A DNA stretch of 64,000 nt from Aurantibacter aestuarii. GTDB taxonomy: Bacteria; Bacteroidota; Bacteroidia; Flavobacteriales; Flavobacteriaceae. The DNA lies in contig NZ_PXOQ01000007.1 in the NCBI RefSeq assembly GCF_003008425.1, positions 520,419 to 584,418 of the forward strand, given 5' to 3'. Below are positions 1-64,000 of the stretch, piece by piece (position 1 is the stretch's first letter; each line of letters begins with the position of its first letter). The notes below the pieces were generated by a model. That model searched no databases. It saw only the letters and a list, made by a program, of their open reading frames with translations, and had not been told where the DNA came from. A program made the position numbers and the translations under genes.

Positions 1-1
1 T

Positions 2-1837
2 AAAGAAGGTAATCAAAACTACTATTATAAAAATGATGGATTACAAAATCATTATGTTATTTACAGAACAAACGAAAACGGTAATGATGAGGTATTTCTA
101 GATCCTAACACATTCTCTGAAGATGGAACCACTTCATTATCGGGATTAAGTTTTACAGAAGATGGCTCTTTAGCTGCTTATTCCATTTCTGAAGGTGGAA
201 GTGACTGGCGTAAAGTCTTAATCATGAATACCGAAACTAAAGAAATTATTGAAGATACTTTAGTAGATATCAAATTCAGCGGAACCTCATGGAAAGGTAA
301 CGATGGATTTTATTATTCAAGTTACGACAAACCTAAAGGTAGCGAGCTATCGGCAAAAACAGATCAGCACAAAGTGTACTACCATAAGTTAGGCACGCCT
401 CAAAAAGACGATAAAATTATTTTTGGGGCTACAGAAGCAGAAAAACACCGTTATATAGGCGCAAACGTAACCGAAGATCAAAATTATCTTATGTTAAGCG
501 CTTCAGTTTCCACCTCTGGAAACAAGTTATTTATTAAAGATTTAAAGTCTCCAAATGCTAATTTTAAACCTATAATAGACAATACCGATTCCGATACTTA
601 TTTAGTAGAAAATGTGGGTAGTAAACTCTACTTAAAAACCAATTTAAACGCACCTAACGGTAAAGTTGTGGTAGTAGACGCTAAAAATCCATCACCAGAA
701 AATTGGGTAGATTTTATTCCAGAAACCGAAAATGTACTTTCAATTTCTACAGGTGGTCATTATTTCTTTGCAGAATATATGGTAGATGCGGTTTCTAAAG
801 TAATACAATACGACTATGATGGTAAATTAGTTAGAGAAGTTAAATTACCAGGTATTGGAAGCGCAGGAAGTATTGGTGGGAAAAAAGAAGAGAAAGAATT
901 ATACTATTCATTTACCAATTACAACACGCCAAGTAGTATTTACAAATACAATGTAGAAACCGGTGAGTCTACGCAATACTGGACACCAAAAATAGATTTT
1001 AATAGTGATGACTACGAATCTAAGCAAGTCTTCTATTTCTCTAAAGATGGTACAAAAATACCTATGATTATTACCTACAAAAAAGGCACCGAACTTAATG
1101 GTAAAAATCCAACCATACTTTACGGTTATGGCGGTTTCAACATTAGCTTAACACCAAGTTTTAGCATTACCAATTCCGTTTGGTTAGAGCAAGGTGGTAT
1201 CTACGCAGTGCCTAATTTACGTGGTGGTGGCGAATACGGTAAAAAGTGGCATGATGCAGGTACACAGCTTAAAAAGCAAAATGTATTTGACGACTTTATT
1301 GCAGCTGCCGAATATTTAATAGAAAACAAATACACTTCAAAATCTTATCTAGCTATTTCGGGACGTTCTAACGGCGGTTTGTTAGTTGGCGCCACTCTAA
1401 CACAAAGACCAGATTTAATGCAAGTAGCATTACCGGGCGTAGGTGTATTAGACATGTTACGTTACCATACTTTTACTGCAGGAGCTGGTTGGGCTTACGA
1501 TTACGGAACCGCAGAAGATAATAGAGAGATGTTCGACTATCTTAAAAACTATTCTCCGGTACACAATGTAAAGCCAGATACCGAGTATCCAGCAACCTTA
1601 ATTACTACAGGAGATCATGACGACCGTGTAGTTCCAGCACACAGTTTTAAATTTGCGGCAGAGTTACAAGCTAATCAAACTGGCGCAAATCCAACTCTAA
1701 TTCGTATAGATGTAAATGCAGGTCATGGCGCAGGAAAACCTGTAAGTATGCAAATACAAGAATGGGCAGATATTTATGGCTTTACCTTATATAACATGGG
1801 CTATAAAGTGTTACCCACACAAAAGCTTAAAAAATAA
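2..1837 (+). CDS. Prolyl oligopeptidase, S9A family (5' end outside window)
   Basis: Serine peptidase that cleaves after proline in short peptides; probably periplasmic or cytoplasmic, which cannot be decided without the N-terminus. The reading frame is open from the first bases of the window, so the Met at 224 is internal and the true start lies upstream. The visible part has the end of the beta-propeller region, then the alpha/beta hydrolase domain: YGYGGFN oxyanion region, nucleophile Ser in SGRSNGG (codon near 1367), Asp in GDHDDRVVP and His in NAGHGAGK. All three catalytic residues are present. A strong terminator hairpin follows at 1853. Family assignment is firm; substrate is not known. 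Confidence 0.95.
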   Translation, partial: KEGNQNYYYKNDGLQNHYVIYRTNENGNDEVFLDPNTFSEDGTTSLSGLSFTEDGSLAAYSISEGGSDWRKVLIMNTETKEIIEDTLVDIKFSGTSWKGNDGFYYSSYDKPKGSELSAKTDQHKVYYHKLGTPQKDDKIIFGATEAEKHRYIGANVTEDQNYLMLSASVSTSGNKLFIKDLKSPNANFKPIIDNTDSDTYLVENVGSKLYLKTNLNAPNGKVVVVDAKNPSPENWVDFIPETENVLSISTGGHYFFAEYMVDAVSKVIQYDYDGKLVREVKLPGIGSAGSIGGKKEEKELYYSFTNYNTPSSIYKYNVETGESTQYWTPKIDFNSDDYESKQVFYFSKDGTKIPMIITYKKGTELNGKNPTILYGYGGFNISLTPSFSITNSVWLEQGGIYAVPNLRGGGEYGKKWHDAGTQLKKQNVFDDFIAAAEYLIENKYTSKSYLAISGRSNGGLLVGATLTQRPDLMQVALPGVGVLDMLRYHTFTAGAGWAYDYGTAEDNREMFDYLKNYSPVHNVKPDTEYPATLITTGDHDDRVVPAHSFKFAAELQANQTGANPTLIRIDVNAGHGAGKPVSMQIQEWADIYGFTLYNMGYKVLPTQKLKK

Positions 1838-1852
1838 TTAAGTATTTTATCT

Positions 1853-1885
1853 AAAAAAGCGATACGTAAAAGTATCGCTTTTTTT
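1853..1885 (+). terminator. Rho-independent terminator after prolyl oligopeptidase
   Basis: Perfect stem AAAAAAGCGATAC / GTATCGCTTTTTT with a 6-nt loop and a T run, 15 nt after the stop codon. Confidence 0.85.
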
Positions 1886-1889
1886 ATTT

Positions 1890-1984
1890 GGGCAAATGGC
1901 AAGCCACCACGCTATAAGCTATATCTTTTTTGTCATGAGGTTTCGACTGCGCTCAACCAGACAAAAAAGGATGCCGCTCCTATC
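1890..1984. repeat. Dispersed palindromic intergenic element, copy 1
   Basis: Contains GCTATATCTTTTTTGTC and, about 25 bp on, GACAAAAAAGGATGCCGCT, whose cores (1925-1934 and 1960-1969) are inverted repeats. It begins with GGGC and has the CACGCTAT segment shared with the copies near 36.2, 36.6 and 59.5 kb. The loop carries the GACTGCGCTC motif of the second repeat family. It sits between convergent gene ends. Confidence 0.7.
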
Positions 1985-2009
1985 GTTTTTGCAAAATTTA
2001 TAAAATTTG

Positions 2010-2435
2010 TTATCTTAAAGAAGATTGTTTTTTTCTCAAATGAAATTCAGATTTAAAACGTAAGGTGTCTAAATCTTCTAAGAAGTCCATATAATTATAT
2101 TTATCATTTATTTTATTTAGAGTCCAAAACTGTGTTGAATCGTAAATAAACTTATAAGTACCATTCTTGTTAGCTTGCAATGTAAATTCTATTTTATTAG
2201 AATTATCAACATCACATAATATAATATTAGTTTCAGAAACAAAAATTTTTCGTTTTTCTGTAGTTAAGAAATCTGGATCTATTTGATAATAAGTATTGTC
2301 TTGTATCACAATTTCAAAATACTGATTTTCACTAGTTAAGACAGAATAACTACCAATTAGTTTTTCTCGATGACTACAAGACATAGCAACAAATAAAAAA
2401 AGAATATAAATTAAGGTTTCTTTTAAACTAATCAT
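2010..2435 (-). CDS. Hypothetical small lipoprotein
   Basis: 141 aa. Starts with a short signal peptide and a lipobox (VAMSC, Cys near residue 20), so it should be lipid-anchored in the envelope. The mature part is small, polar and beta-rich in appearance, starting with a KLIGSY segment after the anchor; no catalytic motif is visible. It is the last gene of the leftward panC-radA block, 65 nt after the radA stop, with a hairpin repeat between them. The lipoprotein at 55032-55433 has a similar lipobox followed by IGTYKS, but I cannot show they are related. Function unknown. Confidence 0.7.
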   Translation of the reverse strand: MISLKETLIYILFLFVAMSCSHREKLIGSYSVLTSENQYFEIVIQDNTYYQIDPDFLTTEKRKIFVSETNIILCDVDNSNKIEFTLQANKNGTYKFIYDSTQFWTLNKINDKYNYMDFLEDLDTLRFKSEFHLRKKQSSLR

Positions 2436-2470
2436 CTTACAAAATTAATACTGGTTGCATCATGAGTTGG

Positions 2471-2490
2471 ATTCTGCTTTTCAGCAGAAT
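2471..2490. repeat. Short intergenic hairpin repeat
   Basis: Inverted repeat ATTCTGC / GCAGAAT around a TTTTCA loop, followed by GACAAATCGA. No T run on either strand, so it is not an obvious terminator. Confidence 0.5.
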
Positions 2491-2500
2491 GACAAATCGA

Positions 2501-3859
2501 CTAAACTAAAAACCCCACCACATCTTCAATTTTAGAAATCAATTGAATTTTAATGCATTTTGGTTTAATTGAAATCTTATTATATTTGGATACAAAAATG
2601 GTTGAAAAGCCTAATTTTTCAGCTTCTAAAATACGTTGTTCTACGCGTTGTACAGGTCTTATTTCTCCAGATAAGCCAACTTCTGCAGCAAAACAATAAT
2701 TACTTGGCAAAGCTTCATCTTCGTTGCTCGATAAAATAGCTGCAACTACGGCTAAATCTATCGCAGGATCGTCTACAGTAATTCCACCAGTAATATTTAA
2801 AAACACATCTTTTGCACCTAATCTAAACCCTGCACGCTTTTCTAAAACTGCCAAAAGCATGTTTAAGCGTTTGGCGTTAAAGCCTGTGGCGCTTCGTTGT
2901 GGGGTACCATAAACTGCGGTACTTACTAAGGCTTGTACTTCTATCATTAAAGGTCTTACGCCTTCTAAAGTTGCGGCTATGGCGTTTCCAGAAAGTTCAC
3001 CATCTTTCTCAGAAATAAGTAACTCGCTAGGGTTAGATACTTCGCGTAAACCTGTGCCTTGCATTTCGTATATCCCTAACTCGTTGGTAGATCCAAAACG
3101 GTTTTTATTGGCACGTAATATTCTAAACACATGGTTGCGGTCGCCTTCAAAATGAAGTACCGTATCTACCATGTGTTCTAATATTTTTGGTCCGGCAATG
3201 TTACCGTCTTTAGTAATATGTCCAATTAAAATAACAGGAGTATTAGTTTCTTTAGCAAACTTAATAAGCTCTGTAGTACATTCTTTAACCTGAGAAATAC
3301 TTCCTGCAGAAGACTCGATATAATCGCTTTGCAAAGTTTGGATAGAATCAATTACCACAATATCTGGCTCTAAAGCTTCAATTTGCTTAAAAATATGTTG
3401 TGTTTTGGTTTCGGTTAAAATAAAACACGTGTTGTTAACTGGATTAATACGTTCGGCACGCATTTTTATTTGTTTCTGGCTTTCTTCACCCGAAACATAA
3501 AGGGTTTTATAGGGTAATTTTAAAGCTATTTGTAAGCACAACGTACTTTTACCAATACCAGGATCTCCACCTAAAAGCGTTAAACTTCCAGGTACTAATC
3601 CGCCACCAAGTACTCGGTTAAATTCGGCATCAAACGTGTCTAAACGCGCTTCTTTTGCCGAGTCTATTTCATGAATAAGTAAGGGTTTGGCATTTTTGGT
3701 TTTTACGGTGGTTGTGGCTTTCCAATCGTTTTTATCTGGTTTACTTACCAGTTCTTCCACTATGGTATTCCACTCCTTACAAGCCGTACATTGTCCTTGC
3801 CATTTGGCAAATTGGGTACCACAATTCTGACAAAAAAATGCCGATTTAAGTTTTGCCAT
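2501..3859 (-). CDS. radA: DNA repair protein RadA
   Basis: RecA-related ATPase that processes recombination intermediates and promotes branch migration with RecA. 452 aa, the usual length. An N-terminal zinc finger with C10, C13, C24 and C27 is followed by the ATPase core with Walker A GGDPGIGKST (about residues 97-106), the RadA-specific KNRFG motif, and a C-terminal Lon-protease-like domain. The stop of the upstream esterase-like gene is 2 nt before the radA start, so the two are co-transcribed. All diagnostic motifs are intact. Confidence 0.97.
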   Translation of the reverse strand: MAKLKSAFFCQNCGTQFAKWQGQCTACKEWNTIVEELVSKPDKNDWKATTTVKTKNAKPLLIHEIDSAKEARLDTFDAEFNRVLGGGLVPGSLTLLGGDPGIGKSTLCLQIALKLPYKTLYVSGEESQKQIKMRAERINPVNNTCFILTETKTQHIFKQIEALEPDIVVIDSIQTLQSDYIESSAGSISQVKECTTELIKFAKETNTPVILIGHITKDGNIAGPKILEHMVDTVLHFEGDRNHVFRILRANKNRFGSTNELGIYEMQGTGLREVSNPSELLISEKDGELSGNAIAATLEGVRPLMIEVQALVSTAVYGTPQRSATGFNAKRLNMLLAVLEKRAGFRLGAKDVFLNITGGITVDDPAIDLAVVAAILSSNEDEALPSNYCFAAEVGLSGEIRPVQRVEQRILEAEKLGFSTIFVSKYNKISIKPKCIKIQLISKIEDVVGFLV

Positions 3860-3861
3860 AT

Positions 3862-5022
3862 TTAGAAGCCGAAATCTGCTTTTAACTGGTCTGCTTTTTC
3901 TAACACTTCATCTTTGGTTATCCCTCCAATTTCTTCAAAAATATAAGCGTTTTGATAAGCTTTATAAGCTTTTTTAGGCTCGCCTATTTCTTCGTAATAA
4001 CGTGCCATATAGTATGGTCCAATAATATGGTCTGGATATTCTTTTTTAGCAATTTTAGATAACTCTTCTAGAGGTTCCCATTTCTCCGACTTTCTAATAG
4101 CCGCATAAATAGCTCTGAAATCGTTAATTAAAATTTGTTTTTTGATACCAAAAAGGTCTTCTATAGTTGCATACTTTTCAGTTAAATACTCTACTGGAGA
4201 TCCGCTTAATTTTAAAATAACATCGGTATATTCTTTTTTGCTAATAGGTTGATACACAAAAAAGGTGTTTTCTAAAGCTTTTGCAAATGAATGTGCAGGT
4301 AAAGAATAATGAGATGGTCCTTCAAAAGTATCTGCATTAAAAAAGAAATTTTTATTATCTACCGTTTTTAAAGTGGCAGCTAAAGCTTCGGTATTTGTTT
4401 TAATTTCTGGCACGTCATTAGTTGAGGTCGCTAAATAATAAAACAATTTAGTTTCGGTTTTTGGAGCTACATCGGTTATAAACGACATCATGTCTGGTGC
4501 AAAATCTGGTCCTAAAACTACAAACGACTGAAATGTTGGTGTTTTTTCAGCTTTCAACATAAAATAGTTAACATAATTAGCAGATTTACCATGACCCACC
4601 ATCATTTTAAACTTCTCTAAATTGAAGTTTTTTTCCAAATAAGGTAAAACCTCTTCCATAACAAAACTGAAGAATTGTTGTCCTTCATCCATAGGAAGCG
4701 AATTTCTTTCATCATATAATAAGTCTGTATCTCTTGTTTTAGATTGGTTGATTCCTACCACTATAGAATTTGGCATATCGTCCCAAAATGAATAGTAATC
4801 TACTATCCCTGCAACAGGCTCAAATAAATAATCGCCATCTAAAACCACGACTAAAGGATATTTTTTTCCGTCATTCTCGTAAGCATCGTGACCACGCGGG
4901 ACTTGTATTTTAAGTTCTCGAGTTTCGCCTAAAATACTAGATTCTATATTTTTATATAGGGTTTGTGCTGTAATTTGAACTGTTGCAAGTATTGCAACTA
5001 AAAGGAAACAGATGTTTTTCAT
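3862..5022 (-). CDS. Secreted esterase-like alpha/beta hydrolase with C-terminal TPR-like region
   Basis: 386 aa with a signal peptide (cleavage near the first 20 residues, after TVQITAQ). The N-terminal two thirds resemble the esterase D/enterochelin esterase-like fold: VPRGHDAY at the start, VVLDGDYLF, and an elbow region reading MVGHGKSANY. The last 100 residues include a helical repeat region (GPYYMARYYEEIGEPKKAY) typical of TPR motifs. The elbow reads G-H-G-K-S where G-x-S-x-G is expected, so the usual nucleophile Ser is not in place; activity is uncertain. It lies between radA (2 nt) and the flippase-like gene (34 nt) in the leftward block. Confidence 0.75.
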   Translation of the reverse strand: MKNICFLLVAILATVQITAQTLYKNIESSILGETRELKIQVPRGHDAYENDGKKYPLVVVLDGDYLFEPVAGIVDYYSFWDDMPNSIVVGINQSKTRDTDLLYDERNSLPMDEGQQFFSFVMEEVLPYLEKNFNLEKFKMMVGHGKSANYVNYFMLKAEKTPTFQSFVVLGPDFAPDMMSFITDVAPKTETKLFYYLATSTNDVPEIKTNTEALAATLKTVDNKNFFFNADTFEGPSHYSLPAHSFAKALENTFFVYQPISKKEYTDVILKLSGSPVEYLTEKYATIEDLFGIKKQILINDFRAIYAAIRKSEKWEPLEELSKIAKKEYPDHIIGPYYMARYYEEIGEPKKAYKAYQNAYIFEEIGGITKDEVLEKADQLKADFGF

Positions 5023-5056
5023 TTTAAAAAGAATTTACTTGTATGCAATGTACAAA

Positions 5057-6010
5057 TTATTTCTTTTTATTAAATAGCGGTAAACAAATTAAAGAGGCGC
5101 CACCACAAATAATAATCATAGCGGTTTGTGCCGTCCACATAATCCAGCCAAAAGCCAGACTTGGACTGTAAGGTAAATTAAACAACGTAAATCCTGTTAC
5201 TACTGCTACCGGAAAAGAACCAATCCCACCATTGGTTGCAGCAATACTAAAACTGGCTAAAATAAACCCAATAAGGACAGCTCCAATAGTCACACCTTCA
5301 AGTTCTGGTACTGCAAAAGTGGTGACATAAAACATAAGCACATACATGATCCAGATAAAAAACGTGTGGAAAATAAAGGCCCATTTTTTCTTCATTTTAA
5401 AAATACTTAAAGCGCCATCTATAAGTCCTGTTATAAAGGTTTTAATTTTTAAGGCCAGTCCGGAAGTGCTTTTTCTAATTATTAAAAATGCAACAAAACC
5501 AAGACTTAATAAGAGCAAAGCTGCTATTAAAATTGAATTAAAATTAAATCTGGATTCTAAGAAATCAAAAATAAAATCAAACTGAAGAAAAAGCGTTATG
5601 CCAACAATAAGAAACATGATAATTAAATCGGCAATACGCTCGGCAACAATGGTTCCAAAGCCTTTTTCGAAAGGAACCTTTTCATAATTGGTTAAAATGG
5701 TTGCTCGGGCAACTTCTCCAGCTCTAGGAATAGTAAAATTAATAAGGTATGCAGAAAACACTGCCATAAAACTGTTGGCAAATTTAATTTTATATCCCAA
5801 TGGTTCCAAAATAAAAACCCAGCGATATGCTCTAGAAATATGACTAAGTAACCCAAAAAACACACCTAAAAACACATAAAAATAATTAGCGCTTTTAAAA
5901 TATTCTAGTAGCTCACTAAAAGACACTTTAGATAAGGAGTACCAGACTAAAAAAAATCCCAACAAAAGTGGGATTCCTATTTTTAATGTGTTTTTTAAAG
6001 ATTTAGACAC
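5057..6010 (-). CDS. Flippase-like integral membrane protein (lysylphosphatidylglycerol synthase TM region/UPF0104 type)
   Basis: 317 aa, with about eight hydrophobic segments through its length and a positively charged C-terminus (LPLFNKKK). The motifs SRAYRWVFILEPLGYKIKF, INFTIPRAGEVARATIL and ATNGGIGSFPVAVV are typical of the membrane domain shared by MprF-type lipid flippases. It lacks the soluble aminoacyl-transferase domain of MprF, so a lipid-transport role is more likely than lysyl transfer. The start follows the panD stop by 3 nt, which fits one transcript with panC-panD. Confidence 0.85.
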   Translation of the reverse strand: MSKSLKNTLKIGIPLLLGFFLVWYSLSKVSFSELLEYFKSANYFYVFLGVFFGLLSHISRAYRWVFILEPLGYKIKFANSFMAVFSAYLINFTIPRAGEVARATILTNYEKVPFEKGFGTIVAERIADLIIMFLIVGITLFLQFDFIFDFLESRFNFNSILIAALLLLSLGFVAFLIIRKSTSGLALKIKTFITGLIDGALSIFKMKKKWAFIFHTFFIWIMYVLMFYVTTFAVPELEGVTIGAVLIGFILASFSIAATNGGIGSFPVAVVTGFTLFNLPYSPSLAFGWIMWTAQTAMIIICGGASLICLPLFNKKK

Positions 6011-6013
6011 GAA

Positions 6014-6364
6014 TTATTGCAATAAATTATTGGCTTCATTAGGAAACACAAGGTTTGGTTGAAACGTTTTAGCTTCTTCAATATCCATAGTTCCATAAGT
6101 AATTAAAATAAGGATATCTCCTTTAGCTACTTTACGAGCTGCAGCTCCATTTAAGGTAATTTCACCTGAATTACGAGGTCCTGGAATAGCGTAAGTTTCT
6201 AAACGTTCGCCATTATTATTGTTTACAATCTGAACTTTTTCACCTCTAATTATGTTTGCAGCATCCATTAAATCTTCATCAATAGTAATACTACCAATAT
6301 AATTTAACTCGGCTCCTGTAACTTTAACTCGGTGAATTTTAGATTTTACAACTTGTATTAACAT
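6014..6364 (-). CDS. panD: Aspartate 1-decarboxylase
   Basis: Converts L-aspartate to beta-alanine for pantothenate and CoA synthesis. 116 aa, normal for the proenzyme. The self-cleavage site Gly24-Ser25 is visible in NYIGSITID and gives the pyruvoyl group on Ser25. Asn and Tyr residues of the active site are present (NGAAAR, LITYG). Placed 13 nt after panC, which uses the beta-alanine, so the two steps are coupled in one operon. Confidence 0.97.
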
Positions 6365-6377
6365 GGTACAAATATAA

Positions 6378-7226
6378 TTAATTTAGAGCGATATTGTCTA
6401 TAAGTCTAATGTTTTCAGTATAGACCGCAATAAACGCACGGTATGTTTTAGATTTACTTTTTCTTTTAACGGGTTTTAAATTTGTTTCGTCTGCAATAGT
6501 AAAATATTCCAACTCTAAAGTTTTATTATTCGAAAATTGTTTTTCTACCCATTTCACTACTTCATTAGCACTTTTTGTGCCAAAATAAATTTTTGCTTGT
6601 TGAAGTGTTTTATAGATAAATGAAGCTTCATTTCTGGCAGATTCAGATAAGCGTTCGTTTCTGGAGCTCATGGCTAAACCGTTGGGCTCTCTATAAATGT
6701 CGCAACCAATAATGGTAACCGGAATATTATTTTTTTTAACTAACGTTTTAATAATTTGAAGTTGTTGGAAATCTTTTTCGCCAAAAAACGCTTTGTCAGG
6801 TTTTACAATTTCCAATAGTTTTTTTACAACGGTTCCTACACCATCAAAATGTCCTGCTCGAAATTTACCTTCCATTTCATGCTCTAAACCATTAAAATCG
6901 AAATGTTTAGACGTGACCGTATTCTCATAAATATCGTCTACAGTTGGGGCATAAACCAAAAGTTGATTGGAAACTGTTTTTAATAAATTAACATCTCTTT
7001 CTAATGTACGCGGGTATTTGTTTAAATCTTCCGGATTATCAAATTGCGTCGGATTTACAAAAATACTAACCAAAACAAAATCATTTTCTTGCAAAGCACT
7101 TTGTACTAAAGAAAGATGACCTTGGTGTAAAGCGCCCATAGTAGGCACAAATCCAATAGTATAATTTTTAGTTTTTAAAGCGTTAATTTGTTTTTGTAAA
7201 TCCTTGCTTTTATTGAAAACCTGCAT
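6378..7226 (-). CDS. panC: Pantothenate synthetase (pantoate-beta-alanine ligase)
   Basis: ATP-dependent ligation of pantoate and beta-alanine to pantothenate. 282 aa, full length. The nucleotidyltransferase motif [13 protein letters not shown] (about residues 29-41) carries the HxGH signature; [16 protein letters not shown] and MSSRNERL are the other conserved family motifs. First gene of the leftward operon with panD; it diverges from the GT5-domain gene across a 152-nt spacer that must hold promoters for both directions. Confidence 0.97.
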
Positions 7227-7290
7227 ATATTAATATAAGTTTAACGTCTGCAAAACTAAGATTTTAAGCCGATATTAGCATTATTTTTTG

Positions 7291-7298
7291 TACTTTTG
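7291..7298 (+). promoter_or_regulatory. Candidate -7 promoter box for the GT5-domain gene
   Basis: TACTTTTG matches the Bacteroidota TAnnTTTG -7 consensus, 80 nt before the start codon. No clear TTG -33 box at the right spacing. Confidence 0.45.
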
Positions 7299-7378
7299 CG
7301 TGTTTTTTATTTTGTTTTTTAAAAATAAATCTGTTTTATATTTTAAAGACAGTGTAATAATGATCAAAAATTTAATTT

Positions 7379-8188
7379 ATGAAAGATAAGAGGATATTAT
7401 ATGTATCATCTGAGGTAGTACCTTATTTGCCAGAAACTGAAATCTCATCAATGTCGTTTGAAACCCCAAGAATGATTAACCAGCAAGGTGGGCAAATAAG
7501 AATTTTTATGCCAAGATTTGGTAATATCAATGAAAGAAGACATCAATTACATGAAGTTATACGTCTCTCAGGAATTAATTTAGTTATAAACGATTTAGAT
7601 ATGCCTCTAATTATAAAGGTAGCATCGATCCCTAAAGAACGTATTCAGGTTTATTTTATAGATAACGACGATTATTTTAAAAGAAAAGCAACTTTAACCG
7701 ATGAGGACGGAAAACTGTTTTCAGATAACGACGAGCGTGCTATATTTTTTGCAAAAGGCGTTATTGAAACGGTTAAAAAATTAAACTGGTCTCCAGACAT
7801 TATCCATGTTCACGGGTGGTTAGCTTCATTATTACCACTTTATTTGAAACAGTTTTATAAAGATGAACCATTATTTACAGAAAGTAAAATTGTAACCTCT
7901 ATCTATAATAAAGGTTTTGATGGAGAATTAAACAAAGACTTAATTAATAAAGTAAAGTTTGATCAAATTGATGATAAAGCAATCGATTTGCTGAAAATAC
8001 CAAATTACACCAACTTTATGAAAGTGGCTATAGACCACTCGGATGCACTTATTAAAGGTTCCTATGAATTGCCTGAAGAGTTAAACACTTATTTAGATAA
8101 TGCAGATAAACCAGTCTTAGATTTTAAAGAAAAAGACGAATTTGCAGAAGCCTACACTAATTTTTATAATACAAGCGTTTTACAATAA
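7379..8188 (+). CDS. Glycogen/starch synthase-like protein, N-terminal GT5 domain only
   Basis: 269 aa. Resembles the N-terminal Rossmann domain of glycogen synthase: ILYVSSEVVPYLPETEISS at the start (where GlgA has the SE(V/A)xPFxKxGGLAD loop), MINQQGGQIRIFMPRFG, and IIHVHGWLASLLPLYL (the HDWH-equivalent segment). The C-terminal GT1 domain with the ADP-glucose site is absent; full GlgA is near 470-530 aa. The KxGG sugar-nucleotide loop is changed to PETEISS. It probably is not a standard glycogen synthase. It is followed after 13 nt by the DUF4270-type gene and then glmS. Confidence 0.75.
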   Translation: MKDKRILYVSSEVVPYLPETEISSMSFETPRMINQQGGQIRIFMPRFGNINERRHQLHEVIRLSGINLVINDLDMPLIIKVASIPKERIQVYFIDNDDYFKRKATLTDEDGKLFSDNDERAIFFAKGVIETVKKLNWSPDIIHVHGWLASLLPLYLKQFYKDEPLFTESKIVTSIYNKGFDGELNKDLINKVKFDQIDDKAIDLLKIPNYTNFMKVAIDHSDALIKGSYELPEELNTYLDNADKPVLDFKEKDEFAEAYTNFYNTSVLQ

Positions 8189-8201
8189 ACGTTTTTTTGC
8201 T

Positions 8202-9884
8202 ATGAAACATATTTTATTAAAGCTTACAGCTTTAACCTTACTAATATCTTTAAGCTCTTGCGACAAAGATTTTGCCGACATTGAAAGTGATGTAAAAGGA
8301 GCACAGAACTTTAACGTTTCTGTTAGGGAATTTCCAGTTACAGCCTTTTCTAAAAATACAGGACCTGTACAAGTAAATGGTTTACCATACAGTTATTTAG
8401 GTGTTTTAAAGGATAACACTTATAATACACAAACCACAGCTAACATAATTACGGAAATTACACCTACTACTTTTAACCCAGATTTTGGAGAGAATCCTAG
8501 AATTAAAAGAGTAATTTTAAATATTCCTTATTTTTCTACTTTAAACTCTACATCCGAAGATGGAGAAGGGCAGTACACTTTAGATTCTATTTTTGGAAAT
8601 CAAGATGTAACCTATAAGTTAACTATTTTAAAAAGTAATTATTTATTAAGAGATTTAGATCCTGCAACTAATTTTGAGGAACCACAGCGCTATTATTCAG
8701 ATTTTTATACGAATACTTTAGAGGCACAAGATGATTCTTACACAGTTCTTTATACAATTGATGATTTTAAACCAAATAGCTCCGAAAATGTTTTGTTTGA
8801 ACTTGGAGAAGATGGATTACCAACAACAGACATAAAAAGTAGGTTTTCTCCAGGATTATTTTTAAACCTTTTAAATAACAATCCAAACGATACAACAAAC
8901 GCTAATAAGCAATTTTGGAACGATTTATTAGGGATAGTAGAAGATACAGATCCAGCAACTGATAACACACAAACAACACTAGATTATTTAAGTAATGCCA
9001 ACAATTTTAAAGCATTCTTTAGAGGTTTAATATTTAAGGTTGAGGCAACTAATGCAGATGGTAGTTTAATTGCACTTAATCTTGCAAATACAAATGCTGG
9101 TATTACGGTAGACTTTACTAACAATGCAGAAGATGCACCAGGTTTTGTAGAAGATATCAGAAACCCATCAGAGTATAATTTTGGATTTAATGGAATACGT
9201 TTAAATACCTTTACAAATACACCAGACATCGCTACCTTAAATGCAAACGAGGTTAGTGGGGACGACAACTTGTTTTTACGTGGCTTCAATGGTAATTTCG
9301 CTGTAATCGATTTATTTGGAAGTGAAGATTTTGATGGTAATGGTATATCAGACGAATTAGAAAATTTCAAAAGTTTTAGAGGGAAGTGGTTGATTAATGA
9401 AGCTAATTTGACATTTTTTGTTGATAATAGCCAAATCAATAATCCAAATGGAAAACAACCTAATAGAGTTGTCTTGTACGATTTAAAAAATAACTTACCA
9501 ATCATTGATTACTTTTTTGATAGTACATCAACTGCAGACGCAAATTCTTCAAGAACTGTTTATTCGGTTCCGTTAACAAGAAATTCTAGTGGTGAAGGTG
9601 TTAAATATAAAATAAGACTTACAGAGCATATGAATAACATATTATTGAGAGATTCCACAAATGTGAAACTTGGACTATATGTTACCAACAATATAAATAA
9701 TCTTGGAACGTCTCAGTTAAAAACTCCTGTAACTGTTGGCTTACCAAATGATCAAACAATAATTGAAGCTGTTCCTCAGAACACGGTATTAAATAATAAA
9801 GGTACAGTACTTTATGGAACTTCTTCAAATGTTCCTGAAGATAAAAAAGTGAAGTTTGAAATTTATTACACAGAAGAAAATTAG
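8202..9884 (+). CDS. DUF4270-type outer-membrane lipoprotein
   Basis: 560 aa from the ATG at 8202. An upstream in-frame start at 8142 would overlap the previous gene by 47 nt and put 20 residues before the signal peptide, so I prefer 8202. Signal peptide and lipobox: LLISLSSC, with Cys near residue 20. The mature protein is rich in Asn, Asp and Thr with beta-strand patterns, and has no catalytic motif. The sequence and its place before glmS match the DUF4270 lipoproteins common in Flavobacteriaceae, whose role is unknown. It ends 5 nt before glmS and is likely co-transcribed. Confidence 0.8.
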   Translation: MKHILLKLTALTLLISLSSCDKDFADIESDVKGAQNFNVSVREFPVTAFSKNTGPVQVNGLPYSYLGVLKDNTYNTQTTANIITEITPTTFNPDFGENPRIKRVILNIPYFSTLNSTSEDGEGQYTLDSIFGNQDVTYKLTILKSNYLLRDLDPATNFEEPQRYYSDFYTNTLEAQDDSYTVLYTIDDFKPNSSENVLFELGEDGLPTTDIKSRFSPGLFLNLLNNNPNDTTNANKQFWNDLLGIVEDTDPATDNTQTTLDYLSNANNFKAFFRGLIFKVEATNADGSLIALNLANTNAGITVDFTNNAEDAPGFVEDIRNPSEYNFGFNGIRLNTFTNTPDIATLNANEVSGDDNLFLRGFNGNFAVIDLFGSEDFDGNGISDELENFKSFRGKWLINEANLTFFVDNSQINNPNGKQPNRVVLYDLKNNLPIIDYFFDSTSTADANSSRTVYSVPLTRNSSGEGVKYKIRLTEHMNNILLRDSTNVKLGLYVTNNINNLGTSQLKTPVTVGLPNDQTIIEAVPQNTVLNNKGTVLYGTSSNVPEDKKVKFEIYYTEEN

Positions 9885-9889
9885 TAATT

Positions 9890-11737
9890 ATGTGTGGAAT
9901 TGTAGGTTATATTGGTAAGCGTGAAGCTTATCCAGTTGTTTTAGAAGGTTTAAAACGATTAGAATATAGAGGATATGATAGTGCTGGAATTGCCATTTAT
10001 GATGGGAATGATATCAAACTTTGTAAGACTAAGGGTAAGGTTTCGGACTTAGAGCTGAAAGCTAAAAATGATATTATAACCTCAGGAAACCTTGCTATTG
10101 GACATACACGATGGGCAACTCACGGTGTACCAAACGATGTGAATTCTCACCCACATTATTCCAATTCCGGAAATCTGGTTATTATTCATAATGGAATAAT
10201 TGAAAATTATGAATCAATAAAACAAGAGTTAATTAAAAGAGGCTACATCTTTCACTCAGATACAGACACAGAGGTTTTAGTTAATTTAATTGAAGATGTT
10301 CAGAGAAACCAAAATTTAAAATTAGGTAAAGCCGTTCAAATTGCATTAAATCAAGTGGTTGGTGCCTATGCAATTGCCGTTTTTGATAAAAATAAACCTA
10401 ATGAAATTGTTGTAGCAAAACTTGGTAGCCCTTTAGCTATTGGGGTTGGAGAAGACGAGTTTTTTATTGCTAGTGATGCCTCTCCATTTTTAGAGTATAC
10501 CAAAAAAGCGATTTATCTGGAAGATGAAGAATTAGCGGTTATTCGTTTAGGGAAAGACATCAAAATTAGGAAAATTATAAGCGACGAGTTAACCGATACC
10601 TACATACAAGAGCTTCAAATTAATTTAGAGCAAATTGTAAAAGGTGGTTACGATCATTTTATGCTTAAAGAAATTTATGAACAGCCAAATGCCATAAAAG
10701 ATACTTATAGAGGTCGTTTATTAGTTAAAGAAGGCATTATCAGAATGGCTGGAATAGACGATAATTTAGATCGTTTCCTTAATGCAAACAGAATTATCGT
10801 TGTGGCTTGTGGTACATCATGGCATGCAGGTTTGGTTTCAGAATATATTTTTGAGGATTTAGCAAGAATACCTGTTGAGGTTGAGTATGCATCAGAATTT
10901 AGATATCGTAACCCTGTTATAACCAATAAAGATGTGGTTATTGCTATTTCTCAATCTGGAGAAACAGCAGATACTTTAGCAGCTATCAAACTAGCCAAAC
11001 AACATGGTGCATTTGTATTTGGTGTTTGTAATGTAGTAGGTTCTTCAATTGCAAGAGAGGCAGATGCCGGAGCATACACACATGCAGGTCCAGAAATAGG
11101 AGTAGCTTCAACTAAAGCATTTACTACTCAAATTACTGTATTAACCCTTATTGCTTTAAAATTAGCTAAAGCAAATGGTAATATTTCAACAAGTAATTAT
11201 CAGTATCATTTACAAGAACTCGAGCTTATTCCTGAAAAAGTAAAAAAAGCATTAGAGTCGGATAAACATATTTTAGAAGTTGCTAAAATGTATAAGGATG
11301 CTAAGAATTGTCTTTATTTAGGAAGAGGCTATAATTTTCCTGTAGCTCTAGAAGGCGCATTAAAACTAAAAGAGATTTCTTACATCCATGCGGAAGGATA
11401 TCCAGCTGCAGAAATGAAGCACGGTCCAATTGCTTTAATTGATGAGCAAATGCCTGTTTTTGTAATTGCAACAAAAAAAGGTCATTACGAAAAAGTGGTA
11501 AGTAATGTTCAAGAAATCAAGGCGAGAAAAGGTAAAATAATTGGTATTGTTACCGAAGGTGACGTTGATGTTAAGAATTTAGCAGATCACGTCATTGAAG
11601 TGCCGGACACTTTAGAGGCCTTGTCTCCATTATTAACTACAATTCCCCTTCAGTTATTATCTTACCATATTGCGGTATTACTTGACAAAAATGTAGACCA
11701 ACCAAGAAACCTTGCAAAATCGGTTACGGTAGAATAA
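9890..11737 (+). CDS. glmS: Glutamine-fructose-6-phosphate aminotransferase (isomerizing)
   Basis: Makes glucosamine-6-phosphate from fructose-6-phosphate and glutamine, the first step toward UDP-GlcNAc for peptidoglycan and lipid A. 615 aa, standard length. Glutaminase domain: the nucleophile is Cys2 (MCGIVGYIGK), with GHTRWATHG and NGIIEN motifs. Two SIS domains follow: CGTSWHAG and SQSGETADT in the first, LGRGYNFPVALEGALKLKE in the second; the end is LAKSVTVE as expected. No glmS ribozyme-like leader is possible, since the previous gene ends 5 nt upstream. Confidence 0.98.
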   Translation: MCGIVGYIGKREAYPVVLEGLKRLEYRGYDSAGIAIYDGNDIKLCKTKGKVSDLELKAKNDIITSGNLAIGHTRWATHGVPNDVNSHPHYSNSGNLVIIHNGIIENYESIKQELIKRGYIFHSDTDTEVLVNLIEDVQRNQNLKLGKAVQIALNQVVGAYAIAVFDKNKPNEIVVAKLGSPLAIGVGEDEFFIASDASPFLEYTKKAIYLEDEELAVIRLGKDIKIRKIISDELTDTYIQELQINLEQIVKGGYDHFMLKEIYEQPNAIKDTYRGRLLVKEGIIRMAGIDDNLDRFLNANRIIVVACGTSWHAGLVSEYIFEDLARIPVEVEYASEFRYRNPVITNKDVVIAISQSGETADTLAAIKLAKQHGAFVFGVCNVVGSSIAREADAGAYTHAGPEIGVASTKAFTTQITVLTLIALKLAKANGNISTSNYQYHLQELELIPEKVKKALESDKHILEVAKMYKDAKNCLYLGRGYNFPVALEGALKLKEISYIHAEGYPAAEMKHGPIALIDEQMPVFVIATKKGHYEKVVSNVQEIKARKGKIIGIVTEGDVDVKNLADHVIEVPDTLEALSPLLTTIPLQLLSYHIAVLLDKNVDQPRNLAKSVTVE

Positions 11738-11762
11738 AAACATAAAAAATATCAAAATAAAT

Positions 11763-11797
11763 AAAAGCACATTCACATTTTGAATGTGCTTTTTTTG
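11763..11797 (+). terminator. Rho-independent terminator after glmS
   Basis: Stem AGCACATTCA / TGAATGTGCT with a short loop and a T run, about 25 nt after the glmS stop. Confidence 0.85.
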
Positions 11798-11895
11798 TTA
11801 AAAAACTATTATGCACGCATAATTTTTATAAAATTTTCACAATAAATAGTTAAAAAATGTATATTTACTCTAAATAATCTAACTAATTTGATAAT

Positions 11896-14655
11896 ATGAA
11901 ATCAATCTTTTCAATTTTATTATTGTTCTGTTTTGGGCTAACCTATTCACAAACAAGCATTTCCGGGACGGTTTTAGACGATAGTGGTCTGCCAATTCCT
12001 GGGGCTAACGTAATTGTTGTAGGAACTTCTTCGGGAACCGTAACAGACTTCGATGGTAAATTTAATTTAACAACAGACAGTGAGCCACCATTTACAATTC
12101 AAATAAGTAGTGTTGGTTTTGCAACATCAAATCAAGAAGTTACAGCTAATAATCAATCTTTTGATGTGGTTCTAGAAGAAGGTACTGCTTTAGATGAGGT
12201 AGTTATCTCTGCATCTAGAACTCCAGAACGTGTGTTTGAATCTCCTGTAACTGTAGAGCGTTTCGGGCTAAAAGAAATTAAAAGTACTGCTTCAGCAGAT
12301 TTTTATGGCGGTTTAGAAGACCTTAAAGGAGTGGATGTTAACACTAACAGTTTAACGTTTAAATCGGTTAACACGAGAGGTTTTGCAACATTTGCAAATA
12401 CCCGATTTATGCAGTTAGTGGATGGTATGGACAACTCTACACCTGCATTAAATTTCCCAATAGGTAACTTAGTGGGTATGATAGAAACTGATGTTTTAAG
12501 TGTAGAATTACTTCCGGGAGCATCTTCAGCTTTATATGGCGCTAACGCATTTAATGGGATCTTATTTATGAGAAGTAAAAACCCATTTGATTTTGAGGGG
12601 ATTAGTGGATACATTAAAAAAGGTATTACAGATCAAGAAGCAGCTGGTGAAAATGCCTATACCGATTTAGGTATTAGATTAGCTCATAAGTTTACAGATA
12701 AGTTTGCAGCTAAAGTAAATTTTGGATACTTAAAAGGAACAGATTGGGCAGCAACAAGTGAAGTAGATAAAATAGATCCTAGTAGAACACGTTCTAACAC
12801 AAACTATGATGGTATTAATGTTTATGGTGATGAAGTATCTACAAATATTCGTTCGGCTTCAGGATTAGGAATAATTCCAGATGTAGTAGTTAGTAGAACT
12901 GGTTATAATGAAGAAACTTTAACCAATTATAATGCGGAAAGTATTAAAGCAGATTGGGGATTATACTTTAGACCAATTGATGGAAATAGTTTAGAACTAT
13001 CTTATGTAGGTAAGGTTGGAACTGGATCAACTATTTATCAAGGAACTAACCGATATAATATTAATGGCTTTTTCCAACAACAACACAAATTAGAAGTTAG
13101 AAATGATAATTTCTTTGTAAGAGCTTATGAAGTTTCAGATAAAGCTGGAGATTCTTACGATATGGTATTTACAGGAATTAACATTAACCGAGCTTGGAAA
13201 AGTGACGAAGATTGGTTTGGCGACTATATTGCAACCTATGCAGGTATAGAGTTATCAGGAAATCCACAAGGTTTAACCGATCAACAAAAACATGATGCAG
13301 CAAGAGCTGCAGCAGACACAGGGCGTTATTTACCAGGATCACCAGAGTTTAAAAATGCGTTTAACCAAAGTATTAATAATCCAGATTTAAGTCAAGGTTC
13401 TAAATTTCAAGATGCATCAAAATATATACATAGTGATGCTAACTATAATTTCGGACATTTAATAGATGTTGCTGAAATTCAAGTAGGAGGTTCTTTTAGA
13501 AGATATAATCTTAATTCTGGAGGAACTATCTATACTGATGGCGATAGCCCAATAGATTATTCTGAATTTGGTGTATATACGCAAGTACAAAAAGACTTAG
13601 AATTAAACGAAAGTTTAAAATTAAAATTAACCGCTTCTGGACGTTATGATAAATCAGAATTATTTGATGGCTTTTTCTCCCCAAGATTATCTGGTGGTTT
13701 AACTGTAAATAAAAATCATAACATTAGAGCGTCAGTACAAACAGGCTTCAGAAATCCAACAACTCAGGATTTATTTATTGGTTTAGATGCTGGTAGAGCA
13801 ATTCTAGTAGGTTCTGCAAAAGAAAACTTAGACAGATATGTTAGAACTTTTAATGTAAGTACAGAAGGGCAGACTTTAGGTCAACCTGCAACAGTAACAC
13901 AAACAGGTGCGGTTGCATATAATAATTCTTATTCACAACAATCTGTAAGGGACTTTGCAAATTCTGGTAATCCAGCAGATTTAGAAATAGCAAATCCAGA
14001 CTTAATAAAACCAGAACAAGTTACTTCTGTTGAGATAGGTTATAGAGGTAAGTTAAACAAAGTAATTGTAGACTTTAGTACATACTATAATGCATATAAA
14101 GATTTTATCTCTCAAAACGTAGTGATTTCTCCGTATTATGGAACTGTTGGAGACAATAGCTCATCTGTACAAGCAATAGCAAATGGAGATTTCCAAGCTT
14201 ATAGTACTTACACAAATTCTGATGCTAATGTAAACTCTTATGGTGCATCTTTAGGATTATCTACTAAAGTATTTAAAAACTTCGATTTAAGCGGAAGTTA
14301 TACCTTTACAAAATTAGATTTCGATCAAGAAGCTAATCCAGATTTTCAAACGAATTTTAATACACCAGAACATAAGTTTAAAGCGTCTTTTGGTAACACA
14401 GAATTATTTAAAAATTTCGGATTTAATGTCTCATACAGATTTAGTGATGATTATTTCTGGGAAGCAACGTTTGGAAATGGTGTAGTACCAGAATTTCATG
14501 TCGTAGATGCTCAAATCAATTATAACATTCCAAGTTTAAAAACAACTTTAAAGGCAGGAGGAACAAACCTTACAGGTAAGGAATACTTTACTGCGTTTGG
14601 TACTGGATTTATTGGATCTATGTATTATGTTGGTTTAACTATTAACAACCTATAA
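11896..14655 (+). CDS. TonB-dependent outer-membrane receptor with carboxypeptidase-like regulatory domain
   Basis: 919 aa. Signal peptide ending near LTYSQ, then a CarboxypepD_reg-like domain (about residues 20-108: SGTVLDDSGLPIPGANVIV, TDFDGKF), a plug domain (VVISASRTPERVFESPVTVERF, LPGASSALYGANAFNGILF) and a long beta-barrel ending in an aromatic-rich strand (GFIGSMYYVGLTINNL). It imports a ligand across the outer membrane using TonB energy; the substrate cannot be read from the sequence. The partner gene starts 12 nt later, so the pair forms a transcription unit. The N-terminal extension is typical of Bacteroidota SusC/RagA-like receptors, but the partner is an SGNH hydrolase-like lipoprotein, not SusD. 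Confidence 0.92.
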   Translation: MKSIFSILLLFCFGLTYSQTSISGTVLDDSGLPIPGANVIVVGTSSGTVTDFDGKFNLTTDSEPPFTIQISSVGFATSNQEVTANNQSFDVVLEEGTALDEVVISASRTPERVFESPVTVERFGLKEIKSTASADFYGGLEDLKGVDVNTNSLTFKSVNTRGFATFANTRFMQLVDGMDNSTPALNFPIGNLVGMIETDVLSVELLPGASSALYGANAFNGILFMRSKNPFDFEGISGYIKKGITDQEAAGENAYTDLGIRLAHKFTDKFAAKVNFGYLKGTDWAATSEVDKIDPSRTRSNTNYDGINVYGDEVSTNIRSASGLGIIPDVVVSRTGYNEETLTNYNAESIKADWGLYFRPIDGNSLELSYVGKVGTGSTIYQGTNRYNINGFFQQQHKLEVRNDNFFVRAYEVSDKAGDSYDMVFTGININRAWKSDEDWFGDYIATYAGIELSGNPQGLTDQQKHDAARAAADTGRYLPGSPEFKNAFNQSINNPDLSQGSKFQDASKYIHSDANYNFGHLIDVAEIQVGGSFRRYNLNSGGTIYTDGDSPIDYSEFGVYTQVQKDLELNESLKLKLTASGRYDKSELFDGFFSPRLSGGLTVNKNHNIRASVQTGFRNPTTQDLFIGLDAGRAILVGSAKENLDRYVRTFNVSTEGQTLGQPATVTQTGAVAYNNSYSQQSVRDFANSGNPADLEIANPDLIKPEQVTSVEIGYRGKLNKVIVDFSTYYNAYKDFISQNVVISPYYGTVGDNSSSVQAIANGDFQAYSTYTNSDANVNSYGASLGLSTKVFKNFDLSGSYTFTKLDFDQEANPDFQTNFNTPEHKFKASFGNTELFKNFGFNVSYRFSDDYFWEATFGNGVVPEFHVVDAQINYNIPSLKTTLKAGGTNLTGKEYFTAFGTGFIGSMYYVGLTINNL

Positions 14656-14667
14656 AAAAGAAAAATT

Positions 14668-16128
14668 ATGAAAAGCATAAAATATTTATGTCTTCTAGCT
14701 CTTGCAGTTGGTTTTACCTCTTGTAATGACGAAGAAGATTTTATTGAGAATCAAAATGAAGAGGTTAATAGACCTGCTTTAACTGCTGGTCAGGCAGATT
14801 TTTCAAATTATGTTGCAGTTGGAGCTTCTTTTACTGCAGGATTTACAGACAACGCCTTATTTCAAGCATCTCAGGAAAACTCTTTTCCTAATAGTTTAGC
14901 TAAGCAATTTGCTAAGGCAGGTGGCGGTAACTTCGTTCAGCCTTTAACAAATGATAATTTTGGAGGGTTAGCGGCAAATGGAACAAGAATTACACAACCA
15001 AGATTAGTATTTAATGGTACAGGACCTGCTCCCTTAGAGTCTTTAATTGGACCTGTTACTGTTTCTACAGATATTGTTTTAAATAACCCTACAGGACCAT
15101 TTAACAATTTAGGTGTTCCAGGAGCAAAAAGTTTTCATATGATTGCGCCAGGTTATGGAAATATTATGAATTTTCCATCTGCAGCAAATCCATATGCGGT
15201 TAGATTAACAGGAAACACCCCAGATGCATCAATGTTAGAGTTAGCTATTGTACCACAAACACCAACCTTTTTTACTTTAAGTGAAGTTGGAGGAAATGAT
15301 GTTTTGGGTTACGCGACTACAGGTGGAGATGGGTCTAACCCTATAACGCCACAAGCTACATTCGACTTCGCTCTTTCAACATTAGTTAATGGTTTAGTAG
15401 GGACTGGTGCAAAAGGGGCAATTGGTAATTTGCCTAATATTACCAGTTTATCTTTCTTTACAACCGTAGCTTATAATCCTGTACCTTTAGACGCTGCAAC
15501 AGCTGGTCAATTAAACCAAGGATATGCAACTTACAATGGAGGTATTCAATTTGCGTTAGCAAACAATGCTATTTCTCAAGAAGAAGCAGACAGAAGAACT
15601 ATTGTTTTTAGTGCTATACCTGATAACGCAGTGGTTATTGAAGATGAAACCTTAACAGATTTATCAGGTTTTGGTATTCCTAGTTATAGACAGGCAGAAC
15701 CTACAGATTTAATTTTGTTAACTGCAGCTTCTCAAATACCTTCAGGATTAGGTACTCAAAACCCAATGAGTGATTCATTTGTTTTATTACCATCAGAGCA
15801 GCAGGAAATTGCAGATGCAACCATAGCTTATAATGCTTCTATAGCAGCTATTGCAAATGCTAATGGTTTAGCTTTAGTAGATTTAAACAGTATTTTAAAT
15901 CAGGCTACTATGGGTATCCAATTTGATGATTATAATCTATCAACAAACCTTGTTACAGGAGGTTTAGTGAGTTTAGACGGTGTACATTTAACAGCTAGAG
16001 GTTATGCTTTAATGGCTAATGCATTCTTAAAAGCTATAGATGCAACATATGGTTCTAACTTTGAAGCTTCTGGAAATTTAAATAAAGCAGAAGACTTTAA
16101 TGTAAGTTATCCTGTTCTACTTCAATAA
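14668..16128 (+). CDS. SGNH/GDSL-family lipoprotein paired with TonB receptor
   Basis: 486 aa. Lipobox VGFTSC (Cys near residue 19) predicts a lipid-anchored envelope protein. Blocks of the SGNH hydrolase fold are visible: block I VAVGASFTAGF (nucleophile Ser in GAS rather than GDS), block II-like NNLGVPGAKS, block III EVGGNDVLG and block V DGVHLTARGYALMA with the Asp/His pair. Spacing between blocks is larger than in small lipases, with long insertions. It may release a ligand, such as an acyl or acetyl ester, for the receptor encoded upstream; this is inferred from gene order only. Confidence 0.85.
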   Translation: MKSIKYLCLLALAVGFTSCNDEEDFIENQNEEVNRPALTAGQADFSNYVAVGASFTAGFTDNALFQASQENSFPNSLAKQFAKAGGGNFVQPLTNDNFGGLAANGTRITQPRLVFNGTGPAPLESLIGPVTVSTDIVLNNPTGPFNNLGVPGAKSFHMIAPGYGNIMNFPSAANPYAVRLTGNTPDASMLELAIVPQTPTFFTLSEVGGNDVLGYATTGGDGSNPITPQATFDFALSTLVNGLVGTGAKGAIGNLPNITSLSFFTTVAYNPVPLDAATAGQLNQGYATYNGGIQFALANNAISQEEADRRTIVFSAIPDNAVVIEDETLTDLSGFGIPSYRQAEPTDLILLTAASQIPSGLGTQNPMSDSFVLLPSEQQEIADATIAYNASIAAIANANGLALVDLNSILNQATMGIQFDDYNLSTNLVTGGLVSLDGVHLTARGYALMANAFLKAIDATYGSNFEASGNLNKAEDFNVSYPVLLQ

Positions 16129-16148
16129 TTTAAGCAATTATACAGTAT

Positions 16149-16180
16149 AAAAAACACCTTCAGTTTGAAGGTGTTTTTTT
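16149..16180 (+). terminator. Rho-independent terminator after the TonB/SGNH pair
   Basis: Stem AAAAAACACCTTC / GAAGGTGTTTTTT, loop AGTTT, T run, 20 nt after the stop. Confidence 0.85.
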
Positions 16181-16228
16181 CGTTTTAAAAAAGCTTTTAA
16201 TAAGACTTTTAAATTAAATTAAAACAAC

Positions 16229-16236
16229 TATCTTTG
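16229..16236 (+). promoter_or_regulatory. Candidate -7 promoter box for atpD-atpC
   Basis: TATCTTTG matches TAnnTTTG; about 60 nt before the atpD start and just after the preceding terminator. Confidence 0.5.
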
Positions 16237-16293
16237 CACGCGAAAACGTATAGGTTTTCAAATCAATTAAATACCATAATATTAAATAGATAA

Positions 16294-17805
<1,512 letters not shown>

Positions 17806-17834
17806 TTATAGGTTTAATACTAAATTAAAAGTAC

Positions 17835-18128
17835 ATGTTTTTAGAAATCGTATCGCCAGAAGCCACATTATTTAGTAGCGAAGTAGATGCAGTTACTGTT
17901 CCTGGAGTAGAAGGAGCATTTCAAATGCTTAATAACCACGCACCAATAGTTTCTGTTTTAACGGAAGGTGTTATTAAAATAAACGTGCATACTCAAAGTC
18001 ATTTGGTATTAGACGATTTGCACGGAACTGTAGTGCCTCATATTGACGATCCAAAGGTTTTAACTGTTAAGATTAATTCTGGAACAGTTGAAATGAAAGA
18101 TAACAAAGTGATTATCTTAGCAGACTAA
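17835..18128 (+). CDS. atpC: F-type ATP synthase subunit epsilon (short form)
   Basis: 97 aa. Begins MFLEIVSPEATLFSSEVDAV and has the beta-sandwich motif VPGVEGAFQMLNNHAPIVS that identifies the epsilon N-terminal domain. The C-terminal helical hairpin, which inhibits hydrolysis in the 130-140-aa epsilon subunits of Proteobacteria and Firmicutes, is absent. The short form appears normal for the phylum, since no frameshift or following fragment is visible. Co-transcribed with atpD. Confidence 0.93.
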   Translation: MFLEIVSPEATLFSSEVDAVTVPGVEGAFQMLNNHAPIVSVLTEGVIKINVHTQSHLVLDDLHGTVVPHIDDPKVLTVKINSGTVEMKDNKVIILAD

Positions 18129-18150
18129 AACACAAGTTAAATAATTATAT

Positions 18151-18183
18151 AAAAAAAGTTCCGTTTTATAACGGAACTTTTTT
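18151..18183. terminator. Bidirectional terminator between atpC and gpsA
   Basis: Stem AAAAAGTTCCGT / ACGGAACTTTTT with A and T runs on the two sides, between convergent genes. Confidence 0.8.
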
Positions 18184-18207
18184 AGTTTTAAGATATCTAC
18201 TTAATAA

Positions 18208-19206
18208 TTAGTCTAACTTATCAGTTAATTTTAGGAAGACTTTTTTAGCATCTTTGCCCTCATATAAAATCTCGTGAACCGCATTTATTATAGGTAAACG
18301 GGTTTTCTTTTTATTTTTTTCATTTAGCTTAAAAGCACTTTTAGTGGCATAGTAACCTTCGGCTACCATACTCATTTCCATTTGTGCACTTTTAACGGTG
18401 TATCCTTTTCCAATCATGTTTCCAAACATTCGGTTTCTTGAAAATGTAGAGTAACCAGTAACTAACAAGTCTCCTAAATAAGCTGAATTGTTGATGTTAC
18501 GCTTCATTTTATGCATTTTTTTAATAAAACGCTTCATCTCCCGAATAGCATTACTCATTAAGACACTCTGGAAATTATCACCATAACCTAAACCGTGTGC
18601 TATACCTGCTGCCACAGCATAAATATTTTTAAGCATTACAGCATATTCAGTACCAATCACATCATCACTGGTTTTTGTTTTAATGTAATGGCTTTCTAAA
18701 ACTTTAGCTAATTGCTGTGCTTTTTTCTTATCTGAGCAAGAAATGGTTAAGTAAGATAAACGTTCTAAAGCGACCTCTTCTGCATGGCAAGGTCCGGCTA
18801 TTACACCAATATTATCGTAAGGTATTTGGAAGTTTTCGTGAAAATGTTCACCTAACAATAAACCTGTTTCAGGTAAAATACCTTTTACAGCACTCACAAT
18901 AGTTTTGTTAGAGATATCTACGTTTAATTTTTCTAATTCAGAATGAATAAAAGCGGAAGGAATAACAAATATGAGAACATCTGCATACGCTGCAATTTCA
19001 TTAATATCGTTACTTAGTTTAAGTTGATCTAAATGAAACTCTACTGAACTTAAGTAACTTGGGTTATGTTGTTCCTTTAATAAATGTTCCTTGGTATATA
19101 TGCTACGCATATACCAGCCTACTTCGTCTAAATTTTCACATAACATTTTTACTATAGCGGTTGCCCAACTTCCAGATCCAAAAACAGCATATTTTAATGC
19201 ACTCAT
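18208..19206 (-). CDS. gpsA: Glycerol-3-phosphate dehydrogenase [NAD(P)+]
   Basis: Reduces dihydroxyacetone phosphate to sn-glycerol-3-phosphate for phospholipid synthesis; cytoplasmic. 332 aa, normal length. N-terminal NAD(P) motif FGSGSWATA, the IAGPCHAEEV motif, catalytic Lys in MLKNIYAVAAG and the NAIREM segment are present. Single-gene unit, convergent with atpC. Assignment is firm. Confidence 0.96.
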   Translation of the reverse strand: MSALKYAVFGSGSWATAIVKMLCENLDEVGWYMRSIYTKEHLLKEQHNPSYLSSVEFHLDQLKLSNDINEIAAYADVLIFVIPSAFIHSELEKLNVDISNKTIVSAVKGILPETGLLLGEHFHENFQIPYDNIGVIAGPCHAEEVALERLSYLTISCSDKKKAQQLAKVLESHYIKTKTSDDVIGTEYAVMLKNIYAVAAGIAHGLGYGDNFQSVLMSNAIREMKRFIKKMHKMKRNINNSAYLGDLLVTGYSTFSRNRMFGNMIGKGYTVKSAQMEMSMVAEGYYATKSAFKLNEKNKKKTRLPIINAVHEILYEGKDAKKVFLKLTDKLD

Positions 19207-19340
19207 AAGCTTTTAACATAGGTATTTATACCTTCAAAAATACACAATTTATTAGAGTTACTGCAATGCTATTCTTAGAAGCTTTTATATTTTGGCACGT
19301 CTTTTGGTTTTATTGAAGTATAACTTTAAAATTCAAGATT

Positions 19341-20297
19341 ATGAAAACAACAAAATTACTTTCAGCATTTGCTTTAATAGCATTACTTTTCACCTCTTGT
19401 TATACAGAAGTTATTGTAGATGAGACACCATATGTACAACCGGCACCTGTAACTACTATTACAACCAATCAATTACTTAATTCTTACGAGTTATGGTATA
19501 TAGATATAAATCAAACTATTGGTTATGGTGAAACTCCTTTTTTGCAAATAGCTTTTACTGTATCATTTAGGAATGGTATTTTATACGCAAACAATAATTT
19601 GGTGGGCATAGGAAGTCAAGGAAACGGTTTTGGTATTGAAATTGGGCACTACGACGCTTATAATGGTATTTTAGATACCAACCATATCATAGATGGCTTT
19701 GATAGTTTTGATGTGTTTGTAGTAGACCAAAATACGATTGAATTATATAATATTTATAATGACACCTCTTATTTTTTACATGGCTATAACCGAAACACAT
19801 TTGATTATGATTATGTTTTTTACGATAATGTAAGATATTTTATGCAGGAATATGAAGCTTGGGAAAAAACGTATACAAGTGATTACGGTGTATTAAACGA
19901 GTTTGATAACGAAAACTATCTACAGTTTTTATCTGGTGGAAATGATAACACCTTTAGAAGTTCTCAAGATGTTGTCCCAACAAATCCAAATAATTTATAT
20001 TGGGATTATACAGGAATTTATGGCGTAAATGATGTGCCAGGTAATTTTTATTTGAAAACGTTAACGCTTGACTATGATTATTTTGATAATGAATATTTTG
20101 AACTGAATATTGTAAATGATCAGACCATAGAATTATTTCATCCTGATTCTGGAACCTTATACGAGTTTAGAGGTCGAGGTTATATTGCTTACTATAAAGA
20201 AGGACAAACGGTAAACAAATCTAAAACCTCTGCGCAAAAAAAACGTGTACAACGTACAGACAAAAAAGAGAATACTAGAGAAGCAGATAGAATATAA
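19341..20297 (+). CDS. Hypothetical lipoprotein rich in Tyr, Asp and Asn
   Basis: 318 aa. Signal peptide with lipobox LLFTSC (Cys near residue 20). The mature region is unusually rich in Tyr, Phe, Asp and Asn, with repeated patterns such as DYDYVFYD and LDYDYFDNEYFEL, suggesting beta structure; the C-terminal 30 residues are strongly basic (KSKTSAQKKRVQRTDKK). No enzyme motif recognised. Stand-alone gene between gpsA (divergent) and an OsmC gene (convergent), closed by a terminator. Function unknown. Confidence 0.75.
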   Translation: MKTTKLLSAFALIALLFTSCYTEVIVDETPYVQPAPVTTITTNQLLNSYELWYIDINQTIGYGETPFLQIAFTVSFRNGILYANNNLVGIGSQGNGFGIEIGHYDAYNGILDTNHIIDGFDSFDVFVVDQNTIELYNIYNDTSYFLHGYNRNTFDYDYVFYDNVRYFMQEYEAWEKTYTSDYGVLNEFDNENYLQFLSGGNDNTFRSSQDVVPTNPNNLYWDYTGIYGVNDVPGNFYLKTLTLDYDYFDNEYFELNIVNDQTIELFHPDSGTLYEFRGRGYIAYYKEGQTVNKSKTSAQKKRVQRTDKKENTREADRI

Positions 20298-20315
20298 GAA
20301 CTTAGTATAAATAAA

Positions 20316-20350
20316 AAACACCCAAGACTACACTGTAATCTTGGGTGTTT
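20316..20350. terminator. Bidirectional terminator
   Basis: Stem AAACACCCAAGA / TCTTGGGTGTTT between convergent genes, with an A run on the left and T-rich DNA on the right. Confidence 0.8.
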
Positions 20351-20370
20351 ATATTTTAGATGATATAAAT

Positions 20371-20808
20371 TTAGTTACTGAATGTGATATTTAAATCTAT
20401 AGTAACACTACTTAATGCTTTTGAAACTGGACAAATGTCTTTTGCTTTTTGAGCAATTTGCTTAAATTCTTCTTCCGAAATTTTTGGGACTTTTGCATCT
20501 AAATTTAATTGAATATGCTTAAAAGCAAAACCACCATCTTTTTCTTCCATTTCAATTATAGCATCAACATCCAAAGTATCGGCTGTAAAACTATTAGCAT
20601 TTAACATAAAACTTAGTTGCATGCTATAACAGCCCGCGTGAGCTGCTGCTATTAGCTCTTCTGGGTTAGTTCCTGCTTTACCATTTTCATTCTCAAAACG
20701 AGCTTTAAAACTAAAAGGAGTTTCATTTAATACGCCACTTGGGCCATTTAAAACTCCATTTCCTTCTTTACCTGAGCCTTTCCAAATTGCATTTGCTTTT
20801 CTTTTCAT
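20371..20808 (-). CDS. OsmC-family peroxiredoxin
   Basis: 145 aa, the standard size of Ohr/OsmC proteins, which reduce organic hydroperoxides with two Cys. The sequence starts with a typical OsmC N-terminus (KANAIWKGSGKEGNG), followed by NPEELIAAAHAGCYSM with the first catalytic Cys and DICPVSKAL with the second. Arrangement matches OsmC more than Ohr. Stand-alone gene. A second OsmC-family gene lies at 24962-25435. Confidence 0.93.
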   Translation of the reverse strand: MKRKANAIWKGSGKEGNGVLNGPSGVLNETPFSFKARFENENGKAGTNPEELIAAAHAGCYSMQLSFMLNANSFTADTLDVDAIIEMEEKDGGFAFKHIQLNLDAKVPKISEEEFKQIAQKAKDICPVSKALSSVTIDLNITFSN

Positions 20809-20880
20809 AATTATAGTTTAAATTGTGTACTACAAGGTCTTAATTATGAATACAAAACACTGTTAATGAAGTTCTAATTT

Positions 20881-21459
20881 TTATTCATAAAACCCCATCT
20901 CGTCAATATACCTCCAAACTTCTGGGCTTAATAAAGGTTTTACGTTTTTTTGAGCTTTTATACTATTACGAATCATGGTAGAAGACAACTCAATAATTGG
21001 TGCATCTACTCTTGAAATTTTTGGATGATTGGTAAATTGGGTTTCAACAATTCCTTCAGAAATTCTAGGGTAAACATACACTTGGTAATCTTCAAGTATG
21101 ACCTCGTAATTTTTCCACTTATGAAAACTTTTTAAATTGTCTTCTCCCATTATGATAGAAAAATCATGAGTAGGATGTTTTTCTTTTAAATGAATTAATG
21201 TATTAACGGTATAATTGGGTTGCGGTAAATTAAACTCGATATCGCAAGGTTGTAGTTTATCGTAATCTTTAGTGGCTAAAAAAACCATTTCTAAACGCTG
21301 ATAATTATCTAATAAAGAAGCTTTTTTCTTAAAAGGATTATGTGGTGTCACCACAAACCAGATTTGGTCTAAATCGCTGTTTTCTACCAAATGATTGGCA
21401 ATAATTAAATGACCAATATGTATGGGATTAAAAGAGCCAAAATATAAACCTACTTTCAT
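20881..21459 (-). CDS. nadD: Nicotinate-nucleotide adenylyltransferase
   Basis: Adenylates nicotinate mononucleotide to deamido-NAD in NAD synthesis. 192 aa, normal length. GSFNPIHIGHL (about residues 8-18) is the HxGH nucleotidyltransferase signature; SSTMIRNSI near the C-terminus is the SxTxxR motif. Lies downstream of gmk and yicC on the same strand, separated from gmk by 57 nt of repeat-like DNA, so one transcript is likely but not certain. Confidence 0.96.
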   Translation of the reverse strand: MKVGLYFGSFNPIHIGHLIIANHLVENSDLDQIWFVVTPHNPFKKKASLLDNYQRLEMVFLATKDYDKLQPCDIEFNLPQPNYTVNTLIHLKEKHPTHDFSIIMGEDNLKSFHKWKNYEVILEDYQVYVYPRISEGIVETQFTNHPKISRVDAPIIELSSTMIRNSIKAQKNVKPLLSPEVWRYIDEMGFYE

Positions 21460-21461
21460 GT

Positions 21462-21512
21462 TCAGTGATCAATTATCAGTTATCGGTAATCATTTAGTGT
21501 TGGTCGGTTGTA
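21462..21512. repeat. Repeat-like AT-rich spacer between gmk and nadD
   Basis: Short repeated words (ATCAATTATCAGTTATC, GTAATCA) resembling the spacer at 22108-22145. Low complexity; no gene or terminator seen. Confidence 0.4.
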
Positions 21513-21516
21513 GTGA

Positions 21517-22104
21517 TTACTTATTTACAAATGTTCCCACTAAAAGTTCAGCTTCCGCTAAAGCATTCTCGAGTTTATCATTTTCGATAATCACATCAAA
21601 TAGTGGTGCAGTAGCTAACTCTGCACTGGCTTTTGCCACACGCATGTTTATTTTGTCGTCCGACTCTGTCTTACGGTTTTTTAGTCTTATTTTAAGTTCG
21701 TCTATACTTGGCGGCTTTACAAAAATAGCTAAAGTTTGTTCTGGAAATTTTCGTTTAATACGCAAGCCTCCAGACACATCAATATCAAAAATAACATTTT
21801 TCCCTAGTGCCCATAAACGCTCAACTTCATTTTTTAAAGTGCCATAAAAATTATCTCGATAGACTTCTTCCCATTCTAAAAAATCGTCATTTTTAATATG
21901 TTGCTTAAAATCATGAGCCGAAAGAAAATAGTAGTCTTTAGCATGTTCTTCTGTACCTCTTTTTTCGCGAGACGTCGCAGAAATAGAAAATGCTAAATTT
22001 AAAGACTCTTGTTTAAGCAAATGTCTTACGATGGTTGTTTTTCCTGAGCCAGATGGTGCAGAAAAAACAATAAGTTTACCTTGTGTTGTATTGGTATTGG
22101 GCAT
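21517..22104 (-). CDS. gmk: Guanylate kinase
   Basis: Phosphorylates GMP to GDP; cytoplasmic. 195 aa. P-loop FSAPSGSGKTT (about residues 14-24), GMP-binding SATSREKRGTE, and the Tyr in NFYGTLK are in place, and GGLRIKRKFP matches the conserved region after the DIDVSG motif. The yicC gene lies upstream on the same strand across a 116-nt spacer. The yicC-gmk-nadD order is common in Flavobacteriia. Confidence 0.97.
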   Translation of the reverse strand: MPNTNTTQGKLIVFSAPSGSGKTTIVRHLLKQESLNLAFSISATSREKRGTEEHAKDYYFLSAHDFKQHIKNDDFLEWEEVYRDNFYGTLKNEVERLWALGKNVIFDIDVSGGLRIKRKFPEQTLAIFVKPPSIDELKIRLKNRKTESDDKINMRVAKASAELATAPLFDVIIENDKLENALAEAELLVGTFVNK

Positions 22105-22107
22105 TTT

Positions 22108-22200
22108 ATTCAGTTATCATTTAATAATTAACAGTTATTAGTCCTTCATTTAGAAAGCAAAATTTATTCATCGGGCATCCAATATCACGCATCCGACTTC
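22108..22200. repeat. Repeat-like spacer between yicC and gmk
   Basis: Contains CAGTTATCATTTAATAATTAACAGTTATTAG-type words related to the gmk-nadD spacer, and CATCCAATATCACGCATCC with its internal near-repeat. No coding or terminator signal. Confidence 0.4.
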
Positions 22201-22220
22201 ATTATTCACACTTAAAATTC

Positions 22221-23078
22221 TTAAAGTACGTTTAATAATTGTTCTTTTATTTTTTCCAGTTCGTCTTTCATTTGCACCACAAGCTGCTGCATTGGGGCAT
22301 AATTACTTTTTGAGCCTATGGTATTAATTTCGCGACCCATTTCTTGGCCTATAAATCCTAATTTTTTACCATTAGAGTCTTTGGAGTTTATACTTTCTAT
22401 AAAGTAATTTAAATGGTTGGTTAATCGCACTTTTTCTTCAGTTATATCATATTTTTCAATATAATAGACTAATTCTTGTTCAAATCGGTTTTCGTCATAT
22501 TTTTCTTTTAACTCTGCAACACCTTTATGAAGACGTTCACGAACCGCTTCAACACGTTCAGGATCAATTTTTATAACCTCTTCCAATAAATTAGAAAGTG
22601 TTTCTATACGCGCTTTAAAATCGGCCTCTAAAATTTTTCCTTCGTCCAGGCGGTATTGCGTAATAGCGTCAATAGTCTCTTTTATACCGGCTTCAATATG
22701 TTGCCACTCTGCTTCATTTATTTCTTCTCTTACCGTATTTAAAGCATCCGGTAAACGCATAGCCATTTTTAATAACTCAATACCATCACCTGGCACCACT
22801 TCATTTAGCTGTTGCATGTATTTTTGGACTACAGGCGTGTTTATTTGAGTACTGGTATCGTCTGCAGTGGTTTCTACATAAATAGAAAAATCTACTTTGC
22901 CACGCTCTAAATCTTTTGCTAATTGTTTACGTATATCCAATTCCTTTTCTCTATAAATAGAAGGCATTCGAACATTTAAGTCAATACTTTTACTGTTTAA
23001 AGACTTAAGCTCTATGGTTACTTTTTTGGTTGGTAATTGTAAAACCGATTTACCATAACCCGTCATGGAATATATCAT
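22221..23078 (-). CDS. YicC-family endoribonuclease
   Basis: 285 aa, full length. Begins MIYSMTGYGKSVLQLPTKKV, has LKSLNSKSIDLNVRMP, and ends with KKLGFIGQEMGREINTIGSKSNY followed by a Lys/Glu-rich helix, all diagnostic of YicC. E. coli YicC is a metal-dependent endoribonuclease linked to small RNA decay; the family is often near gmk, as here. Role in this organism is inferred by homology. Confidence 0.93.
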   Translation of the reverse strand: MIYSMTGYGKSVLQLPTKKVTIELKSLNSKSIDLNVRMPSIYREKELDIRKQLAKDLERGKVDFSIYVETTADDTSTQINTPVVQKYMQQLNEVVPGDGIELLKMAMRLPDALNTVREEINEAEWQHIEAGIKETIDAITQYRLDEGKILEADFKARIETLSNLLEEVIKIDPERVEAVRERLHKGVAELKEKYDENRFEQELVYYIEKYDITEEKVRLTNHLNYFIESINSKDSNGKKLGFIGQEMGREINTIGSKSNYAPMQQLVVQMKDELEKIKEQLLNVL

Positions 23079-23165
23079 ATAAATAAGGTATAAAGTCGCA
23101 AAGGTAAGTAAAACCTAGCGTATTATAAATGTTTCTTAAATATAGCGCAAAGTGACAATAAATTG

Positions 23166-23173
23166 TAATTTTG
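23166..23173 (+). promoter_or_regulatory. Candidate -7 promoter box for the thioesterase gene
   Basis: TAATTTTG matches TAnnTTTG. Transcription would start near 23180, which argues for the ATG at 23196 over the TTG at 23181. Confidence 0.45.
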
Positions 23174-23195
23174 AAGAGGATTGAATCTTAATGTT

Positions 23196-23675
23196 ATGTA
23201 TAAAAAATCTTTTGAAATACGCTGGAGCGATATTGATGCGAATAGACATATGGCAAATTCTGCCTATTTAAATTTAATGAGCCATACCAGAACGGCTTTT
23301 TTACAGGATCATGGATTTTCATTAATGACCTTAAGTAAAGCACATTTAGGTCCAGTTGTATTTTATGAGCATATCTATTATTTTAAAGAAGCTTTTTTAG
23401 GTGAAACGATTGATGTTTCTCTTGAAGTTGCTGGTTTAAGTGAAGATGGTATGTTTTTTAAATTTGAGCATAACTTCTACAATAAAAAAGGTAAACATTT
23501 AGCGCATTGTGAGATTTTAGGCGCGTGGATAGATTTAAATACCCGACAACTTACCGCACTAAAGGAAGAGTTACTAACGGATGCTAATAACTTCCCTAAG
23601 TCTAAAAATTACAAGGTTTTAACAAAAGAAGATACCAGAGCTTTTGGAAAAAAACCGCAAAACTTAGAGTTATAA
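23196..23675 (+). CDS. Acyl-CoA thioesterase, 4-hydroxybenzoyl-CoA thioesterase-like hotdog fold
   Basis: 159 aa from the ATG at 23196; a TTG at 23181 is in frame but lies only 8 nt after a candidate -7 box. The start MYKKSFEIRWSDIDANRHM contains the catalytic Asp region of the hotdog thioesterases (WSDIDANRHMANS). Single-domain protein of normal size; hydrolyses an acyl-CoA or acyl-ACP, exact substrate unknown. It overlaps the convergent DMT transporter gene by 6 nt at the 3' end. Confidence 0.88.
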   Translation: MYKKSFEIRWSDIDANRHMANSAYLNLMSHTRTAFLQDHGFSLMTLSKAHLGPVVFYEHIYYFKEAFLGETIDVSLEVAGLSEDGMFFKFEHNFYNKKGKHLAHCEILGAWIDLNTRQLTALKEELLTDANNFPKSKNYKVLTKEDTRAFGKKPQNLEL

Positions 23676-24578
23676 TATACTTTCCTGTTTTTCTTTTTTC
23701 TTCTTTGTTACTAAATAGACACCAGAGAAAATAATAGCAGCCGCTAAAACTTTAATCACATTTAAACTGTCTGCACCCATAGCAATTGCAAAAATGGCAG
23801 CAATAACTGGTTGTAAGTATATAAAAGTGGTTACAGTAGATGCTTTTAAATGTCTAAGACCAATTGGATTTAATAAATACGTTCCAAAGGTTGCTCCTAC
23901 CACCACAAATGCCACCGCAAAAAAGTCGTAAGCAGTAAACCTGTAAAGTTCTACCTGTGTTAAATCCTCATAACCAAAAGGCAGCACAATACACAAACCA
24001 AATAAAAACAACCATTTAATAAATGAAAATGGATGGTATTTTGAAGTGACTTTTTTAATAATAATAATATAAACCGAATAGGATGCAGCATTTATAAACA
24101 CTAGTAAATTACCTAAAGGCACATTGCTACCAACACTTGAAGTTCCAGAACCATATAAGCTTAAAATTATAGCTCCACTAAACCCTAAAAAAACGCCTAA
24201 CACCTTAATTAAGGTCAATTTTTCAGCTAAAAAAATAGCAGAAAGGAGTAAAACAATTATGGGCACTGTAATCATAATTACAGAAGCATTTATGGGCGTA
24301 GTATATTCTAATCCTTTAAAAAAGGTTAGCATGTTTAAGGCAATACCAAATATGGAGGCTAAAAAGAAGGTCAGAAAATCTTTACGCTCTATTTTTTCGT
24401 TTTTGGTGAATATGCTCAGGATCCAAAATAAAGCGGTTGCGCCAATAATGCGCACTAAAATAAATCCAAAAGGCGCAATAAGGCCTTCATTTATAATGCC
24501 TTTAGCAAATGTAAAGGTTAACCCGTACAAAAGCTGCACCATAAAAACAGCTATTAGTGCTAATGCTCTAGTGTTCAT
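23670..24578 (-). CDS. DMT-superfamily (EamA) transporter
   Basis: 302 aa with ten hydrophobic segments in two EamA repeats (first repeat ending near residue 140, second from about 150 to 290). Motifs TPINASVIMITVPIIV and GLRHLKASTVTTFIYLQPVIAAI are typical of the repeat ends. Inner-membrane exporter or importer of small metabolites; substrate unknown. It overlaps the upstream ArsC-like gene by 11 nt on the same strand, implying translational coupling. Confidence 0.92.
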   Translation of the reverse strand: MNTRALALIAVFMVQLLYGLTFTFAKGIINEGLIAPFGFILVRIIGATALFWILSIFTKNEKIERKDFLTFFLASIFGIALNMLTFFKGLEYTTPINASVIMITVPIIVLLLSAIFLAEKLTLIKVLGVFLGFSGAIILSLYGSGTSSVGSNVPLGNLLVFINAASYSVYIIIIKKVTSKYHPFSFIKWLFLFGLCIVLPFGYEDLTQVELYRFTAYDFFAVAFVVVGATFGTYLLNPIGLRHLKASTVTTFIYLQPVIAAIFAIAMGADSLNVIKVLAAAIIFSGVYLVTKKKKEKQESIL

Positions 24579-24924
24579 TTAAAAAGGTTTTAGCAGCTTC
24601 CACAGTTTTTTTAGAATTTCCAACAAAAATAGTATTATTAGACACCAAAACGGGACGACTTAAAAAGGTATAATGTTCTAATATTAAAGCTTTATAATCG
24701 TTTTCTGTTAGCGTTTCATTTTTAAGATCTCTTTCTTTATATAGCGTTGCTCTTCTGCTAAACAAAGCTTCGTGTGAGCCTGCTAGTTTTTTCATGTGGT
24801 CTAACTGCTCCTCTGTAATAGGATCATTTTTTATATTTTGAAGCGTTACCGTTTCAGGTAAATTTAAATCGTCTAAAATTCGTTTACAGGTCGAGCAAGA
24901 TTTTAAATAGAAAAAAATGTTCAT
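24568..24924 (-). CDS. ArsC/Spx-family thioredoxin-fold protein
   Basis: 118 aa. The N-terminus has the CSTCKR motif (about residues 9-14), equivalent to the catalytic Cys of ArsC and the CxxC of Spx, and SRPVLVSNN matches the SRP segment of the family. No ars genes are adjacent, so arsenate reduction is not supported by context; it could be a YffB/ArsC-like reductase of unknown substrate. Overlaps the DMT transporter. Confidence 0.85.
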   Translation of the reverse strand: MNIFFYLKSCSTCKRILDDLNLPETVTLQNIKNDPITEEQLDHMKKLAGSHEALFSRRATLYKERDLKNETLTENDYKALILEHYTFLSRPVLVSNNTIFVGNSKKTVEAAKTFLNEH

Positions 24925-24961
24925 AGCTAAAGTATTTCAGTGCAAAGAAAACGTATTTCTA

Positions 24962-25435
24962 TCAATTTTCAACTGAAATAACTGCTTGATGTGCTACTTT
25001 AAAATTTAGGGAATTTGCAATAAAACACATTTCATTTGCCCTGTTATGAAGTAATTCTGCCAATTTTAAATCGGCTTTAGCGGTTATAGTAATTTCTGGA
25101 TGTAAAGTAATTCCTGTAAACTTTCCACTTCCATTTTCTACCTCTTTCATAGTGCCGGTAGCCTTGTCTGTATAGCTAGTGACTACAATATTATTTGTGG
25201 CGCAAAGGTGCAAATACCAAAGCATATGGCATGAACTTACTGCACTTAGTAATAATTCTTCCGGATTATATTTAGAGCTATCTCCTAAAAAAGCAGGATC
25301 GCTGGAGCCAGAGATGGTTTGGGTTTTACCATTACTGCTAATGGTATAATCTCTACTGTAGTTTTTATAACTTTTTGTTCCCGAACCTAAATTACCTGTC
25401 CAGTTTATGGTGGTATTATAACGATGTGTTTTCAT
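24962..25435 (-). CDS. OsmC-family protein
   Basis: 157 aa. Begins MKTHRYNTTINWTGNLGSGTKSY and has YNPEELLLSAVSSCHMLWYLHLC with the first conserved Cys, and NEMCFIANSLNFKV with the second; this is the YhfA-like branch rather than true Ohr. Probably a peroxide or thiol-related protein. It lies 37 nt upstream of the ArsC-like gene on the same strand, so the thiol-type proteins may be co-transcribed. Confidence 0.88.
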   Translation of the reverse strand: MKTHRYNTTINWTGNLGSGTKSYKNYSRDYTISSNGKTQTISGSSDPAFLGDSSKYNPEELLLSAVSSCHMLWYLHLCATNNIVVTSYTDKATGTMKEVENGSGKFTGITLHPEITITAKADLKLAELLHNRANEMCFIANSLNFKVAHQAVISVEN

Positions 25436-25513
25436 AGTTTTTGAGTTAATAACATGTAAAAATTATGGTTTTTAAATGAATTAATTTTAGCTTTAAGAAA
25501 AAATTATTAAAAC

Positions 25514-25975
25514 ATGAATTTTACTTTCGACGTTACCATAAAAAACAGAACCATATTTAAATCGTTTTTAGAAAATTTAGATTTAGAACAACTTAATAAA
25601 GTTCCAGAAGGCTATAACAATAATATTTTTTGGAATATAGCGCACACTGTAGTAACCCAACAAATTCTGGTATATAAACTATCGGGCTTACCTATGTTAT
25701 TGGAGGAAGATTTTGTAGATAAATACAAAAAAGGAACTAAAACCGAGCATGAAGCCACTCAAGCTGAAGTGGATTTTGTTAAAGGCTTATTGTTTTCTAC
25801 TATTGAAAAAACCAAAGAAGATTACACCAATAGGGTTTTTCAAACGTTTCATGAGTATACCGTAACCACAAAAAGTACATTAACTACTGTAGAAGAGGCT
25901 ATAGCATTTAATAATTTTCATGAAGGGATTCATTTAGGCTATATTTTAGCCCAAAAGCGTGCTTTAAAAATCTAA
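25514..25975 (+). CDS. DinB-family protein
   Basis: 153 aa. Four-helix DinB/YfiT-like fold: conserved HT in WNIAHTVVTQQ and the C-terminal NNFHEGIHLGYIL provide the His residues that bind metal in the family. These proteins include thiol transferases, but no substrate is evident. Its stop overlaps the stop of the convergent lipoprotein gene by 4 nt. Confidence 0.88.
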   Translation: MNFTFDVTIKNRTIFKSFLENLDLEQLNKVPEGYNNNIFWNIAHTVVTQQILVYKLSGLPMLLEEDFVDKYKKGTKTEHEATQAEVDFVKGLLFSTIEKTKEDYTNRVFQTFHEYTVTTKSTLTTVEEAIAFNNFHEGIHLGYILAQKRALKI

Positions 25976-26703
25976 TAATTTAGAAAGCTTTCAATTTGAG
26001 AAAATGGTACAGCTATTTCAACAAAATCGTTTAAATTGGTTTTATACAATGCAATAATACCATTTGTATTAAAGCTTATTTCATCGGGATTTCTTAGCTT
26101 ACCTTCTGTTTTAAATTCTTTTATGGTGTAAGCTGTATTAGACATTAATTCGCGTACCAAATATTTTTCTAAAACTAGGTTAAATTTTTCAGGGTTTGAG
26201 ATAAGGTGTTTAAAACTTAATGCTTTTCCCATATCCTTATCGAAATTTAAGAACTTAATTTGTGTAGTTCCTTTTGAGCCTCCAGTATTTATGCTTGAAG
26301 ACATACTAAAAGAGACTAAGTTTTCATCTTCATAAATCTTCTCGCCTTCAATAACAGCTTCCCAAGCTGGTAAAGGTTCTGTTGTAATTTGCTCTACCTG
26401 TTTTTTAAAGCGCTTATAAGCAGTATTAAAAAGAGTTACGCTCAAAGTAATGTCTTCTGTATCTTCCGCATTAACATCCATTTGTAATGCATTTGTAACA
26501 AATTGAGTTAGTTTTTTATTTATTTTTTGAGCTACTTCGCTATCACCTAGAACTTTTGGGATATTCACTACTACTTTAGTGTCTTTCATACTGGTGATGT
26601 TAATTTCGGAGTATTGTAAAACTTCTTCTTTTTCGCATGACATTAAACTCAAAAAAGTTAAGGTAATTGCACAGTAGAAATATAATTTAGAGAATTTAAA
26701 CAT
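25972..26703 (-). CDS. Lipoprotein with DUF4163/DUF3298-like (RsiV-type) domain
   Basis: 243 aa. Lipobox LSLMSC (Cys near residue 23). The mature part follows the PdaC/RsiV-type pattern: an N-terminal region with KDTKVVVNIPKV and paired strands, then a DUF3298-like C-terminal part (NPEKFNLVLEKYLVREL, ISFNTNGIIALYKTN, VEIAVPFSQIESFLNY). In other bacteria this fold appears in anti-sigma factors and peptidoglycan-related proteins; here no sigma factor is adjacent, so its role is open. Confidence 0.78.
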   Translation of the reverse strand: MFKFSKLYFYCAITLTFLSLMSCEKEEVLQYSEINITSMKDTKVVVNIPKVLGDSEVAQKINKKLTQFVTNALQMDVNAEDTEDITLSVTLFNTAYKRFKKQVEQITTEPLPAWEAVIEGEKIYEDENLVSFSMSSSINTGGSKGTTQIKFLNFDKDMGKALSFKHLISNPEKFNLVLEKYLVRELMSNTAYTIKEFKTEGKLRNPDEISFNTNGIIALYKTNLNDFVEIAVPFSQIESFLNY

Positions 26704-26809
26704 GACGTTAAAGAATTTGATGCGGTTTTTAATACAACGAATTAAACGTTATTTTAGTGGTTATCAAAATCATTTTTAACTTAAAATGATAGCAAAATAC
26801 AATTACTGT

Positions 26810-27949
26810 ATGAAATTTAACACCAAAACCATCCACGGAAATCAACATCCAGACAAGGCTTATGGCGCTGTAATGCCACCTATATACCAAACTTCTACGT
26901 ATATCCAAGAAGCACCAGGCGTGCATAAAGGTTATGCATATTCACGATCTAAAAATCCAAGTAGAGAAGCTTTAGAGAATGCTCTTGCTAGTATAGAAAA
27001 TGGTGTTTACGGTTCAGCATTTGGGTCTGGAATGGCTGCAATAGATGCCATTTTAAAACTTTTAAAACCTGGAGATGAAGTGATAGCAACTAATGACTTG
27101 TATGGCGGCAGTTATAGATTATTTACACAGCAATATGAGACCTACGGAATAGTGTTTCATTTTGTGGACATGAAGGAAGCGTCTCATATTGAAAGTTTTA
27201 TAAATGAAAAAACAGCATTAATCTGGATAGAAACGCCTACAAATCCGCTGTTAAACATTATAGATATTGCAGCGGTTAGCCACATAGCAAAAACACATTG
27301 TATACTGTTAGCAGTAGACAATACCTTTGCAAGCCCATATTTACAGCAACCATTAGATTTAGGAGCAGATATAGTAATGCATTCTATTACCAAATATATT
27401 GGTGGACATAGCGATGTGGTTTTAGGCGGTTTGGTGGTTAAAGATGAAGCATTAGCTAAAAAACTTTATTTCATTCAGAATTCTAGTGGTGCTATTTGTG
27501 GCCCACAAGACGCGTTTTTAGCTTTAAGAGGTTTAAAAACACTACATGTCCGGATGCAAAGACATTGCGAAAATGCGAAAACTGTGGCTCATTTTCTTTT
27601 GAATCATCCAAAAGTAGATCGTGTTTATTGGCCAGGTTTTGAAAACTTTCCAAACCATAAAGTTGCAAAAAAGCAAATGAAAGATTTTGGTGGTATGGTA
27701 AGTTTTAGTTTAAAAAATAGTACTTATGAAGAAACCATACATGTATTACAGCAGCTAAAACTATTTACACTAGCAGAATCATTAGGCGGTGTGGAGTCAC
27801 TTGTGGGACATCCGGCAAGTATGACGCATGCTAGTATACCAAAAGCTGAACGTGACAAATTAGGCATTGTGGATTCCTTAATTAGATTAAGTGTAGGAAT
27901 TGAAGATATCGAAGACTTAATTCAGGATTTATCTCAAGCTTTAAGTTAA
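26810..27949 (+). CDS. Cystathionine gamma-synthase/lyase-type PLP enzyme
   Basis: 379 aa from the ATG at 26810 (MKFNTKTIHGNQHPDKAYG), which matches the family start; the longer in-frame start at 26786 adds eight residues that do not look conserved. Fold type I PLP enzyme of trans-sulfuration: GSGMAAIDAIL, IETPTNPLLNIIDI, the PLP Lys in HSITKYIGGHSDVVLGG, and ESLGGVESLVGHPASMTHAS. Sequence cannot separate synthase from lyase activity, so I give no gene symbol. Single-gene unit followed by a terminator. Confidence 0.92.
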   Translation: MKFNTKTIHGNQHPDKAYGAVMPPIYQTSTYIQEAPGVHKGYAYSRSKNPSREALENALASIENGVYGSAFGSGMAAIDAILKLLKPGDEVIATNDLYGGSYRLFTQQYETYGIVFHFVDMKEASHIESFINEKTALIWIETPTNPLLNIIDIAAVSHIAKTHCILLAVDNTFASPYLQQPLDLGADIVMHSITKYIGGHSDVVLGGLVVKDEALAKKLYFIQNSSGAICGPQDAFLALRGLKTLHVRMQRHCENAKTVAHFLLNHPKVDRVYWPGFENFPNHKVAKKQMKDFGGMVSFSLKNSTYEETIHVLQQLKLFTLAESLGGVESLVGHPASMTHASIPKAERDKLGIVDSLIRLSVGIEDIEDLIQDLSQALS

Positions 27950-28088
27950 TAAACTCAATAATTGTTAAAAACAGTCACTTTAACGAGTAATTTCACATTT
28001 CAACAAAAAAATTGTTATACAAAGTGTAGTAGGGTTATATTTACTAAACCATAACGTAAGTAGGTTAAGTTAATGGTAGATTTGGGGC

Positions 28089-28118
28089 AAAAAAGGTGAA
28101 AGCAATTTCACCTTTTTT
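28089..28118. terminator. Terminator hairpin between convergent genes
   Basis: Stem AAAAAGGTGAAA / TTTCACCTTTTT, loop GCAA, with an A run and a T run on the two sides. Confidence 0.8.
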
Positions 28119-28140
28119 ATTTTTTAACCCATATGTAATA

Positions 28141-28908
28141 TTAGAATCCGCGTTCTTTTTGAAGTTGTTCGTAAGCTTTTAAAACTTCTTTAAATTTTGC
28201 TTCCGCTCCTTTTTTATGTGCTTCGCCTAAATGTTCTACTTTATCTGGATGGTATTTTTTAGCCATGCGTCTGTATGCTTTTTTAATTTCATCAACACTA
28301 GCTTCTGGTGTAATCTCTAAAATTTTATATGCGCTATTACTACTGTTATAAAACATGGCTTTAATACTTTCGTAATCGCGATAGCTAATATTAAGATATC
28401 CAGCAATGGTATGTATTTGAGATTCTTCGCTCTCATGTACTTCGCCGTCTGCTTTTGCAATATCAAATAGAAAATGAACCAGTTGTAAGCGGGATGCATG
28501 TTCCATGCGTTGCTGTATTTGCAAACAAACTTGTCTAGTAGAAATTTGCTGCTTACTTATTTCCTTAAAAACTTTAAACGCATTATTTGCCCGTTCCTTA
28601 CCGTAAAGTTTAACAAATTGCATGCGTACAAGATCCAATTCTCGCTGATCTTGTTTTCCATCGGCTTTAATAACCACACTGGCTAAAACCAAGAGACTTA
28701 CTTCAAAATCTCCGGGTTGTGTCTGGTTTCTATAACTGTAATTTGGAGATGGTCTTCGTTTTTTCTTATCGCCTTCTCCAAGATTAAACAGGTTTTCTTC
28801 TTTAGAAAACGCATCGCCTAAACTTCCCAAAGCCAATCCTAAAATAGCACCTAAAGGTCCACCAAGCGACCATCCCACTGTGGCACCAATCCATTTAAAT
28901 ACACTCAT
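28141..28908 (-). CDS. TerB-like/DnaJ-domain protein (DjlA-like)
   Basis: 255 aa from the ATG at 28908; the longer frame begins with a TTG six codons upstream. The N-terminus is a Gly-rich hydrophobic segment ([17 protein letters not shown]) that may insert in the membrane. The middle is a TerB-like helical domain with acidic motifs ([21 protein letters not shown]). The C-terminal J domain has the HPD motif in [17 protein letters not shown], which stimulates Hsp70 ATPase. The domain order matches DjlA-type co-chaperones of DnaK. Confidence 0.9.
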
Positions 28909-29086
28909 TACTTCTAATTTTATCAATTCAAAGATACTATAGTTAGTAGAAGTTATTAAAAATTGTTACAGTTTTAATATGTAATATCTAAAAATCAAAA
29001 GATGTTTTTTGTAAATAGATTAAACTGACCATATGGCACAAATTCACTTAAAAAATTTCAAAAAAGAGTATTGCATGATTTTTGAT

Positions 29087-29094
29087 TAACTTTG
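29087..29094 (+). promoter_or_regulatory. Candidate -7 promoter box for the bacilliredoxin gene
   Basis: TAACTTTG matches TAnnTTTG, 24 nt before the start codon. A TTG at 29071 is too close to be a normal -33 box. Confidence 0.5.
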
Positions 29095-29117
29095 CAGTAT
29101 AAATAAAAATTGAAATT

Positions 29118-29528
29118 ATGTATCCAGAACAATTAGTAAAACCAATGCGTGAAGATTTAACTAACGTAGGTTTTCAAGAATTACATACCAGTGAAGATGT
29201 TACTAACGCAATTTCTAAAGAAGGTACTACATTACTAGTAGTCAACTCTGTTTGTGGTTGTGCAGCTGCAAATGCCAGACCAGGAGCCAGAATGAGCTTA
29301 GATAATAGTAAGAAACCAGACCACATTACTACAGTTTTCGCGGGTGTAGACAAAGATGCTGTAAATAAAGCTAGAGAATTTATGGTGCCTTTTCCTCCAA
29401 GCTCACCTTGTATGGCGTTATTTAAGGATGGTGAATTGGTTCACATGCTTGAACGTCATCATATTGAAGGAAGACCAGCAGAGTTAATTGCAGAGAATTT
29501 AAGAGATGCCTATAACACACACTGTTAA
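29118..29528 (+). CDS. Bacilliredoxin, BrxA/BrxB family
   Basis: 136 aa, usual length. The redox motif CGC is in NSVCGCAAANARPG, with another conserved Cys in PSSPCMALF. Members remove bacillithiol from proteins or act in thiol redox balance; some Bacteroidota make bacillithiol, but no biosynthesis genes are in this window. Stand-alone gene with its own promoter box and terminator. Confidence 0.93.
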   Translation: MYPEQLVKPMREDLTNVGFQELHTSEDVTNAISKEGTTLLVVNSVCGCAAANARPGARMSLDNSKKPDHITTVFAGVDKDAVNKAREFMVPFPPSSPCMALFKDGELVHMLERHHIEGRPAELIAENLRDAYNTHC

Positions 29529-29550
29529 AAATTTACAATGCATACATAGT

Positions 29551-29579
29551 AAAGCCACGTATTTTTACGTGGTTTTTTT
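29551..29579 (+). terminator. Rho-independent terminator after bacilliredoxin
   Basis: Stem AAGCCACGTA / TACGTGGTTT with a T run. Confidence 0.8.
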
Positions 29580-29601
29580 ATGTCTAATCTTTTAATGTCA
29601 C

Positions 29602-29609
29602 TAACTTTG
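29602..29609 (+). promoter_or_regulatory. Candidate -7 promoter box for the plsC-desaturase unit
   Basis: TAACTTTG matches TAnnTTTG, 21 nt before the start codon, directly after the preceding terminator. Confidence 0.5.
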
Positions 29610-29630
29610 TAGTTTACTATAGTTATTATA

Positions 29631-30368
29631 ATGAGGAAAATTTTAGCCTATCCGTTAACCATTATTTACTTTATATTTTTTGGATTGTTGTTGCTTATAT
29701 TTCATCCAATCCAAGTAATTTGCTATAATGTGTTTGGATATAATGCACACAGAATAAGTGTGGCATTATTAAATCTTGGCTTAACTCGTTGTTTACATAT
29801 TTTAGGATTTACCTATAGTTTTAAAGTTCCAGACCATATCCCTACAGACCAGCCAGCAATTATTGTTGCCAATCATCAAAGCATGAATGATATTCCACCA
29901 ATAATTTGGTTTATGCGTAGATTTCATCCAAAATTTATTAGCAAAAAGGAATTGGGACGCGGTTTTCCCAGTGTTTCTTATAATTTAAGAGTTGGAGGAT
30001 CTGTATTAATTGAGCGTAAAAATCCGCGTCAGGCGTTAACAGCTATTGCGGCTATGGCAAATTATATTGAAACTCATAAACGTGCAGTGGTTATTTTTCC
30101 AGAAGGTACTAGAAGTAGAACTGGAGCTCCTAAACCATTTCAAACGAAAGGGTTAACCGTGTTATTTAAGAAAGCACCAAATGCAATTGTTATTCCAATT
30201 ACTATAAATAATTCGTATAAAACCTTACCTTACGGTAAATTTCCTATGGGAATTGGTCATCATATTACATTTACTGTTCACGATTATTTAAAAGTTAAAG
30301 ATTACGAAGCCCAGGATCTTATAGATAAAGTAGAACATACTATTACAAACGCCATTAAATCTACATAA
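29631..30368 (+). CDS. plsC: 1-acyl-sn-glycerol-3-phosphate acyltransferase
   Basis: 245 aa. Acylates lysophosphatidate to phosphatidate at the inner membrane. N-terminal hydrophobic segment, catalytic NHQSMND (H-x4-D, about residue 82), and FPEGTRSRTG; both acyltransferase motifs are intact. The desaturase gene starts 3 nt after its stop, so acyl transfer and acyl desaturation are encoded together, consistent with membrane lipid tailoring. Confidence 0.93.
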   Translation: MRKILAYPLTIIYFIFFGLLLLIFHPIQVICYNVFGYNAHRISVALLNLGLTRCLHILGFTYSFKVPDHIPTDQPAIIVANHQSMNDIPPIIWFMRRFHPKFISKKELGRGFPSVSYNLRVGGSVLIERKNPRQALTAIAAMANYIETHKRAVVIFPEGTRSRTGAPKPFQTKGLTVLFKKAPNAIVIPITINNSYKTLPYGKFPMGIGHHITFTVHDYLKVKDYEAQDLIDKVEHTITNAIKST

Positions 30369-30371
30369 ATT

Positions 30372-31358
30372 ATGTCTTTAAAAAATATACGCTTAGACGT
30401 TATGAAATATCTTGAAAAAGATGTTGATACGTTAATTGAAAAATATCTAGTGCCTATAGAAACTATATGGCAACCAAGTGATTTTTTACCAGATTCAGAA
30501 TCGGATACGTTTTTTGAAGAAGTTAAGGAAATCCGCGAGTTAAGCAAAGAGTTACCTTACGATTTCTGGGTGGTATTGGTAGGAGATATGATTACAGAAG
30601 AAGCTTTACCAACTTACGAATCTTGGTTAATGGATGTGGAAGGTGTAGGGCAAATAGAGCGAAATGGCTGGTCTAAATGGGTGCGCCAATGGACTTCTGA
30701 AGAGAACAGACATGGAGACGTGCTAAATAAATATTTGTATTTATCTGGACGTGTAAACATGAAAGAAATTGAAAAAACCACGCAGCACTTAATTGCCGAT
30801 GGGTTTGATATTGGTACAGACCGTGATCCTTATAAAAACTTTGTTTACACTTCATTCCAAGAATTAGCAACCTATATTTCTCATAACCGTGTGGCAAAAT
30901 TAGCCAAAGAAAAAGGAAATAAGCAGTTAGCTAAAATGTGTAAAATTATTTCTGGAGATGAGATGCGTCATCATATGGCATATAGCGAATTTGTAGATCG
31001 TATTTTTAAAGAAGATCCAAACCAGATGATGATGGCTTTTGAATATATGATGAAAGCAAAAATTACTATGCCAGCTCATTTTTTAAGAGAATCTGGAGGC
31101 GAAATTAGCACTGCTTTTGAAGAGTTTAGTAATACTGCACAACGAATAGGTGTTTACACATCTATGGATTATATCGATATTTTAGAGAAGTTAAATACGA
31201 AATGGAATATTGGTGGTATGACTGGTCTTGATCCTGAAGCTGAAAAAGCCAGAGATTACCTAATGAAATTACCGGCACGTATGACGCGTATTGCAGAGCG
31301 AATGAAGGTACCAGCAAACTCTTATCAGTTTAAATGGGTGGAACCAGCAAAATTGTAA
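30372..31358 (+). CDS. Acyl-ACP desaturase (soluble, di-iron)
   Basis: 328 aa, standard for the plant-like soluble delta-9 desaturase family. Iron ligands are in SEENRHGD (about residue 114) and GDEMRHHMAY (about residue 197), the two ExxH motifs of the four-helix bundle. Introduces a cis double bond in acyl-ACP with oxygen and ferredoxin. Follows plsC by 3 nt; one operon is likely. Common in Flavobacteriia. Confidence 0.95.
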   Translation: MSLKNIRLDVMKYLEKDVDTLIEKYLVPIETIWQPSDFLPDSESDTFFEEVKEIRELSKELPYDFWVVLVGDMITEEALPTYESWLMDVEGVGQIERNGWSKWVRQWTSEENRHGDVLNKYLYLSGRVNMKEIEKTTQHLIADGFDIGTDRDPYKNFVYTSFQELATYISHNRVAKLAKEKGNKQLAKMCKIISGDEMRHHMAYSEFVDRIFKEDPNQMMMAFEYMMKAKITMPAHFLRESGGEISTAFEEFSNTAQRIGVYTSMDYIDILEKLNTKWNIGGMTGLDPEAEKARDYLMKLPARMTRIAERMKVPANSYQFKWVEPAKL

Positions 31359-31475
31359 AGCATTTGAATCCTTATAACGTTTAGTCAAGCTGAATTTTTT
31401 TCAACTTCACACTAATTTAGATGAGATTATTATGTATTGAAATAGGTGAATTACTTTTACCAAACAAAATTCAAC

Positions 31476-31511
31476 AAAGCCTTTCAACTTTAAATTGAAA
31501 GGCTTTTTTTT
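31476..31511 (+). terminator. Terminator hairpin just before the HD-domain gene
   Basis: Stem AAAGCCTTTCAA / TTGAAAGGCTTT and a T8 run, ending 5 nt before the ATG at 31517. It probably ends the plsC-desaturase transcript, but it would also lie in any leader of the HD gene. Confidence 0.8.
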
Positions 31512-31516
31512 GTGCT

Positions 31517-32170
31517 ATGGATAAAACCTCAATAATTAATCAAACCATACATTTCGTAAAAAAACAACTCGAAAATGTTGAAGGTGGACACGATTGGTTT
31601 CACATAGAACGCGTGTATAAAAACGCCTTATTAATAGCAAAAACTGAAAAAGTGGACAGTTTTGTGGTTGCATTAGGAGCTTTATTACATGATATAGCCG
31701 ATAGTAAATTTCATAATGGCGATGAAACTGTTGGCCCAAAAGTGGCAAGAAAACATCTAGAAGTGTTTCAAGTTGAAGAACCTATCATAACACATGTTGT
31801 TGCTATTATTGAAAATATAAGTTTTAAAGGCGGACATGAAACTCAAAAATTTAAGTCTTTAGAGCTCGATGTGGTTCAGGATGCTGACCGACTAGACGCG
31901 ATAGGTGCTATAGGAATTGCCAGAACATTTAATTATGGCGGATTTAAAAACCGTAAGATTTACGATCCGGACATAGCGCCAAATTTACACATGGATAAGG
32001 AAACGTATAAGGCTTCTACCGCACCAACTATAAATCATTTTTATGAAAAGCTGTTACTTTTAAAGGATAAGATGAATACTAAAACAGGAAAACAGTTGGC
32101 CGAAAAACGTCATGCCTTTATGGAACTGTATTTAGATCAATTTTATAACGAGTGGAACGGTAAAGTTTAA
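31517..32170 (+). CDS. HD-domain phosphohydrolase
   Basis: 217 aa. Metal-binding HD fold: GHDWFHIERV (H), ALGALLHDIADSKF (HD) and QDADRLDAIGAIG (D) give the four ligand motifs of YedJ-like HD hydrolases, which act on nucleotides or other phosphate esters; the substrate is unknown. The ATG lies only 5 nt after a terminator T run, which is an odd leader. The stop overlaps the convergent AraC gene by 4 nt. Confidence 0.92.
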   Translation: MDKTSIINQTIHFVKKQLENVEGGHDWFHIERVYKNALLIAKTEKVDSFVVALGALLHDIADSKFHNGDETVGPKVARKHLEVFQVEEPIITHVVAIIENISFKGGHETQKFKSLELDVVQDADRLDAIGAIGIARTFNYGGFKNRKIYDPDIAPNLHMDKETYKASTAPTINHFYEKLLLLKDKMNTKTGKQLAEKRHAFMELYLDQFYNEWNGKV

Positions 32171-33042
32171 TTAGATTCTAAAAAAGCACGTTTGTCCTTT
32201 CTATATTTTGAGGCACTTTTTCCAGTAATTAAATTAAATTGAGTGTTAAAATAGGAGAAACTATTAAAACCACATTCATAACAAATATCGGTAATTGTAT
32301 GGTCTGTTTCTGTAATGAGTTTTGTAGCGTGTACAATTCTGTATTCATTTAAAACCTTTGTAAAGGTTTTGCCGGTTGCCTTTTTAAAAAATCTACAAAA
32401 TGATGGGACTGTCATACCAGTTTTATCTGCAATAGCTTCTAAAGTAATATCATCTCTAAAATGCTCTGTGATATAACTAAATATAGTATCTACTTTATGA
32501 CTGCCTTTTAAATCACTCTCAAACGCATAGCCATTACCATTTAAAACCTTGTAGTCGTTTTGCTGCGCTAAATCATTCAAAATTTCTAGAAACAAAAGTG
32601 TTCTGTTAAATCCGCTGGTTTCCATTAGGGCTTCCACTTTTAATCCAATTTTATCTTTTTCTTCACCAGTAAAAAGTAAACCTTGTTTAGACCGCTCTAG
32701 TAAATTATTAATTTCAAAAGTTTCGGGTAAATTAAAAAAGGCGTCCCCTAAAAAATTAGGCTTAAACTGTACAATGGTCTCTTTGCCATTTACCGGCATA
32801 TTATTGGCAAAACCTTGATGAGGTAAGTTAGAACCTACCAATAATAATTGATTGGTGTCAAAATAAGACAGATGGCTACCTATATGACGTTTTCCAGAGA
32901 CATTCTTAATGTAAACCAATTCCAGTTCCGGATGAAAATGCCAAGATAAAAACGTGTTTGGATGATTAAAATCGTGTTGTTTAATAAAAATTGAACTAAA
33001 TACATTAGGATCAATATGTTCTAAGCTGGGTTTTTGCTGCAT
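32167..33042 (-). CDS. AraC-family transcriptional regulator
   Basis: 291 aa. N-terminal cupin sensor domain (HDFNHPNTFLSWHFHPELELVYIKNVSGKRHIG) and two C-terminal helix-turn-helix motifs (LEAIADKTGMTVPSFCRFFKK and ITDICYECGFNSFSYFNTQF). Cupin-type AraC proteins usually control sugar or carbon-source genes, but no such gene is adjacent. Divergent from the small secreted protein gene at 33180, which could be a target. Confidence 0.92.
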   Translation of the reverse strand: MQQKPSLEHIDPNVFSSIFIKQHDFNHPNTFLSWHFHPELELVYIKNVSGKRHIGSHLSYFDTNQLLLVGSNLPHQGFANNMPVNGKETIVQFKPNFLGDAFFNLPETFEINNLLERSKQGLLFTGEEKDKIGLKVEALMETSGFNRTLLFLEILNDLAQQNDYKVLNGNGYAFESDLKGSHKVDTIFSYITEHFRDDITLEAIADKTGMTVPSFCRFFKKATGKTFTKVLNEYRIVHATKLITETDHTITDICYECGFNSFSYFNTQFNLITGKSASKYRKDKRAFLESN

Positions 33043-33155
33043 AACAACTAATTATAACATTAAAATTAACACAATTTAAGAAAAAAAAAGATATTAAGGT
33101 TAATATAGTGTATAAATGTGGCAATTATGATATGTTCTTTAAGCGTTAAAACTAT

Positions 33156-33163
33156 TAATTTTG
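33156..33163 (+). promoter_or_regulatory. Candidate -7 promoter box for the 201-aa secreted protein
   Basis: TAATTTTG matches TAnnTTTG, 16 nt before the start codon. Confidence 0.45.
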
Positions 33164-33179
33164 TACCATAACTTTTAAT

Positions 33180-33785
33180 ATGAAGATGATGAAAAAGATT
33201 TTAAATGTATTAGTGATAGCTGTATTAGCTATAAATAGTTTAAATGCTAATAATATTACAAAAGGAGATGGCGATTTAGGTAAATACACCGAATTTAAGT
33301 TAGACTTCGTAGAGAAAAACTCTAAAGTAGTTTTAAAGGATAAATTTTCAAGTATTTTATATTCTGAAGTAATTGAAAATGCTGGTTCATACAGTAAAAA
33401 CTTCGATTTTAGTTTACTGCCAGAAGGTTACTATTTTTTCGAGGTTACTACTAACAAAGTAACAAATCGTTACCCAGTTAAAGTTACAGAAGAGTTTGCA
33501 AAAGTAAATACTAAAAGAGTTTTAAAAAGCTACGCACCAACTGTTACGCTTAGAAGTAATTTGTTATATGTAAGCCAGTTAACGACAGGCTTAACCAAGC
33601 TTAAAATATACATTTACGCCAAAGATATTGAAACCAATGAGTTTAACTTATTAAAAAAGGAACTTGTTAAAGACCAGAATTTTGCGGGTCGTATCTTTAA
33701 ATTAAATAAAAACAAAGCAACCTCTTATAAAGTGGTTATAAAGACAAAAAACGGCGACGTTTTTGAAGAATTGGTAAACTTATAA
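33180..33785 (+). CDS. Hypothetical secreted protein
   Basis: 201 aa. Signal peptide without a lipobox (KKILNVLVIAVLAINSLNAN), so periplasmic or exported. The mature part has alternating strands (SKVVLKDKFSSILYSEVIE, EGYYFFEVTTNKVTNRYPVKV) like a single immunoglobulin-like or T9SS-tail-like beta module, but no sorting signal is visible. Start could be Met1, Met3 or Met4. Divergent from the AraC regulator; ends in a good terminator. No function assigned. Confidence 0.75.
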   Translation: MKMMKKILNVLVIAVLAINSLNANNITKGDGDLGKYTEFKLDFVEKNSKVVLKDKFSSILYSEVIENAGSYSKNFDFSLLPEGYYFFEVTTNKVTNRYPVKVTEEFAKVNTKRVLKSYAPTVTLRSNLLYVSQLTTGLTKLKIYIYAKDIETNEFNLLKKELVKDQNFAGRIFKLNKNKATSYKVVIKTKNGDVFEELVNL

Positions 33786-33811
33786 ATCTACCAATAAATC
33801 CCTACTTACTT

Positions 33812-33842
33812 AAAAAGCCTCACAATTTGTGAGGCTTTTTTA
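33812..33842. terminator. Bidirectional terminator
   Basis: Inverted repeat AAAAAGCCTCAC / GTGAGGCTTTTT between convergent genes, with A and T runs. Confidence 0.8.
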
Positions 33843-33861
33843 ATTTAGGAAAGGCATATAA

Positions 33862-34644
33862 TTAATGTCCTTTAAAGTCTGCTTTACGTTTTTCTAAAAA
33901 TGCAGTAGTACCTTCTTTAAAATCGGCAGTACCAAAACAAGCGCCAAACTGCTCAATTTCCACCTCATAGCCACTAACACCATCTATAAAGTTGGCATTT
34001 ACAGCTTTAATAGCTTTGCTTATAGCAACCGAAGAGTTTCTCATAATTTTGCCTGCAATTTTTTCAGCAAGAGGTAGTAGTTCTTCTAAAGACACCACGT
34101 GGTTTACTAAACCATAATTTAACGCAGTAGCAGCGTCAATCATTCCAGCAGTCATGACTAATTCCATTGCGCGACCTTTGCCAATAAGCTGTGGTAAACG
34201 CTGTGTCCCACCATATCCAGGAATGACGCCTAAAGAGGTTTCTGGTAACCCCATTTTTGCATTATCGCTAGCAATTCTAAAATGAGCAGACATGGCTAAT
34301 TCTAAACCGCCGCCTAAAGCAAAACCATTTACAGCAGCAATAACAGGAGTGTCTAAATTTTCAATAAAATTAAATAGAAGTTCTTGCCCATTGGCAGCCA
34401 ATTTGCCGCCATTTTCTACACTAAAATTAGCAAATTCGCTTATGTCTGCTCCAGCAACAAATGCTTTTTCTCCATAACCCGTAAGTATAATTACTTTAGT
34501 TTCTTTATGGCTATTAGCTTCTTTAAAAGCATGGTGTAGCTCTTCAATAGTTACTTTGTTTAAGGCATTTAATTTACTTGGTCGGTTAACAGTAATAGTA
34601 GTTATTCCATTACTAAAGTTGCTAAGAATGTTTTCGTATGTCAT
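33862..34644 (-). CDS. Enoyl-CoA hydratase/isomerase family protein
   Basis: 260 aa, standard length. Crotonase fold: AFVAGADISEF, NGFALGGGLELAM (oxyanion hole), and ETSLGVIPGYGGTQRL carrying the catalytic Glu residues; both Glu positions look conserved, so true hydratase activity is likely. Acts in fatty-acid or amino-acid degradation. It is 6 nt after the sensor kinase gene on the same strand, which is an unusual partner. Confidence 0.93.
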   Translation of the reverse strand: MTYENILSNFSNGITTITVNRPSKLNALNKVTIEELHHAFKEANSHKETKVIILTGYGEKAFVAGADISEFANFSVENGGKLAANGQELLFNFIENLDTPVIAAVNGFALGGGLELAMSAHFRIASDNAKMGLPETSLGVIPGYGGTQRLPQLIGKGRAMELVMTAGMIDAATALNYGLVNHVVSLEELLPLAEKIAGKIMRNSSVAISKAIKAVNANFIDGVSGYEVEIEQFGACFGTADFKEGTTAFLEKRKADFKGH

Positions 34645-34650
34645 GGCTTA

Positions 34651-36141
34651 TTATTTTGGAAAAACAACCAAAAAGGTTGTTCCTATATTTTCTTGGGTTG
34701 TAAATGTTATCGTTCCGTTATAGGTTTCAATTACACTTTTAATCATTGGTAAACCTAATCCCATACCACTGGTTTTAGTGGTAAATTTAGGTTCAAATAC
34801 TTTATCAATATTGTCTTTGCTAATACCTCCGCCATTATCTATAACTTCAATGGTTATCTCTGTAGGAGATTCGTTTAAATTAATTATAACCTTTGGCGTA
34901 CGTTCTTTAGGAATTGCTTGTATAGCATTTTTCACTAAATTAGTAACGACTCTTATTAATTGTGTCCGGTCAAATTTAGTAATGATTTCCTTTTTATTAG
35001 AACTAAAGGTAATATAATCTTCATTAAAAATATCCAACGCCAAATCTATCACTTCAACCACATTAAGCTCTTCTTTTTGTTGAGCAGGCATTTTAGCAAA
35101 ATTTGAAAACGCCGAAGCAATGGAGCTCATGGTATCTATTTGTTGGATTAAGGTTTTAGAATATTCATCTACTTTTTGAATAATATCAGGATCATTAGGA
35201 TCAAATTTACGCTGAAAACTCTGTATGGTTAAACGCATTGGTGTTAATGGGTTTTTAACCTCATGCGCCACTTGTTTTGCCATTTCACGCCAAGCCTGTT
35301 CTCGCTCGCTTGTGGCTAACTTTACCGCACTTTCTTCAAGCTCGTCAATCATGCTATTATAAGAATCTACAAGTGTGGCTATTTCTTCGGTCGTAGAACC
35401 AATTTCAATACGCTGGTTACGTTTTTCCAAACGGGTTTGGTTAATCTTATCGCTAATGGTTTTTAAATTTTTTGTAATGTATTTGGAGAGTAAATAAGCT
35501 AATGCAATTGCAATAAAAAGCATAAAAACATAGGCATAACCTAAACGCTCAAAAAACTCCCGAAGTTCTTTCGCTAGAAAATCGTCATTCTCTAAGTAAG
35601 GTAAATTTACAATCCCAATAGGTTTAAAATTAGCATCGGTTAAATACGTATAAGAAGAGCGAAAACTTTGTCCGTCTTCCTCACGTTCTTCAACTACACG
35701 ATGTTCTGCGGAGTTAAGTAAATCATTTAAAATAGGGGCTTTAATACAAGCTTGTATGGTGTCCTGTGGTAAAGCAGCTTTAGAACTTTTTAATATAGAA
35801 CCTTCTAAATCGTATAGATTAATTTGAAGGTTATGCACATCGGCAATTTCATGAATTTCATCCTTAAAAATAAGCGGAATTTTCTCTGTACTTACCTCGT
35901 AGGTAGTTTCTCTAATAACAAACTCGATATGTCGTTTTATACTTTTTTCCTTACGCTCTAAACGTTGTGTATGGTAATCTTGAGTTTCTTCACGGTACTG
36001 AAAAATAGCTACTAAAGCAATCAAAATAGAGGCGAGTAGCACCAAAAAAATCATGGCAACAAAAATGCGGACGCGTAAAGAATATTTTTTTCGAAACAAT
36101 TTTAAAATGCTTTGGCATAAATATAGCAAAAATGAAGCCAA
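34651..36141 (-). CDS. Membrane sensor histidine kinase (NtrY-like)
   Basis: About 496 aa. Two membrane segments (about residues 28-48 and 205-220) enclose a periplasmic sensor region; then a HAMP-like linker, the H-box AHEVKNPLTPMRLTIQSF with the phosphorylated His, and ATPase boxes NLVKNAIQAIP, VIDNGGGI and GMGLGLPMIKSVI. No response regulator is adjacent. The start is uncertain: the frame opens at a TTG (36141), another TTG is at 36099, and the first ATG lies inside the conserved first membrane helix, so a TTG start is likely. Confidence 0.85.
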   Translation of the reverse strand: MASFLLYLCQSILKLFRKKYSLRVRIFVAMIFLVLLASILIALVAIFQYREETQDYHTQRLERKEKSIKRHIEFVIRETTYEVSTEKIPLIFKDEIHEIADVHNLQINLYDLEGSILKSSKAALPQDTIQACIKAPILNDLLNSAEHRVVEEREEDGQSFRSSYTYLTDANFKPIGIVNLPYLENDDFLAKELREFFERLGYAYVFMLFIAIALAYLLSKYITKNLKTISDKINQTRLEKRNQRIEIGSTTEEIATLVDSYNSMIDELEESAVKLATSEREQAWREMAKQVAHEVKNPLTPMRLTIQSFQRKFDPNDPDIIQKVDEYSKTLIQQIDTMSSIASAFSNFAKMPAQQKEELNVVEVIDLALDIFNEDYITFSSNKKEIITKFDRTQLIRVVTNLVKNAIQAIPKERTPKVIINLNESPTEITIEVIDNGGGISKDNIDKVFEPKFTTKTSGMGLGLPMIKSVIETYNGTITFTTQENIGTTFLVVFPK

Positions 36142-36163
36142 TTAACTGGTTTTATTCTTTTTT

Positions 36164-36260
36164 GGGCATTCCCATTTTAAAAAATGGTCGCGCTTTACGC
36201 TATATCTTTTTTTGCCATTTATTAAAGCAAAAAAAGGATACCGCTGCAATCGCTAATGCG
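36164..36260. repeat. Dispersed palindromic intergenic element, copy 2
   Basis: GGGCATTCCC, then GGTCGCGCTTTACGCTATAT, the inverted pair CTTTTTTTGC (36206-36215) / GCAAAAAAAG (36227-36236), GGATACCGCTGCAATCGC and TAATGCG. This is the most complete copy in the window. An apparent rightward reading frame over 36132-36323 is made of this repeat. Confidence 0.75.
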
Positions 36261-36290
36261 AAAACTAAGAGTAATAGTTTAATGTTTTTT

Positions 36291-36358
36291 GGAGCGCAGT
36301 CGAGAACTCAATTAAGATTGTAAATAAAAAGTCATTTCGACGTAAGGAGAAATCACAC
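36291..36358. repeat. Short intergenic repeat, GAGCGCAGTCGA type, first of a tandem pair
   Basis: GAGCGCAGTCGAGAAC, TCAATTAAGATTGTA, then GTCATTTCGACGTAAGG and AGAAATCAC. Repeated imperfectly at 36437-36507, offset by about 146 bp. Confidence 0.65.
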
Positions 36359-36436
36359 TATTTTGGTGACTATATAATAAAAAAATATTATGTGATGTCT
36401 CGATACCTCGACATGACTAATATGAAAATTTTTGTC

Positions 36437-36507
36437 TGTTCGAGCGCAGTCGAGAACTTAATCAAGATTGTATATAAAAAATCATTTAGACAGCAGGAAA
36501 TCACGCG
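36437..36507. repeat. Short intergenic repeat, GAGCGCAGTCGA type, second of a tandem pair
   Basis: GTTCGAGCGCAGTCGAGAAC, TTAATCAAGATTGTA, ATCATTTAGACAGCAGG, AAATCACGCG. Same block order as 36291-36358. The 36142-36628 spacer otherwise holds only the two palindromic elements; no gene is seen. Confidence 0.65.
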
Positions 36508-36539
36508 ATTAATCTTTAATACTTAAGTCTATGCTTTAG

Positions 36540-36620
36540 TGATAGAAGTGGCATCCTTTTTTTGGTGCGCCTAAGCCAAAAAAAGATATAACGGATAGCA
36601 CGACCTGAAAGGGAACGCCA
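36540..36620. repeat. Dispersed palindromic intergenic element, copy 3 (inverted)
   Basis: Reads on the minus strand as GGCGTTCCC, GGTCGTGCTATCCG, TTATATCTTTTTTTGGC, loop, CCAAAAAAAGGATGCCAC. Inverted pair 36555-36565 / 36576-36584. Lies 9 nt from the hemJ stop codon. Confidence 0.75.
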
Positions 36621-36628
36621 ATATGTTA

Positions 36629-37180
36629 CTAAGCCTCAGGGTTTTTATCTCTAATACGTTTATACACTTTAAAGCCCAACATTAATAAAATACCTAATAC
36701 TAAAATACCAATAACACCAAAAATCCAATTAATGGCACTTTTAACCAGTACCAAAAAGATAACTGCAAATAAAATAAAGGTGGCACCTTCATTCCATAAA
36801 CGCATAAAATTGCTGGTTTTACGAACATCATCTACTTGTAATTGCTTAAAGTAGATGTGTGTTTTTAAATGGTAAATAATTAATAGGACTACAAAACCTA
36901 ATTTAACTTGCATCCAAGACAACTCTAATAAAAAAGGTCTTAAATGTAAAAGTAGTAAGGCAAAAATAATGGCTAAAATGGCACTTGGCCAAGTAATAAT
37001 ATACCATAGGCGTTTTGCCATAAGTTTAAGTTGTTTGCCTAAAATTTCTTTTTCGGGAGAAGGTTTATGAAAGGCTTCTATTTGATAAACAAATAAACGC
37101 GGGATATAAAATAAACCTGCAAACCAAGTAATTACAAAAATAAGATGTAAAGCTTTTATATAGTTATAGTACGGTTCCAT
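36629..37180 (-). CDS. hemJ: HemJ-like protoporphyrinogen IX oxidase (CopD/UPF0093 family)
   Basis: 183 aa with four to five membrane helices. Starts with YIKALHLIFVITWFAGLFYIPRLFVY, the HemJ signature with the conserved His and Trp; another conserved stretch is LKLMAKRLWYIITWPSA. HemJ oxidises protoporphyrinogen IX to protoporphyrin IX. Assignment is helped by its place two genes from ferrochelatase; the family is also annotated CopD-like. The start lies 17 nt inside the MATE gene, so the three genes are a tight unit. Confidence 0.85.
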   Translation of the reverse strand: MEPYYNYIKALHLIFVITWFAGLFYIPRLFVYQIEAFHKPSPEKEILGKQLKLMAKRLWYIITWPSAILAIIFALLLLHLRPFLLELSWMQVKLGFVVLLIIYHLKTHIYFKQLQVDDVRKTSNFMRLWNEGATFILFAVIFLVLVKSAINWIFGVIGILVLGILLMLGFKVYKRIRDKNPEA

Positions 37181-38534
37181 GAGTCTGGTTTGGTGTTGAT
37201 GGAAGTTTATTTAATTCTCGTTTTAAAAAGATTGCTGTAATGATAGTTGCAGAAACATCGGAAATTGGAAATGCCATCCAAATACCTAATTCTCCAAAAA
37301 ACTGAGGTAAAATATACAACAAAGGTATAAATATGAAGCCTTGTCTGGTTAAAGTTAATAATAACGCAGGAATAGCTTTACCTATAGCCTGAAAATAGGC
37401 TGCGCCAATAATTTGAACGGCAGCTATAGGTGTTACAGCAAATACCCAGCGCATCGCATCTGGAGCCAGTTCTAAAACCGCTTTGTCGGTAGTAAATAAT
37501 TTTGAAATCGTTGTAGGGAAAAGCATCAATACAGCAAAGACGATAAACCCGAAAAACACCGCAGATTTTACTCCAACAGCAACAGATTCTTTCACCCTAC
37601 TATAGTTCTTTGCGCCATAATTAAAGCCTGCAATAGGTAAAAAACCTTGTGTAATCCCAAATACAGGAAATAACGCGAACATAAGCATACGTGCAGAGAT
37701 GGCGTAAGCGGTCACTAAGGTTTCTCCGCCATAATTAAAGAGTAAATTATTTAAATATAAATAGGTGATACTTACTACGGCTTGTCGGGCAAGTGTAACA
37801 AAACCTAAGCTACCAATTTCTTTAACTATAGGCAGTTTTAATTTAAAATGGGATATGTTGGGTTTTAATTCCGATTTTTTGGAGCAGAAAAACCAAAATA
37901 TAAAAGCGACACATAAACCATACGAAATAGTAGTCGCCCAAGCTGCGCCTTCCATACCATAATCTAATACATTTATTAAAAGATAATCGAGCAGCAAATT
38001 CCCAACCGATGGAATTAACATGGCATACATGGCAAATTTTGGTTTGCCCTCAGCTCTAATTACTGTGTTTCCCATCATGCACAAGGCCAAGAATGGCACA
38101 CCATAAAGCACAATGGTATAATATATTTTGGCAGGAGCAAAAATAGCACCTTTACCACCAAAAGAAGGAATAAGATTATCTACATAGTACAATCCCGCAG
38201 CAACAAAACTAACCGTAATTAGTAAAGTTAACGCGATTTGATTACCAAAAACAGTGAGTGCTTTATTATGGTTGTTGGAGCCTAAGGCTCTGGAGATAAT
38301 AGACGATCCACCAATACCAATACTCATACCAATAGCCGCAATAAAAAATGAGACTGGTAAGACAACATTAATAGCTGCAATTGCTGTTGGTCCAATCCAT
38401 TGACCCACAAAAATAGTATCGACTAAAATGTTTAAAGACATCACTAAAATACCTATAGAGGCAGGTACGGCTTGTTTGACCAAAAGTTTTGGTATGGTTT
38501 CCGAGCCTAATAGTGCTGCTTTGTTTGGTTTCAT
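37164..38534 (-). CDS. MATE-family efflux transporter
   Basis: 456 aa with twelve hydrophobic segments in two MATE repeats (PASIGILVMSLNILVDTIFVGQWIGP and the later GITQGFLPIAGFNYGAKNY are typical). Exports cations, drugs or metabolites using an ion gradient. It overlaps hemJ by 17 nt and touches hemH by 1 nt, so it is translated from the same message as two heme enzymes; a role with porphyrins or heme is possible but only inferred. Confidence 0.92.
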   Translation of the reverse strand: MKPNKAALLGSETIPKLLVKQAVPASIGILVMSLNILVDTIFVGQWIGPTAIAAINVVLPVSFFIAAIGMSIGIGGSSIISRALGSNNHNKALTVFGNQIALTLLITVSFVAAGLYYVDNLIPSFGGKGAIFAPAKIYYTIVLYGVPFLALCMMGNTVIRAEGKPKFAMYAMLIPSVGNLLLDYLLINVLDYGMEGAAWATTISYGLCVAFIFWFFCSKKSELKPNISHFKLKLPIVKEIGSLGFVTLARQAVVSITYLYLNNLLFNYGGETLVTAYAISARMLMFALFPVFGITQGFLPIAGFNYGAKNYSRVKESVAVGVKSAVFFGFIVFAVLMLFPTTISKLFTTDKAVLELAPDAMRWVFAVTPIAAVQIIGAAYFQAIGKAIPALLLTLTRQGFIFIPLLYILPQFFGELGIWMAFPISDVSATIITAIFLKRELNKLPSTPNQTHGTVL

Positions 38535-39565
38535 TAAGCGTTAACAGGTGTTTTTGCCCAGTCGTTAATCCATTGTGCTAATAAATCTACCCATGGCTGG
38601 TCCGAATTTAAACACGGTACTGTTGTAAATTCTTTACCACCAACTTCGTGGAACAGTTCTTCACCTTCCATAGCAATTTCTTCTAAGGTTTCTAAGCAAT
38701 CACTTACAAATGCAGGCGTAACTATAGCCATGTTTTTAATGCCTTTTTTCCCTAAACGTTCTATGGTTCTGTCCGTATAAGGTTGTAACCAAGGATCAAA
38801 TCCTAATCGGGATTGAAATGATGTTGAATACGTATCGGGCTTTAAGTTTAGTTTTTCGGCAACCAATCGGGTAACTTCCTTACATTGGTGTCTGTAACAA
38901 AATTCGTGTGCAGGACTTGGTGTAGCACAACAAGAGCCATCTATTTTACAATGTGATTTTGTAATATCGCTTTTTCGAATATGACGTTCTGGAACACCAT
39001 GATATGAAAACAGTAAATGCTCGTAATCTTTATCTTTTAAATGATGTTGAATTGAATTTGATAGCACATTAATATAATCTTCATTATTATAAAAAGCAGG
39101 TAAATCTTGAATCTTTACATTAGGAAAATGTTGCGCTCTAACCTCTTCTGCTAACACCAAAATAGTCTCGGTTGTTGCCATAGCAAATTGTGGGTATAAT
39201 GGTATTAAAAACACCTCTTCTACACCTTTGTCTACCAGCTCTTGTAGTCCTTTTTTTATGGTCATACTTCCGTAGCGCATAGCTAAAGCAACAGGATAGT
39301 CTACTTTTTCCTGCACTTTTTCTTTTAACTGTTCACTTAACACAATTAAAGGCGAGCCATTTTCCCACCATATTTTTTGGTAAGCTTTGGCACTTTGTTT
39401 AGGTCTGGTATTTAAAATAATCCCTTTAACTAAAAGCGTTCTTGCCCATAAAGGCACGTCTATAACGCGTTCATCCATTAAAAATTCCCCTAAATATGTT
39501 TTGACGTCTTTTGGAGTAGGAGAATCTGGCGAACCCAGATTAACCATTAAAATGCCTTTTTTCAT
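38534..39565 (-). CDS. hemH: Ferrochelatase with internal Cys cluster
   Basis: Inserts Fe(II) into protoporphyrin IX at the last step of heme synthesis. 343 aa. Motifs VNLGSPDSPTPKDV, active-site His in FSYHGVPERH (about residue 189), and TYSTSFQSRLGFDPWLQPYT (family signature). A Cys-rich loop follows the active-site His: C206, C212, C213, C223 and C228. Some bacterial ferrochelatases bind a [2Fe-2S] cluster through such an internal group, so a cluster is plausible. First gene of the leftward hemH-MATE-hemJ unit. Confidence 0.96.
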   Translation of the reverse strand: MKKGILMVNLGSPDSPTPKDVKTYLGEFLMDERVIDVPLWARTLLVKGIILNTRPKQSAKAYQKIWWENGSPLIVLSEQLKEKVQEKVDYPVALAMRYGSMTIKKGLQELVDKGVEEVFLIPLYPQFAMATTETILVLAEEVRAQHFPNVKIQDLPAFYNNEDYINVLSNSIQHHLKDKDYEHLLFSYHGVPERHIRKSDITKSHCKIDGSCCATPSPAHEFCYRHQCKEVTRLVAEKLNLKPDTYSTSFQSRLGFDPWLQPYTDRTIERLGKKGIKNMAIVTPAFVSDCLETLEEIAMEGEELFHEVGGKEFTTVPCLNSDQPWVDLLAQWINDWAKTPVNA

Positions 39566-39585
39566 TTAAAAAATTTATAGTGTTA

Positions 39586-39593
39586 CAAAAATA
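39586..39593 (-). promoter_or_regulatory. Candidate -7 promoter box for hemH-MATE-hemJ
   Basis: On the minus strand TATTTTTG matches TAnnTTTG, 20 nt before the hemH start. Confidence 0.45.
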
Positions 39594-39683
39594 CAATTCT
39601 ATTTTGTAATATGCCTACTTATTAAGCGTTGCTATAGTAGTAAGATATTTTAATACCTTTACATACCTTTTTCTTAAGTATTT

Positions 39684-42600
39684 ATGAAGTACAGTGTTTT
39701 TTACCTCTTTATTTTTGTTTCATTTATCGGGTTTTCCCAAGAAAATCAAAACAGTTTATTATGGGAAATTAGTGGTAATGGTTTAGAAAAACCTTCTTAC
39801 TTATATGGTACCATGCATGTAAGCAATAAAGTGGCGTTTCGATTGGACGATGTGTTTTTTGAAGCCTTAAATAATGCCGATTATGTTGCTTTAGAATCCA
39901 GCCCGAGTGAATGGCTGGAGTATAATTACTACACCACGACGTTGTTTCCGCAAAATTATGCCTCTACGTTTAAAGATGATTTTTATTCTAATATTGTTGG
40001 AATTGAAGCTCCCAAAGATTTGCTAATTCGTTCTGCTATACGCTTTAATAACCAGTTAGTTAATGGTATTTTATACAGAAAAGATTCGGCTAAAGATAAT
40101 TTTGAAGAAGAAACCTACCTAGATATGTTTATTTATCAGGCAGGAAAAAAAACTAATAAGCCCATTATTAGTCTCGAAAATTTAGAAGAGTCGCGATATT
40201 TGGTAGCAAAAGCACAAAAAAATTCAAAAAAAGATAAAATAGACCCTTGGTTGGCTAAGTTATATGAAAAGGAAAACGCATATTTATTAAGAGAAAATAC
40301 GTACCGAGATCGAAATATCCAGTTTTTAGATTCTATAAGTAAAGCATCAAATTCTGAATATTTTAGAGAACATATGCTATTTATTAGAAATGATAATATG
40401 GTTAAGGTTCTAGATTCTGTTATGCAAACCAAGTCTGTGTTTTCTGGAGTTGGAGCAGCGCATTTAGGCGGAAAACGCGGGATGATACAATTACTTCAAA
40501 ATTTAGGATATCGTGTAAAACCCTTAACATCTTTAAAAACAAATCTTGCCATAACCGAAAAGGAACGCTTGGAAACCAAAATTAAAACCCCTGTATTTTC
40601 TAAGCAGCAAACTCCAGATGGTTTTATAAGCTTAAATGCATATGGCGAGTTACGAGAATTCTTGTATAATGGAATTAAATATTACATATCTCCAGACTTA
40701 CCAAACGGCGCACATTTAACGCTTACCAGAATAAACACCTTTAACTATTTACCTAACGATAATAATTTATACTTAAACCACATTGAAAAGTTTTTGTTTG
40801 AAGACGTTCCGGGAAAAATCATTTCGAAAGAACCTATTACGGGGAAATTTCCTGGGTTAAGTATTGTTAATCAGACCAAAAAAGGCGATTATGAAAAATT
40901 TCATATTTATCAAACGCCACTAGAATTTATTATTATTAAATTATCTGGGCTTAAAACTTACGTGTTAGATTTTGAAAAAAATGTGTTCGATTCAATTTCA
41001 TTTAAAGAATCTGCAACAACATTTACGGTATTAAAGGAGCCTTTTAATAAATATGAACTAAAATTTCCCGAAACTTACGTGACGGATAATTACGATTATT
41101 CAGGTAATAAACTCGTGCAAGGTTATTACAACAATGCCTTTTACTTTTTAAGAGAAACCGTTTATCATGACAATTATTATTTGGAAGAAGATAGTTTCGA
41201 GGCAAAATTTATGGCTCATAACTTTCTTAAAAACCTGGAATTGGAAGTTAACGAAGGTAAACTTACAAGAACACCAGTTACAAGTTATGAAACCAATGCT
41301 ATATTAAAAGATTCTGTTAATGGTCTTCATTTAAAAACCGTAATAAAAGATGGTAGTTACTACACCTTAGGTTATGTAGGACAAAGTGAGGCAGAAGCTA
41401 AAAAGTATTTCAGCTCTTTAAAATTTAAAGCATACCAATATCCGGATAATTTTGAAACAGTTATTGATACGTCTTTGCATTTTTCAGTAAAAACAAATAC
41501 CAAAACTATACCACCAAAAAGCAACTATAGTTACGAAAAAGAAAAACCTTATGCTGAAAAAGAGACCTTAACAACCTATTATAGTAAAGCAAACGAACAG
41601 ATTTATGTGACCAAATACAAGTATCACGATTTACAGATGTTTGAACACATTGATAGTTTGTGGGCTACCGTAAAAAAAGAATATGAAAATTATAGCCAGT
41701 ATGAGGGCTACAAGGATTTTATTATTTTAAATGAAAAGAAACAGGTTAAAGACAGTACGTTTACATATGAGTATATTTTAAGAGATACTGCCAGTATTAA
41801 ACAAGTTTACGTAAAAAACATACTTAAAAAAGGCGCTTATTTTGAGTTACGTGCTCAAGGTGATACCATAACGCCACAAAGTCAATTTTTAAAAACATTT
41901 TACAATTCCTTCCAACCCTTAGATACCTTGTTGGGAGTTTCTGTATTTAAAGATAAAACACCAATTTTTTTAGAAGCACTAAAAGCCAATGATAGCATTG
42001 TGTTTGATAGTGTAGATAAATTAAAATTTAACACCACTCATGCAGAACCTTTAATGAAGTTTTTAAAAACTTTCGATTTCCCTGAAAATAAAATTGATAT
42101 TAAATACAAGCTTATTAAAGAGCTGGCACAGCTGGAGCATCCAAATTTAGAAACTTACTTGGAGCAGTTATATGATGATTCTTACAGCGATCCAGAAGTT
42201 CAAATTATAGTTTTAAATAGTTTTTTTAGAAAGAATACCACGAAATCGTATGAGAAGTTTATTCAACTCCTTAATAAAGATTTACCCTTAGATGAGCGTG
42301 AAATTACAAATGTTTTAAACCGTTATAACGATAGTTTAAGTGGTAAAAAACAGTTGTTTCCAGAATTATTACAGTTTACATCTGTAAACGATTACAAGGC
42401 TCCAATTTATGGTCTGTTGAGTCAGCTTATTATTAAAGACGAAATTAAGCCTAAAGTCTACAAAAAATATAAAAAGCAAATTATTAACGATGGTAAAATT
42501 GAAATAAAGCGTAGTTATAGTCAATATAGCAGTTCTTACAAAGGAAACTATGGCCTAATAGATTATGTGTATTTAATTTTTCCTTACCGTGAAGAAAAAA

Positions 42601-43157
42601 CAGCACAAGAATTTTTTAACAAATTAATTGAAAGTAAAAACGGACATGCCCAAGCGTCTTATTATTCGTTATTAGCAAGAGAAAATGAAACCATACCTAA
42701 TGCTTTAAAAGAAAAAACCATTTATAGTGATGATCTTAAACACCTTATAATAAGTAAGCTTTACCATAAAGAATTATATACTCATGCGAAAGCAACTGGT
42801 ATAACACAGGACAGCTACATTAAATCTTACTTATTTGCCGATACGAATATTGAAAAAGAGCGTGATTCCATAGTATTTGTAGACAAAAAACCATTTGAAA
42901 CCGATTTAGGAGATAAAGGAGAAATTCATTTCTATAAACTAATTAAAACCACAAGCGACTCTGAAAATACTCGTTTATACTATTTCGCTTATTTAAAGGA
43001 CGATTCTAACGACTTAATTGTTCTAGATTCGTATTTAGAAACAGGCTCTTACGGAGAAGAGTTTAATGAAAATAAAGACGAAGAAGAACTCTATCAAAAC
43101 ATTATTGATAAAGTAGTCCACAAAACCAGAAAACGATTGATGGATGAGGATTATTAA
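39684..43157 (+). CDS. Large exported TraB/GumN-family protein
   Basis: 1157 aa. Signal peptide ending near IGFSQE. Residues about 20-295 are a TraB/GumN domain: SLLWEISGNGLEKPSYLYGTMHVS, ADYVALESSPSEW, and VFSGVGAAHLGGKRGMIQLL near its end. These carry the GTxH, Glu and GxxH motifs thought to be catalytic in this poorly known hydrolase-like family. The remaining 850 residues have no recognised domain and include helical stretches with tandem-repeat character near 800-1000. Family members are usually near 300 aa. The last codons are duplicated at 45240-45281; the stop abuts the stop of the nuclease-like gene. Confidence 0.85.
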   Translation: MKYSVFYLFIFVSFIGFSQENQNSLLWEISGNGLEKPSYLYGTMHVSNKVAFRLDDVFFEALNNADYVALESSPSEWLEYNYYTTTLFPQNYASTFKDDFYSNIVGIEAPKDLLIRSAIRFNNQLVNGILYRKDSAKDNFEEETYLDMFIYQAGKKTNKPIISLENLEESRYLVAKAQKNSKKDKIDPWLAKLYEKENAYLLRENTYRDRNIQFLDSISKASNSEYFREHMLFIRNDNMVKVLDSVMQTKSVFSGVGAAHLGGKRGMIQLLQNLGYRVKPLTSLKTNLAITEKERLETKIKTPVFSKQQTPDGFISLNAYGELREFLYNGIKYYISPDLPNGAHLTLTRINTFNYLPNDNNLYLNHIEKFLFEDVPGKIISKEPITGKFPGLSIVNQTKKGDYEKFHIYQTPLEFIIIKLSGLKTYVLDFEKNVFDSISFKESATTFTVLKEPFNKYELKFPETYVTDNYDYSGNKLVQGYYNNAFYFLRETVYHDNYYLEEDSFEAKFMAHNFLKNLELEVNEGKLTRTPVTSYETNAILKDSVNGLHLKTVIKDGSYYTLGYVGQSEAEAKKYFSSLKFKAYQYPDNFETVIDTSLHFSVKTNTKTIPPKSNYSYEKEKPYAEKETLTTYYSKANEQIYVTKYKYHDLQMFEHIDSLWATVKKEYENYSQYEGYKDFIILNEKKQVKDSTFTYEYILRDTASIKQVYVKNILKKGAYFELRAQGDTITPQSQFLKTFYNSFQPLDTLLGVSVFKDKTPIFLEALKANDSIVFDSVDKLKFNTTHAEPLMKFLKTFDFPENKIDIKYKLIKELAQLEHPNLETYLEQLYDDSYSDPEVQIIVLNSFFRKNTTKSYEKFIQLLNKDLPLDEREITNVLNRYNDSLSGKKQLFPELLQFTSVNDYKAPIYGLLSQLIIKDEIKPKVYKKYKKQIINDGKIEIKRSYSQYSSSYKGNYGLIDYVYLIFPYREEKTAQEFFNKLIESKNGHAQASYYSLLARENETIPNALKEKTIYSDDLKHLIISKLYHKELYTHAKATGITQDSYIKSYLFADTNIEKERDSIVFVDKKPFETDLGDKGEIHFYKLIKTTSDSENTRLYYFAYLKDDSNDLIVLDSYLETGSYGEEFNENKDEEELYQNIIDKVVHKTRKRLMDEDY

Positions 43158-45002
43158 TTATTTGCTTAAAGCCTTTAAAATTCTTTCTTCATTTATCACA
43201 ATATCTCGAAATAAAACATGAGGAAATTCATTAAATTTTGATGTTTTAAAAGCTTCGGAAATATTTAATAAGGTTGAAGCGGTTATAAGCGATAGATTCA
43301 TTTCTGTATCCATTTCACAATCAGTAACAAAATCATCACTAAATTCAGGAGCGACTAAAAGAATTTTTACAATTCTCAAATCATTTTTTAAAGCAACATT
43401 TTGATAAGATTTTAGTTGTCTAGAAACTGTACTAAACTTGTTATAACCCTTCTCTTTACTTGTTTTGCATTCTACAATTATAATTTCATTGTTACCTAAA
43501 TTGATTAGGATATCCATCATGTCTTTCTTGGTGTTTAATTGATTCTTTAAAACATCATCAACTTGTAAACCAAGACCTTCGAAAATAGTTTTTGTTAATT
43601 CTTCAAATTTTAAACCAAGCTCACTTTCTTTAACTGTTATTCCGTTTTCTTTTAAAACATTTAAATTTCTATACGCAACATTCTCAAAATTTTCCAAATA
43701 AAGATTTTCAACATCTTTGTAGTGTTCTAATATGTTAAGAATATTATCGCCACGTTGTTTTACTCCATTATCTTTAATAAATTTAATTAAATCTTCTTTA
43801 ACCAATAAATCTAAAATATCTCTTGGTTTTATGTTATAGTCTAATAAAAAATCAGCTTTTAAAACATATTCATCCTGCAATTCAAATTGCTCTTTAATGT
43901 GTTTATTTTGTTTTGGTAGAGATTGATTTAACTCAGAAAGGAGCTTATCAAACCCATCGATAGAAATGCCTACTTTCTCATCTCTTTCAACGCTGTCGAA
44001 GTGTTCAATTAGGCTACATATTTTATCTTCTAAAACACTACCTTTTAAATTATTAATATTTAATCCTTTTTCACAAAGCTCATTTAATGTCTTTTTCTTT
44101 TCTGTAAGAGTACTGCCTTGCTTATAAATATCTTCCAAAAGTAGATTGGTAAAAGAAACACCTTCTTTTATAATTTCTTCTATTTTCTGTGCTGGTGTTA
44201 ATTTTCTGTCAATATTATGTTCTTTACAAATTTGATTTAAAATTGGCTCTCTTAGTAATTTTAGAGTTCTTCTAAAAAATTTCTCAGCGACTTCTTGTTC
44301 CCTAACTCTTCTAAGAACCCTAACCATCTCATCAGCAACATAAATCGTATTTTCTTTATTTGAATAGAAAATAACTCCTATGTTTTTCAAACTCTTAATA
44401 ACATCCTGAATATCAAGTTTTTTTATTGGAAGAATGGAATAGTTTATTAGTTTAATCTCCTCTTGAGATAAACCAAGTTGTTTTGATAATGTTAGTATAA
44501 TTGAAAGCTCATCAGATGTTATTTTTGCATCTCTATTATTATCTACATCATTAAAATAGGCTGTATGTAAGCAAGATTTGTAAATTTTATAATCTCTCTT
44601 TCTGGAAGAAGATAGTTCCGATTTTTCATCTTCAAAATCAGCATTTAATTCTTTAATTTTATTTTTAAGTTGTTTGATTTCTTTCTCATATAATCTTGAA
44701 AACCAATCTTGCTTCATGATACAATTACCATCTCTAATAATAATATCTATTAAAATATCTAACTGGGATGTGATTTCTTGAAATTCACATTTTATATGAT
44801 CTTGAAATTCGTTTTGAGTAAGTTCAAATATTTTTGAAATATTTTGATTGTCTACAGACTTTAAACCTTTATCTGTAGAACTTAATATTTTATTTATAAT
44901 CTTTAAATTATTAGGTTCTTTAGATATAATATTGTCTATTATTTTTATGAATGAGTTTTTCTCAATAGAGCCTAACTTATCTAGTATTTTTTCTAATTTC
45001 AT
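43158..45002 (-). CDS. Uncharacterised 614-aa protein with C-terminal PD-(D/E)XK nuclease-like domain
   Basis: Not recognised as a named family. The C-terminal 160 residues fit a restriction-endonuclease-like fold: a helix with Glu (KFEELTKTIFEGLGLQV), an Asp in KKDMMDILINL (D494 or D497), ExK in EIIIVECKTS (E511, K513) and Gln in VSRQLKSYQ. The N-terminal 450 residues are mostly helical and charged; an EF-hand-like stretch DNNRDAKITSDE precedes LGLSQEEIKLI, recalling TerB-like bundles. No signal peptide, so cytoplasmic. It converges on the TraB/GumN gene with no spacer, inside a duplicated slot. A DNA-targeting defence or stress role is plausible, not shown. Confidence 0.6.
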   Translation of the reverse strand: MKLEKILDKLGSIEKNSFIKIIDNIISKEPNNLKIINKILSSTDKGLKSVDNQNISKIFELTQNEFQDHIKCEFQEITSQLDILIDIIIRDGNCIMKQDWFSRLYEKEIKQLKNKIKELNADFEDEKSELSSSRKRDYKIYKSCLHTAYFNDVDNNRDAKITSDELSIILTLSKQLGLSQEEIKLINYSILPIKKLDIQDVIKSLKNIGVIFYSNKENTIYVADEMVRVLRRVREQEVAEKFFRRTLKLLREPILNQICKEHNIDRKLTPAQKIEEIIKEGVSFTNLLLEDIYKQGSTLTEKKKTLNELCEKGLNINNLKGSVLEDKICSLIEHFDSVERDEKVGISIDGFDKLLSELNQSLPKQNKHIKEQFELQDEYVLKADFLLDYNIKPRDILDLLVKEDLIKFIKDNGVKQRGDNILNILEHYKDVENLYLENFENVAYRNLNVLKENGITVKESELGLKFEELTKTIFEGLGLQVDDVLKNQLNTKKDMMDILINLGNNEIIIVECKTSKEKGYNKFSTVSRQLKSYQNVALKNDLRIVKILLVAPEFSDDFVTDCEMDTEMNLSLITASTLLNISEAFKTSKFNEFPHVLFRDIVINEERILKALSK

Positions 45003-45081
45003 GGTGGGGTTTTTGGTTGGTTAAAATAAATTTAGACTCTAAAATAATAAATTAATTCTCTTAAAGCACAATTAATAATAT

Positions 45082-45228
45082 TTAACTACTCTGCAAATAC
45101 TTTTTAGGCGTAGTAACATATTTCTTTTTAAAAGCGGCTATAAAATGGCTTCCAGTGCTATAACCAACTTTTAAACCTACTTCGTTAACGTTATGAGTTC
45201 TAGCTTTTATGAGTTTACGATTAACTTC
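45082..45228 (-). pseudogene. Fragment: last 48 codons of an AraC-family regulator gene
   Basis: In-frame copy of the C-terminus and stop codon of the regulator at 47856-48743: 42 of 48 residues identical by my count (THNVNEVGLKVGYSTG shared exactly). The first 110 bp from the stop side carry only about two mismatches. The copy stops abruptly at 45229-45239, where a fragment of the TraB/GumN gene begins. No upstream part of the regulator is present, so it is a remnant of a recombination event and not a functional gene. Confidence 0.85.
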
Positions 45229-45239
45229 AAAACAATTAT

Positions 45240-45281
45240 AAAGTAAAAACAAGAAAACGATTAATAGATGAGGATTATTAA
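45240..45281 (+). pseudogene. Fragment: 3' end of the TraB/GumN-family gene
   Basis: Encodes KVKTRKRLIDEDY and a stop, against KVVHKTRKRLMDEDY and a stop at 43113-43157; the last 30 bp differ at two positions. It directly follows the AraC fragment. The remaining 127 nt before the next gene hold no recognised feature beyond presumed promoter DNA. Confidence 0.75.
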
Positions 45282-45408
45282 GTTTTTTATTGAAAATATT
45301 AATACGTATACGTTATTTAACCTCAAAAGATGAATTTTATCGAATATTTTAAACAAAACATTGCGTAGTTTATATTATTGAATATATTCCTATTATAAAA
45401 GTAGGTAT

Positions 45409-46149
45409 ATGATTAAAAAATTACTCCCAGCCTTGATTTGTTTTCCATTATTCGCACAAGTTGGAATAAATACAACAAATCCACAACAAGCTTTACATAT
45501 AGGTTCCAATACAGGTACAGTTAGAGTTGAAAGTTTAGATGCAGATAATAGTCCCTATAACGCAGGAGATGTAGATGGTGATATGGATTTATCAAATAAT
45601 ACATATAATCTATACGTCGATGATTTAGGTAATTTAACCACAGAGTTTAAACCATTATATAATAGTAATGGTACAGATGCGGTTGATGATGCTGCCATCC
45701 CAGTAAATTTTGTGTCTCTTGCGGCTAATGATACCGATGGTGAAGCAGATGTTCAAATAACCTTATTTGAAGTTACTATAAACAGACCAGCAATTCTTGA
45801 AGTAAAATACAATTTAAGTTTTGATGTGTATTTAAATGCGGGAAGAGTCCCGATATCCGATAATTTTGCAAGAAGAATAAGTACTTATTTTATTGTAAGT
45901 GGTGTGGGAACTAGAAAGTATGGTCCGGTTTCTAAATGCTATTCTAGTGGCTCTGCCTTAAGTGTTACGGGTCCTATGTATAATGCTTCTACTGCGTACA
46001 TACAACTTCCTGGTGCTGGCAAATATGAAATTCAATTTTATGGCGAAGTATCTTCAAATGTAAAAGGCGGCGGAGGTGGCACAACCTCTAAAGCAGCATA
46101 TGTTGAATTTGCTACAGGATATGACGCTATATTTCTTCGTCTTCATTAA
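45409..46149 (+). CDS. Secreted protein, tandem paralog 1 of 3
   Basis: 246 aa. Short signal peptide (LPALICFPLFAQ) followed by VGINTTNPQQALHIGS, the VGIxTxNPQxxLHV motif widespread in Flavobacteriia surface proteins and also in tail-fibre-like proteins. The rest is beta-rich with no catalytic residues and no T9SS sorting domain. The C-terminal half ends in a Gly-rich segment (VKGGGGGTTSK) and a strand. Likely exported or cell-surface; function unknown. Followed by paralog 2 after 21 nt. Confidence 0.75.
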   Translation: MIKKLLPALICFPLFAQVGINTTNPQQALHIGSNTGTVRVESLDADNSPYNAGDVDGDMDLSNNTYNLYVDDLGNLTTEFKPLYNSNGTDAVDDAAIPVNFVSLAANDTDGEADVQITLFEVTINRPAILEVKYNLSFDVYLNAGRVPISDNFARRISTYFIVSGVGTRKYGPVSKCYSSGSALSVTGPMYNASTAYIQLPGAGKYEIQFYGEVSSNVKGGGGGTTSKAAYVEFATGYDAIFLRLH

Positions 46150-46170
46150 TATTTAAAACCAAAAAACATT

Positions 46171-46944
46171 ATGAAAAAAAACTATTTTATCATAGTAATG
46201 TTCAACCTATGCTTTTTTATAAGCTTTTCTCAAGTAGGGATAGGTACATTAACACCTCAAGAGGAATTGCATGTTGCAGGAACTAATTCTACTATTAGAA
46301 TAGATGCCTTAAATACTGCTAATAACCCTGTACAAAACCCATCGGGTAAGCTAGTAAAAGCTTATGTTGATGGTAATGGAGATATAACTTTTGGAAGCGG
46401 ATTTGGGTCAGATTCTATTGAGCCATTAAACTTTCTTTTAGATATACCAAATTTTATAGAAGACGATCCTTACGCATTAGGTTATGGTTCTGGTTCTGTC
46501 GTTAATTGTGGTGTAGGTAGCACAACCAATGAAGATACTATAAAAACAATAACATTTAATTGTCCTCAAGCGGCAACCGTAGAGGTTAAATATGGCATTA
46601 CGTTATTAATAACTGGTAACGATTTAAGTACTAGTCCTCCAACTACTTATGCAACATATGATAGAGCTGTAAGTATGATAACTTATTTCTGTGTAGATGT
46701 TAATAGTGATGGTCTAGATGCTACAGAAAAAAGTATTAGACATGGTTACAAAGGTCAGTCTTATGAAACAAATTATGGGGGCACCATAGGTTATCCATAT
46801 ATGAATAGCCAAGGTTATTTAACTCTACCTGCAGGAAACCACACCTTACATTTTTTTGGAGAGGTTAATAGCAACGCTTTAGATTTTACAAGCGTAGGGT
46901 TTGGTGGAGATAAAGATTATTTAAAAATTAGAATTTACAATTAA
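46171..46944 (+). CDS. Secreted protein, tandem paralog 2 of 3
   Basis: 257 aa. Signal peptide ending near ISFSQ, then VGIGTLTPQEELHVAG and IRIDALNTANNPVQ, parallel to the neighbouring genes. Two Cys pairs (VVNCGVG, TFNCPQ) and one more Cys in YFCVDVNSDG distinguish it from paralog 1. The last residues (GNHTLHFFGEVNSNA) align with the same position of paralog 1 (GKYEIQFYGEVSSNV). Separated from paralog 3 by 2 nt; one transcript. Confidence 0.75.
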   Translation: MKKNYFIIVMFNLCFFISFSQVGIGTLTPQEELHVAGTNSTIRIDALNTANNPVQNPSGKLVKAYVDGNGDITFGSGFGSDSIEPLNFLLDIPNFIEDDPYALGYGSGSVVNCGVGSTTNEDTIKTITFNCPQAATVEVKYGITLLITGNDLSTSPPTTYATYDRAVSMITYFCVDVNSDGLDATEKSIRHGYKGQSYETNYGGTIGYPYMNSQGYLTLPAGNHTLHFFGEVNSNALDFTSVGFGGDKDYLKIRIYN

Positions 46945-46946
46945 TT

Positions 46947-47792
46947 ATGAAAAAATTATATATAACCTTTAGCTTTGTATGTATTTTTAGTACTGCTTTT
47001 TCACAAGTAGGTATTAATACAGACAATCCACAACAAGCATTACATGTTGGTGGACCTATTGAAACTATTAGAATAGATGGTTTAAGTAGTGCAAATAACC
47101 CAAATAATTTGGGTCCAGACAGTACAACACAAGTGCATATAGACGACAATGGAGATCTAGTGTTAGGGACACAAACGGATAATATAGAAATTTTATTCGA
47201 TTCTGAGAATTACTTAATTGATGGAATTAGTCCAACAACTTTAATTAATCAAACTGGAGGTGGTTTTGGTTATACAACCGCAGGTATACCCGTTGGGGGA
47301 ACAGCAACAAGTTTTACCTTAACAAAAAATGCTATTGTAGAAATAAATTATTCTGTATCGTGGTCAGTTTACAAAACAGCAAACCCTTCAGGTAGAATTG
47401 ATGACGAACATGCTAGAATTGTACAAACAGGTTTATATTTTAGAAGAAATAATTATTTAGGACCTGCCGTAACATTTGATGTGGATGGCAATCCAATAAA
47501 TGATGGGCCTTGGTGTATTGATGTTAATTCAAGTGGTACAAATTGCCAAGAAGTAGGAGGAATGTTAGCAATTAATGGTCAATTTTATAATAACGGAGAT
47601 GGTAGAAATGGTGAATATGAAAATTTTCATAATACTGGTTCAGATTATGTTAAGTTGGGACCAGGCACTTATACAGCAATGTTTGCTGCTCAATTAGCGG
47701 TTGGAGATACGGGAGGAACAGGTGCTGTAAAAATGTATATTGGAACAGGAAATGATGATATTCAAATAATAGCACATTATTACCAAGATTAA
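46947..47792 (+). CDS. Secreted protein, tandem paralog 3 of 3
   Basis: 281 aa. Signal peptide ending near TAFSQ, then VGINTDNPQQALHVGG and ETIRIDGLSSANNPNN. The C-terminal part contains GPGTYTAMFAAQLAVGD where the others have the GEV strand. Pro/Gly- and Asn-rich, with Cys in WCIDVNSSGTNCQEVGG. The first 50 residues are the best conserved among the three paralogs; the rest has diverged, as in surface proteins under variation. It converges with the AraC regulator. Confidence 0.75.
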   Translation: MKKLYITFSFVCIFSTAFSQVGINTDNPQQALHVGGPIETIRIDGLSSANNPNNLGPDSTTQVHIDDNGDLVLGTQTDNIEILFDSENYLIDGISPTTLINQTGGGFGYTTAGIPVGGTATSFTLTKNAIVEINYSVSWSVYKTANPSGRIDDEHARIVQTGLYFRRNNYLGPAVTFDVDGNPINDGPWCIDVNSSGTNCQEVGGMLAINGQFYNNGDGRNGEYENFHNTGSDYVKLGPGTYTAMFAAQLAVGDTGGTGAVKMYIGTGNDDIQIIAHYYQD

Positions 47793-47855
47793 TACTTACA
47801 AGTTTTTATATAAAGGTGTCTGTAACTGTAAAGTTATAAGATACCTTTTCTCATT

Positions 47856-48743
47856 TTAACTACTCTGCAAATACTTTTTAGGCGTAGTACCATATTTCTT
47901 TTTAAAAGCGGCTATAAAATGGCTTCCTGTGCTATAACCAACTTTTAAACCTACTTCGTTAACGTTATGAGTTCCGGTTTCTAAGAGTTTACGGGCAACT
48001 TCCATCTTATAATCAAACAAAAAGCCATAAACCGTATCGCCATAAATTTGCTTAAAGCCTTCTTTTAGTTTTTTTAAGCTTAAATTAATCTCGTCCGATA
48101 ATTCCTGTAAAGTTGGTGGCTCTGCCATGCGAGAAATAATAATATCTTTAGCACGCTTTATTTTGGTTACATTACTTTCATCGGCTAAAAATGGGCATTG
48201 TTCAATATCGGCATCTTCATTTCGGTTAAAATAAAGACTTAATAACTCATAAGCTTTCGCTTTAAAATAGAGTGGTTTTATAATCTCATTAAGATTGTAG
48301 TTAATCACCTGATTTAAAGCAATACTCATAGACGGCGAAATTTGCCCATCTTTATAATACTTGGTGTCTTTATTGTCTTTGTTCAAAAATGAAATATAAT
48401 CGGCTTCCTGAGAAAATAAACCATGAAACTTTTTAATAGAAATCACTATAGAAACCATCCAACTATTCGGCTTTACTTTTAAAAAAATAGGTAAGTCTCT
48501 TTGCGGGTTATAAAGTAATAGTGAAGATTCTTCAGAAATGTCTAAAACATAAGAGCCATTATTAAATAAAAAGGCGCTATGTCCTTTCAAACAAAAATGA
48601 AACTGAATAAAACTACTGTCTATATCTCTCTCAATATCAACAATTTGATTGGTGTCGTTTCGGTAACTTAAAACTAAAAATCCATCTTCAATCTGGGTTT
48701 CATTATAGAACCCTTTAGCGTTATTTTTTTCTGAAATAGACAT
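47856..48743 (-). CDS. AraC-family transcriptional regulator, divergent from hemA
   Basis: 295 aa. N-terminal 180 residues form an unassigned sensor region; C-terminal double helix-turn-helix (LQELSDEINLSLKKLKEGFKQ and NEVGLKVGYSTGSHFIAAFKK). The family includes iron- and siderophore-responsive regulators in other bacteria (PchR-like), and the gene faces hemA across 199 nt, so control of heme synthesis by iron or heme status is a fair inference. The 3' 147 nt are also present as a fragment at 45082. Confidence 0.9.
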   Translation of the reverse strand: MSISEKNNAKGFYNETQIEDGFLVLSYRNDTNQIVDIERDIDSSFIQFHFCLKGHSAFLFNNGSYVLDISEESSLLLYNPQRDLPIFLKVKPNSWMVSIVISIKKFHGLFSQEADYISFLNKDNKDTKYYKDGQISPSMSIALNQVINYNLNEIIKPLYFKAKAYELLSLYFNRNEDADIEQCPFLADESNVTKIKRAKDIIISRMAEPPTLQELSDEINLSLKKLKEGFKQIYGDTVYGFLFDYKMEVARKLLETGTHNVNEVGLKVGYSTGSHFIAAFKKKYGTTPKKYLQSS

Positions 48744-48912
48744 AAAAAATATATTTATTTTATTTAGATTCGTTCTAAACTAATTTTAGCTTAGCAACCG
48801 TAAAAGCTTGTTATTACTGTAATAATAGTGTAAAAATACAAAAAACAACTCTAAAAAACCACAAGCGACATTTATTGTTCTTACAGCGTTATAAAAAACC
48901 ATAACCGACGTG

Positions 48913-48920
48913 TAAATTTG
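48913..48920 (+). promoter_or_regulatory. Candidate -7 promoter box for hemA
   Basis: TAAATTTG matches TAnnTTTG, 22 nt before the hemA start. The 199-nt divergent region would also hold the regulator promoter and any operator; I cannot define an operator. Confidence 0.5.
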
Positions 48921-48942
48921 CAGACAATACCTTAATGCTTTA

Positions 48943-50184
48943 ATGGAACAATACCACATCTCTAAAGGAACTCATTTCTATGCCTTAGGCTTAAGCTATA
49001 AAAAAGCAGATGCCGAGGTAAGAGGTCATTTTAGTTTAGATGAAAACGCAAAAGCTAATTTACTGGCTCAGGCTAAGGAAGCTGGTATTGAGAGCTTACT
49101 GGTAACTTCTACCTGTAACCGTACAGAAATTTTTGGCTTTGCCGAGCACCCATATCAATTAATTAAATTACTATGTGACAACACCAAAGGAACGGTTGAA
49201 GAGTTTCAGGAAGTCGCATACATTTATAAAAGCCGTGAAGCTATCTCGCATTTATTTCGTGTAGGTTGTGGCTTGGATAGTCAGATATTAGGGGATTTTG
49301 AAATTATAAGTCAATTAAAAGTAAGTGCTAGAGCTTCAAAAAAACAAGGCTTATTAAATCCTTTTTTAGAGCGTTTATTAAATGCCGTAATTCAAGCAAG
49401 TAAACGTATTAAGACCGAAACCGAGATTTCTTCGGGAGCAACATCGGTATCTTTTGCATCGGTACATTATATTTTAAATGAAGTTGAAAACGTTTCAGAT
49501 AAAAATATTTTATTATTTGGAACTGGTAAAATAGGACGTAATACCTGCGAAAATTTGGTAAAACACACCAAAAATGAGCATATTACACTTATTAATCGTA
49601 CTAAAGATAAAGCCGAAAAAATTGCTGGTAAATTTAATCTAGTAGTTAAAGATTATGCCAATTTACAGGAAGAAATTCACGCTGCAGATATTTTAATTGT
49701 ATCTACAGGTGCACAAAACCCAACGGTAGATAAATATATTATTAAAAACAACAAACCGCTTTTAATTTTAGACTTATCGATTCCTAAAAATGTAAATGAA
49801 AATGTGACCGATTTAGAACAAGTCACTTTAGTACATCTGGATCAATTATCTCAAATGACAGACGATACTCTGGAGCGTCGTAAAACTCATATTCCTTTAG
49901 CTGAAGAAATTATAGAAGAAGTAAAAACCGATTTTAACGCTTGGTTAGAGACACGTAAATTTGCGCCAACTATAAAAGCTTTAAAACATAAACTTCACGA
50001 TTTTAAAATTGCCGAACTAGATACACAACGTAAAAAGTTGGCTAATTTTAACGAAGAACAAGCCGAATTAATTAGTAATAATATTATACAAAAAATAACA
50101 AATCACTTTGCGCACCATTTAAAAGATGATGCGAGTTCTAATACAGATAGTTTAGAACTTATTAAAAAAGTGTTTCAGTTATAA
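48943..50184 (+). CDS. hemA: Glutamyl-tRNA reductase
   Basis: Reduces glutamyl-tRNA to glutamate-1-semialdehyde, the committed step of the C5 pathway. 413 aa. Catalytic Cys in TSTCNRTEIFG (about residue 59), RVGCGLDSQILGDFEI, SGATSVSFASVHYIL and the NADPH-binding ILLFGTGKIGRNT are intact, with a C-terminal dimerisation helix region. First gene of the rightward heme unit; hemCD begins 14 nt later. No hemL is in the window. Confidence 0.97.
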   Translation: MEQYHISKGTHFYALGLSYKKADAEVRGHFSLDENAKANLLAQAKEAGIESLLVTSTCNRTEIFGFAEHPYQLIKLLCDNTKGTVEEFQEVAYIYKSREAISHLFRVGCGLDSQILGDFEIISQLKVSARASKKQGLLNPFLERLLNAVIQASKRIKTETEISSGATSVSFASVHYILNEVENVSDKNILLFGTGKIGRNTCENLVKHTKNEHITLINRTKDKAEKIAGKFNLVVKDYANLQEEIHAADILIVSTGAQNPTVDKYIIKNNKPLLILDLSIPKNVNENVTDLEQVTLVHLDQLSQMTDDTLERRKTHIPLAEEIIEEVKTDFNAWLETRKFAPTIKALKHKLHDFKIAELDTQRKKLANFNEEQAELISNNIIQKITNHFAHHLKDDASSNTDSLELIKKVFQL

Positions 50185-50198
50185 GAACCAAATAAACC

Positions 50199-51782
50199 AT
50201 GTCTAAAACCATACGCATTGGTACACGCGATAGCCAACTAGCCCTTTGGCAAGCAAACGCAGTAAAATCTCAGTTAGAACATTTGGGTCACGAATGTGTT
50301 TTAGTGCCTGTAAAATCCACAGGAGACATAGTGTTAGACAAGCCACTTTATGAGCTTGGAGTCACTGGAATTTTCACCAAAACATTAGATATTGCTTTGT
50401 TAAATGGCGATATAGATGTGGCAGTACACTCTTTAAAAGATGTACCAACCATGATGCCGGAAGGCATTATACAAGCGGCAGTTTTAAAACGTGGAAACAC
50501 ACGTGATATGTTGGTTTTTAACGATTCTGAAGAATTTTTAAGTCAGCCAGACGCAATAATAGCTACGAGCAGTTTACGTCGAAGAGCGCAGTGGTTAAAC
50601 CGCTTTCCTACTCATAAAGTTGAAGATATTCGTGGTAATGTTAATTCTCGTTTAGAGAAACTTGAAAATAGCGAAACTTGGAATGGTGCTATTTTCGCAG
50701 CTGCGGGATTAGGGCGTTTAGGAATTAAACCAGAAAACTCGTTTAATTTAGATTGGATGATTCCTGCACCAGCACAAGGCGCAGTTATGGTTGCTGCATT
50801 GGAAGAAAATGTTGAGGTCATAGAAATTTGTAAAGAAATTAACGACGAAAAAACAGAAATTTGTACCTCTATAGAACGTAAATTTTTACGAATTCTGGAA
50901 GGTGGTTGTTCTGCACCAATTGGAGCATTAGCGTTTTACAGAGATAAAGAAGATGATATTTGTTTTAAAGGAATTTTACTAAGTCGTGATGGAACACGTA
51001 AAATTGAAGTTGAGAAAATTGAACCTTTCGGAAAACATCATGATATCGCCAATTTTTGTGCACATTATATTTTAGATAAAGGTGGAAATAGTTTAGTAGA
51101 CATCCGTGATTATACTAAAAGAGATGAAACAGTTTTCTCTACAAAAGCTTTAACCGACGAGCAGAATAAATTATTCCATGATGGGATCAAAGTTAATCAT
51201 GCCGATTTTGTAAAAGTAAATATTAATCGTCTTGCACCACATGTGCTTAAAAAAGCACATAAAAATGTAGTTATCACAAGTCAGAATGCGGTAGAAGCTA
51301 TAGTAAATAGTGTTCCTGCTGAAGACTTAAATTTTAAGACTATTTACTGCGTAGGAAGACGTACAAAAAAGTTAATAGAACAAAAAATAGGAAAAGTAAA
51401 ACACCAAGCTAAAAATGCCGAGACCTTAGCAAATTATCTACTAGATTATATGGAAGGCACAGAAGTTACTTATTTTTGTAGTGATATTCGTTTAGATGCC
51501 TTACCTACTATTTTAGGAGAAAGCAATATTAAAGTTGAAGAAATTGAAGCTTACAGCACAAAGTTTGATCCTTTAGAAATTAATACTAAAGCAGAAGGTG
51601 TGATGTTTTACAGTCCAAGCACTATAGACAGTTTTGTAAAAGAAAACACCATAAGACCTATTGCATTTTGTATTGGAGAAACTACAGCAAAACACGCCAG
51701 AAAACATTTTGAAGATGTACGTGTGGCAAAAGTGCCAACGGTAGAAAGTGTGATTGAATTAGTAAATGAAGCATTTGTGTAA
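50199..51782 (+). CDS. hemCD: Fused porphobilinogen deaminase and uroporphyrinogen-III synthase
   Basis: 527 aa. Residues about 1-305 are HemC (start IRIGTRDSQLALWQA, SLKDVPT, TSSLRRRAQW and EGGCSAPIGAL with the Cys that binds the dipyrromethane cofactor). Residues about 305-527 are HemD-like (NVVITSQNAVEAIV, IYCVGRRTKKLI, YFCSDIRLDALP, MFYSPSTIDSFV and IGETTAKHAR). One protein would make hydroxymethylbilane and close it to uroporphyrinogen III. The fusion is seen in other Flavobacteriia. Followed by a 356-nt spacer with repeats and a tRNA gene. Confidence 0.94.
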   Translation: MSKTIRIGTRDSQLALWQANAVKSQLEHLGHECVLVPVKSTGDIVLDKPLYELGVTGIFTKTLDIALLNGDIDVAVHSLKDVPTMMPEGIIQAAVLKRGNTRDMLVFNDSEEFLSQPDAIIATSSLRRRAQWLNRFPTHKVEDIRGNVNSRLEKLENSETWNGAIFAAAGLGRLGIKPENSFNLDWMIPAPAQGAVMVAALEENVEVIEICKEINDEKTEICTSIERKFLRILEGGCSAPIGALAFYRDKEDDICFKGILLSRDGTRKIEVEKIEPFGKHHDIANFCAHYILDKGGNSLVDIRDYTKRDETVFSTKALTDEQNKLFHDGIKVNHADFVKVNINRLAPHVLKKAHKNVVITSQNAVEAIVNSVPAEDLNFKTIYCVGRRTKKLIEQKIGKVKHQAKNAETLANYLLDYMEGTEVTYFCSDIRLDALPTILGESNIKVEEIEAYSTKFDPLEINTKAEGVMFYSPSTIDSFVKENTIRPIAFCIGETTAKHARKHFEDVRVAKVPTVESVIELVNEAFV

Positions 51783-51821
51783 AATAGCTTTTTAGCAATA
51801 ACAGGTTAACTAACAAGGCAT

Positions 51822-51858
51822 GTCTGGTTGAGCCTTTCGACTGTCGCTCAAGACAGGC
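51822..51858. repeat. Short intergenic repeat, GTCTGGTTGAGC type
   Basis: GTCTGGTTGAGCC followed by TTTCGACTGTCGCTCAAGACAGG, partly palindromic. Related to the GAGCGCAGTCGA repeats near 1.9, 36.3, 36.4, 52.1 and 59.6 kb. Confidence 0.55.
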
Positions 51859-51932
51859 TAAAGTTGAGACCTAATAAATCAGAGAACAAGCTAATAGCAA
51901 AAGGCCACCTGCTATAAGCAAAAAATATAACT

Positions 51933-52019
51933 AGAGAGTTGACAGAGCGGCCGATCGTGCTACCTTGGAAAGGTAGTGTACTTGCAAAGGTACCAAGGGT
52001 TCGAATCCCTTACTCTCTG
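51933..52019 (+). tRNA. tRNA-Ser (GGA)
   Basis: Class II tRNA of 87 nt. Acceptor AGAGAGT / ACTCTCT, anticodon stem CTACC / GGTAG with loop TTGGAAA (anticodon GGA), long variable arm with GTAC / GTAC stem, T arm AAGGG / CCCTT around TTCGAAT, discriminator G. The 3' CCA is not encoded. Reads UCC/UCU codons. It lies on the heme operon strand between hemCD and hemE, with repeats on both sides. Confidence 0.95.
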
Positions 52020-52063
52020 CTAAATTTTTTAATGATTTTTTTATCAGTCATTAAAACCAAAGT

Positions 52064-52137
52064 GTCAGGTTGAGCAAAGTCGAAACCTAATTAATAAAAA
52101 AAAGCTAACAGCCAAAAGCTAACAGCTAACAGCTATT
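52064..52137. repeat. Short intergenic repeat plus small tandem words before hemE
   Basis: GTCAGGTTGAGCAAAGTCGA (52064-52083), then AAAGCTAACAGCC, AAAAGCTAACAGC, TAACAGCTATTT immediately before the hemE ATG, a short tandem of about 11 nt. No other gene is visible in 52020-52138. Confidence 0.5.
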
Positions 52138-52138
52138 T

Positions 52139-53161
52139 ATGAAGAACGATTTATTTTTAAGAGCATTAAAAGGAGAAACTGTAGAACGTCCACCAGTATG
52201 GATGATGCGTCAAGCCGGAAGATATTTGCCAGAATTCATGGAAATAAAGGCAAAATACGATTTTTTCACACGTTGCCAGACGCCAGAATTAGCAAGTGAA
52301 ATTACCGTACAACCTATACGTAGGTACGGCATGGATGCTGCTATTTTATTCAGTGATATTTTAGTGATTCCTCAGGCTATGAATATCGAGGTGCAGATGA
52401 AACCAAACTTTGGTCCTTATTTGCCAAATCCTATTCGTTCGCAAAAAGATGTGGATAACGTGATTGTTCCAGATGTTAAAGAAGCTTTAGACTATGTGTA
52501 TCAGGCTATAAAAGCGACTAAGGAAAAACTAAATGACGAAATTCCGTTAATTGGTTTTGCTGGATCACCTTGGACTATTTTATGTTATTGTGTACAAGGT
52601 CAGGGTTCTAAAAACTTTGATAAAGCCAAGGAATTTTGTTTTACAAATCCTGTGGCAGCTCATCAATTATTACAGAAAATTACAGACACGACTATTACTT
52701 ATCTAAAAGAAAAAGTAAAAGCCGGTTGTAATGCGGTTCAGGTATTCGATTCTTGGGGTGGTATGCTATCTCCGGTAGATTATCAGGAATTTTCATGGAA
52801 ATACATTCAGCAAATTATAGATGCCCTTAAAGATGATGCACCTGTCATTGCATTTGGTAAAGGTTGCTGGTTTGCATTAGATACTATGGCAAAATCAGGT
52901 GCTTCTGCATTAGGTGTAGACTGGACCTGTTCGGCTAGAAATGCACGTTATTTAACTGGAGGAAACATTACCTTACAAGGTAATTTTGATCCTACACGTT
53001 TATTTTCGCCACCAGCCGAAATTAAGAAAATGGTAACTCAAATGATTAACGAGTTTGGAAAAGATAAATACATTGTAAATTTAGGTCATGGTATTTTACC
53101 AAACATTCCGTTAGAAAACGCCAAAGCATTTATAGATGCGGTAAAAGAATATAAAGCGTAA
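52139..53161 (+). CDS. hemE: Uroporphyrinogen decarboxylase
   Basis: Converts uroporphyrinogen III to coproporphyrinogen III. 340 aa. Signature [16 protein letters not shown] near the start (two Arg that bind the substrate carboxylates), [25 protein letters not shown] and [10 protein letters not shown] are intact. The ATG directly follows a small tandem repeat. Same strand as hemA-hemCD, but the spacer and tRNA mean it may have its own promoter. Confidence 0.97.
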
Positions 53162-53210
53162 TTCTTTTACTTAATAACCTTCACATGTGTAAGGCATTAA
53201 GCATAGAATA

Positions 53211-53966
53211 ATGATTAAAAACATCATAAAAGGTATTCAAGGCTATTTCCATAGTTTTAGTTTAATGAATAAACTAAAGCTATGGAAATACTTTTTTATA
53301 CCTATCGTTATAAGTGCATTAACTGCAATCAGTATTGGGTTAATTGCTTATGGCTTTTCAGATAACATAGGTGCATTTATTGCAAGAATATGGATTTGGG
53401 AATTTGGTAAAGACACCTTCACCTCATTTTCAACTATTTTAGGAGTTATTTTTGTGTTAGCAATTGGCTTGGTGCTCTACAAGCATATTATCATGGCATT
53501 TTCTGCACCATTTATGAGTCCCGTTTCAGAGAAAATTGAAGCTTATTTAACTGGAAATGTTCATCACGAACATCGTAAAACAAACTTCACAGAACAACTG
53601 GTTAGAGGTATTCGTATGAATGTGCGAAACTTGTTAAAAGAACTACTAATTACAATACCGCTTTTACTCTTAAAATTTATTCCTGGAGTTAACGTGTTTT
53701 CAACGATAGCATTATTCCTTACACAATCTTATTATGCAGGTTTTGGAAATATAGATTATACCTTAGAGCGTCATTATAACTACCGCGACAGTATAAAATT
53801 TGTTTCAAATCATAAAGGTTTAGCCATAGGAAATGGCATTATATTTATGTTGTTTTTATTAATTCCTGTATTTGGGGTTATTCTGGTTTTACCATTTAGC
53901 GTAACTGCAGCTTCTATAAAAACAGTTGAATTATTAAATAAAAAAAGCGCTTTAGCTCATAAATAA
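53211..53966 (+). CDS. EI24/CysZ-like membrane protein in the heme cluster
   Basis: 251 aa. At least four hydrophobic segments (about residues 28-50, 80-105, 140-165, 200-230) in the arrangement of the EI24/CysZ fold; FSAPFMSPVSEKIEAYL and the NIDYTLERHYNYRDSIKFV segment are family-like. CysZ carries sulfate in Proteobacteria, but no cysteine genes are nearby. Between hemE (49 nt) and hemF (53 nt), which suggests a link to porphyrin or heme handling; that is inference from position. Confidence 0.85.
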   Translation: MIKNIIKGIQGYFHSFSLMNKLKLWKYFFIPIVISALTAISIGLIAYGFSDNIGAFIARIWIWEFGKDTFTSFSTILGVIFVLAIGLVLYKHIIMAFSAPFMSPVSEKIEAYLTGNVHHEHRKTNFTEQLVRGIRMNVRNLLKELLITIPLLLLKFIPGVNVFSTIALFLTQSYYAGFGNIDYTLERHYNYRDSIKFVSNHKGLAIGNGIIFMLFLLIPVFGVILVLPFSVTAASIKTVELLNKKSALAHK

Positions 53967-54019
53967 CTACATTTTAAGGTAGTTATAAGATGAATTGAAA
54001 GCCACAAATAAAAAATAAA

Positions 54020-54931
54020 ATGAAAGACCAGTTTTTTAAATACATTCATGAACTACAAGACCGAATTACCTCTAAATTAGAGGCTATCGATGGAAAAGCT
54101 AAGTTTAAAGAAGATCTTTGGGACAGACCTGAAGGTGGCGGCGGCAGAACACGTGTGATAGAAAACGGAAATGTTTTTGAAAAAGGTGGTGTTAATATAT
54201 CTGGGGTTCATGGTAAATTACCAGACAGCATGCAAAAGTACTTTGGAGTTGAGGATGCCGATTTTTTTGCGTGTGGTTTAAGTTTGGTGTTACATCCAAA
54301 AAACCCAATGGTGCCTACGGTTCATGCTAATTGGCGCTATTTTGAAATGTACGATAAAGACGGAAATATTGTAGACCAATGGTTTGGTGGCGGACAAGAT
54401 TTAACACCTTATTATTTATTTGAAGAAGATGCCAAACATTTTCATCAAGTTTGTAAAACAGCTTGCGATAAACATAATCCAGAGTTTTACCCAAAATATA
54501 AAGCGCGTTGCGACGAATATTTTTATAACACACATCGTGAAGAAGGTCGTGGTATAGGTGGATTATTTTACGATTATTGTAAAAAAACCGACGATATGTC
54601 TATGGAAGATTGGTATAATTTTGAAACTGAAGTTGGTAATAGCTTTATTGAAGCCTATGTGCCTATTGTAGAAAAAAGAAAAGATTTAGAATACACCAAA
54701 GCACAACGGGACTGGCAGGAAATTCGTCGTGGTCGTTATGTAGAATTTAATTTAGTACACGATAAAGGCACATTATTCGGTTTAAAAACCAATGGACGTA
54801 TTGAAAGTATATTAATGAGTTTGCCACCACACGTTCAATGGGTTTACGATCATCATCCAGAACCAGCTTCAGCAGAAGCGAAACTTATTGAAGTTTTAAA
54901 AAATCCTGTAGATTGGATTAATAAAATTTAA
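54020..54931 (+). CDS. hemF: Oxygen-dependent coproporphyrinogen III oxidase
   Basis: 303 aa. Oxidatively decarboxylates coproporphyrinogen III to protoporphyrinogen IX using O2, so the cell can make heme aerobically. WDRPEGGGGRTRVIENG, HANWRYFEM, WFGGGQDLTPYYLFEEDA, HREEGRGIGGLFYDY and RRGRYVEFNLVHDKGT are all present as in HemF. Next heme gene (hemB) is separated by two minus-strand lipoprotein genes. Confidence 0.97.
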   Translation: MKDQFFKYIHELQDRITSKLEAIDGKAKFKEDLWDRPEGGGGRTRVIENGNVFEKGGVNISGVHGKLPDSMQKYFGVEDADFFACGLSLVLHPKNPMVPTVHANWRYFEMYDKDGNIVDQWFGGGQDLTPYYLFEEDAKHFHQVCKTACDKHNPEFYPKYKARCDEYFYNTHREEGRGIGGLFYDYCKKTDDMSMEDWYNFETEVGNSFIEAYVPIVEKRKDLEYTKAQRDWQEIRRGRYVEFNLVHDKGTLFGLKTNGRIESILMSLPPHVQWVYDHHPEPASAEAKLIEVLKNPVDWINKI

Positions 54932-54969
54932 AGTGAAAAGCTAATAGGTCGTTTGTATAAGGCACAAAA

Positions 54970-55008
54970 AAACACCTTGGGGTTGAAAAATTATTAGCCA
55001 AGGTGTTT
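54970..55008 (-). terminator. Terminator for the leftward lipoprotein pair
   Basis: AAACACCTTGG / CCAAGGTGTTT with a 17-nt loop; the T run lies on the minus strand, so it ends the 55032 gene. It may also stop hemF transcription less well. Confidence 0.65.
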
Positions 55009-55031
55009 AAAAGTATAAATTGAAATATGAG

Positions 55032-55433
55032 TTATTGACTTACTTTTTTCATGTAGTTGTAGGTCCCTCCATTTTTTAGTTTAGAAACATATATGTTATT
55101 ATATTTTTTCAAAGTTAATAATTCTTCTAAACGTTGGCCTTCAGGTTTACTAATTTTGTTAATACTATCATTTCTAAATCGTGTACTATCAGATTTTAAT
55201 ATAATGTTTTTATTATTAATAGACCATTTACCATTAGCATATATACCGCAAGTCTTAAAAAAAAAAGTAGAGTCTTTTTTTAAAATTAATTCGTTATTAA
55301 ATATATATTGCTGAGTTTTAAACTTTTTCTTTAATTGCTTATTGGGAATAATAGATTTATATGTGCCAATATACTCATCTTCAGATTTGCATGAAATAAA
55401 TATTAAAAAAAAGGTTAAATAAATATATTTCAT
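55032..55433 (-). CDS. Hypothetical small lipoprotein
   Basis: 133 aa. Lipobox FLIFISC (Cys near residue 15). The mature protein starts KSEDEYIGTYKS and contains TCGIYANGKWSINNKNIILKS, suggesting a small beta-barrel of lipocalin-like appearance; no catalytic motif. Its start codon overlaps the stop of the 406-aa lipoprotein upstream, so the two are translated from one message. Function unknown. Confidence 0.7.
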   Translation of the reverse strand: MKYIYLTFFLIFISCKSEDEYIGTYKSIIPNKQLKKKFKTQQYIFNNELILKKDSTFFFKTCGIYANGKWSINNKNIILKSDSTRFRNDSINKISKPEGQRLEELLTLKKYNNIYVSKLKNGGTYNYMKKVSQ

Positions 55434-56653
55434 TATTCCATTGAATTTAATATCTCTCCTTTAGTTTTATTAGAATAGATATTTAAGTCATTTTCCAAAT
55501 CGTCTAAAATATAATTAAAATCTGGATTATTAGACATTAATCTTAAATCATCTAAAATAGCTATAATATCTGTTTTTAATTGTTGAGTTAATATTATAGT
55601 ATTATTATCGGTGTTGTCCTCTAATAGTCTATTAACGCTTGTATTTAAACTTGGTAAAGTGCTAATCATTTTTAAAAAAGTAGAAGTATTATAATCGCTA
55701 ACCATTTTAAAGTCTGAAATAGCATAATAATAATTAGTGTGTTTTGTTCCTATATTATAATTTAATAAAAAATTGTCTCTTAAATTTCTATGTAAATCTA
55801 AATCAAAAAGCTCATTTGCTAAATCGTTAGCAATTATATTTTGATCAACAACAGCAACCCTATTTTGATCATCTTCACAAGTACCATCATCAGAACCACC
55901 ATTAGAACCACCATCTCCACCACTAGCTCCAATATCACAATAATAACCACCATCACAAACTCCATCACCTTGTTCTGAACAACTATTGTCACATTCTCCA
56001 GCACCACTTGCAGGATATCTAGATGTAGAGTTTCTTAAATTATCTTTATTACTTGGGAATTGATATATAACTCTAAACATATTAAAAGCATTTCTTTGGT
56101 TGCCATATCTAGCTTCTCTGCCTTCATCGTTTAAATTAGATATACTCTTAACTCCTATGTGTTTATTGTTTTTAAATTCTTTATTAAAATATTTCCAATA
56201 CAAGAAATTAACATTTTCTAAATTCCTAACATCTTCCCTTAAAGCTCTTTTTAAAATAAATGTTTCGTTTTCTTTTTTATAAAAACCATGTGTCATTTCG
56301 TTATTATCGTCAATTGTATAAATTGAATAACCAATAACATTTTTAAGATCAAGTTTTTCTTCTAAATTATTTTTATAATATAATTTAATATCAACAACTT
56401 TATTTTTTAATCCTATTATAGGAAGCTCTTTTGTTAAGAAATCTTGAGAATAAGTAAATTCCCTTTGACTAAAACTAGTAAAATAATACTTAACATTGGT
56501 GTTATTATATTCTTTTAAGTTTATATCTAAAGCTAATGTTTCATTCTTTACATTTTCAATATCTTTTGAAGTTAACTGATTGATGTCAGTTTTCTCATTT
56601 TTAGAACAGCTTGAAATAAATAAAATCAAAGCTAATTTAAATAGTTTTTTCAT
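55433..56653 (-). CDS. Hypothetical 406-aa lipoprotein with Cys/Gly-rich centre
   Basis: Lipobox LFISSC (Cys16). Three parts: an N-terminal Asn/Lys-rich region to about residue 215, a Cys/Gly/Asp-rich linker (about 218-262; C221, C225, C233, C239, C259), and a helical C-terminal region. The linker might form disulfides outside the cytoplasm. Very AT-rich DNA with a run of A near 56690 upstream. Not recognised. Lies opposite to the heme genes between hemF and hemB, apparently inserted there. Confidence 0.7.
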   Translation of the reverse strand: MKKLFKLALILFISSCSKNEKTDINQLTSKDIENVKNETLALDINLKEYNNTNVKYYFTSFSQREFTYSQDFLTKELPIIGLKNKVVDIKLYYKNNLEEKLDLKNVIGYSIYTIDDNNEMTHGFYKKENETFILKRALREDVRNLENVNFLYWKYFNKEFKNNKHIGVKSISNLNDEGREARYGNQRNAFNMFRVIYQFPSNKDNLRNSTSRYPASGAGECDNSCSEQGDGVCDGGYYCDIGASGGDGGSNGGSDDGTCEDDQNRVAVVDQNIIANDLANELFDLDLHRNLRDNFLLNYNIGTKHTNYYYAISDFKMVSDYNTSTFLKMISTLPSLNTSVNRLLEDNTDNNTIILTQQLKTDIIAILDDLRLMSNNPDFNYILDDLENDLNIYSNKTKGEILNSME

Positions 56654-56724
56654 GTTAGTTAGTTTTATAGTAAAAAAAATTTAAGTAAACTAAAAAAAAA
56701 AAAAATGACGTATGCAAGTTTATT

Positions 56725-56732
56725 TATCTTTG
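56725..56732 (+). promoter_or_regulatory. Candidate -7 promoter box for hemB
   Basis: TATCTTTG matches TAnnTTTG, 73 nt before the hemB start; gives hemB its own promoter past the two opposed genes. Confidence 0.5.
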
Positions 56733-56804
56733 CAAAAATACTTTTAATCAAATTTTGTAAAAAAAATTGATAACACTGAAGACTGCAAACTGAAGACTAA
56801 TAAG

Positions 56805-57794
56805 ATGTATCCACTAAGACGAAATAGAAGATTAAGAACCAGCGAAGCTATAAGAAGCCTAGTAAGAGAAACCATCATTTCTCCAAACGACTTTTTAGTG
56901 CCGCTATTTGTGGTAGAAGGTAAAGGAGTAAAAGAAGAAATTGCGTCTATGCCAAATTACTACCGCTACAGTTTAGATCTGTTAGAAAAGGAAGTAAAAG
57001 AGCTTTGGAGCATGGGTTTAAAAAGTGTATTGCTTTTTGTAAAAGTACCGGATGCTTTAAAAGACAATGCAGGAAAAGAAGCATTAAACCCAGAAGGATT
57101 AATGCAACGCGCCATAAAAACTGTAAAAAATGCATGTCCAGATATGTTGGTTATGACCGATGTAGCATTAGACCCATATTCGCAATACGGACACGACGGA
57201 ATTATAGAAAATGGAGTAGTTTCTAACGATAAAACCAATCAGTTTTTAGCAGAAATGAGCCTATCTCACGTCAAAGCTGGCGCCAATTTTGTAGCACCAA
57301 GCGACATGATGGACGGACGCATTTTAAGTATTCGTGAAGCTTTAGAGACAGAAGGATTTACAGACACAGGAATTATGAGCTATTCCGCTAAATATGCATC
57401 GTCATTTTACGGCCCATTTCGTGATGCTTTGGACTCTGCACCTGTTGATATGATGGATATTCCAAAAGATAAAAAAACCTATCAAATGGATTATGCGAAT
57501 CGGTTTGAAGCCATTAAGGAAACCGAAATGGATATAGATGAAGGTGCGGATATTGTAATGGTAAAACCAGGGTTATGTTATCTGGACATTGTACGCGAGA
57601 TAAAAAATGCGGTAGACGTTCCTGTTGCAGTGTATCAAGTATCTGGCGAATATGCTATGCTAAAAGCAGCTGCCGAAAAAGGTTGGTTAAATCACGATGC
57701 TGTTATGATGGAGCAGGTCACTGCCATAAAAAGAGCAGGAGCAGATGTTATTGCAAGCTATTTTGCTAAAGATGTGGTGAAACTATTAAGCTAA
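56805..57794 (+). CDS. hemB: Delta-aminolevulinic acid dehydratase (porphobilinogen synthase)
   Basis: Condenses two 5-aminolevulinate molecules to porphobilinogen. 329 aa. Schiff-base Lys regions YSAKYASSFYGPFRDA and GADIVMVKPGLCYLDI are intact. The metal site reads DVALDPYSQYGHDGII: the three Zn-binding Cys of the E. coli/human type are replaced by Ala, Asp and Asp, so this is the Mg-using type as in Pseudomonas. The CNNM/CBS gene follows after 79 nt. Confidence 0.97.
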   Translation: MYPLRRNRRLRTSEAIRSLVRETIISPNDFLVPLFVVEGKGVKEEIASMPNYYRYSLDLLEKEVKELWSMGLKSVLLFVKVPDALKDNAGKEALNPEGLMQRAIKTVKNACPDMLVMTDVALDPYSQYGHDGIIENGVVSNDKTNQFLAEMSLSHVKAGANFVAPSDMMDGRILSIREALETEGFTDTGIMSYSAKYASSFYGPFRDALDSAPVDMMDIPKDKKTYQMDYANRFEAIKETEMDIDEGADIVMVKPGLCYLDIVREIKNAVDVPVAVYQVSGEYAMLKAAAEKGWLNHDAVMMEQVTAIKRAGADVIASYFAKDVVKLLS

Positions 57795-57873
57795 AATTAA
57801 AAGGCTTTTAAATTAACTTTAACACCAAACCCATTTCATTTTTATACATTAGTAAAAAAAACTAAACCATCAA

Positions 57874-58959
57874 ATGACAGCACTTTTACTTTGGGCAACC
57901 TTATCCATCTTCTTTTCATTTTTATGCTCTATACTGGAAGCCGTACTTTTAAGTGTAACACCAACATTTATAAACGTAAAAAAACAAGAAGGTAAAAGCT
58001 ATGCACTAAACCTAGAAGCTTTAAAACAAGATGTCGACAAACCACTTATTGCCATACTTACTTTAAACACCATTGCCCATACTGTTGGAGCCATGATGGT
58101 TGGTATACAGGCAGAAGAGTTGCCTTATAAATTTGAGCTTTTTGGTATTAATACCGTAGGTATAGTTTCGGCAGTAATGACCTTCTTAATTTTAATTGCA
58201 TCAGAAATTATCCCAAAAACTATTGGGGCGAAATACTGGAAAAGTCTAGCTAATTTTACCTCGGGAGCCTTAAATATTTTAATATTTCCTTTAAAATGGA
58301 CCGGAATTTTATGGTTACTTCAATTAACCACAAAACTTATTGGTGGTAAAGGACACGGAAGCATTTTAAGTCGTGAAGGATTTTTGGTAATGACGGATAT
58401 GGCTAAAGATGAAGGTGTTTTTCAGGAAAATGAAAGTAAGATTATTAGAAACCTGTTAACGTTTAAAGAGGTCTTTGCTAAAGATATCATGACGCCCAGA
58501 ATTGTTTTAAAATCTGAAGACGAGCAAACCACAGTCGAAGACTTTTTTAATAGAAACATGAATGTACGTTTTTCAAGAATTCCTGTGTACAGCAAAAAAG
58601 CCGATAATATTAGTGGTTTAGTTCTTAAAGATGAGGTTTTTAAGGAAATGGCATTAGGAAATGGCACCAAATTACTTTCAGAATTAAAAAGACAAATTAT
58701 TATTGTAGACCGAAACATTCCAATTCCGGTGTTGTTTGATAAATTGGTAGAAAGTCGAAACCATATGGCATTAGTGGTAGACGAGTATGGTAGCGTGAGT
58801 GGTATTGTAACTATGGAAGACGTTATAGAAACCCTACTTGGTTTGGAAATTATGGATGAGAGCGATAGTATTGATGACTTACAACGTCTAGCACGAAAAA
58901 GCTGGGAAAATAGAGCCAGAAAATTAGGACTTCACAACCCAGAAAATCCATCGTCTTAG
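57874..58959 (+). CDS. CNNM-domain/CBS-pair membrane protein (hemolysin C-like)
   Basis: 361 aa. N-terminal CNNM transmembrane domain (about residues 1-180, EAVLLSVTPTFI, TLNTIAHTVGAMMVG, SEIIPKTIGAKYWKSLANF) followed by a CBS pair (FAKDIMTPRIVLKSED, MALVVDEYGSVSGIVTMEDVIETLLGLEI). The extra CorC_HlyC domain of longer homologs is missing. Likely a Mg/Co transport or efflux protein by family. Its stop shares a base with the methyltransferase start. Confidence 0.92.
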   Translation: MTALLLWATLSIFFSFLCSILEAVLLSVTPTFINVKKQEGKSYALNLEALKQDVDKPLIAILTLNTIAHTVGAMMVGIQAEELPYKFELFGINTVGIVSAVMTFLILIASEIIPKTIGAKYWKSLANFTSGALNILIFPLKWTGILWLLQLTTKLIGGKGHGSILSREGFLVMTDMAKDEGVFQENESKIIRNLLTFKEVFAKDIMTPRIVLKSEDEQTTVEDFFNRNMNVRFSRIPVYSKKADNISGLVLKDEVFKEMALGNGTKLLSELKRQIIIVDRNIPIPVLFDKLVESRNHMALVVDEYGSVSGIVTMEDVIETLLGLEIMDESDSIDDLQRLARKSWENRARKLGLHNPENPSS

Positions 58960-59432
58960 TGGAAGAATGCATCATCAACACGCCTTTAGGCTTCACTAAA
59001 ATTACTGGTGATGACGACGGAATCTCTAACGTAACCGTATTAAATTCCGAAGAAAACATAACCGAGATTATTCCTGAAGTTCTCGAAGATGCAGTATATC
59101 AGCTCAACGAGTATTTTAATGGCGAGCGCGAGCAATTTAACTTAAAATTAAACCCAGAAGGCACCGACTTTCAACAAACAGTTTGGAAAGCTTTACAACA
59201 AATTCCTTACGGGAAAACCTGCTCATATTTAGAACTTTCTAAAACTTTAGGTGATGTTAAAGCCATTAGAGCGGTAGCAAATGCAAATGGAAAAAACCCA
59301 TTATGGATTATTATTCCATGTCATCGCGTTATTGGTTCCGATGGTAGTTTAACAGGTTATGCAGGAGGCATTCATCGTAAAAAATGGCTTTTAGATCACG
59401 AAAACCCTTACAAACAACTCTCTTTTTTTTAA
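58959..59432 (+). CDS. Methylated-DNA-protein-cysteine methyltransferase (Ogt type)
   Basis: 157 aa. Repairs O6-alkylguanine by transferring the alkyl group to its own Cys. Acceptor site IIPCHRVIGSDGSLTGYAGG (Cys near residue 122), helix-turn-helix region IPYGKTCSYLEL and the RAVANANGKNP segment are all present. The GTG start at 58959 overlaps the last base of the previous stop codon, so translation is coupled. No Ada N-terminal domain. Confidence 0.95.
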   Translation: MEECIINTPLGFTKITGDDDGISNVTVLNSEENITEIIPEVLEDAVYQLNEYFNGEREQFNLKLNPEGTDFQQTVWKALQQIPYGKTCSYLELSKTLGDVKAIRAVANANGKNPLWIIIPCHRVIGSDGSLTGYAGGIHRKKWLLDHENPYKQLSFF

Positions 59433-59438
59433 ATTTTA

Positions 59439-59535
59439 ACGTTACCACAAGGGTCGCGTTTTCCATTCTATCTTTTTCTCGTGCTGAATTTATTTCAGCA
59501 TCTCAAAAAAGGATGCCTTTTCAACCGCTAACGCA
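59439..59535. repeat. Dispersed palindromic intergenic element, copy 4
   Basis: CGTTACCACAAGGGTCGCG, CTATCTTTTTCTC, an inner TGCTGAA / TTCAGCA stem, CAAAAAAGGATGCC, AACCGCTAACGC. Same block order as the copies near 1.9, 36.2 and 36.6 kb, with a diverged loop. Confidence 0.7.
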
Positions 59536-59570
59536 AGACACACCTGTAAGTTTTTATTATAAAAATTTAT

Positions 59571-59599
59571 GTCTGGTCGAGCGTAGTCGAAATCTAATT
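59571..59599. repeat. Short intergenic repeat, GAGCGTAGTCGA type
   Basis: GTCTGGTCGAGCGTAGTCGA followed by AATCTAATT; related to the 36.3, 36.4, 51.8 and 52.1 kb copies. Confidence 0.6.
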
Positions 59600-59643
59600 T
59601 TTCAGTTTTAATTCATATCTTTAAATATTACTAATTCACTTCT

Positions 59644-60798
59644 ATGAAATTTTTAAAAAATCTATTTAAAGGCATATTAATCATCTTCGTTTTACTAATT
59701 GCCACACTTTATATTACAGATACAGATTATCTTATTAAAGCAGTGAGGACTATTTATCTAAATGGCTATACTACTGCTTATTTAGAGGACTATAAAAAGT
59801 TTGATAATCAACAAGTAAATAACGGACAAGCACAACCGTGGTCTAATCATAAAAATTATAATACCGTAAAACCCACAGAACGTCTAGCAAAAGCTAATAA
59901 AGATTGGGGTACTATAGCCTATGTAATTATTAAAAATGATAGCATTTGGTTTGAGGAGTATTACGACGGGTTTGGACCAAATTCTAAAAGTAATTCCTTT
60001 AGTATGGCAAAAAGTTATGTATCAGGATTATTGGGAATGGCCATTCAACAAGGACATATAAAAAGCTTAGAGCAACCTGTTTGTGACTTTTTACCAGCAT
60101 TTTGTGACGATAAAGCTAAAAAAATGACGGTTGGCGATTTATCTACCATGAGCTCAGGAACCAATTGGGACGAGAAATATTATTCGCCATTATCCATTAC
60201 CACACGTGCTTATTTTGACGACGATTTAGCCAAAGTTATGAATGGTTTAAAAGTAGTCGATGAGCCTGGACAAGCTTTTAAATATGCAAGTGGAGATACG
60301 CAAATGTTAGCTATGGTCATAGAAAAAGCAACCGGTAAAAAACTATACAAGTATTTAGAAGAAAGTTTCTGGAAACCTCTAGGTAGCGAAAACGCAACAC
60401 TTTGGCAAGTAGATAGCGAATCTCACGACTTGGTAAAAGCGTATTGCTGCATTGCCAGTAACGCCAAAGATTTTGCACGTTTTGGAAAACTTTACAAAGA
60501 CCACGGAAAATGGAATGGGAAACAACTATTAGATTCTGCATTTGTAGCAAAATCTTTAGTGCCAAAATTTCCAGAAAGCCCGCAATATGGTTATGGCTGG
60601 TGGCTACAGAAAAAAGGAGATAAAAACTTTTTTATGATGCGTGGACACTTAGGTCAATACGTTATTGTTGAACCTACAGATAATATTATAATTGTTCGTT
60701 TGGGACACCAGAAATCGCCAGACCAAGGTGTTGGTGTATTTACAGATGATATTGATTTATATATAGATGAAGCTTATAACATGTTAGAAAAAGAATAA
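59644..60798 (+). CDS. Serine hydrolase, class C beta-lactamase family
   Basis: 384 aa. One N-terminal membrane helix (ILIIFVLLIATLYIT) anchors the protein with its domain outside. Catalytic motifs of the class C/esterase fold: SxxK in SFSMAKSYVSG (about residues 118-128), Tyr in FKYASGDTQ (YxS), and a C-terminal MRGHLGQ region in place of the KTG triad. Probably a peptidase or esterase on cell-wall or other substrates; not necessarily a beta-lactamase. Followed directly by the PH-domain gene. Confidence 0.9.
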   Translation: MKFLKNLFKGILIIFVLLIATLYITDTDYLIKAVRTIYLNGYTTAYLEDYKKFDNQQVNNGQAQPWSNHKNYNTVKPTERLAKANKDWGTIAYVIIKNDSIWFEEYYDGFGPNSKSNSFSMAKSYVSGLLGMAIQQGHIKSLEQPVCDFLPAFCDDKAKKMTVGDLSTMSSGTNWDEKYYSPLSITTRAYFDDDLAKVMNGLKVVDEPGQAFKYASGDTQMLAMVIEKATGKKLYKYLEESFWKPLGSENATLWQVDSESHDLVKAYCCIASNAKDFARFGKLYKDHGKWNGKQLLDSAFVAKSLVPKFPESPQYGYGWWLQKKGDKNFFMMRGHLGQYVIVEPTDNIIIVRLGHQKSPDQGVGVFTDDIDLYIDEAYNMLEKE

Positions 60799-61176
60799 AT
60801 GGGACTATTCAACAAATTATTAGGAAACGCAAGTGAGGTTTCGGTAGAAAAACTAAACGACAAATACGGTCGTCTTTTAACCGATAGTGAAGACATTGAG
60901 TTAGGTTTTAAATTGATGCGAGACGTCTTTATGTTTACAAACAAGCGTCTTATTTTAATCGATGTGCAAGGTTTAACAGGTAGTAAAATAGAGTATAAAT
61001 CTATGCCTTATAAAAGTATTTCTAGGTTTTCCTTAGAAACTGCAGGCACTTTTGATTTGGATGCGGAACTTAAAATCTGGATTTCTAGTGAAAATATTCC
61101 TTCAGTAAGTAAAAAATTTAATAAAAGTATAGATGTGTACGAAGTACATAAATATCTGTCCAGTAAAGTCATTTAA
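60799..61176 (+). CDS. Bacterial PH-domain protein
   Basis: 125 aa. Single bacterial pleckstrin-homology-like domain (bPH, YvbH type): SEDIELGFKLMRDVFMFTNKRLILIDVQG and YKSMPYKSISRFSLE are the core strands, followed by an amphipathic C-terminal helix. Ligand unknown. Start lies at the stop of the serine hydrolase gene (0 nt gap) and the exonuclease-like gene follows by 2 nt, so all three are one operon. Confidence 0.9.
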   Translation: MGLFNKLLGNASEVSVEKLNDKYGRLLTDSEDIELGFKLMRDVFMFTNKRLILIDVQGLTGSKIEYKSMPYKSISRFSLETAGTFDLDAELKIWISSENIPSVSKKFNKSIDVYEVHKYLSSKVI

Positions 61177-61178
61177 AA

Positions 61179-61892
61179 ATGATTTCAAAACTTAATCTCG
61201 AACATATTTTATTTCTGGATATTGAAACAGTTCCGGAAACCGAACATTTTAATGAGCTTTCTGATACAAAAAAAGAGCTTTGGGAATTAAAAACACGTTA
61301 CCAGCGTAAAGAAGAGTTTAATGCTGAAGAATTTTACGATCGTGCTGGAATTTGGGCAGAGTTTGGAAAAATTGTTTGTATTTCGGTAGGTTTTTTTAAA
61401 AATCAAGGCGATGTGCGACAATTTAGAACGACGTCTTTTTATGGTGATGAGATAACTATTTTAAAAGACTTTAAAAATCTTTTAGAAACCCATTATTACG
61501 ACAATCGTTATTTGCTTTGTGCACATAATGGTAAGGAATTTGATTTTCCCTATATCGCCAGACGTATGATAATTCATAACATATCTTTGCCTTCTAAACT
61601 CAATTTGTTTGGAAAGAAACCTTGGGAAGTCCCACACTTAGACACTTTAGAATTATGGAAGTTTGGAGATTATAAAACCTACACTTCTTTAAAGCTCTTA
61701 ACCAATGTTTTAGGCATTCCTTCGCCTAAAGACGATATAGATGGTAGTGAAGTAAGAGATGTGTTTTACAATGAAAAAGATATCGATAGAATTATTACCT
61801 ATTGCGAGAAAGATACTATTGCAGTAGCTCAAATTTTTCTACGTTTACGTGGGGATGCTATTTTAGAAGAGGACGAAATCATACACGTATAA
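61179..61892 (+). CDS. PolB-like 3'-5' exonuclease domain protein
   Basis: 237 aa. RNase H-fold exonuclease of the DEDD type: FLDIETVPET (DxE), LCAHNGKEFDFPYIARRM (D), and ITYCEKDTIAVAQIF (DxxxxD) match the DNA polymerase B exonuclease-like family (stand-alone domain). Probably acts on DNA or RNA 3' ends. The catalytic acids look intact. Last gene of the operon; a terminator follows. Confidence 0.9.
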   Translation: MISKLNLEHILFLDIETVPETEHFNELSDTKKELWELKTRYQRKEEFNAEEFYDRAGIWAEFGKIVCISVGFFKNQGDVRQFRTTSFYGDEITILKDFKNLLETHYYDNRYLLCAHNGKEFDFPYIARRMIIHNISLPSKLNLFGKKPWEVPHLDTLELWKFGDYKTYTSLKLLTNVLGIPSPKDDIDGSEVRDVFYNEKDIDRIITYCEKDTIAVAQIFLRLRGDAILEEDEIIHV

Positions 61893-61910
61893 TATAATAA
61901 CTTTTAGATA

Positions 61911-61941
61911 AAAAAAGACCGCTTAAATAGCGGTCTTTTAG
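61911..61941. terminator. Bidirectional terminator
   Basis: Stem AAAAGACCGCT / AGCGGTCTTTT, loop TAAAT, between convergent genes. Confidence 0.85.
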
Positions 61942-61962
61942 TTTTCAATTATTTACTAATGA

Positions 61963-64000
61963 TTATTCTTTCAAGAATTTTTTGGTTATTAAACCATCTG
62001 CAGTATCAAATTGTATTAAATACATGCCAGCTTCTATATTAGAAACATTTAAACTTTGGTTAGAAGTTGTTCCTCTAGCCACTTGTTGTCCTAACATATT
62101 TACAACTTTAAATGGCACATTTTCAATATTAGATTTAATGTACAAAGTATTTCCTTTTACAGGATTAGGATATATGTTAAATTCAATAGCTTCTAAAGTA
62201 GCTACTTCAGTTCTACTATTATCCACTCGCGGAGTTCCACAAGTTCCTAAATTTATCCATCCTGTAGAAGTTCTTTCATATAAACTTCCTTGGTATGTTA
62301 CACGATCTCCTACGCTATAACTAGTACTACTATTATATGGACTAACACCAGCACATTTGTCGGCAGGAGCATTCGTAAGTGCAATAGCATCTACCGCCAT
62401 ATCACCTTGCCAAGTCGTTCCTGTGGTACCATCAAAACGTAATTTAATAGTACTGCTTGAATAGGCAGATAAATCCACATCGGCATCTAACCAAGCATTA
62501 CCTTGATTTCCAGTTCTGGTCCAAATAGTTGTCCAAGAAGATCCATTATTGGTTGAAACGGCTAATTTTAAATTACCCATGTTACTTGCACCATACATAT
62601 GGTACTTGAAAGTAAAACGACCTTGAGATACTCCAGAAAGATTATAACATGGAGATTCTATTATAGCACGACTCACGTTATTGTTTGGAGCAGAAGACTC
62701 CATATAGATATATTGTGAACCTTGAGAAGCACTTGTTGGTCCTGTATTACTAGATGCAGTAGATCCACTTTGTCTTGTCCAGTTAAAATCATCGTTTGTA
62801 GCTTGTGTCCAAGCTCCAAAACCACTTTCAAATCCTTCATTGTAAGGGAAGCTTGATACTGTATTGCTACAAGACGAACCTCCAGTTCCACTACTTGTAA
62901 TGTTAACTGTATAGTCTTCAACTTCACCATAATCAAACGTTTCACAAGATGTTGGTACACCATTATATTTCATAGAAACTCTTAATCTCGTAGTTCCATT
63001 AAGGGCAGTAGTTGGTATAGAAACCGTTCCAGTTACTGGACTTGTTTGAGATGCAGCTCTAGAAAATATTTGTTCTCCAGCATCATTAAAATCTCCGTCT
63101 TGATTAAAATCAATCCAAGCAGCATAACCTTCGCTGTAAGTTGTTCCTGTCCAAGTAGGTGTTACGCTTAAAGTATAGCTAGACCCTTTAGTTAAAGATG
63201 TTGAAATCGAAGTAAAATTAGAATAGCTTTGAGCACCAGAATTATTGTTAATACTTCCTAGCTTAACATTGCTAATATATTCATCTGCAACACTATTTCC
63301 TTGAGAAGCGCAATATTGATTCCCTGTTTGACAAGGTGTACATGAGCCACCACAATCTACTCCAGTTTCATTTCCATTTTGAACACCATCATTACAAGTA
63401 GGCTGAACAACAGCTCCACATTTATCAGATAAGGCTAAAGAACGTCTTGGTCCACCAGCAGCTAAAACAGCTCTCATTCGGTTTTTTTGACCTTGTGTAA
63501 ATAAATTCATACACGAATCATTCGTGTAATCCATATAGTTTTGTGGCATATCTGTAGAAGAACATGACACTTGGCCAACTGGGCATCCTCTATTTGAAGT
63601 TTGGTGTGTAGGTGTATCACTTACAAAATCGTTTCCACAATTAGCATCTCCCCAGATGTGACGTAAATTTAAATAGTGTCCAATTTCATGTGTGGTAGTT
63701 CTTCCACCATCATACGGAGCAGTTACAGCACCTGTACGACCAAATGCATTATAAATCATAACAAGACCATCGGTAGCTGCAGAACCTCCAGGAAATTGAG
63801 CATAACCTAATAAATTTATAGTTTGTCCTCCAGAAACAGTAGTCATTTTAGGAACAACCCACATGTTTAAATATTCTGCAGTATTCCATGGGTCAATTCC
63901 ACCTGAAGATGAGCGTTTTGCGTCATCGTTTGCGCCCCAATCCTGTCTTGTGGTTTGTTTACGGGTAATCCCAGTAGTCGCATTTCCATTTGGGTCTACA
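61963..64000 (-). CDS. Secreted M43-type metalloprotease with T9SS sorting signal (5' end outside window)
   Basis: The frame is open to the window edge (upstream of the Met at 63864 it reads GGIDPWNTAEYLN), so the start lies beyond it. Domains, in order: pappalysin/cytophagalysin-like catalytic domain with zinc site TTHEIGHYLNLRHIWGD and Met-turn NYMDYTNDSCMNLF; a TCNDGVQNGNETGVDCGG Cys-rich loop; a GEVED domain (AAWIDFNQDGDFNDAGEQIF, GEVEDYTVNI); a MAM-like domain (NEGFESGFGAWTQ); a chitin-binding-like segment (YSVGDRVTYQGSLYERTST); and a T9SS type A C-terminal signal (FNIYPNPVKGNTLYI to LITKKFLKE). Secreted by T9SS and likely degrades extracellular proteins. Confidence 0.92.
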   Translation of the reverse strand, partial: VDPNGNATTGITRKQTTRQDWGANDDAKRSSSGGIDPWNTAEYLNMWVVPKMTTVSGGQTINLLGYAQFPGGSAATDGLVMIYNAFGRTGAVTAPYDGGRTTTHEIGHYLNLRHIWGDANCGNDFVSDTPTHQTSNRGCPVGQVSCSSTDMPQNYMDYTNDSCMNLFTQGQKNRMRAVLAAGGPRRSLALSDKCGAVVQPTCNDGVQNGNETGVDCGGSCTPCQTGNQYCASQGNSVADEYISNVKLGSINNNSGAQSYSNFTSISTSLTKGSSYTLSVTPTWTGTTYSEGYAAWIDFNQDGDFNDAGEQIFSRAASQTSPVTGTVSIPTTALNGTTRLRVSMKYNGVPTSCETFDYGEVEDYTVNITSSGTGGSSCSNTVSSFPYNEGFESGFGAWTQATNDDFNWTRQSGSTASSNTGPTSASQGSQYIYMESSAPNNNVSRAIIESPCYNLSGVSQGRFTFKYHMYGASNMGNLKLAVSTNNGSSWTTIWTRTGNQGNAWLDADVDLSAYSSSTIKLRFDGTTGTTWQGDMAVDAIALTNAPADKCAGVSPYNSSTSYSVGDRVTYQGSLYERTSTGWINLGTCGTPRVDNSRTEVATLEAIEFNIYPNPVKGNTLYIKSNIENVPFKVVNMLGQQVARGTTSNQSLNVSNIEAGMYLIQFDTADGLITKKFLKE

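What the first reader, a model, noticed from the sequence alone, without database searches (positions are those of the whole stretch)
43113..48743. Twin gene-tail fragments mark a duplicated cargo slot between a TraB/GumN gene and an AraC regulator
At 45082-45281 two remnants lie side by side: 48 C-terminal codons of the AraC gene (minus strand) and the last codons of the TraB/GumN gene (plus strand). The intact originals are at 47856-48743 and 39684-43157. The order is TraB tail, cargo 1 (614-aa nuclease-like gene), AraC tail, TraB tail, cargo 2 (three secreted paralogs), AraC. Each copy of the slot has its own cargo. A tandem duplication, or single-crossover entry of a circular or homologous fragment, explains the geometry; the cargo then differs because the two slots came from different strains or diverged. 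The fragments are in frame and near identical on the stop side, so the event is fairly recent.
Basis: partly seen in the sequence, partly recalled or inferred. Interest (0 to 1): 0.8.

Follow-up and report, generated by a model that had tools for sequence, protein, structure and literature searches.

The report
Stranded gene ends in a cargo slot
In flavobacteria, foreign genes enter one chromosomal gap and sometimes leave broken-off ends of the neighbouring genes behind; the two fragments here look like such scars, a natural trace of a known but rarely seen kind of DNA insertion.

Summary
Between a TraB/GumN gene and an AraC gene lie a 148-bp AraC tail (45081-45228) and a 55-bp TraB tail (45227-45281), fused over two shared bases. 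The sister genome has one copy of each tail and a 350-bp slot. In 160 measurable loci the gap runs from -4 bp to 13 kb: a true cargo slot, framed by AraC-hemA and hemH.

Four other genomes carry comparable scars, AraC tails in two and hemH heads in two. With the window that is six direct fragments in 226 searches with slot-facing gene ends, against none in 452 control searches. In those four the scar holds the flank gene's ancestral place, and DNA beyond the joint has no second direct copy in the held stretch, so tandem duplication does not explain them.

Best reading: additive insertion, homologous at one end and illegitimate at the other, as proposed for Vibrio T6SS arrays. For the window itself tandem duplication remains possible. 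Cargo 1 is a solitary, wandering, nuclease-like gene.

The parts
38534..39565 (-). hemH (ferrochelatase), constant left flank in relatives
   Evidence: ORF; found within the held stretch in 78 of 80 named AraC loci. The gene name is recalled from the sequence, not from a family search.
39684..43157 (+). TraB/GumN gene, optional left neighbour of the slot
   Evidence: Pfam PF01963, 8.6e-30; 20 of 149 family genomes at E 1e-60; 20 of 80 named loci
43158..45002 (-). cargo 1: 614-aa solitary nuclease-like gene; its stop codon abuts the TraB stop codon
   Evidence: ORF; 18 of 299 family genomes, own and sister included; D497 and E511-x-K513 invariant in 17 aligned copies; reading these as a PD-(D/E)XK motif is recalled, not tested
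45081..45228 (-). AraC' remnant: last 148 bp of the AraC gene region, stop included
   Evidence: 138 of 148 identical to 47855-48002
45227..45228 (.). fusion joint with 2-bp shared TC
45227..45281 (+). TraB' remnant: last codons of the TraB/GumN gene including the stop
   Evidence: aligned with 43094-43157; 0 of 2,000 shuffles reach the score
45409..46149 (+). cargo 2a, secreted paralog (signal peptide judged by eye)
   Evidence: ORF; 33% identical to 2c; weak PADLOC match PD-T4-10_B at E 0.0035
46171..46944 (+). cargo 2b, secreted paralog (signal peptide judged by eye)
   Evidence: ORF; 33% identical to 2c
46947..47792 (+). cargo 2c, secreted paralog (signal peptide judged by eye)
   Evidence: ORF; relatives in 8 of 149 family genomes, this one included, at E 1e-15
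47856..48743 (-). intact AraC-family regulator, constant right flank and possible homologous anchor
   Evidence: HTH_18 4.1e-18; matched in 144 of 149 family genomes at E 1e-8, the weakest being distant AraC proteins
48943..50184 (+). hemA, divergent from AraC, constant outer flank
   Evidence: ORF; present in 80 of 80 named AraC loci; name recalled from the sequence

Best explanation
The fragments are the scar of an additive insertion into a cargo slot that shows no integrase. A DNA piece from the same slot of a related strain entered the cell, probably by natural transformation. One end recombined by homology in a flank gene (AraC-hemA, or TraB on the other side). The other end was joined illegitimately, at a 2-bp match. 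The incoming piece carried the flank gene's end, so the flank survives intact on the far side of the new cargo, while the last 148 bp of AraC and the last 55 bp of TraB are left fused in between. Old cargo is kept and new cargo is added. Shown: the fragments, their geometry, the variable slot, and four comparable single scars in other genomes with their polarity. Inferred: the route of entry, and the one-sided mechanism itself. Undecided: which of cargo 1 and cargo 2 arrived second.
For: Twin fragments and joint. Sister genome with one tail each and a 350-bp slot. Slot length -4 to 13,000 bp in 160 measurable loci. Scars in 5 of the 113 loci with a slot of at least 60 bp: window, L056, L077 (AraC tails), L174, L250 (hemH heads); 6 direct fragments at E 1e-4 or better in 226 searches with slot-facing ends, 0 in 452 searches with other parts of the same genes (Fisher p 0.0013 treating searches as independent). 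Polarity: the L056 remnant overlaps the TraB stop by 4 nt as AraC does in L063, L078 and L083; the L077 remnant follows a gene and terminator-like hairpin that precede intact AraC in L067 (score 136 for the whole stretch; 86 for the part after the gene's stop, remnant included, against a best of 34 in 500 shuffles); in L174 a hemH start lies 8 nt after the AraC stop, a spacing found in empty loci; in L250 the remnant follows the ORF family that directly precedes hemH in five relatives. Beyond the four joints, 400-bp queries found no second direct copy in the held stretch. No integrase family matched the window cargo or nine of eleven ORFs of the scarred slots.
Against: The window itself is equally compatible with tandem duplication, since its joint is TraB tail on one side and AraC tail on the other. 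Only 5 of 113 slots show scars. The L077 fragment is weak alone (E 3e-5 to 6e-5 in its own slot; with a family profile it scores below the best shuffles) and rests on synteny. Direct orientation alone is not diagnostic: all 83 gene-end hits inside ORFs were direct too, presumably tandem paralogs. The uneven divergence of AraC' needs a second process. The Pfam families of ComEC and DprA are present, but also in control genomes such as E. coli, so competence is not shown. PMC5361080 itself notes that this kind of recombination is orders of magnitude rarer than ordinary homologous recombination. No strain series of this species was available, and no reads were seen.
Confidence: 0.6

Rival explanations
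1. In-place tandem duplication of a segment with a TraB tail, gap and AraC tail, followed by separate cargo gain or replacement in the two slots.
For: The joint AraC'|TraB' is what a tandem duplication from 43094 to 48002 would leave, with a 2-bp match. AraC' is nearly identical to the resident AraC over 120 bp, while the sister's AraC differs at many of those positions.
Against: Needs further events to make the cargo differ. The four other scars show no second direct copy beyond the joint.
Confidence: 0.22
2. Single-crossover entry of a circle carrying a TraB tail, cargo and an AraC tail.
Against: Needs a circular intermediate with a fused AraC'-TraB' joint; cargo 1 had no match in the phage records and only 34-35% relatives in three plasmid records; the other scars have no such joint.
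Confidence: 0.08
3. Integrase-driven insertion of a now degenerate element that duplicates gene ends as attachment sites.
For: Elements that target gene ends also leave end remnants (recalled knowledge).
Against: Break points differ (about 32 to 148 bp from the gene end) and fall in three genes, AraC 3', TraB 3' and hemH 5'; no integrase family matched; no tRNA at 36000-52000.
Confidence: 0.04
4. Assembly artefact.
For: One genome, reads not seen.
Against: The fragments are diverged copies, not identical repeats, and the same kind of scar appears in other assemblies.
Confidence: 0.02

Closest known systems
Orphan immunity arrays of Vibrio cholerae T6SS clusters, model of homology-facilitated illegitimate recombination (PMC5361080: abstract and sections 12 and 13 read; the same mechanism is invoked in PMC9711863, passages seen)
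   Same: One homologous anchor, illegitimate joining at the other end, an older gene or gene 3' end kept and pushed outward, successive addition.
   Different: Here the anchors would be housekeeping neighbours (AraC-hemA, hemH), the cargo has no T6SS match, and the scars are ends of the anchor genes, from both sides of the slot.
Minimal mobile elements of Neisseria (definition read in passages of PMC3082526)
   Same: Two conserved genes with different whole-gene cassettes between them.
   Different: Those are described as incorporated by homologous recombination and compared between strains; here one-sided joints add cargo and leave scars, and the comparison is between species and genera.
Hotspots without recognisable mobile elements, with recombination at flanking core genes (PMC5635113, passages read)
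   Same: Variable slot between conserved genes without recognised mobile elements.
   Different: That model is double homologous recombination; the scars suggest one homologous and one illegitimate end.
Tandem duplications made by transformation in pneumococcus (PMC3784515, passages read)
   Same: Transformation can generate duplicated segments.
   Different: Those arise by unequal crossing-over at repeats and span about 100 to 900 kb.

Membership tests
Homology-facilitated illegitimate recombination product | Intact anchor gene on one side, truncated resident end at the other joint | tested here: met
   Window and four other genomes
Homology-facilitated illegitimate recombination product | Illegitimate joint with no or very short homology | tested here: inconclusive
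   2-bp match in the window; the donor side of the other joints is unknown
Homology-facilitated illegitimate recombination product | Incoming anchor sequence of donor origin | tested here: inconclusive
   In L056 the remnant scores higher against other Winogradskyella AraC tails (92, 86, 80) than against its own intact AraC (68), but the intact tail also scores 92 with L055; not resolvable in the window
Homology-facilitated illegitimate recombination product | Entry of DNA by transformation or another route | not testable with these tools
   Pfam families of ComEC and DprA present, also in control genomes; activity unknown
Minimal mobile element | Different cassettes between the same two conserved genes | tested here: met
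   125 ORFs of at least 80 aa in 49 clusters, 35 singletons, in 68 slots of at least 300 bp. Shown between species and genera, not between strains.
Minimal mobile element | No mobility genes | tested here: inconclusive
   None matched among the window cargo and nine of eleven ORFs of four scarred slots; other slots were not annotated
Tandem duplication | Sequence beyond the joint is a second copy of sequence in the locus | tested here: inconclusive
   Met in the window; not met in L056, L077, L174, L250 (L077 has one 19-bp inverted match at E 0.007)
Site-specific integrative element | Integrase and constant attachment core | tested here: not met
   No integrase family matched; break points in three genes at different distances
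PD-(D/E)XK nuclease (cargo 1) | Fold and catalytic residues | tested here: inconclusive
   D497, E511, K513 invariant, but no match above cut-off in Pfam or NCBIfam and none in PADLOC, best PDB-sequence match E 0.21, model unusable at mean pLDDT 37.5

The most novel reading that the evidence does not exclude
Cargo 1 is a self-spreading single gene: its nuclease opens intergenic sites and provokes one-sided capture of its own DNA, and the twin tails are a by-product of its arrival. It is found in 18 of 299 family genomes, is as similar to a copy in another genus (86%) as to the sister's (87%), and its immediate neighbours differ at every site compared except one pair.
Probability: 0.06. Interest if true: 0.75.

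Novelty: new member of a known kind. Interest (0 to 1): 0.42.

Why it matters
How hotspots without integrases gain genes is mostly inferred from recombination rates in their flanks. Stranded gene ends are a physical trace of single insertion events, with polarity and break points readable from one genome and its relatives. If the pattern holds, they would allow a survey of one-sided insertion in nature and an order of arrival for cargo genes. The slot also exposes a wandering, uncharacterised 614-aa nuclease-like gene that deserves a function test.

Tried and rejected
Structure models of cargo 1 (two sequences) and of the cargo-2 paralogs (three sequences) came out at mean pLDDT 37.5 and 43.7 and were not used for fold searches. 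A family profile of AraC tails found the window (E 1.8e-30) and L056 (1.2e-7); L077 scored below the best shuffles, so it rests on its own-gene match and synteny. A search for flank repeats around the other cargo-1 copies gave three isolated repeats (L140 inverted, L141, L143); L141 and L143 were inspected and do not look like gene-end scars. An attempt to place the 28 diverged AraC' bases by comparison with other AraC genes was out of register and is not used. Slot lengths of three loci (L063, L078, L083) were wrong because the stops overlap; one search corrects them. A Fisher test used a wrong count (10 of 28); one search gives the right one (8 of 28). The inverted 18-bp TraB hit in L052 reaches the stop codon and is read as a hairpin; it is left out of the scar count. 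L235 (direct, E 2e-4) is also left out, being weaker than 1e-4 and not at the gene's end. In one search hemH hits starting within 14 bp of the slot edge were skipped by the script. Of 177 loci considered, 14 duplicates were dropped before counting 163, and three of those had no measurable left flank. A count of TraB in 35 of 163 is not used as a frequency because 14 of those loci were chosen for having TraB and 68 come from genomes in which TraB had not been found next to AraC.
Full report
Observation. The ORF map, sequence, repeat search and alignments confirm the twin fragments. AraC' covers 45081-45228 and matches 47855-48002 at 138 of 148 bases. TraB' covers 45227-45281 and matches 43094-43157 with 52 matches, 3 substitutions and three gaps of 9 nt in total. 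None of 2,000 shuffles reached the TraB' score. The broken inner ends are fused with TC shared. A search of the own genome with 45060-45300 finds three places: the pair itself, the intact AraC and the intact TraB end.

Divergence is uneven. The 120 stop-proximal bases of AraC' differ from AraC at 2 positions, the next 28 at 8 (p 2e-5). The sister genome's AraC differs from both at many positions over the 120 bp. AraC' has lost residues largely conserved in the 60 loci printed (ARKLLE.G reads NRKLIKAR; the G of KKYGTTPKKY, R in L068 and L071, reads V). So AraC' is a decaying tail whose stop-proximal part was probably made alike again by gene conversion, or replaced when slot 1 received new cargo (inference). 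'Recent' is therefore not a safe reading.

The slot in relatives. Only one other genome of the genus is held. There TraB and AraC stand 350 bp apart with one copy of each tail; its own copy of cargo 1 lies on another contig. In the family TraB was found in 20 of 149 genomes at E 1e-60 and AraC in 144 of 149 at E 1e-8, the weakest being distant AraC proteins. From the window, 80 named loci, 16 of 20 loci and 80 loci, 163 distinct AraC loci remained after removing 14 duplicates. The gap from the AraC stop to the TraB stop or hemH start was measurable in 160: 65 are at most 100 bp, 68 at least 300 bp, 37 at least 1 kb, the longest 13 kb. In the 68 slots of at least 300 bp, 125 ORFs of 80 aa or more fall into 49 clusters, 35 of them singletons; the largest cluster has 27 members, so some cargo is widely shared. 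Of the 80 named loci, 80 have hemA, 78 hemH and 20 TraB.

Other scars. Own-gene searches of the slots and a general scan of 183 held loci, 2.9 Mb, together found four more loci with stranded flank-gene ends; L077 appears only in the own-gene searches. L056 (record title: Winogradskyella sp. UBA3174, MAG) has an AraC tail coding KKKFGTTPKKYITASS* whose stop overlaps the TraB stop by 4 nt, as AraC does in L063, L078 and L083, then 4.4 kb of cargo, then intact AraC ending KKYIMGAS*. L077 (uncultured Psychroserpens) has a 32-bp AraC tail after a gene and terminator-like hairpin that in L067 directly precede intact AraC. L174 has a hemH start 8 nt after the AraC stop, then cargo, then intact hemH. 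L250 has 33 identical bases of the hemH start after an ORF whose relatives precede hemH in five loci, then cargo, then intact hemH. In each the remnant holds the ancestral place and the cargo lies between it and the intact gene. The five genomes span at least three genera by the labels (window g1, L250 g70, L174 g149), L056 and L077 bear two genus names, and their AraC proteins are 62-83% identical to each other.

Controls. In 113 slots of at least 60 bp, 226 searches with slot-facing ends gave 6 direct hits at E 1e-4 or better in 5 loci, one inverted 18-bp hit at a stop codon (L052), and one weaker direct hit away from the gene end (L235). The 452 searches with heads, middles or far ends of the same genes gave none at E 1e-3 (p 0.0013, searches taken as independent). 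In the general scan 18 of 19 non-coding gene-end copies were direct (9 heads, 9 tails, one inverted head); some are relics of whole genes, as in L072 and L194, and the 83 hits inside ORFs were all direct too, so direct orientation alone proves little. A 400-bp query just beyond the joint found no second direct copy in the held stretch in L056, L077, L174 or L250 (L077: one 19-bp inverted match at E 0.007); in the window it is the TraB tail, plus a piece of a cargo-2 paralog. The held stretches of L174 and L250 are about 11 kb.

Mechanism. One-sided insertion needs one event in each locus: homologous pairing in a flank gene at one end, illegitimate joining at the other, the resident gene end left stranded. 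In the window the joint is AraC tail on one side and TraB tail on the other, so under this model the donor carried the same locus. Whether AraC was the anchor (cargo 2 new) or TraB (cargo 1 new) cannot be decided. The Pfam families of ComEC and DprA are present, but they also occur in control genomes such as E. coli. Competence is reported for Riemerella in this family, while Flavobacterium johnsoniae was not competent in the same study (PMC7965970, start of abstract in the listing). No integrase family matched the cargo searched, no Rfam family reached its threshold at 39000-50500 and no tRNA lies at 36000-52000.

Known systems. The closest is the Vibrio cholerae T6SS immunity-array model (PMC5361080), which proposes homology-facilitated illegitimate recombination and a displaced effector 3' end, and notes that the process is orders of magnitude rarer than ordinary homologous recombination. 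PMC9711863 (passages) invokes it again for V. cholerae. [quoted passage not shown] Minimal mobile elements (PMC3082526) and hotspots without mobile elements (PMC5635113) describe such slots but explain them by homologous recombination. In the capped listings I saw no report of this locus or of stranded housekeeping-gene ends as scars; that is no proof of absence.

Cargo 1. The 614-aa gene is in 18 of 299 family genomes, own and sister included; 16 copies are 57-87% identical to it and one further copy, with a stop inside, 36%. It is as similar to the copy of another genus (86%, G062, whose AraC is 76%) as to the sister's (87%, AraC 89%). Its immediate neighbours differ at each site compared except that L149 and L150 share one (proteins linked at E 1e-8). 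It matches phrog_34709, and an 81% copy lies in a viral-collection contig where 3 of 9 neighbouring proteins scanned match phage families, one a head maturation protease. It had no match in the phage records and 34-35% relatives in three Pseudoalteromonas plasmid records. A carried defence- or competition-type nuclease is a guess; PADLOC has no match.

Verdict. A real scar pair in a genuine cargo slot, most likely from one-sided additive insertion. The mechanism class is known; its recurrence at one housekeeping locus in five genomes is, as far as I saw, a new example.

Noticed in passing
window 43158-45002; loci L107-L123 and L137-L152: The 614-aa cargo-1 gene recurs alone in unrelated neighbourhoods in 18 of 299 family genomes, and once among phage-like genes (L253); function unknown.
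   Followed up: partly
window 48852-48914: Two copies, 40 bp apart, of a motif like AAAAAACCACAAGCGAC in the AraC-hemA divergent promoter; with one mismatch allowed it occurs in 56 of 95 loci with enough sequence, at similar positions in the 15 printed (no shuffle control). A candidate AraC operator.
   Followed up: partly
L141, about 8949-9131 and 14458-14637 in the orientation with cargo 1 on +: A 184-bp direct repeat (88%) flanks the roughly 5.3-kb block that holds cargo 1 in genome G015.
   Followed up: partly
L146 1586-1636, L149 12636-12781, L181 1216-1258, L040 20761-20819, L030 9840-9876: Further non-coding copies of gene heads or tails in direct orientation, possibly the same kind of scar elsewhere; the one in L030 is a piece of the AraC head just upstream of AraC.
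   Followed up: no
L153, L156, L157, TraB-AraC slot: Three genomes share four ORF clusters in this slot (416, about 654, about 351 and about 447 aa), a candidate transferred operon.
   Followed up: no
L174 slot, remnant hemH start, and window 45201-45228: In two scars the bases next to the break are much more diverged than the extreme gene end; cause unknown.
   Followed up: no
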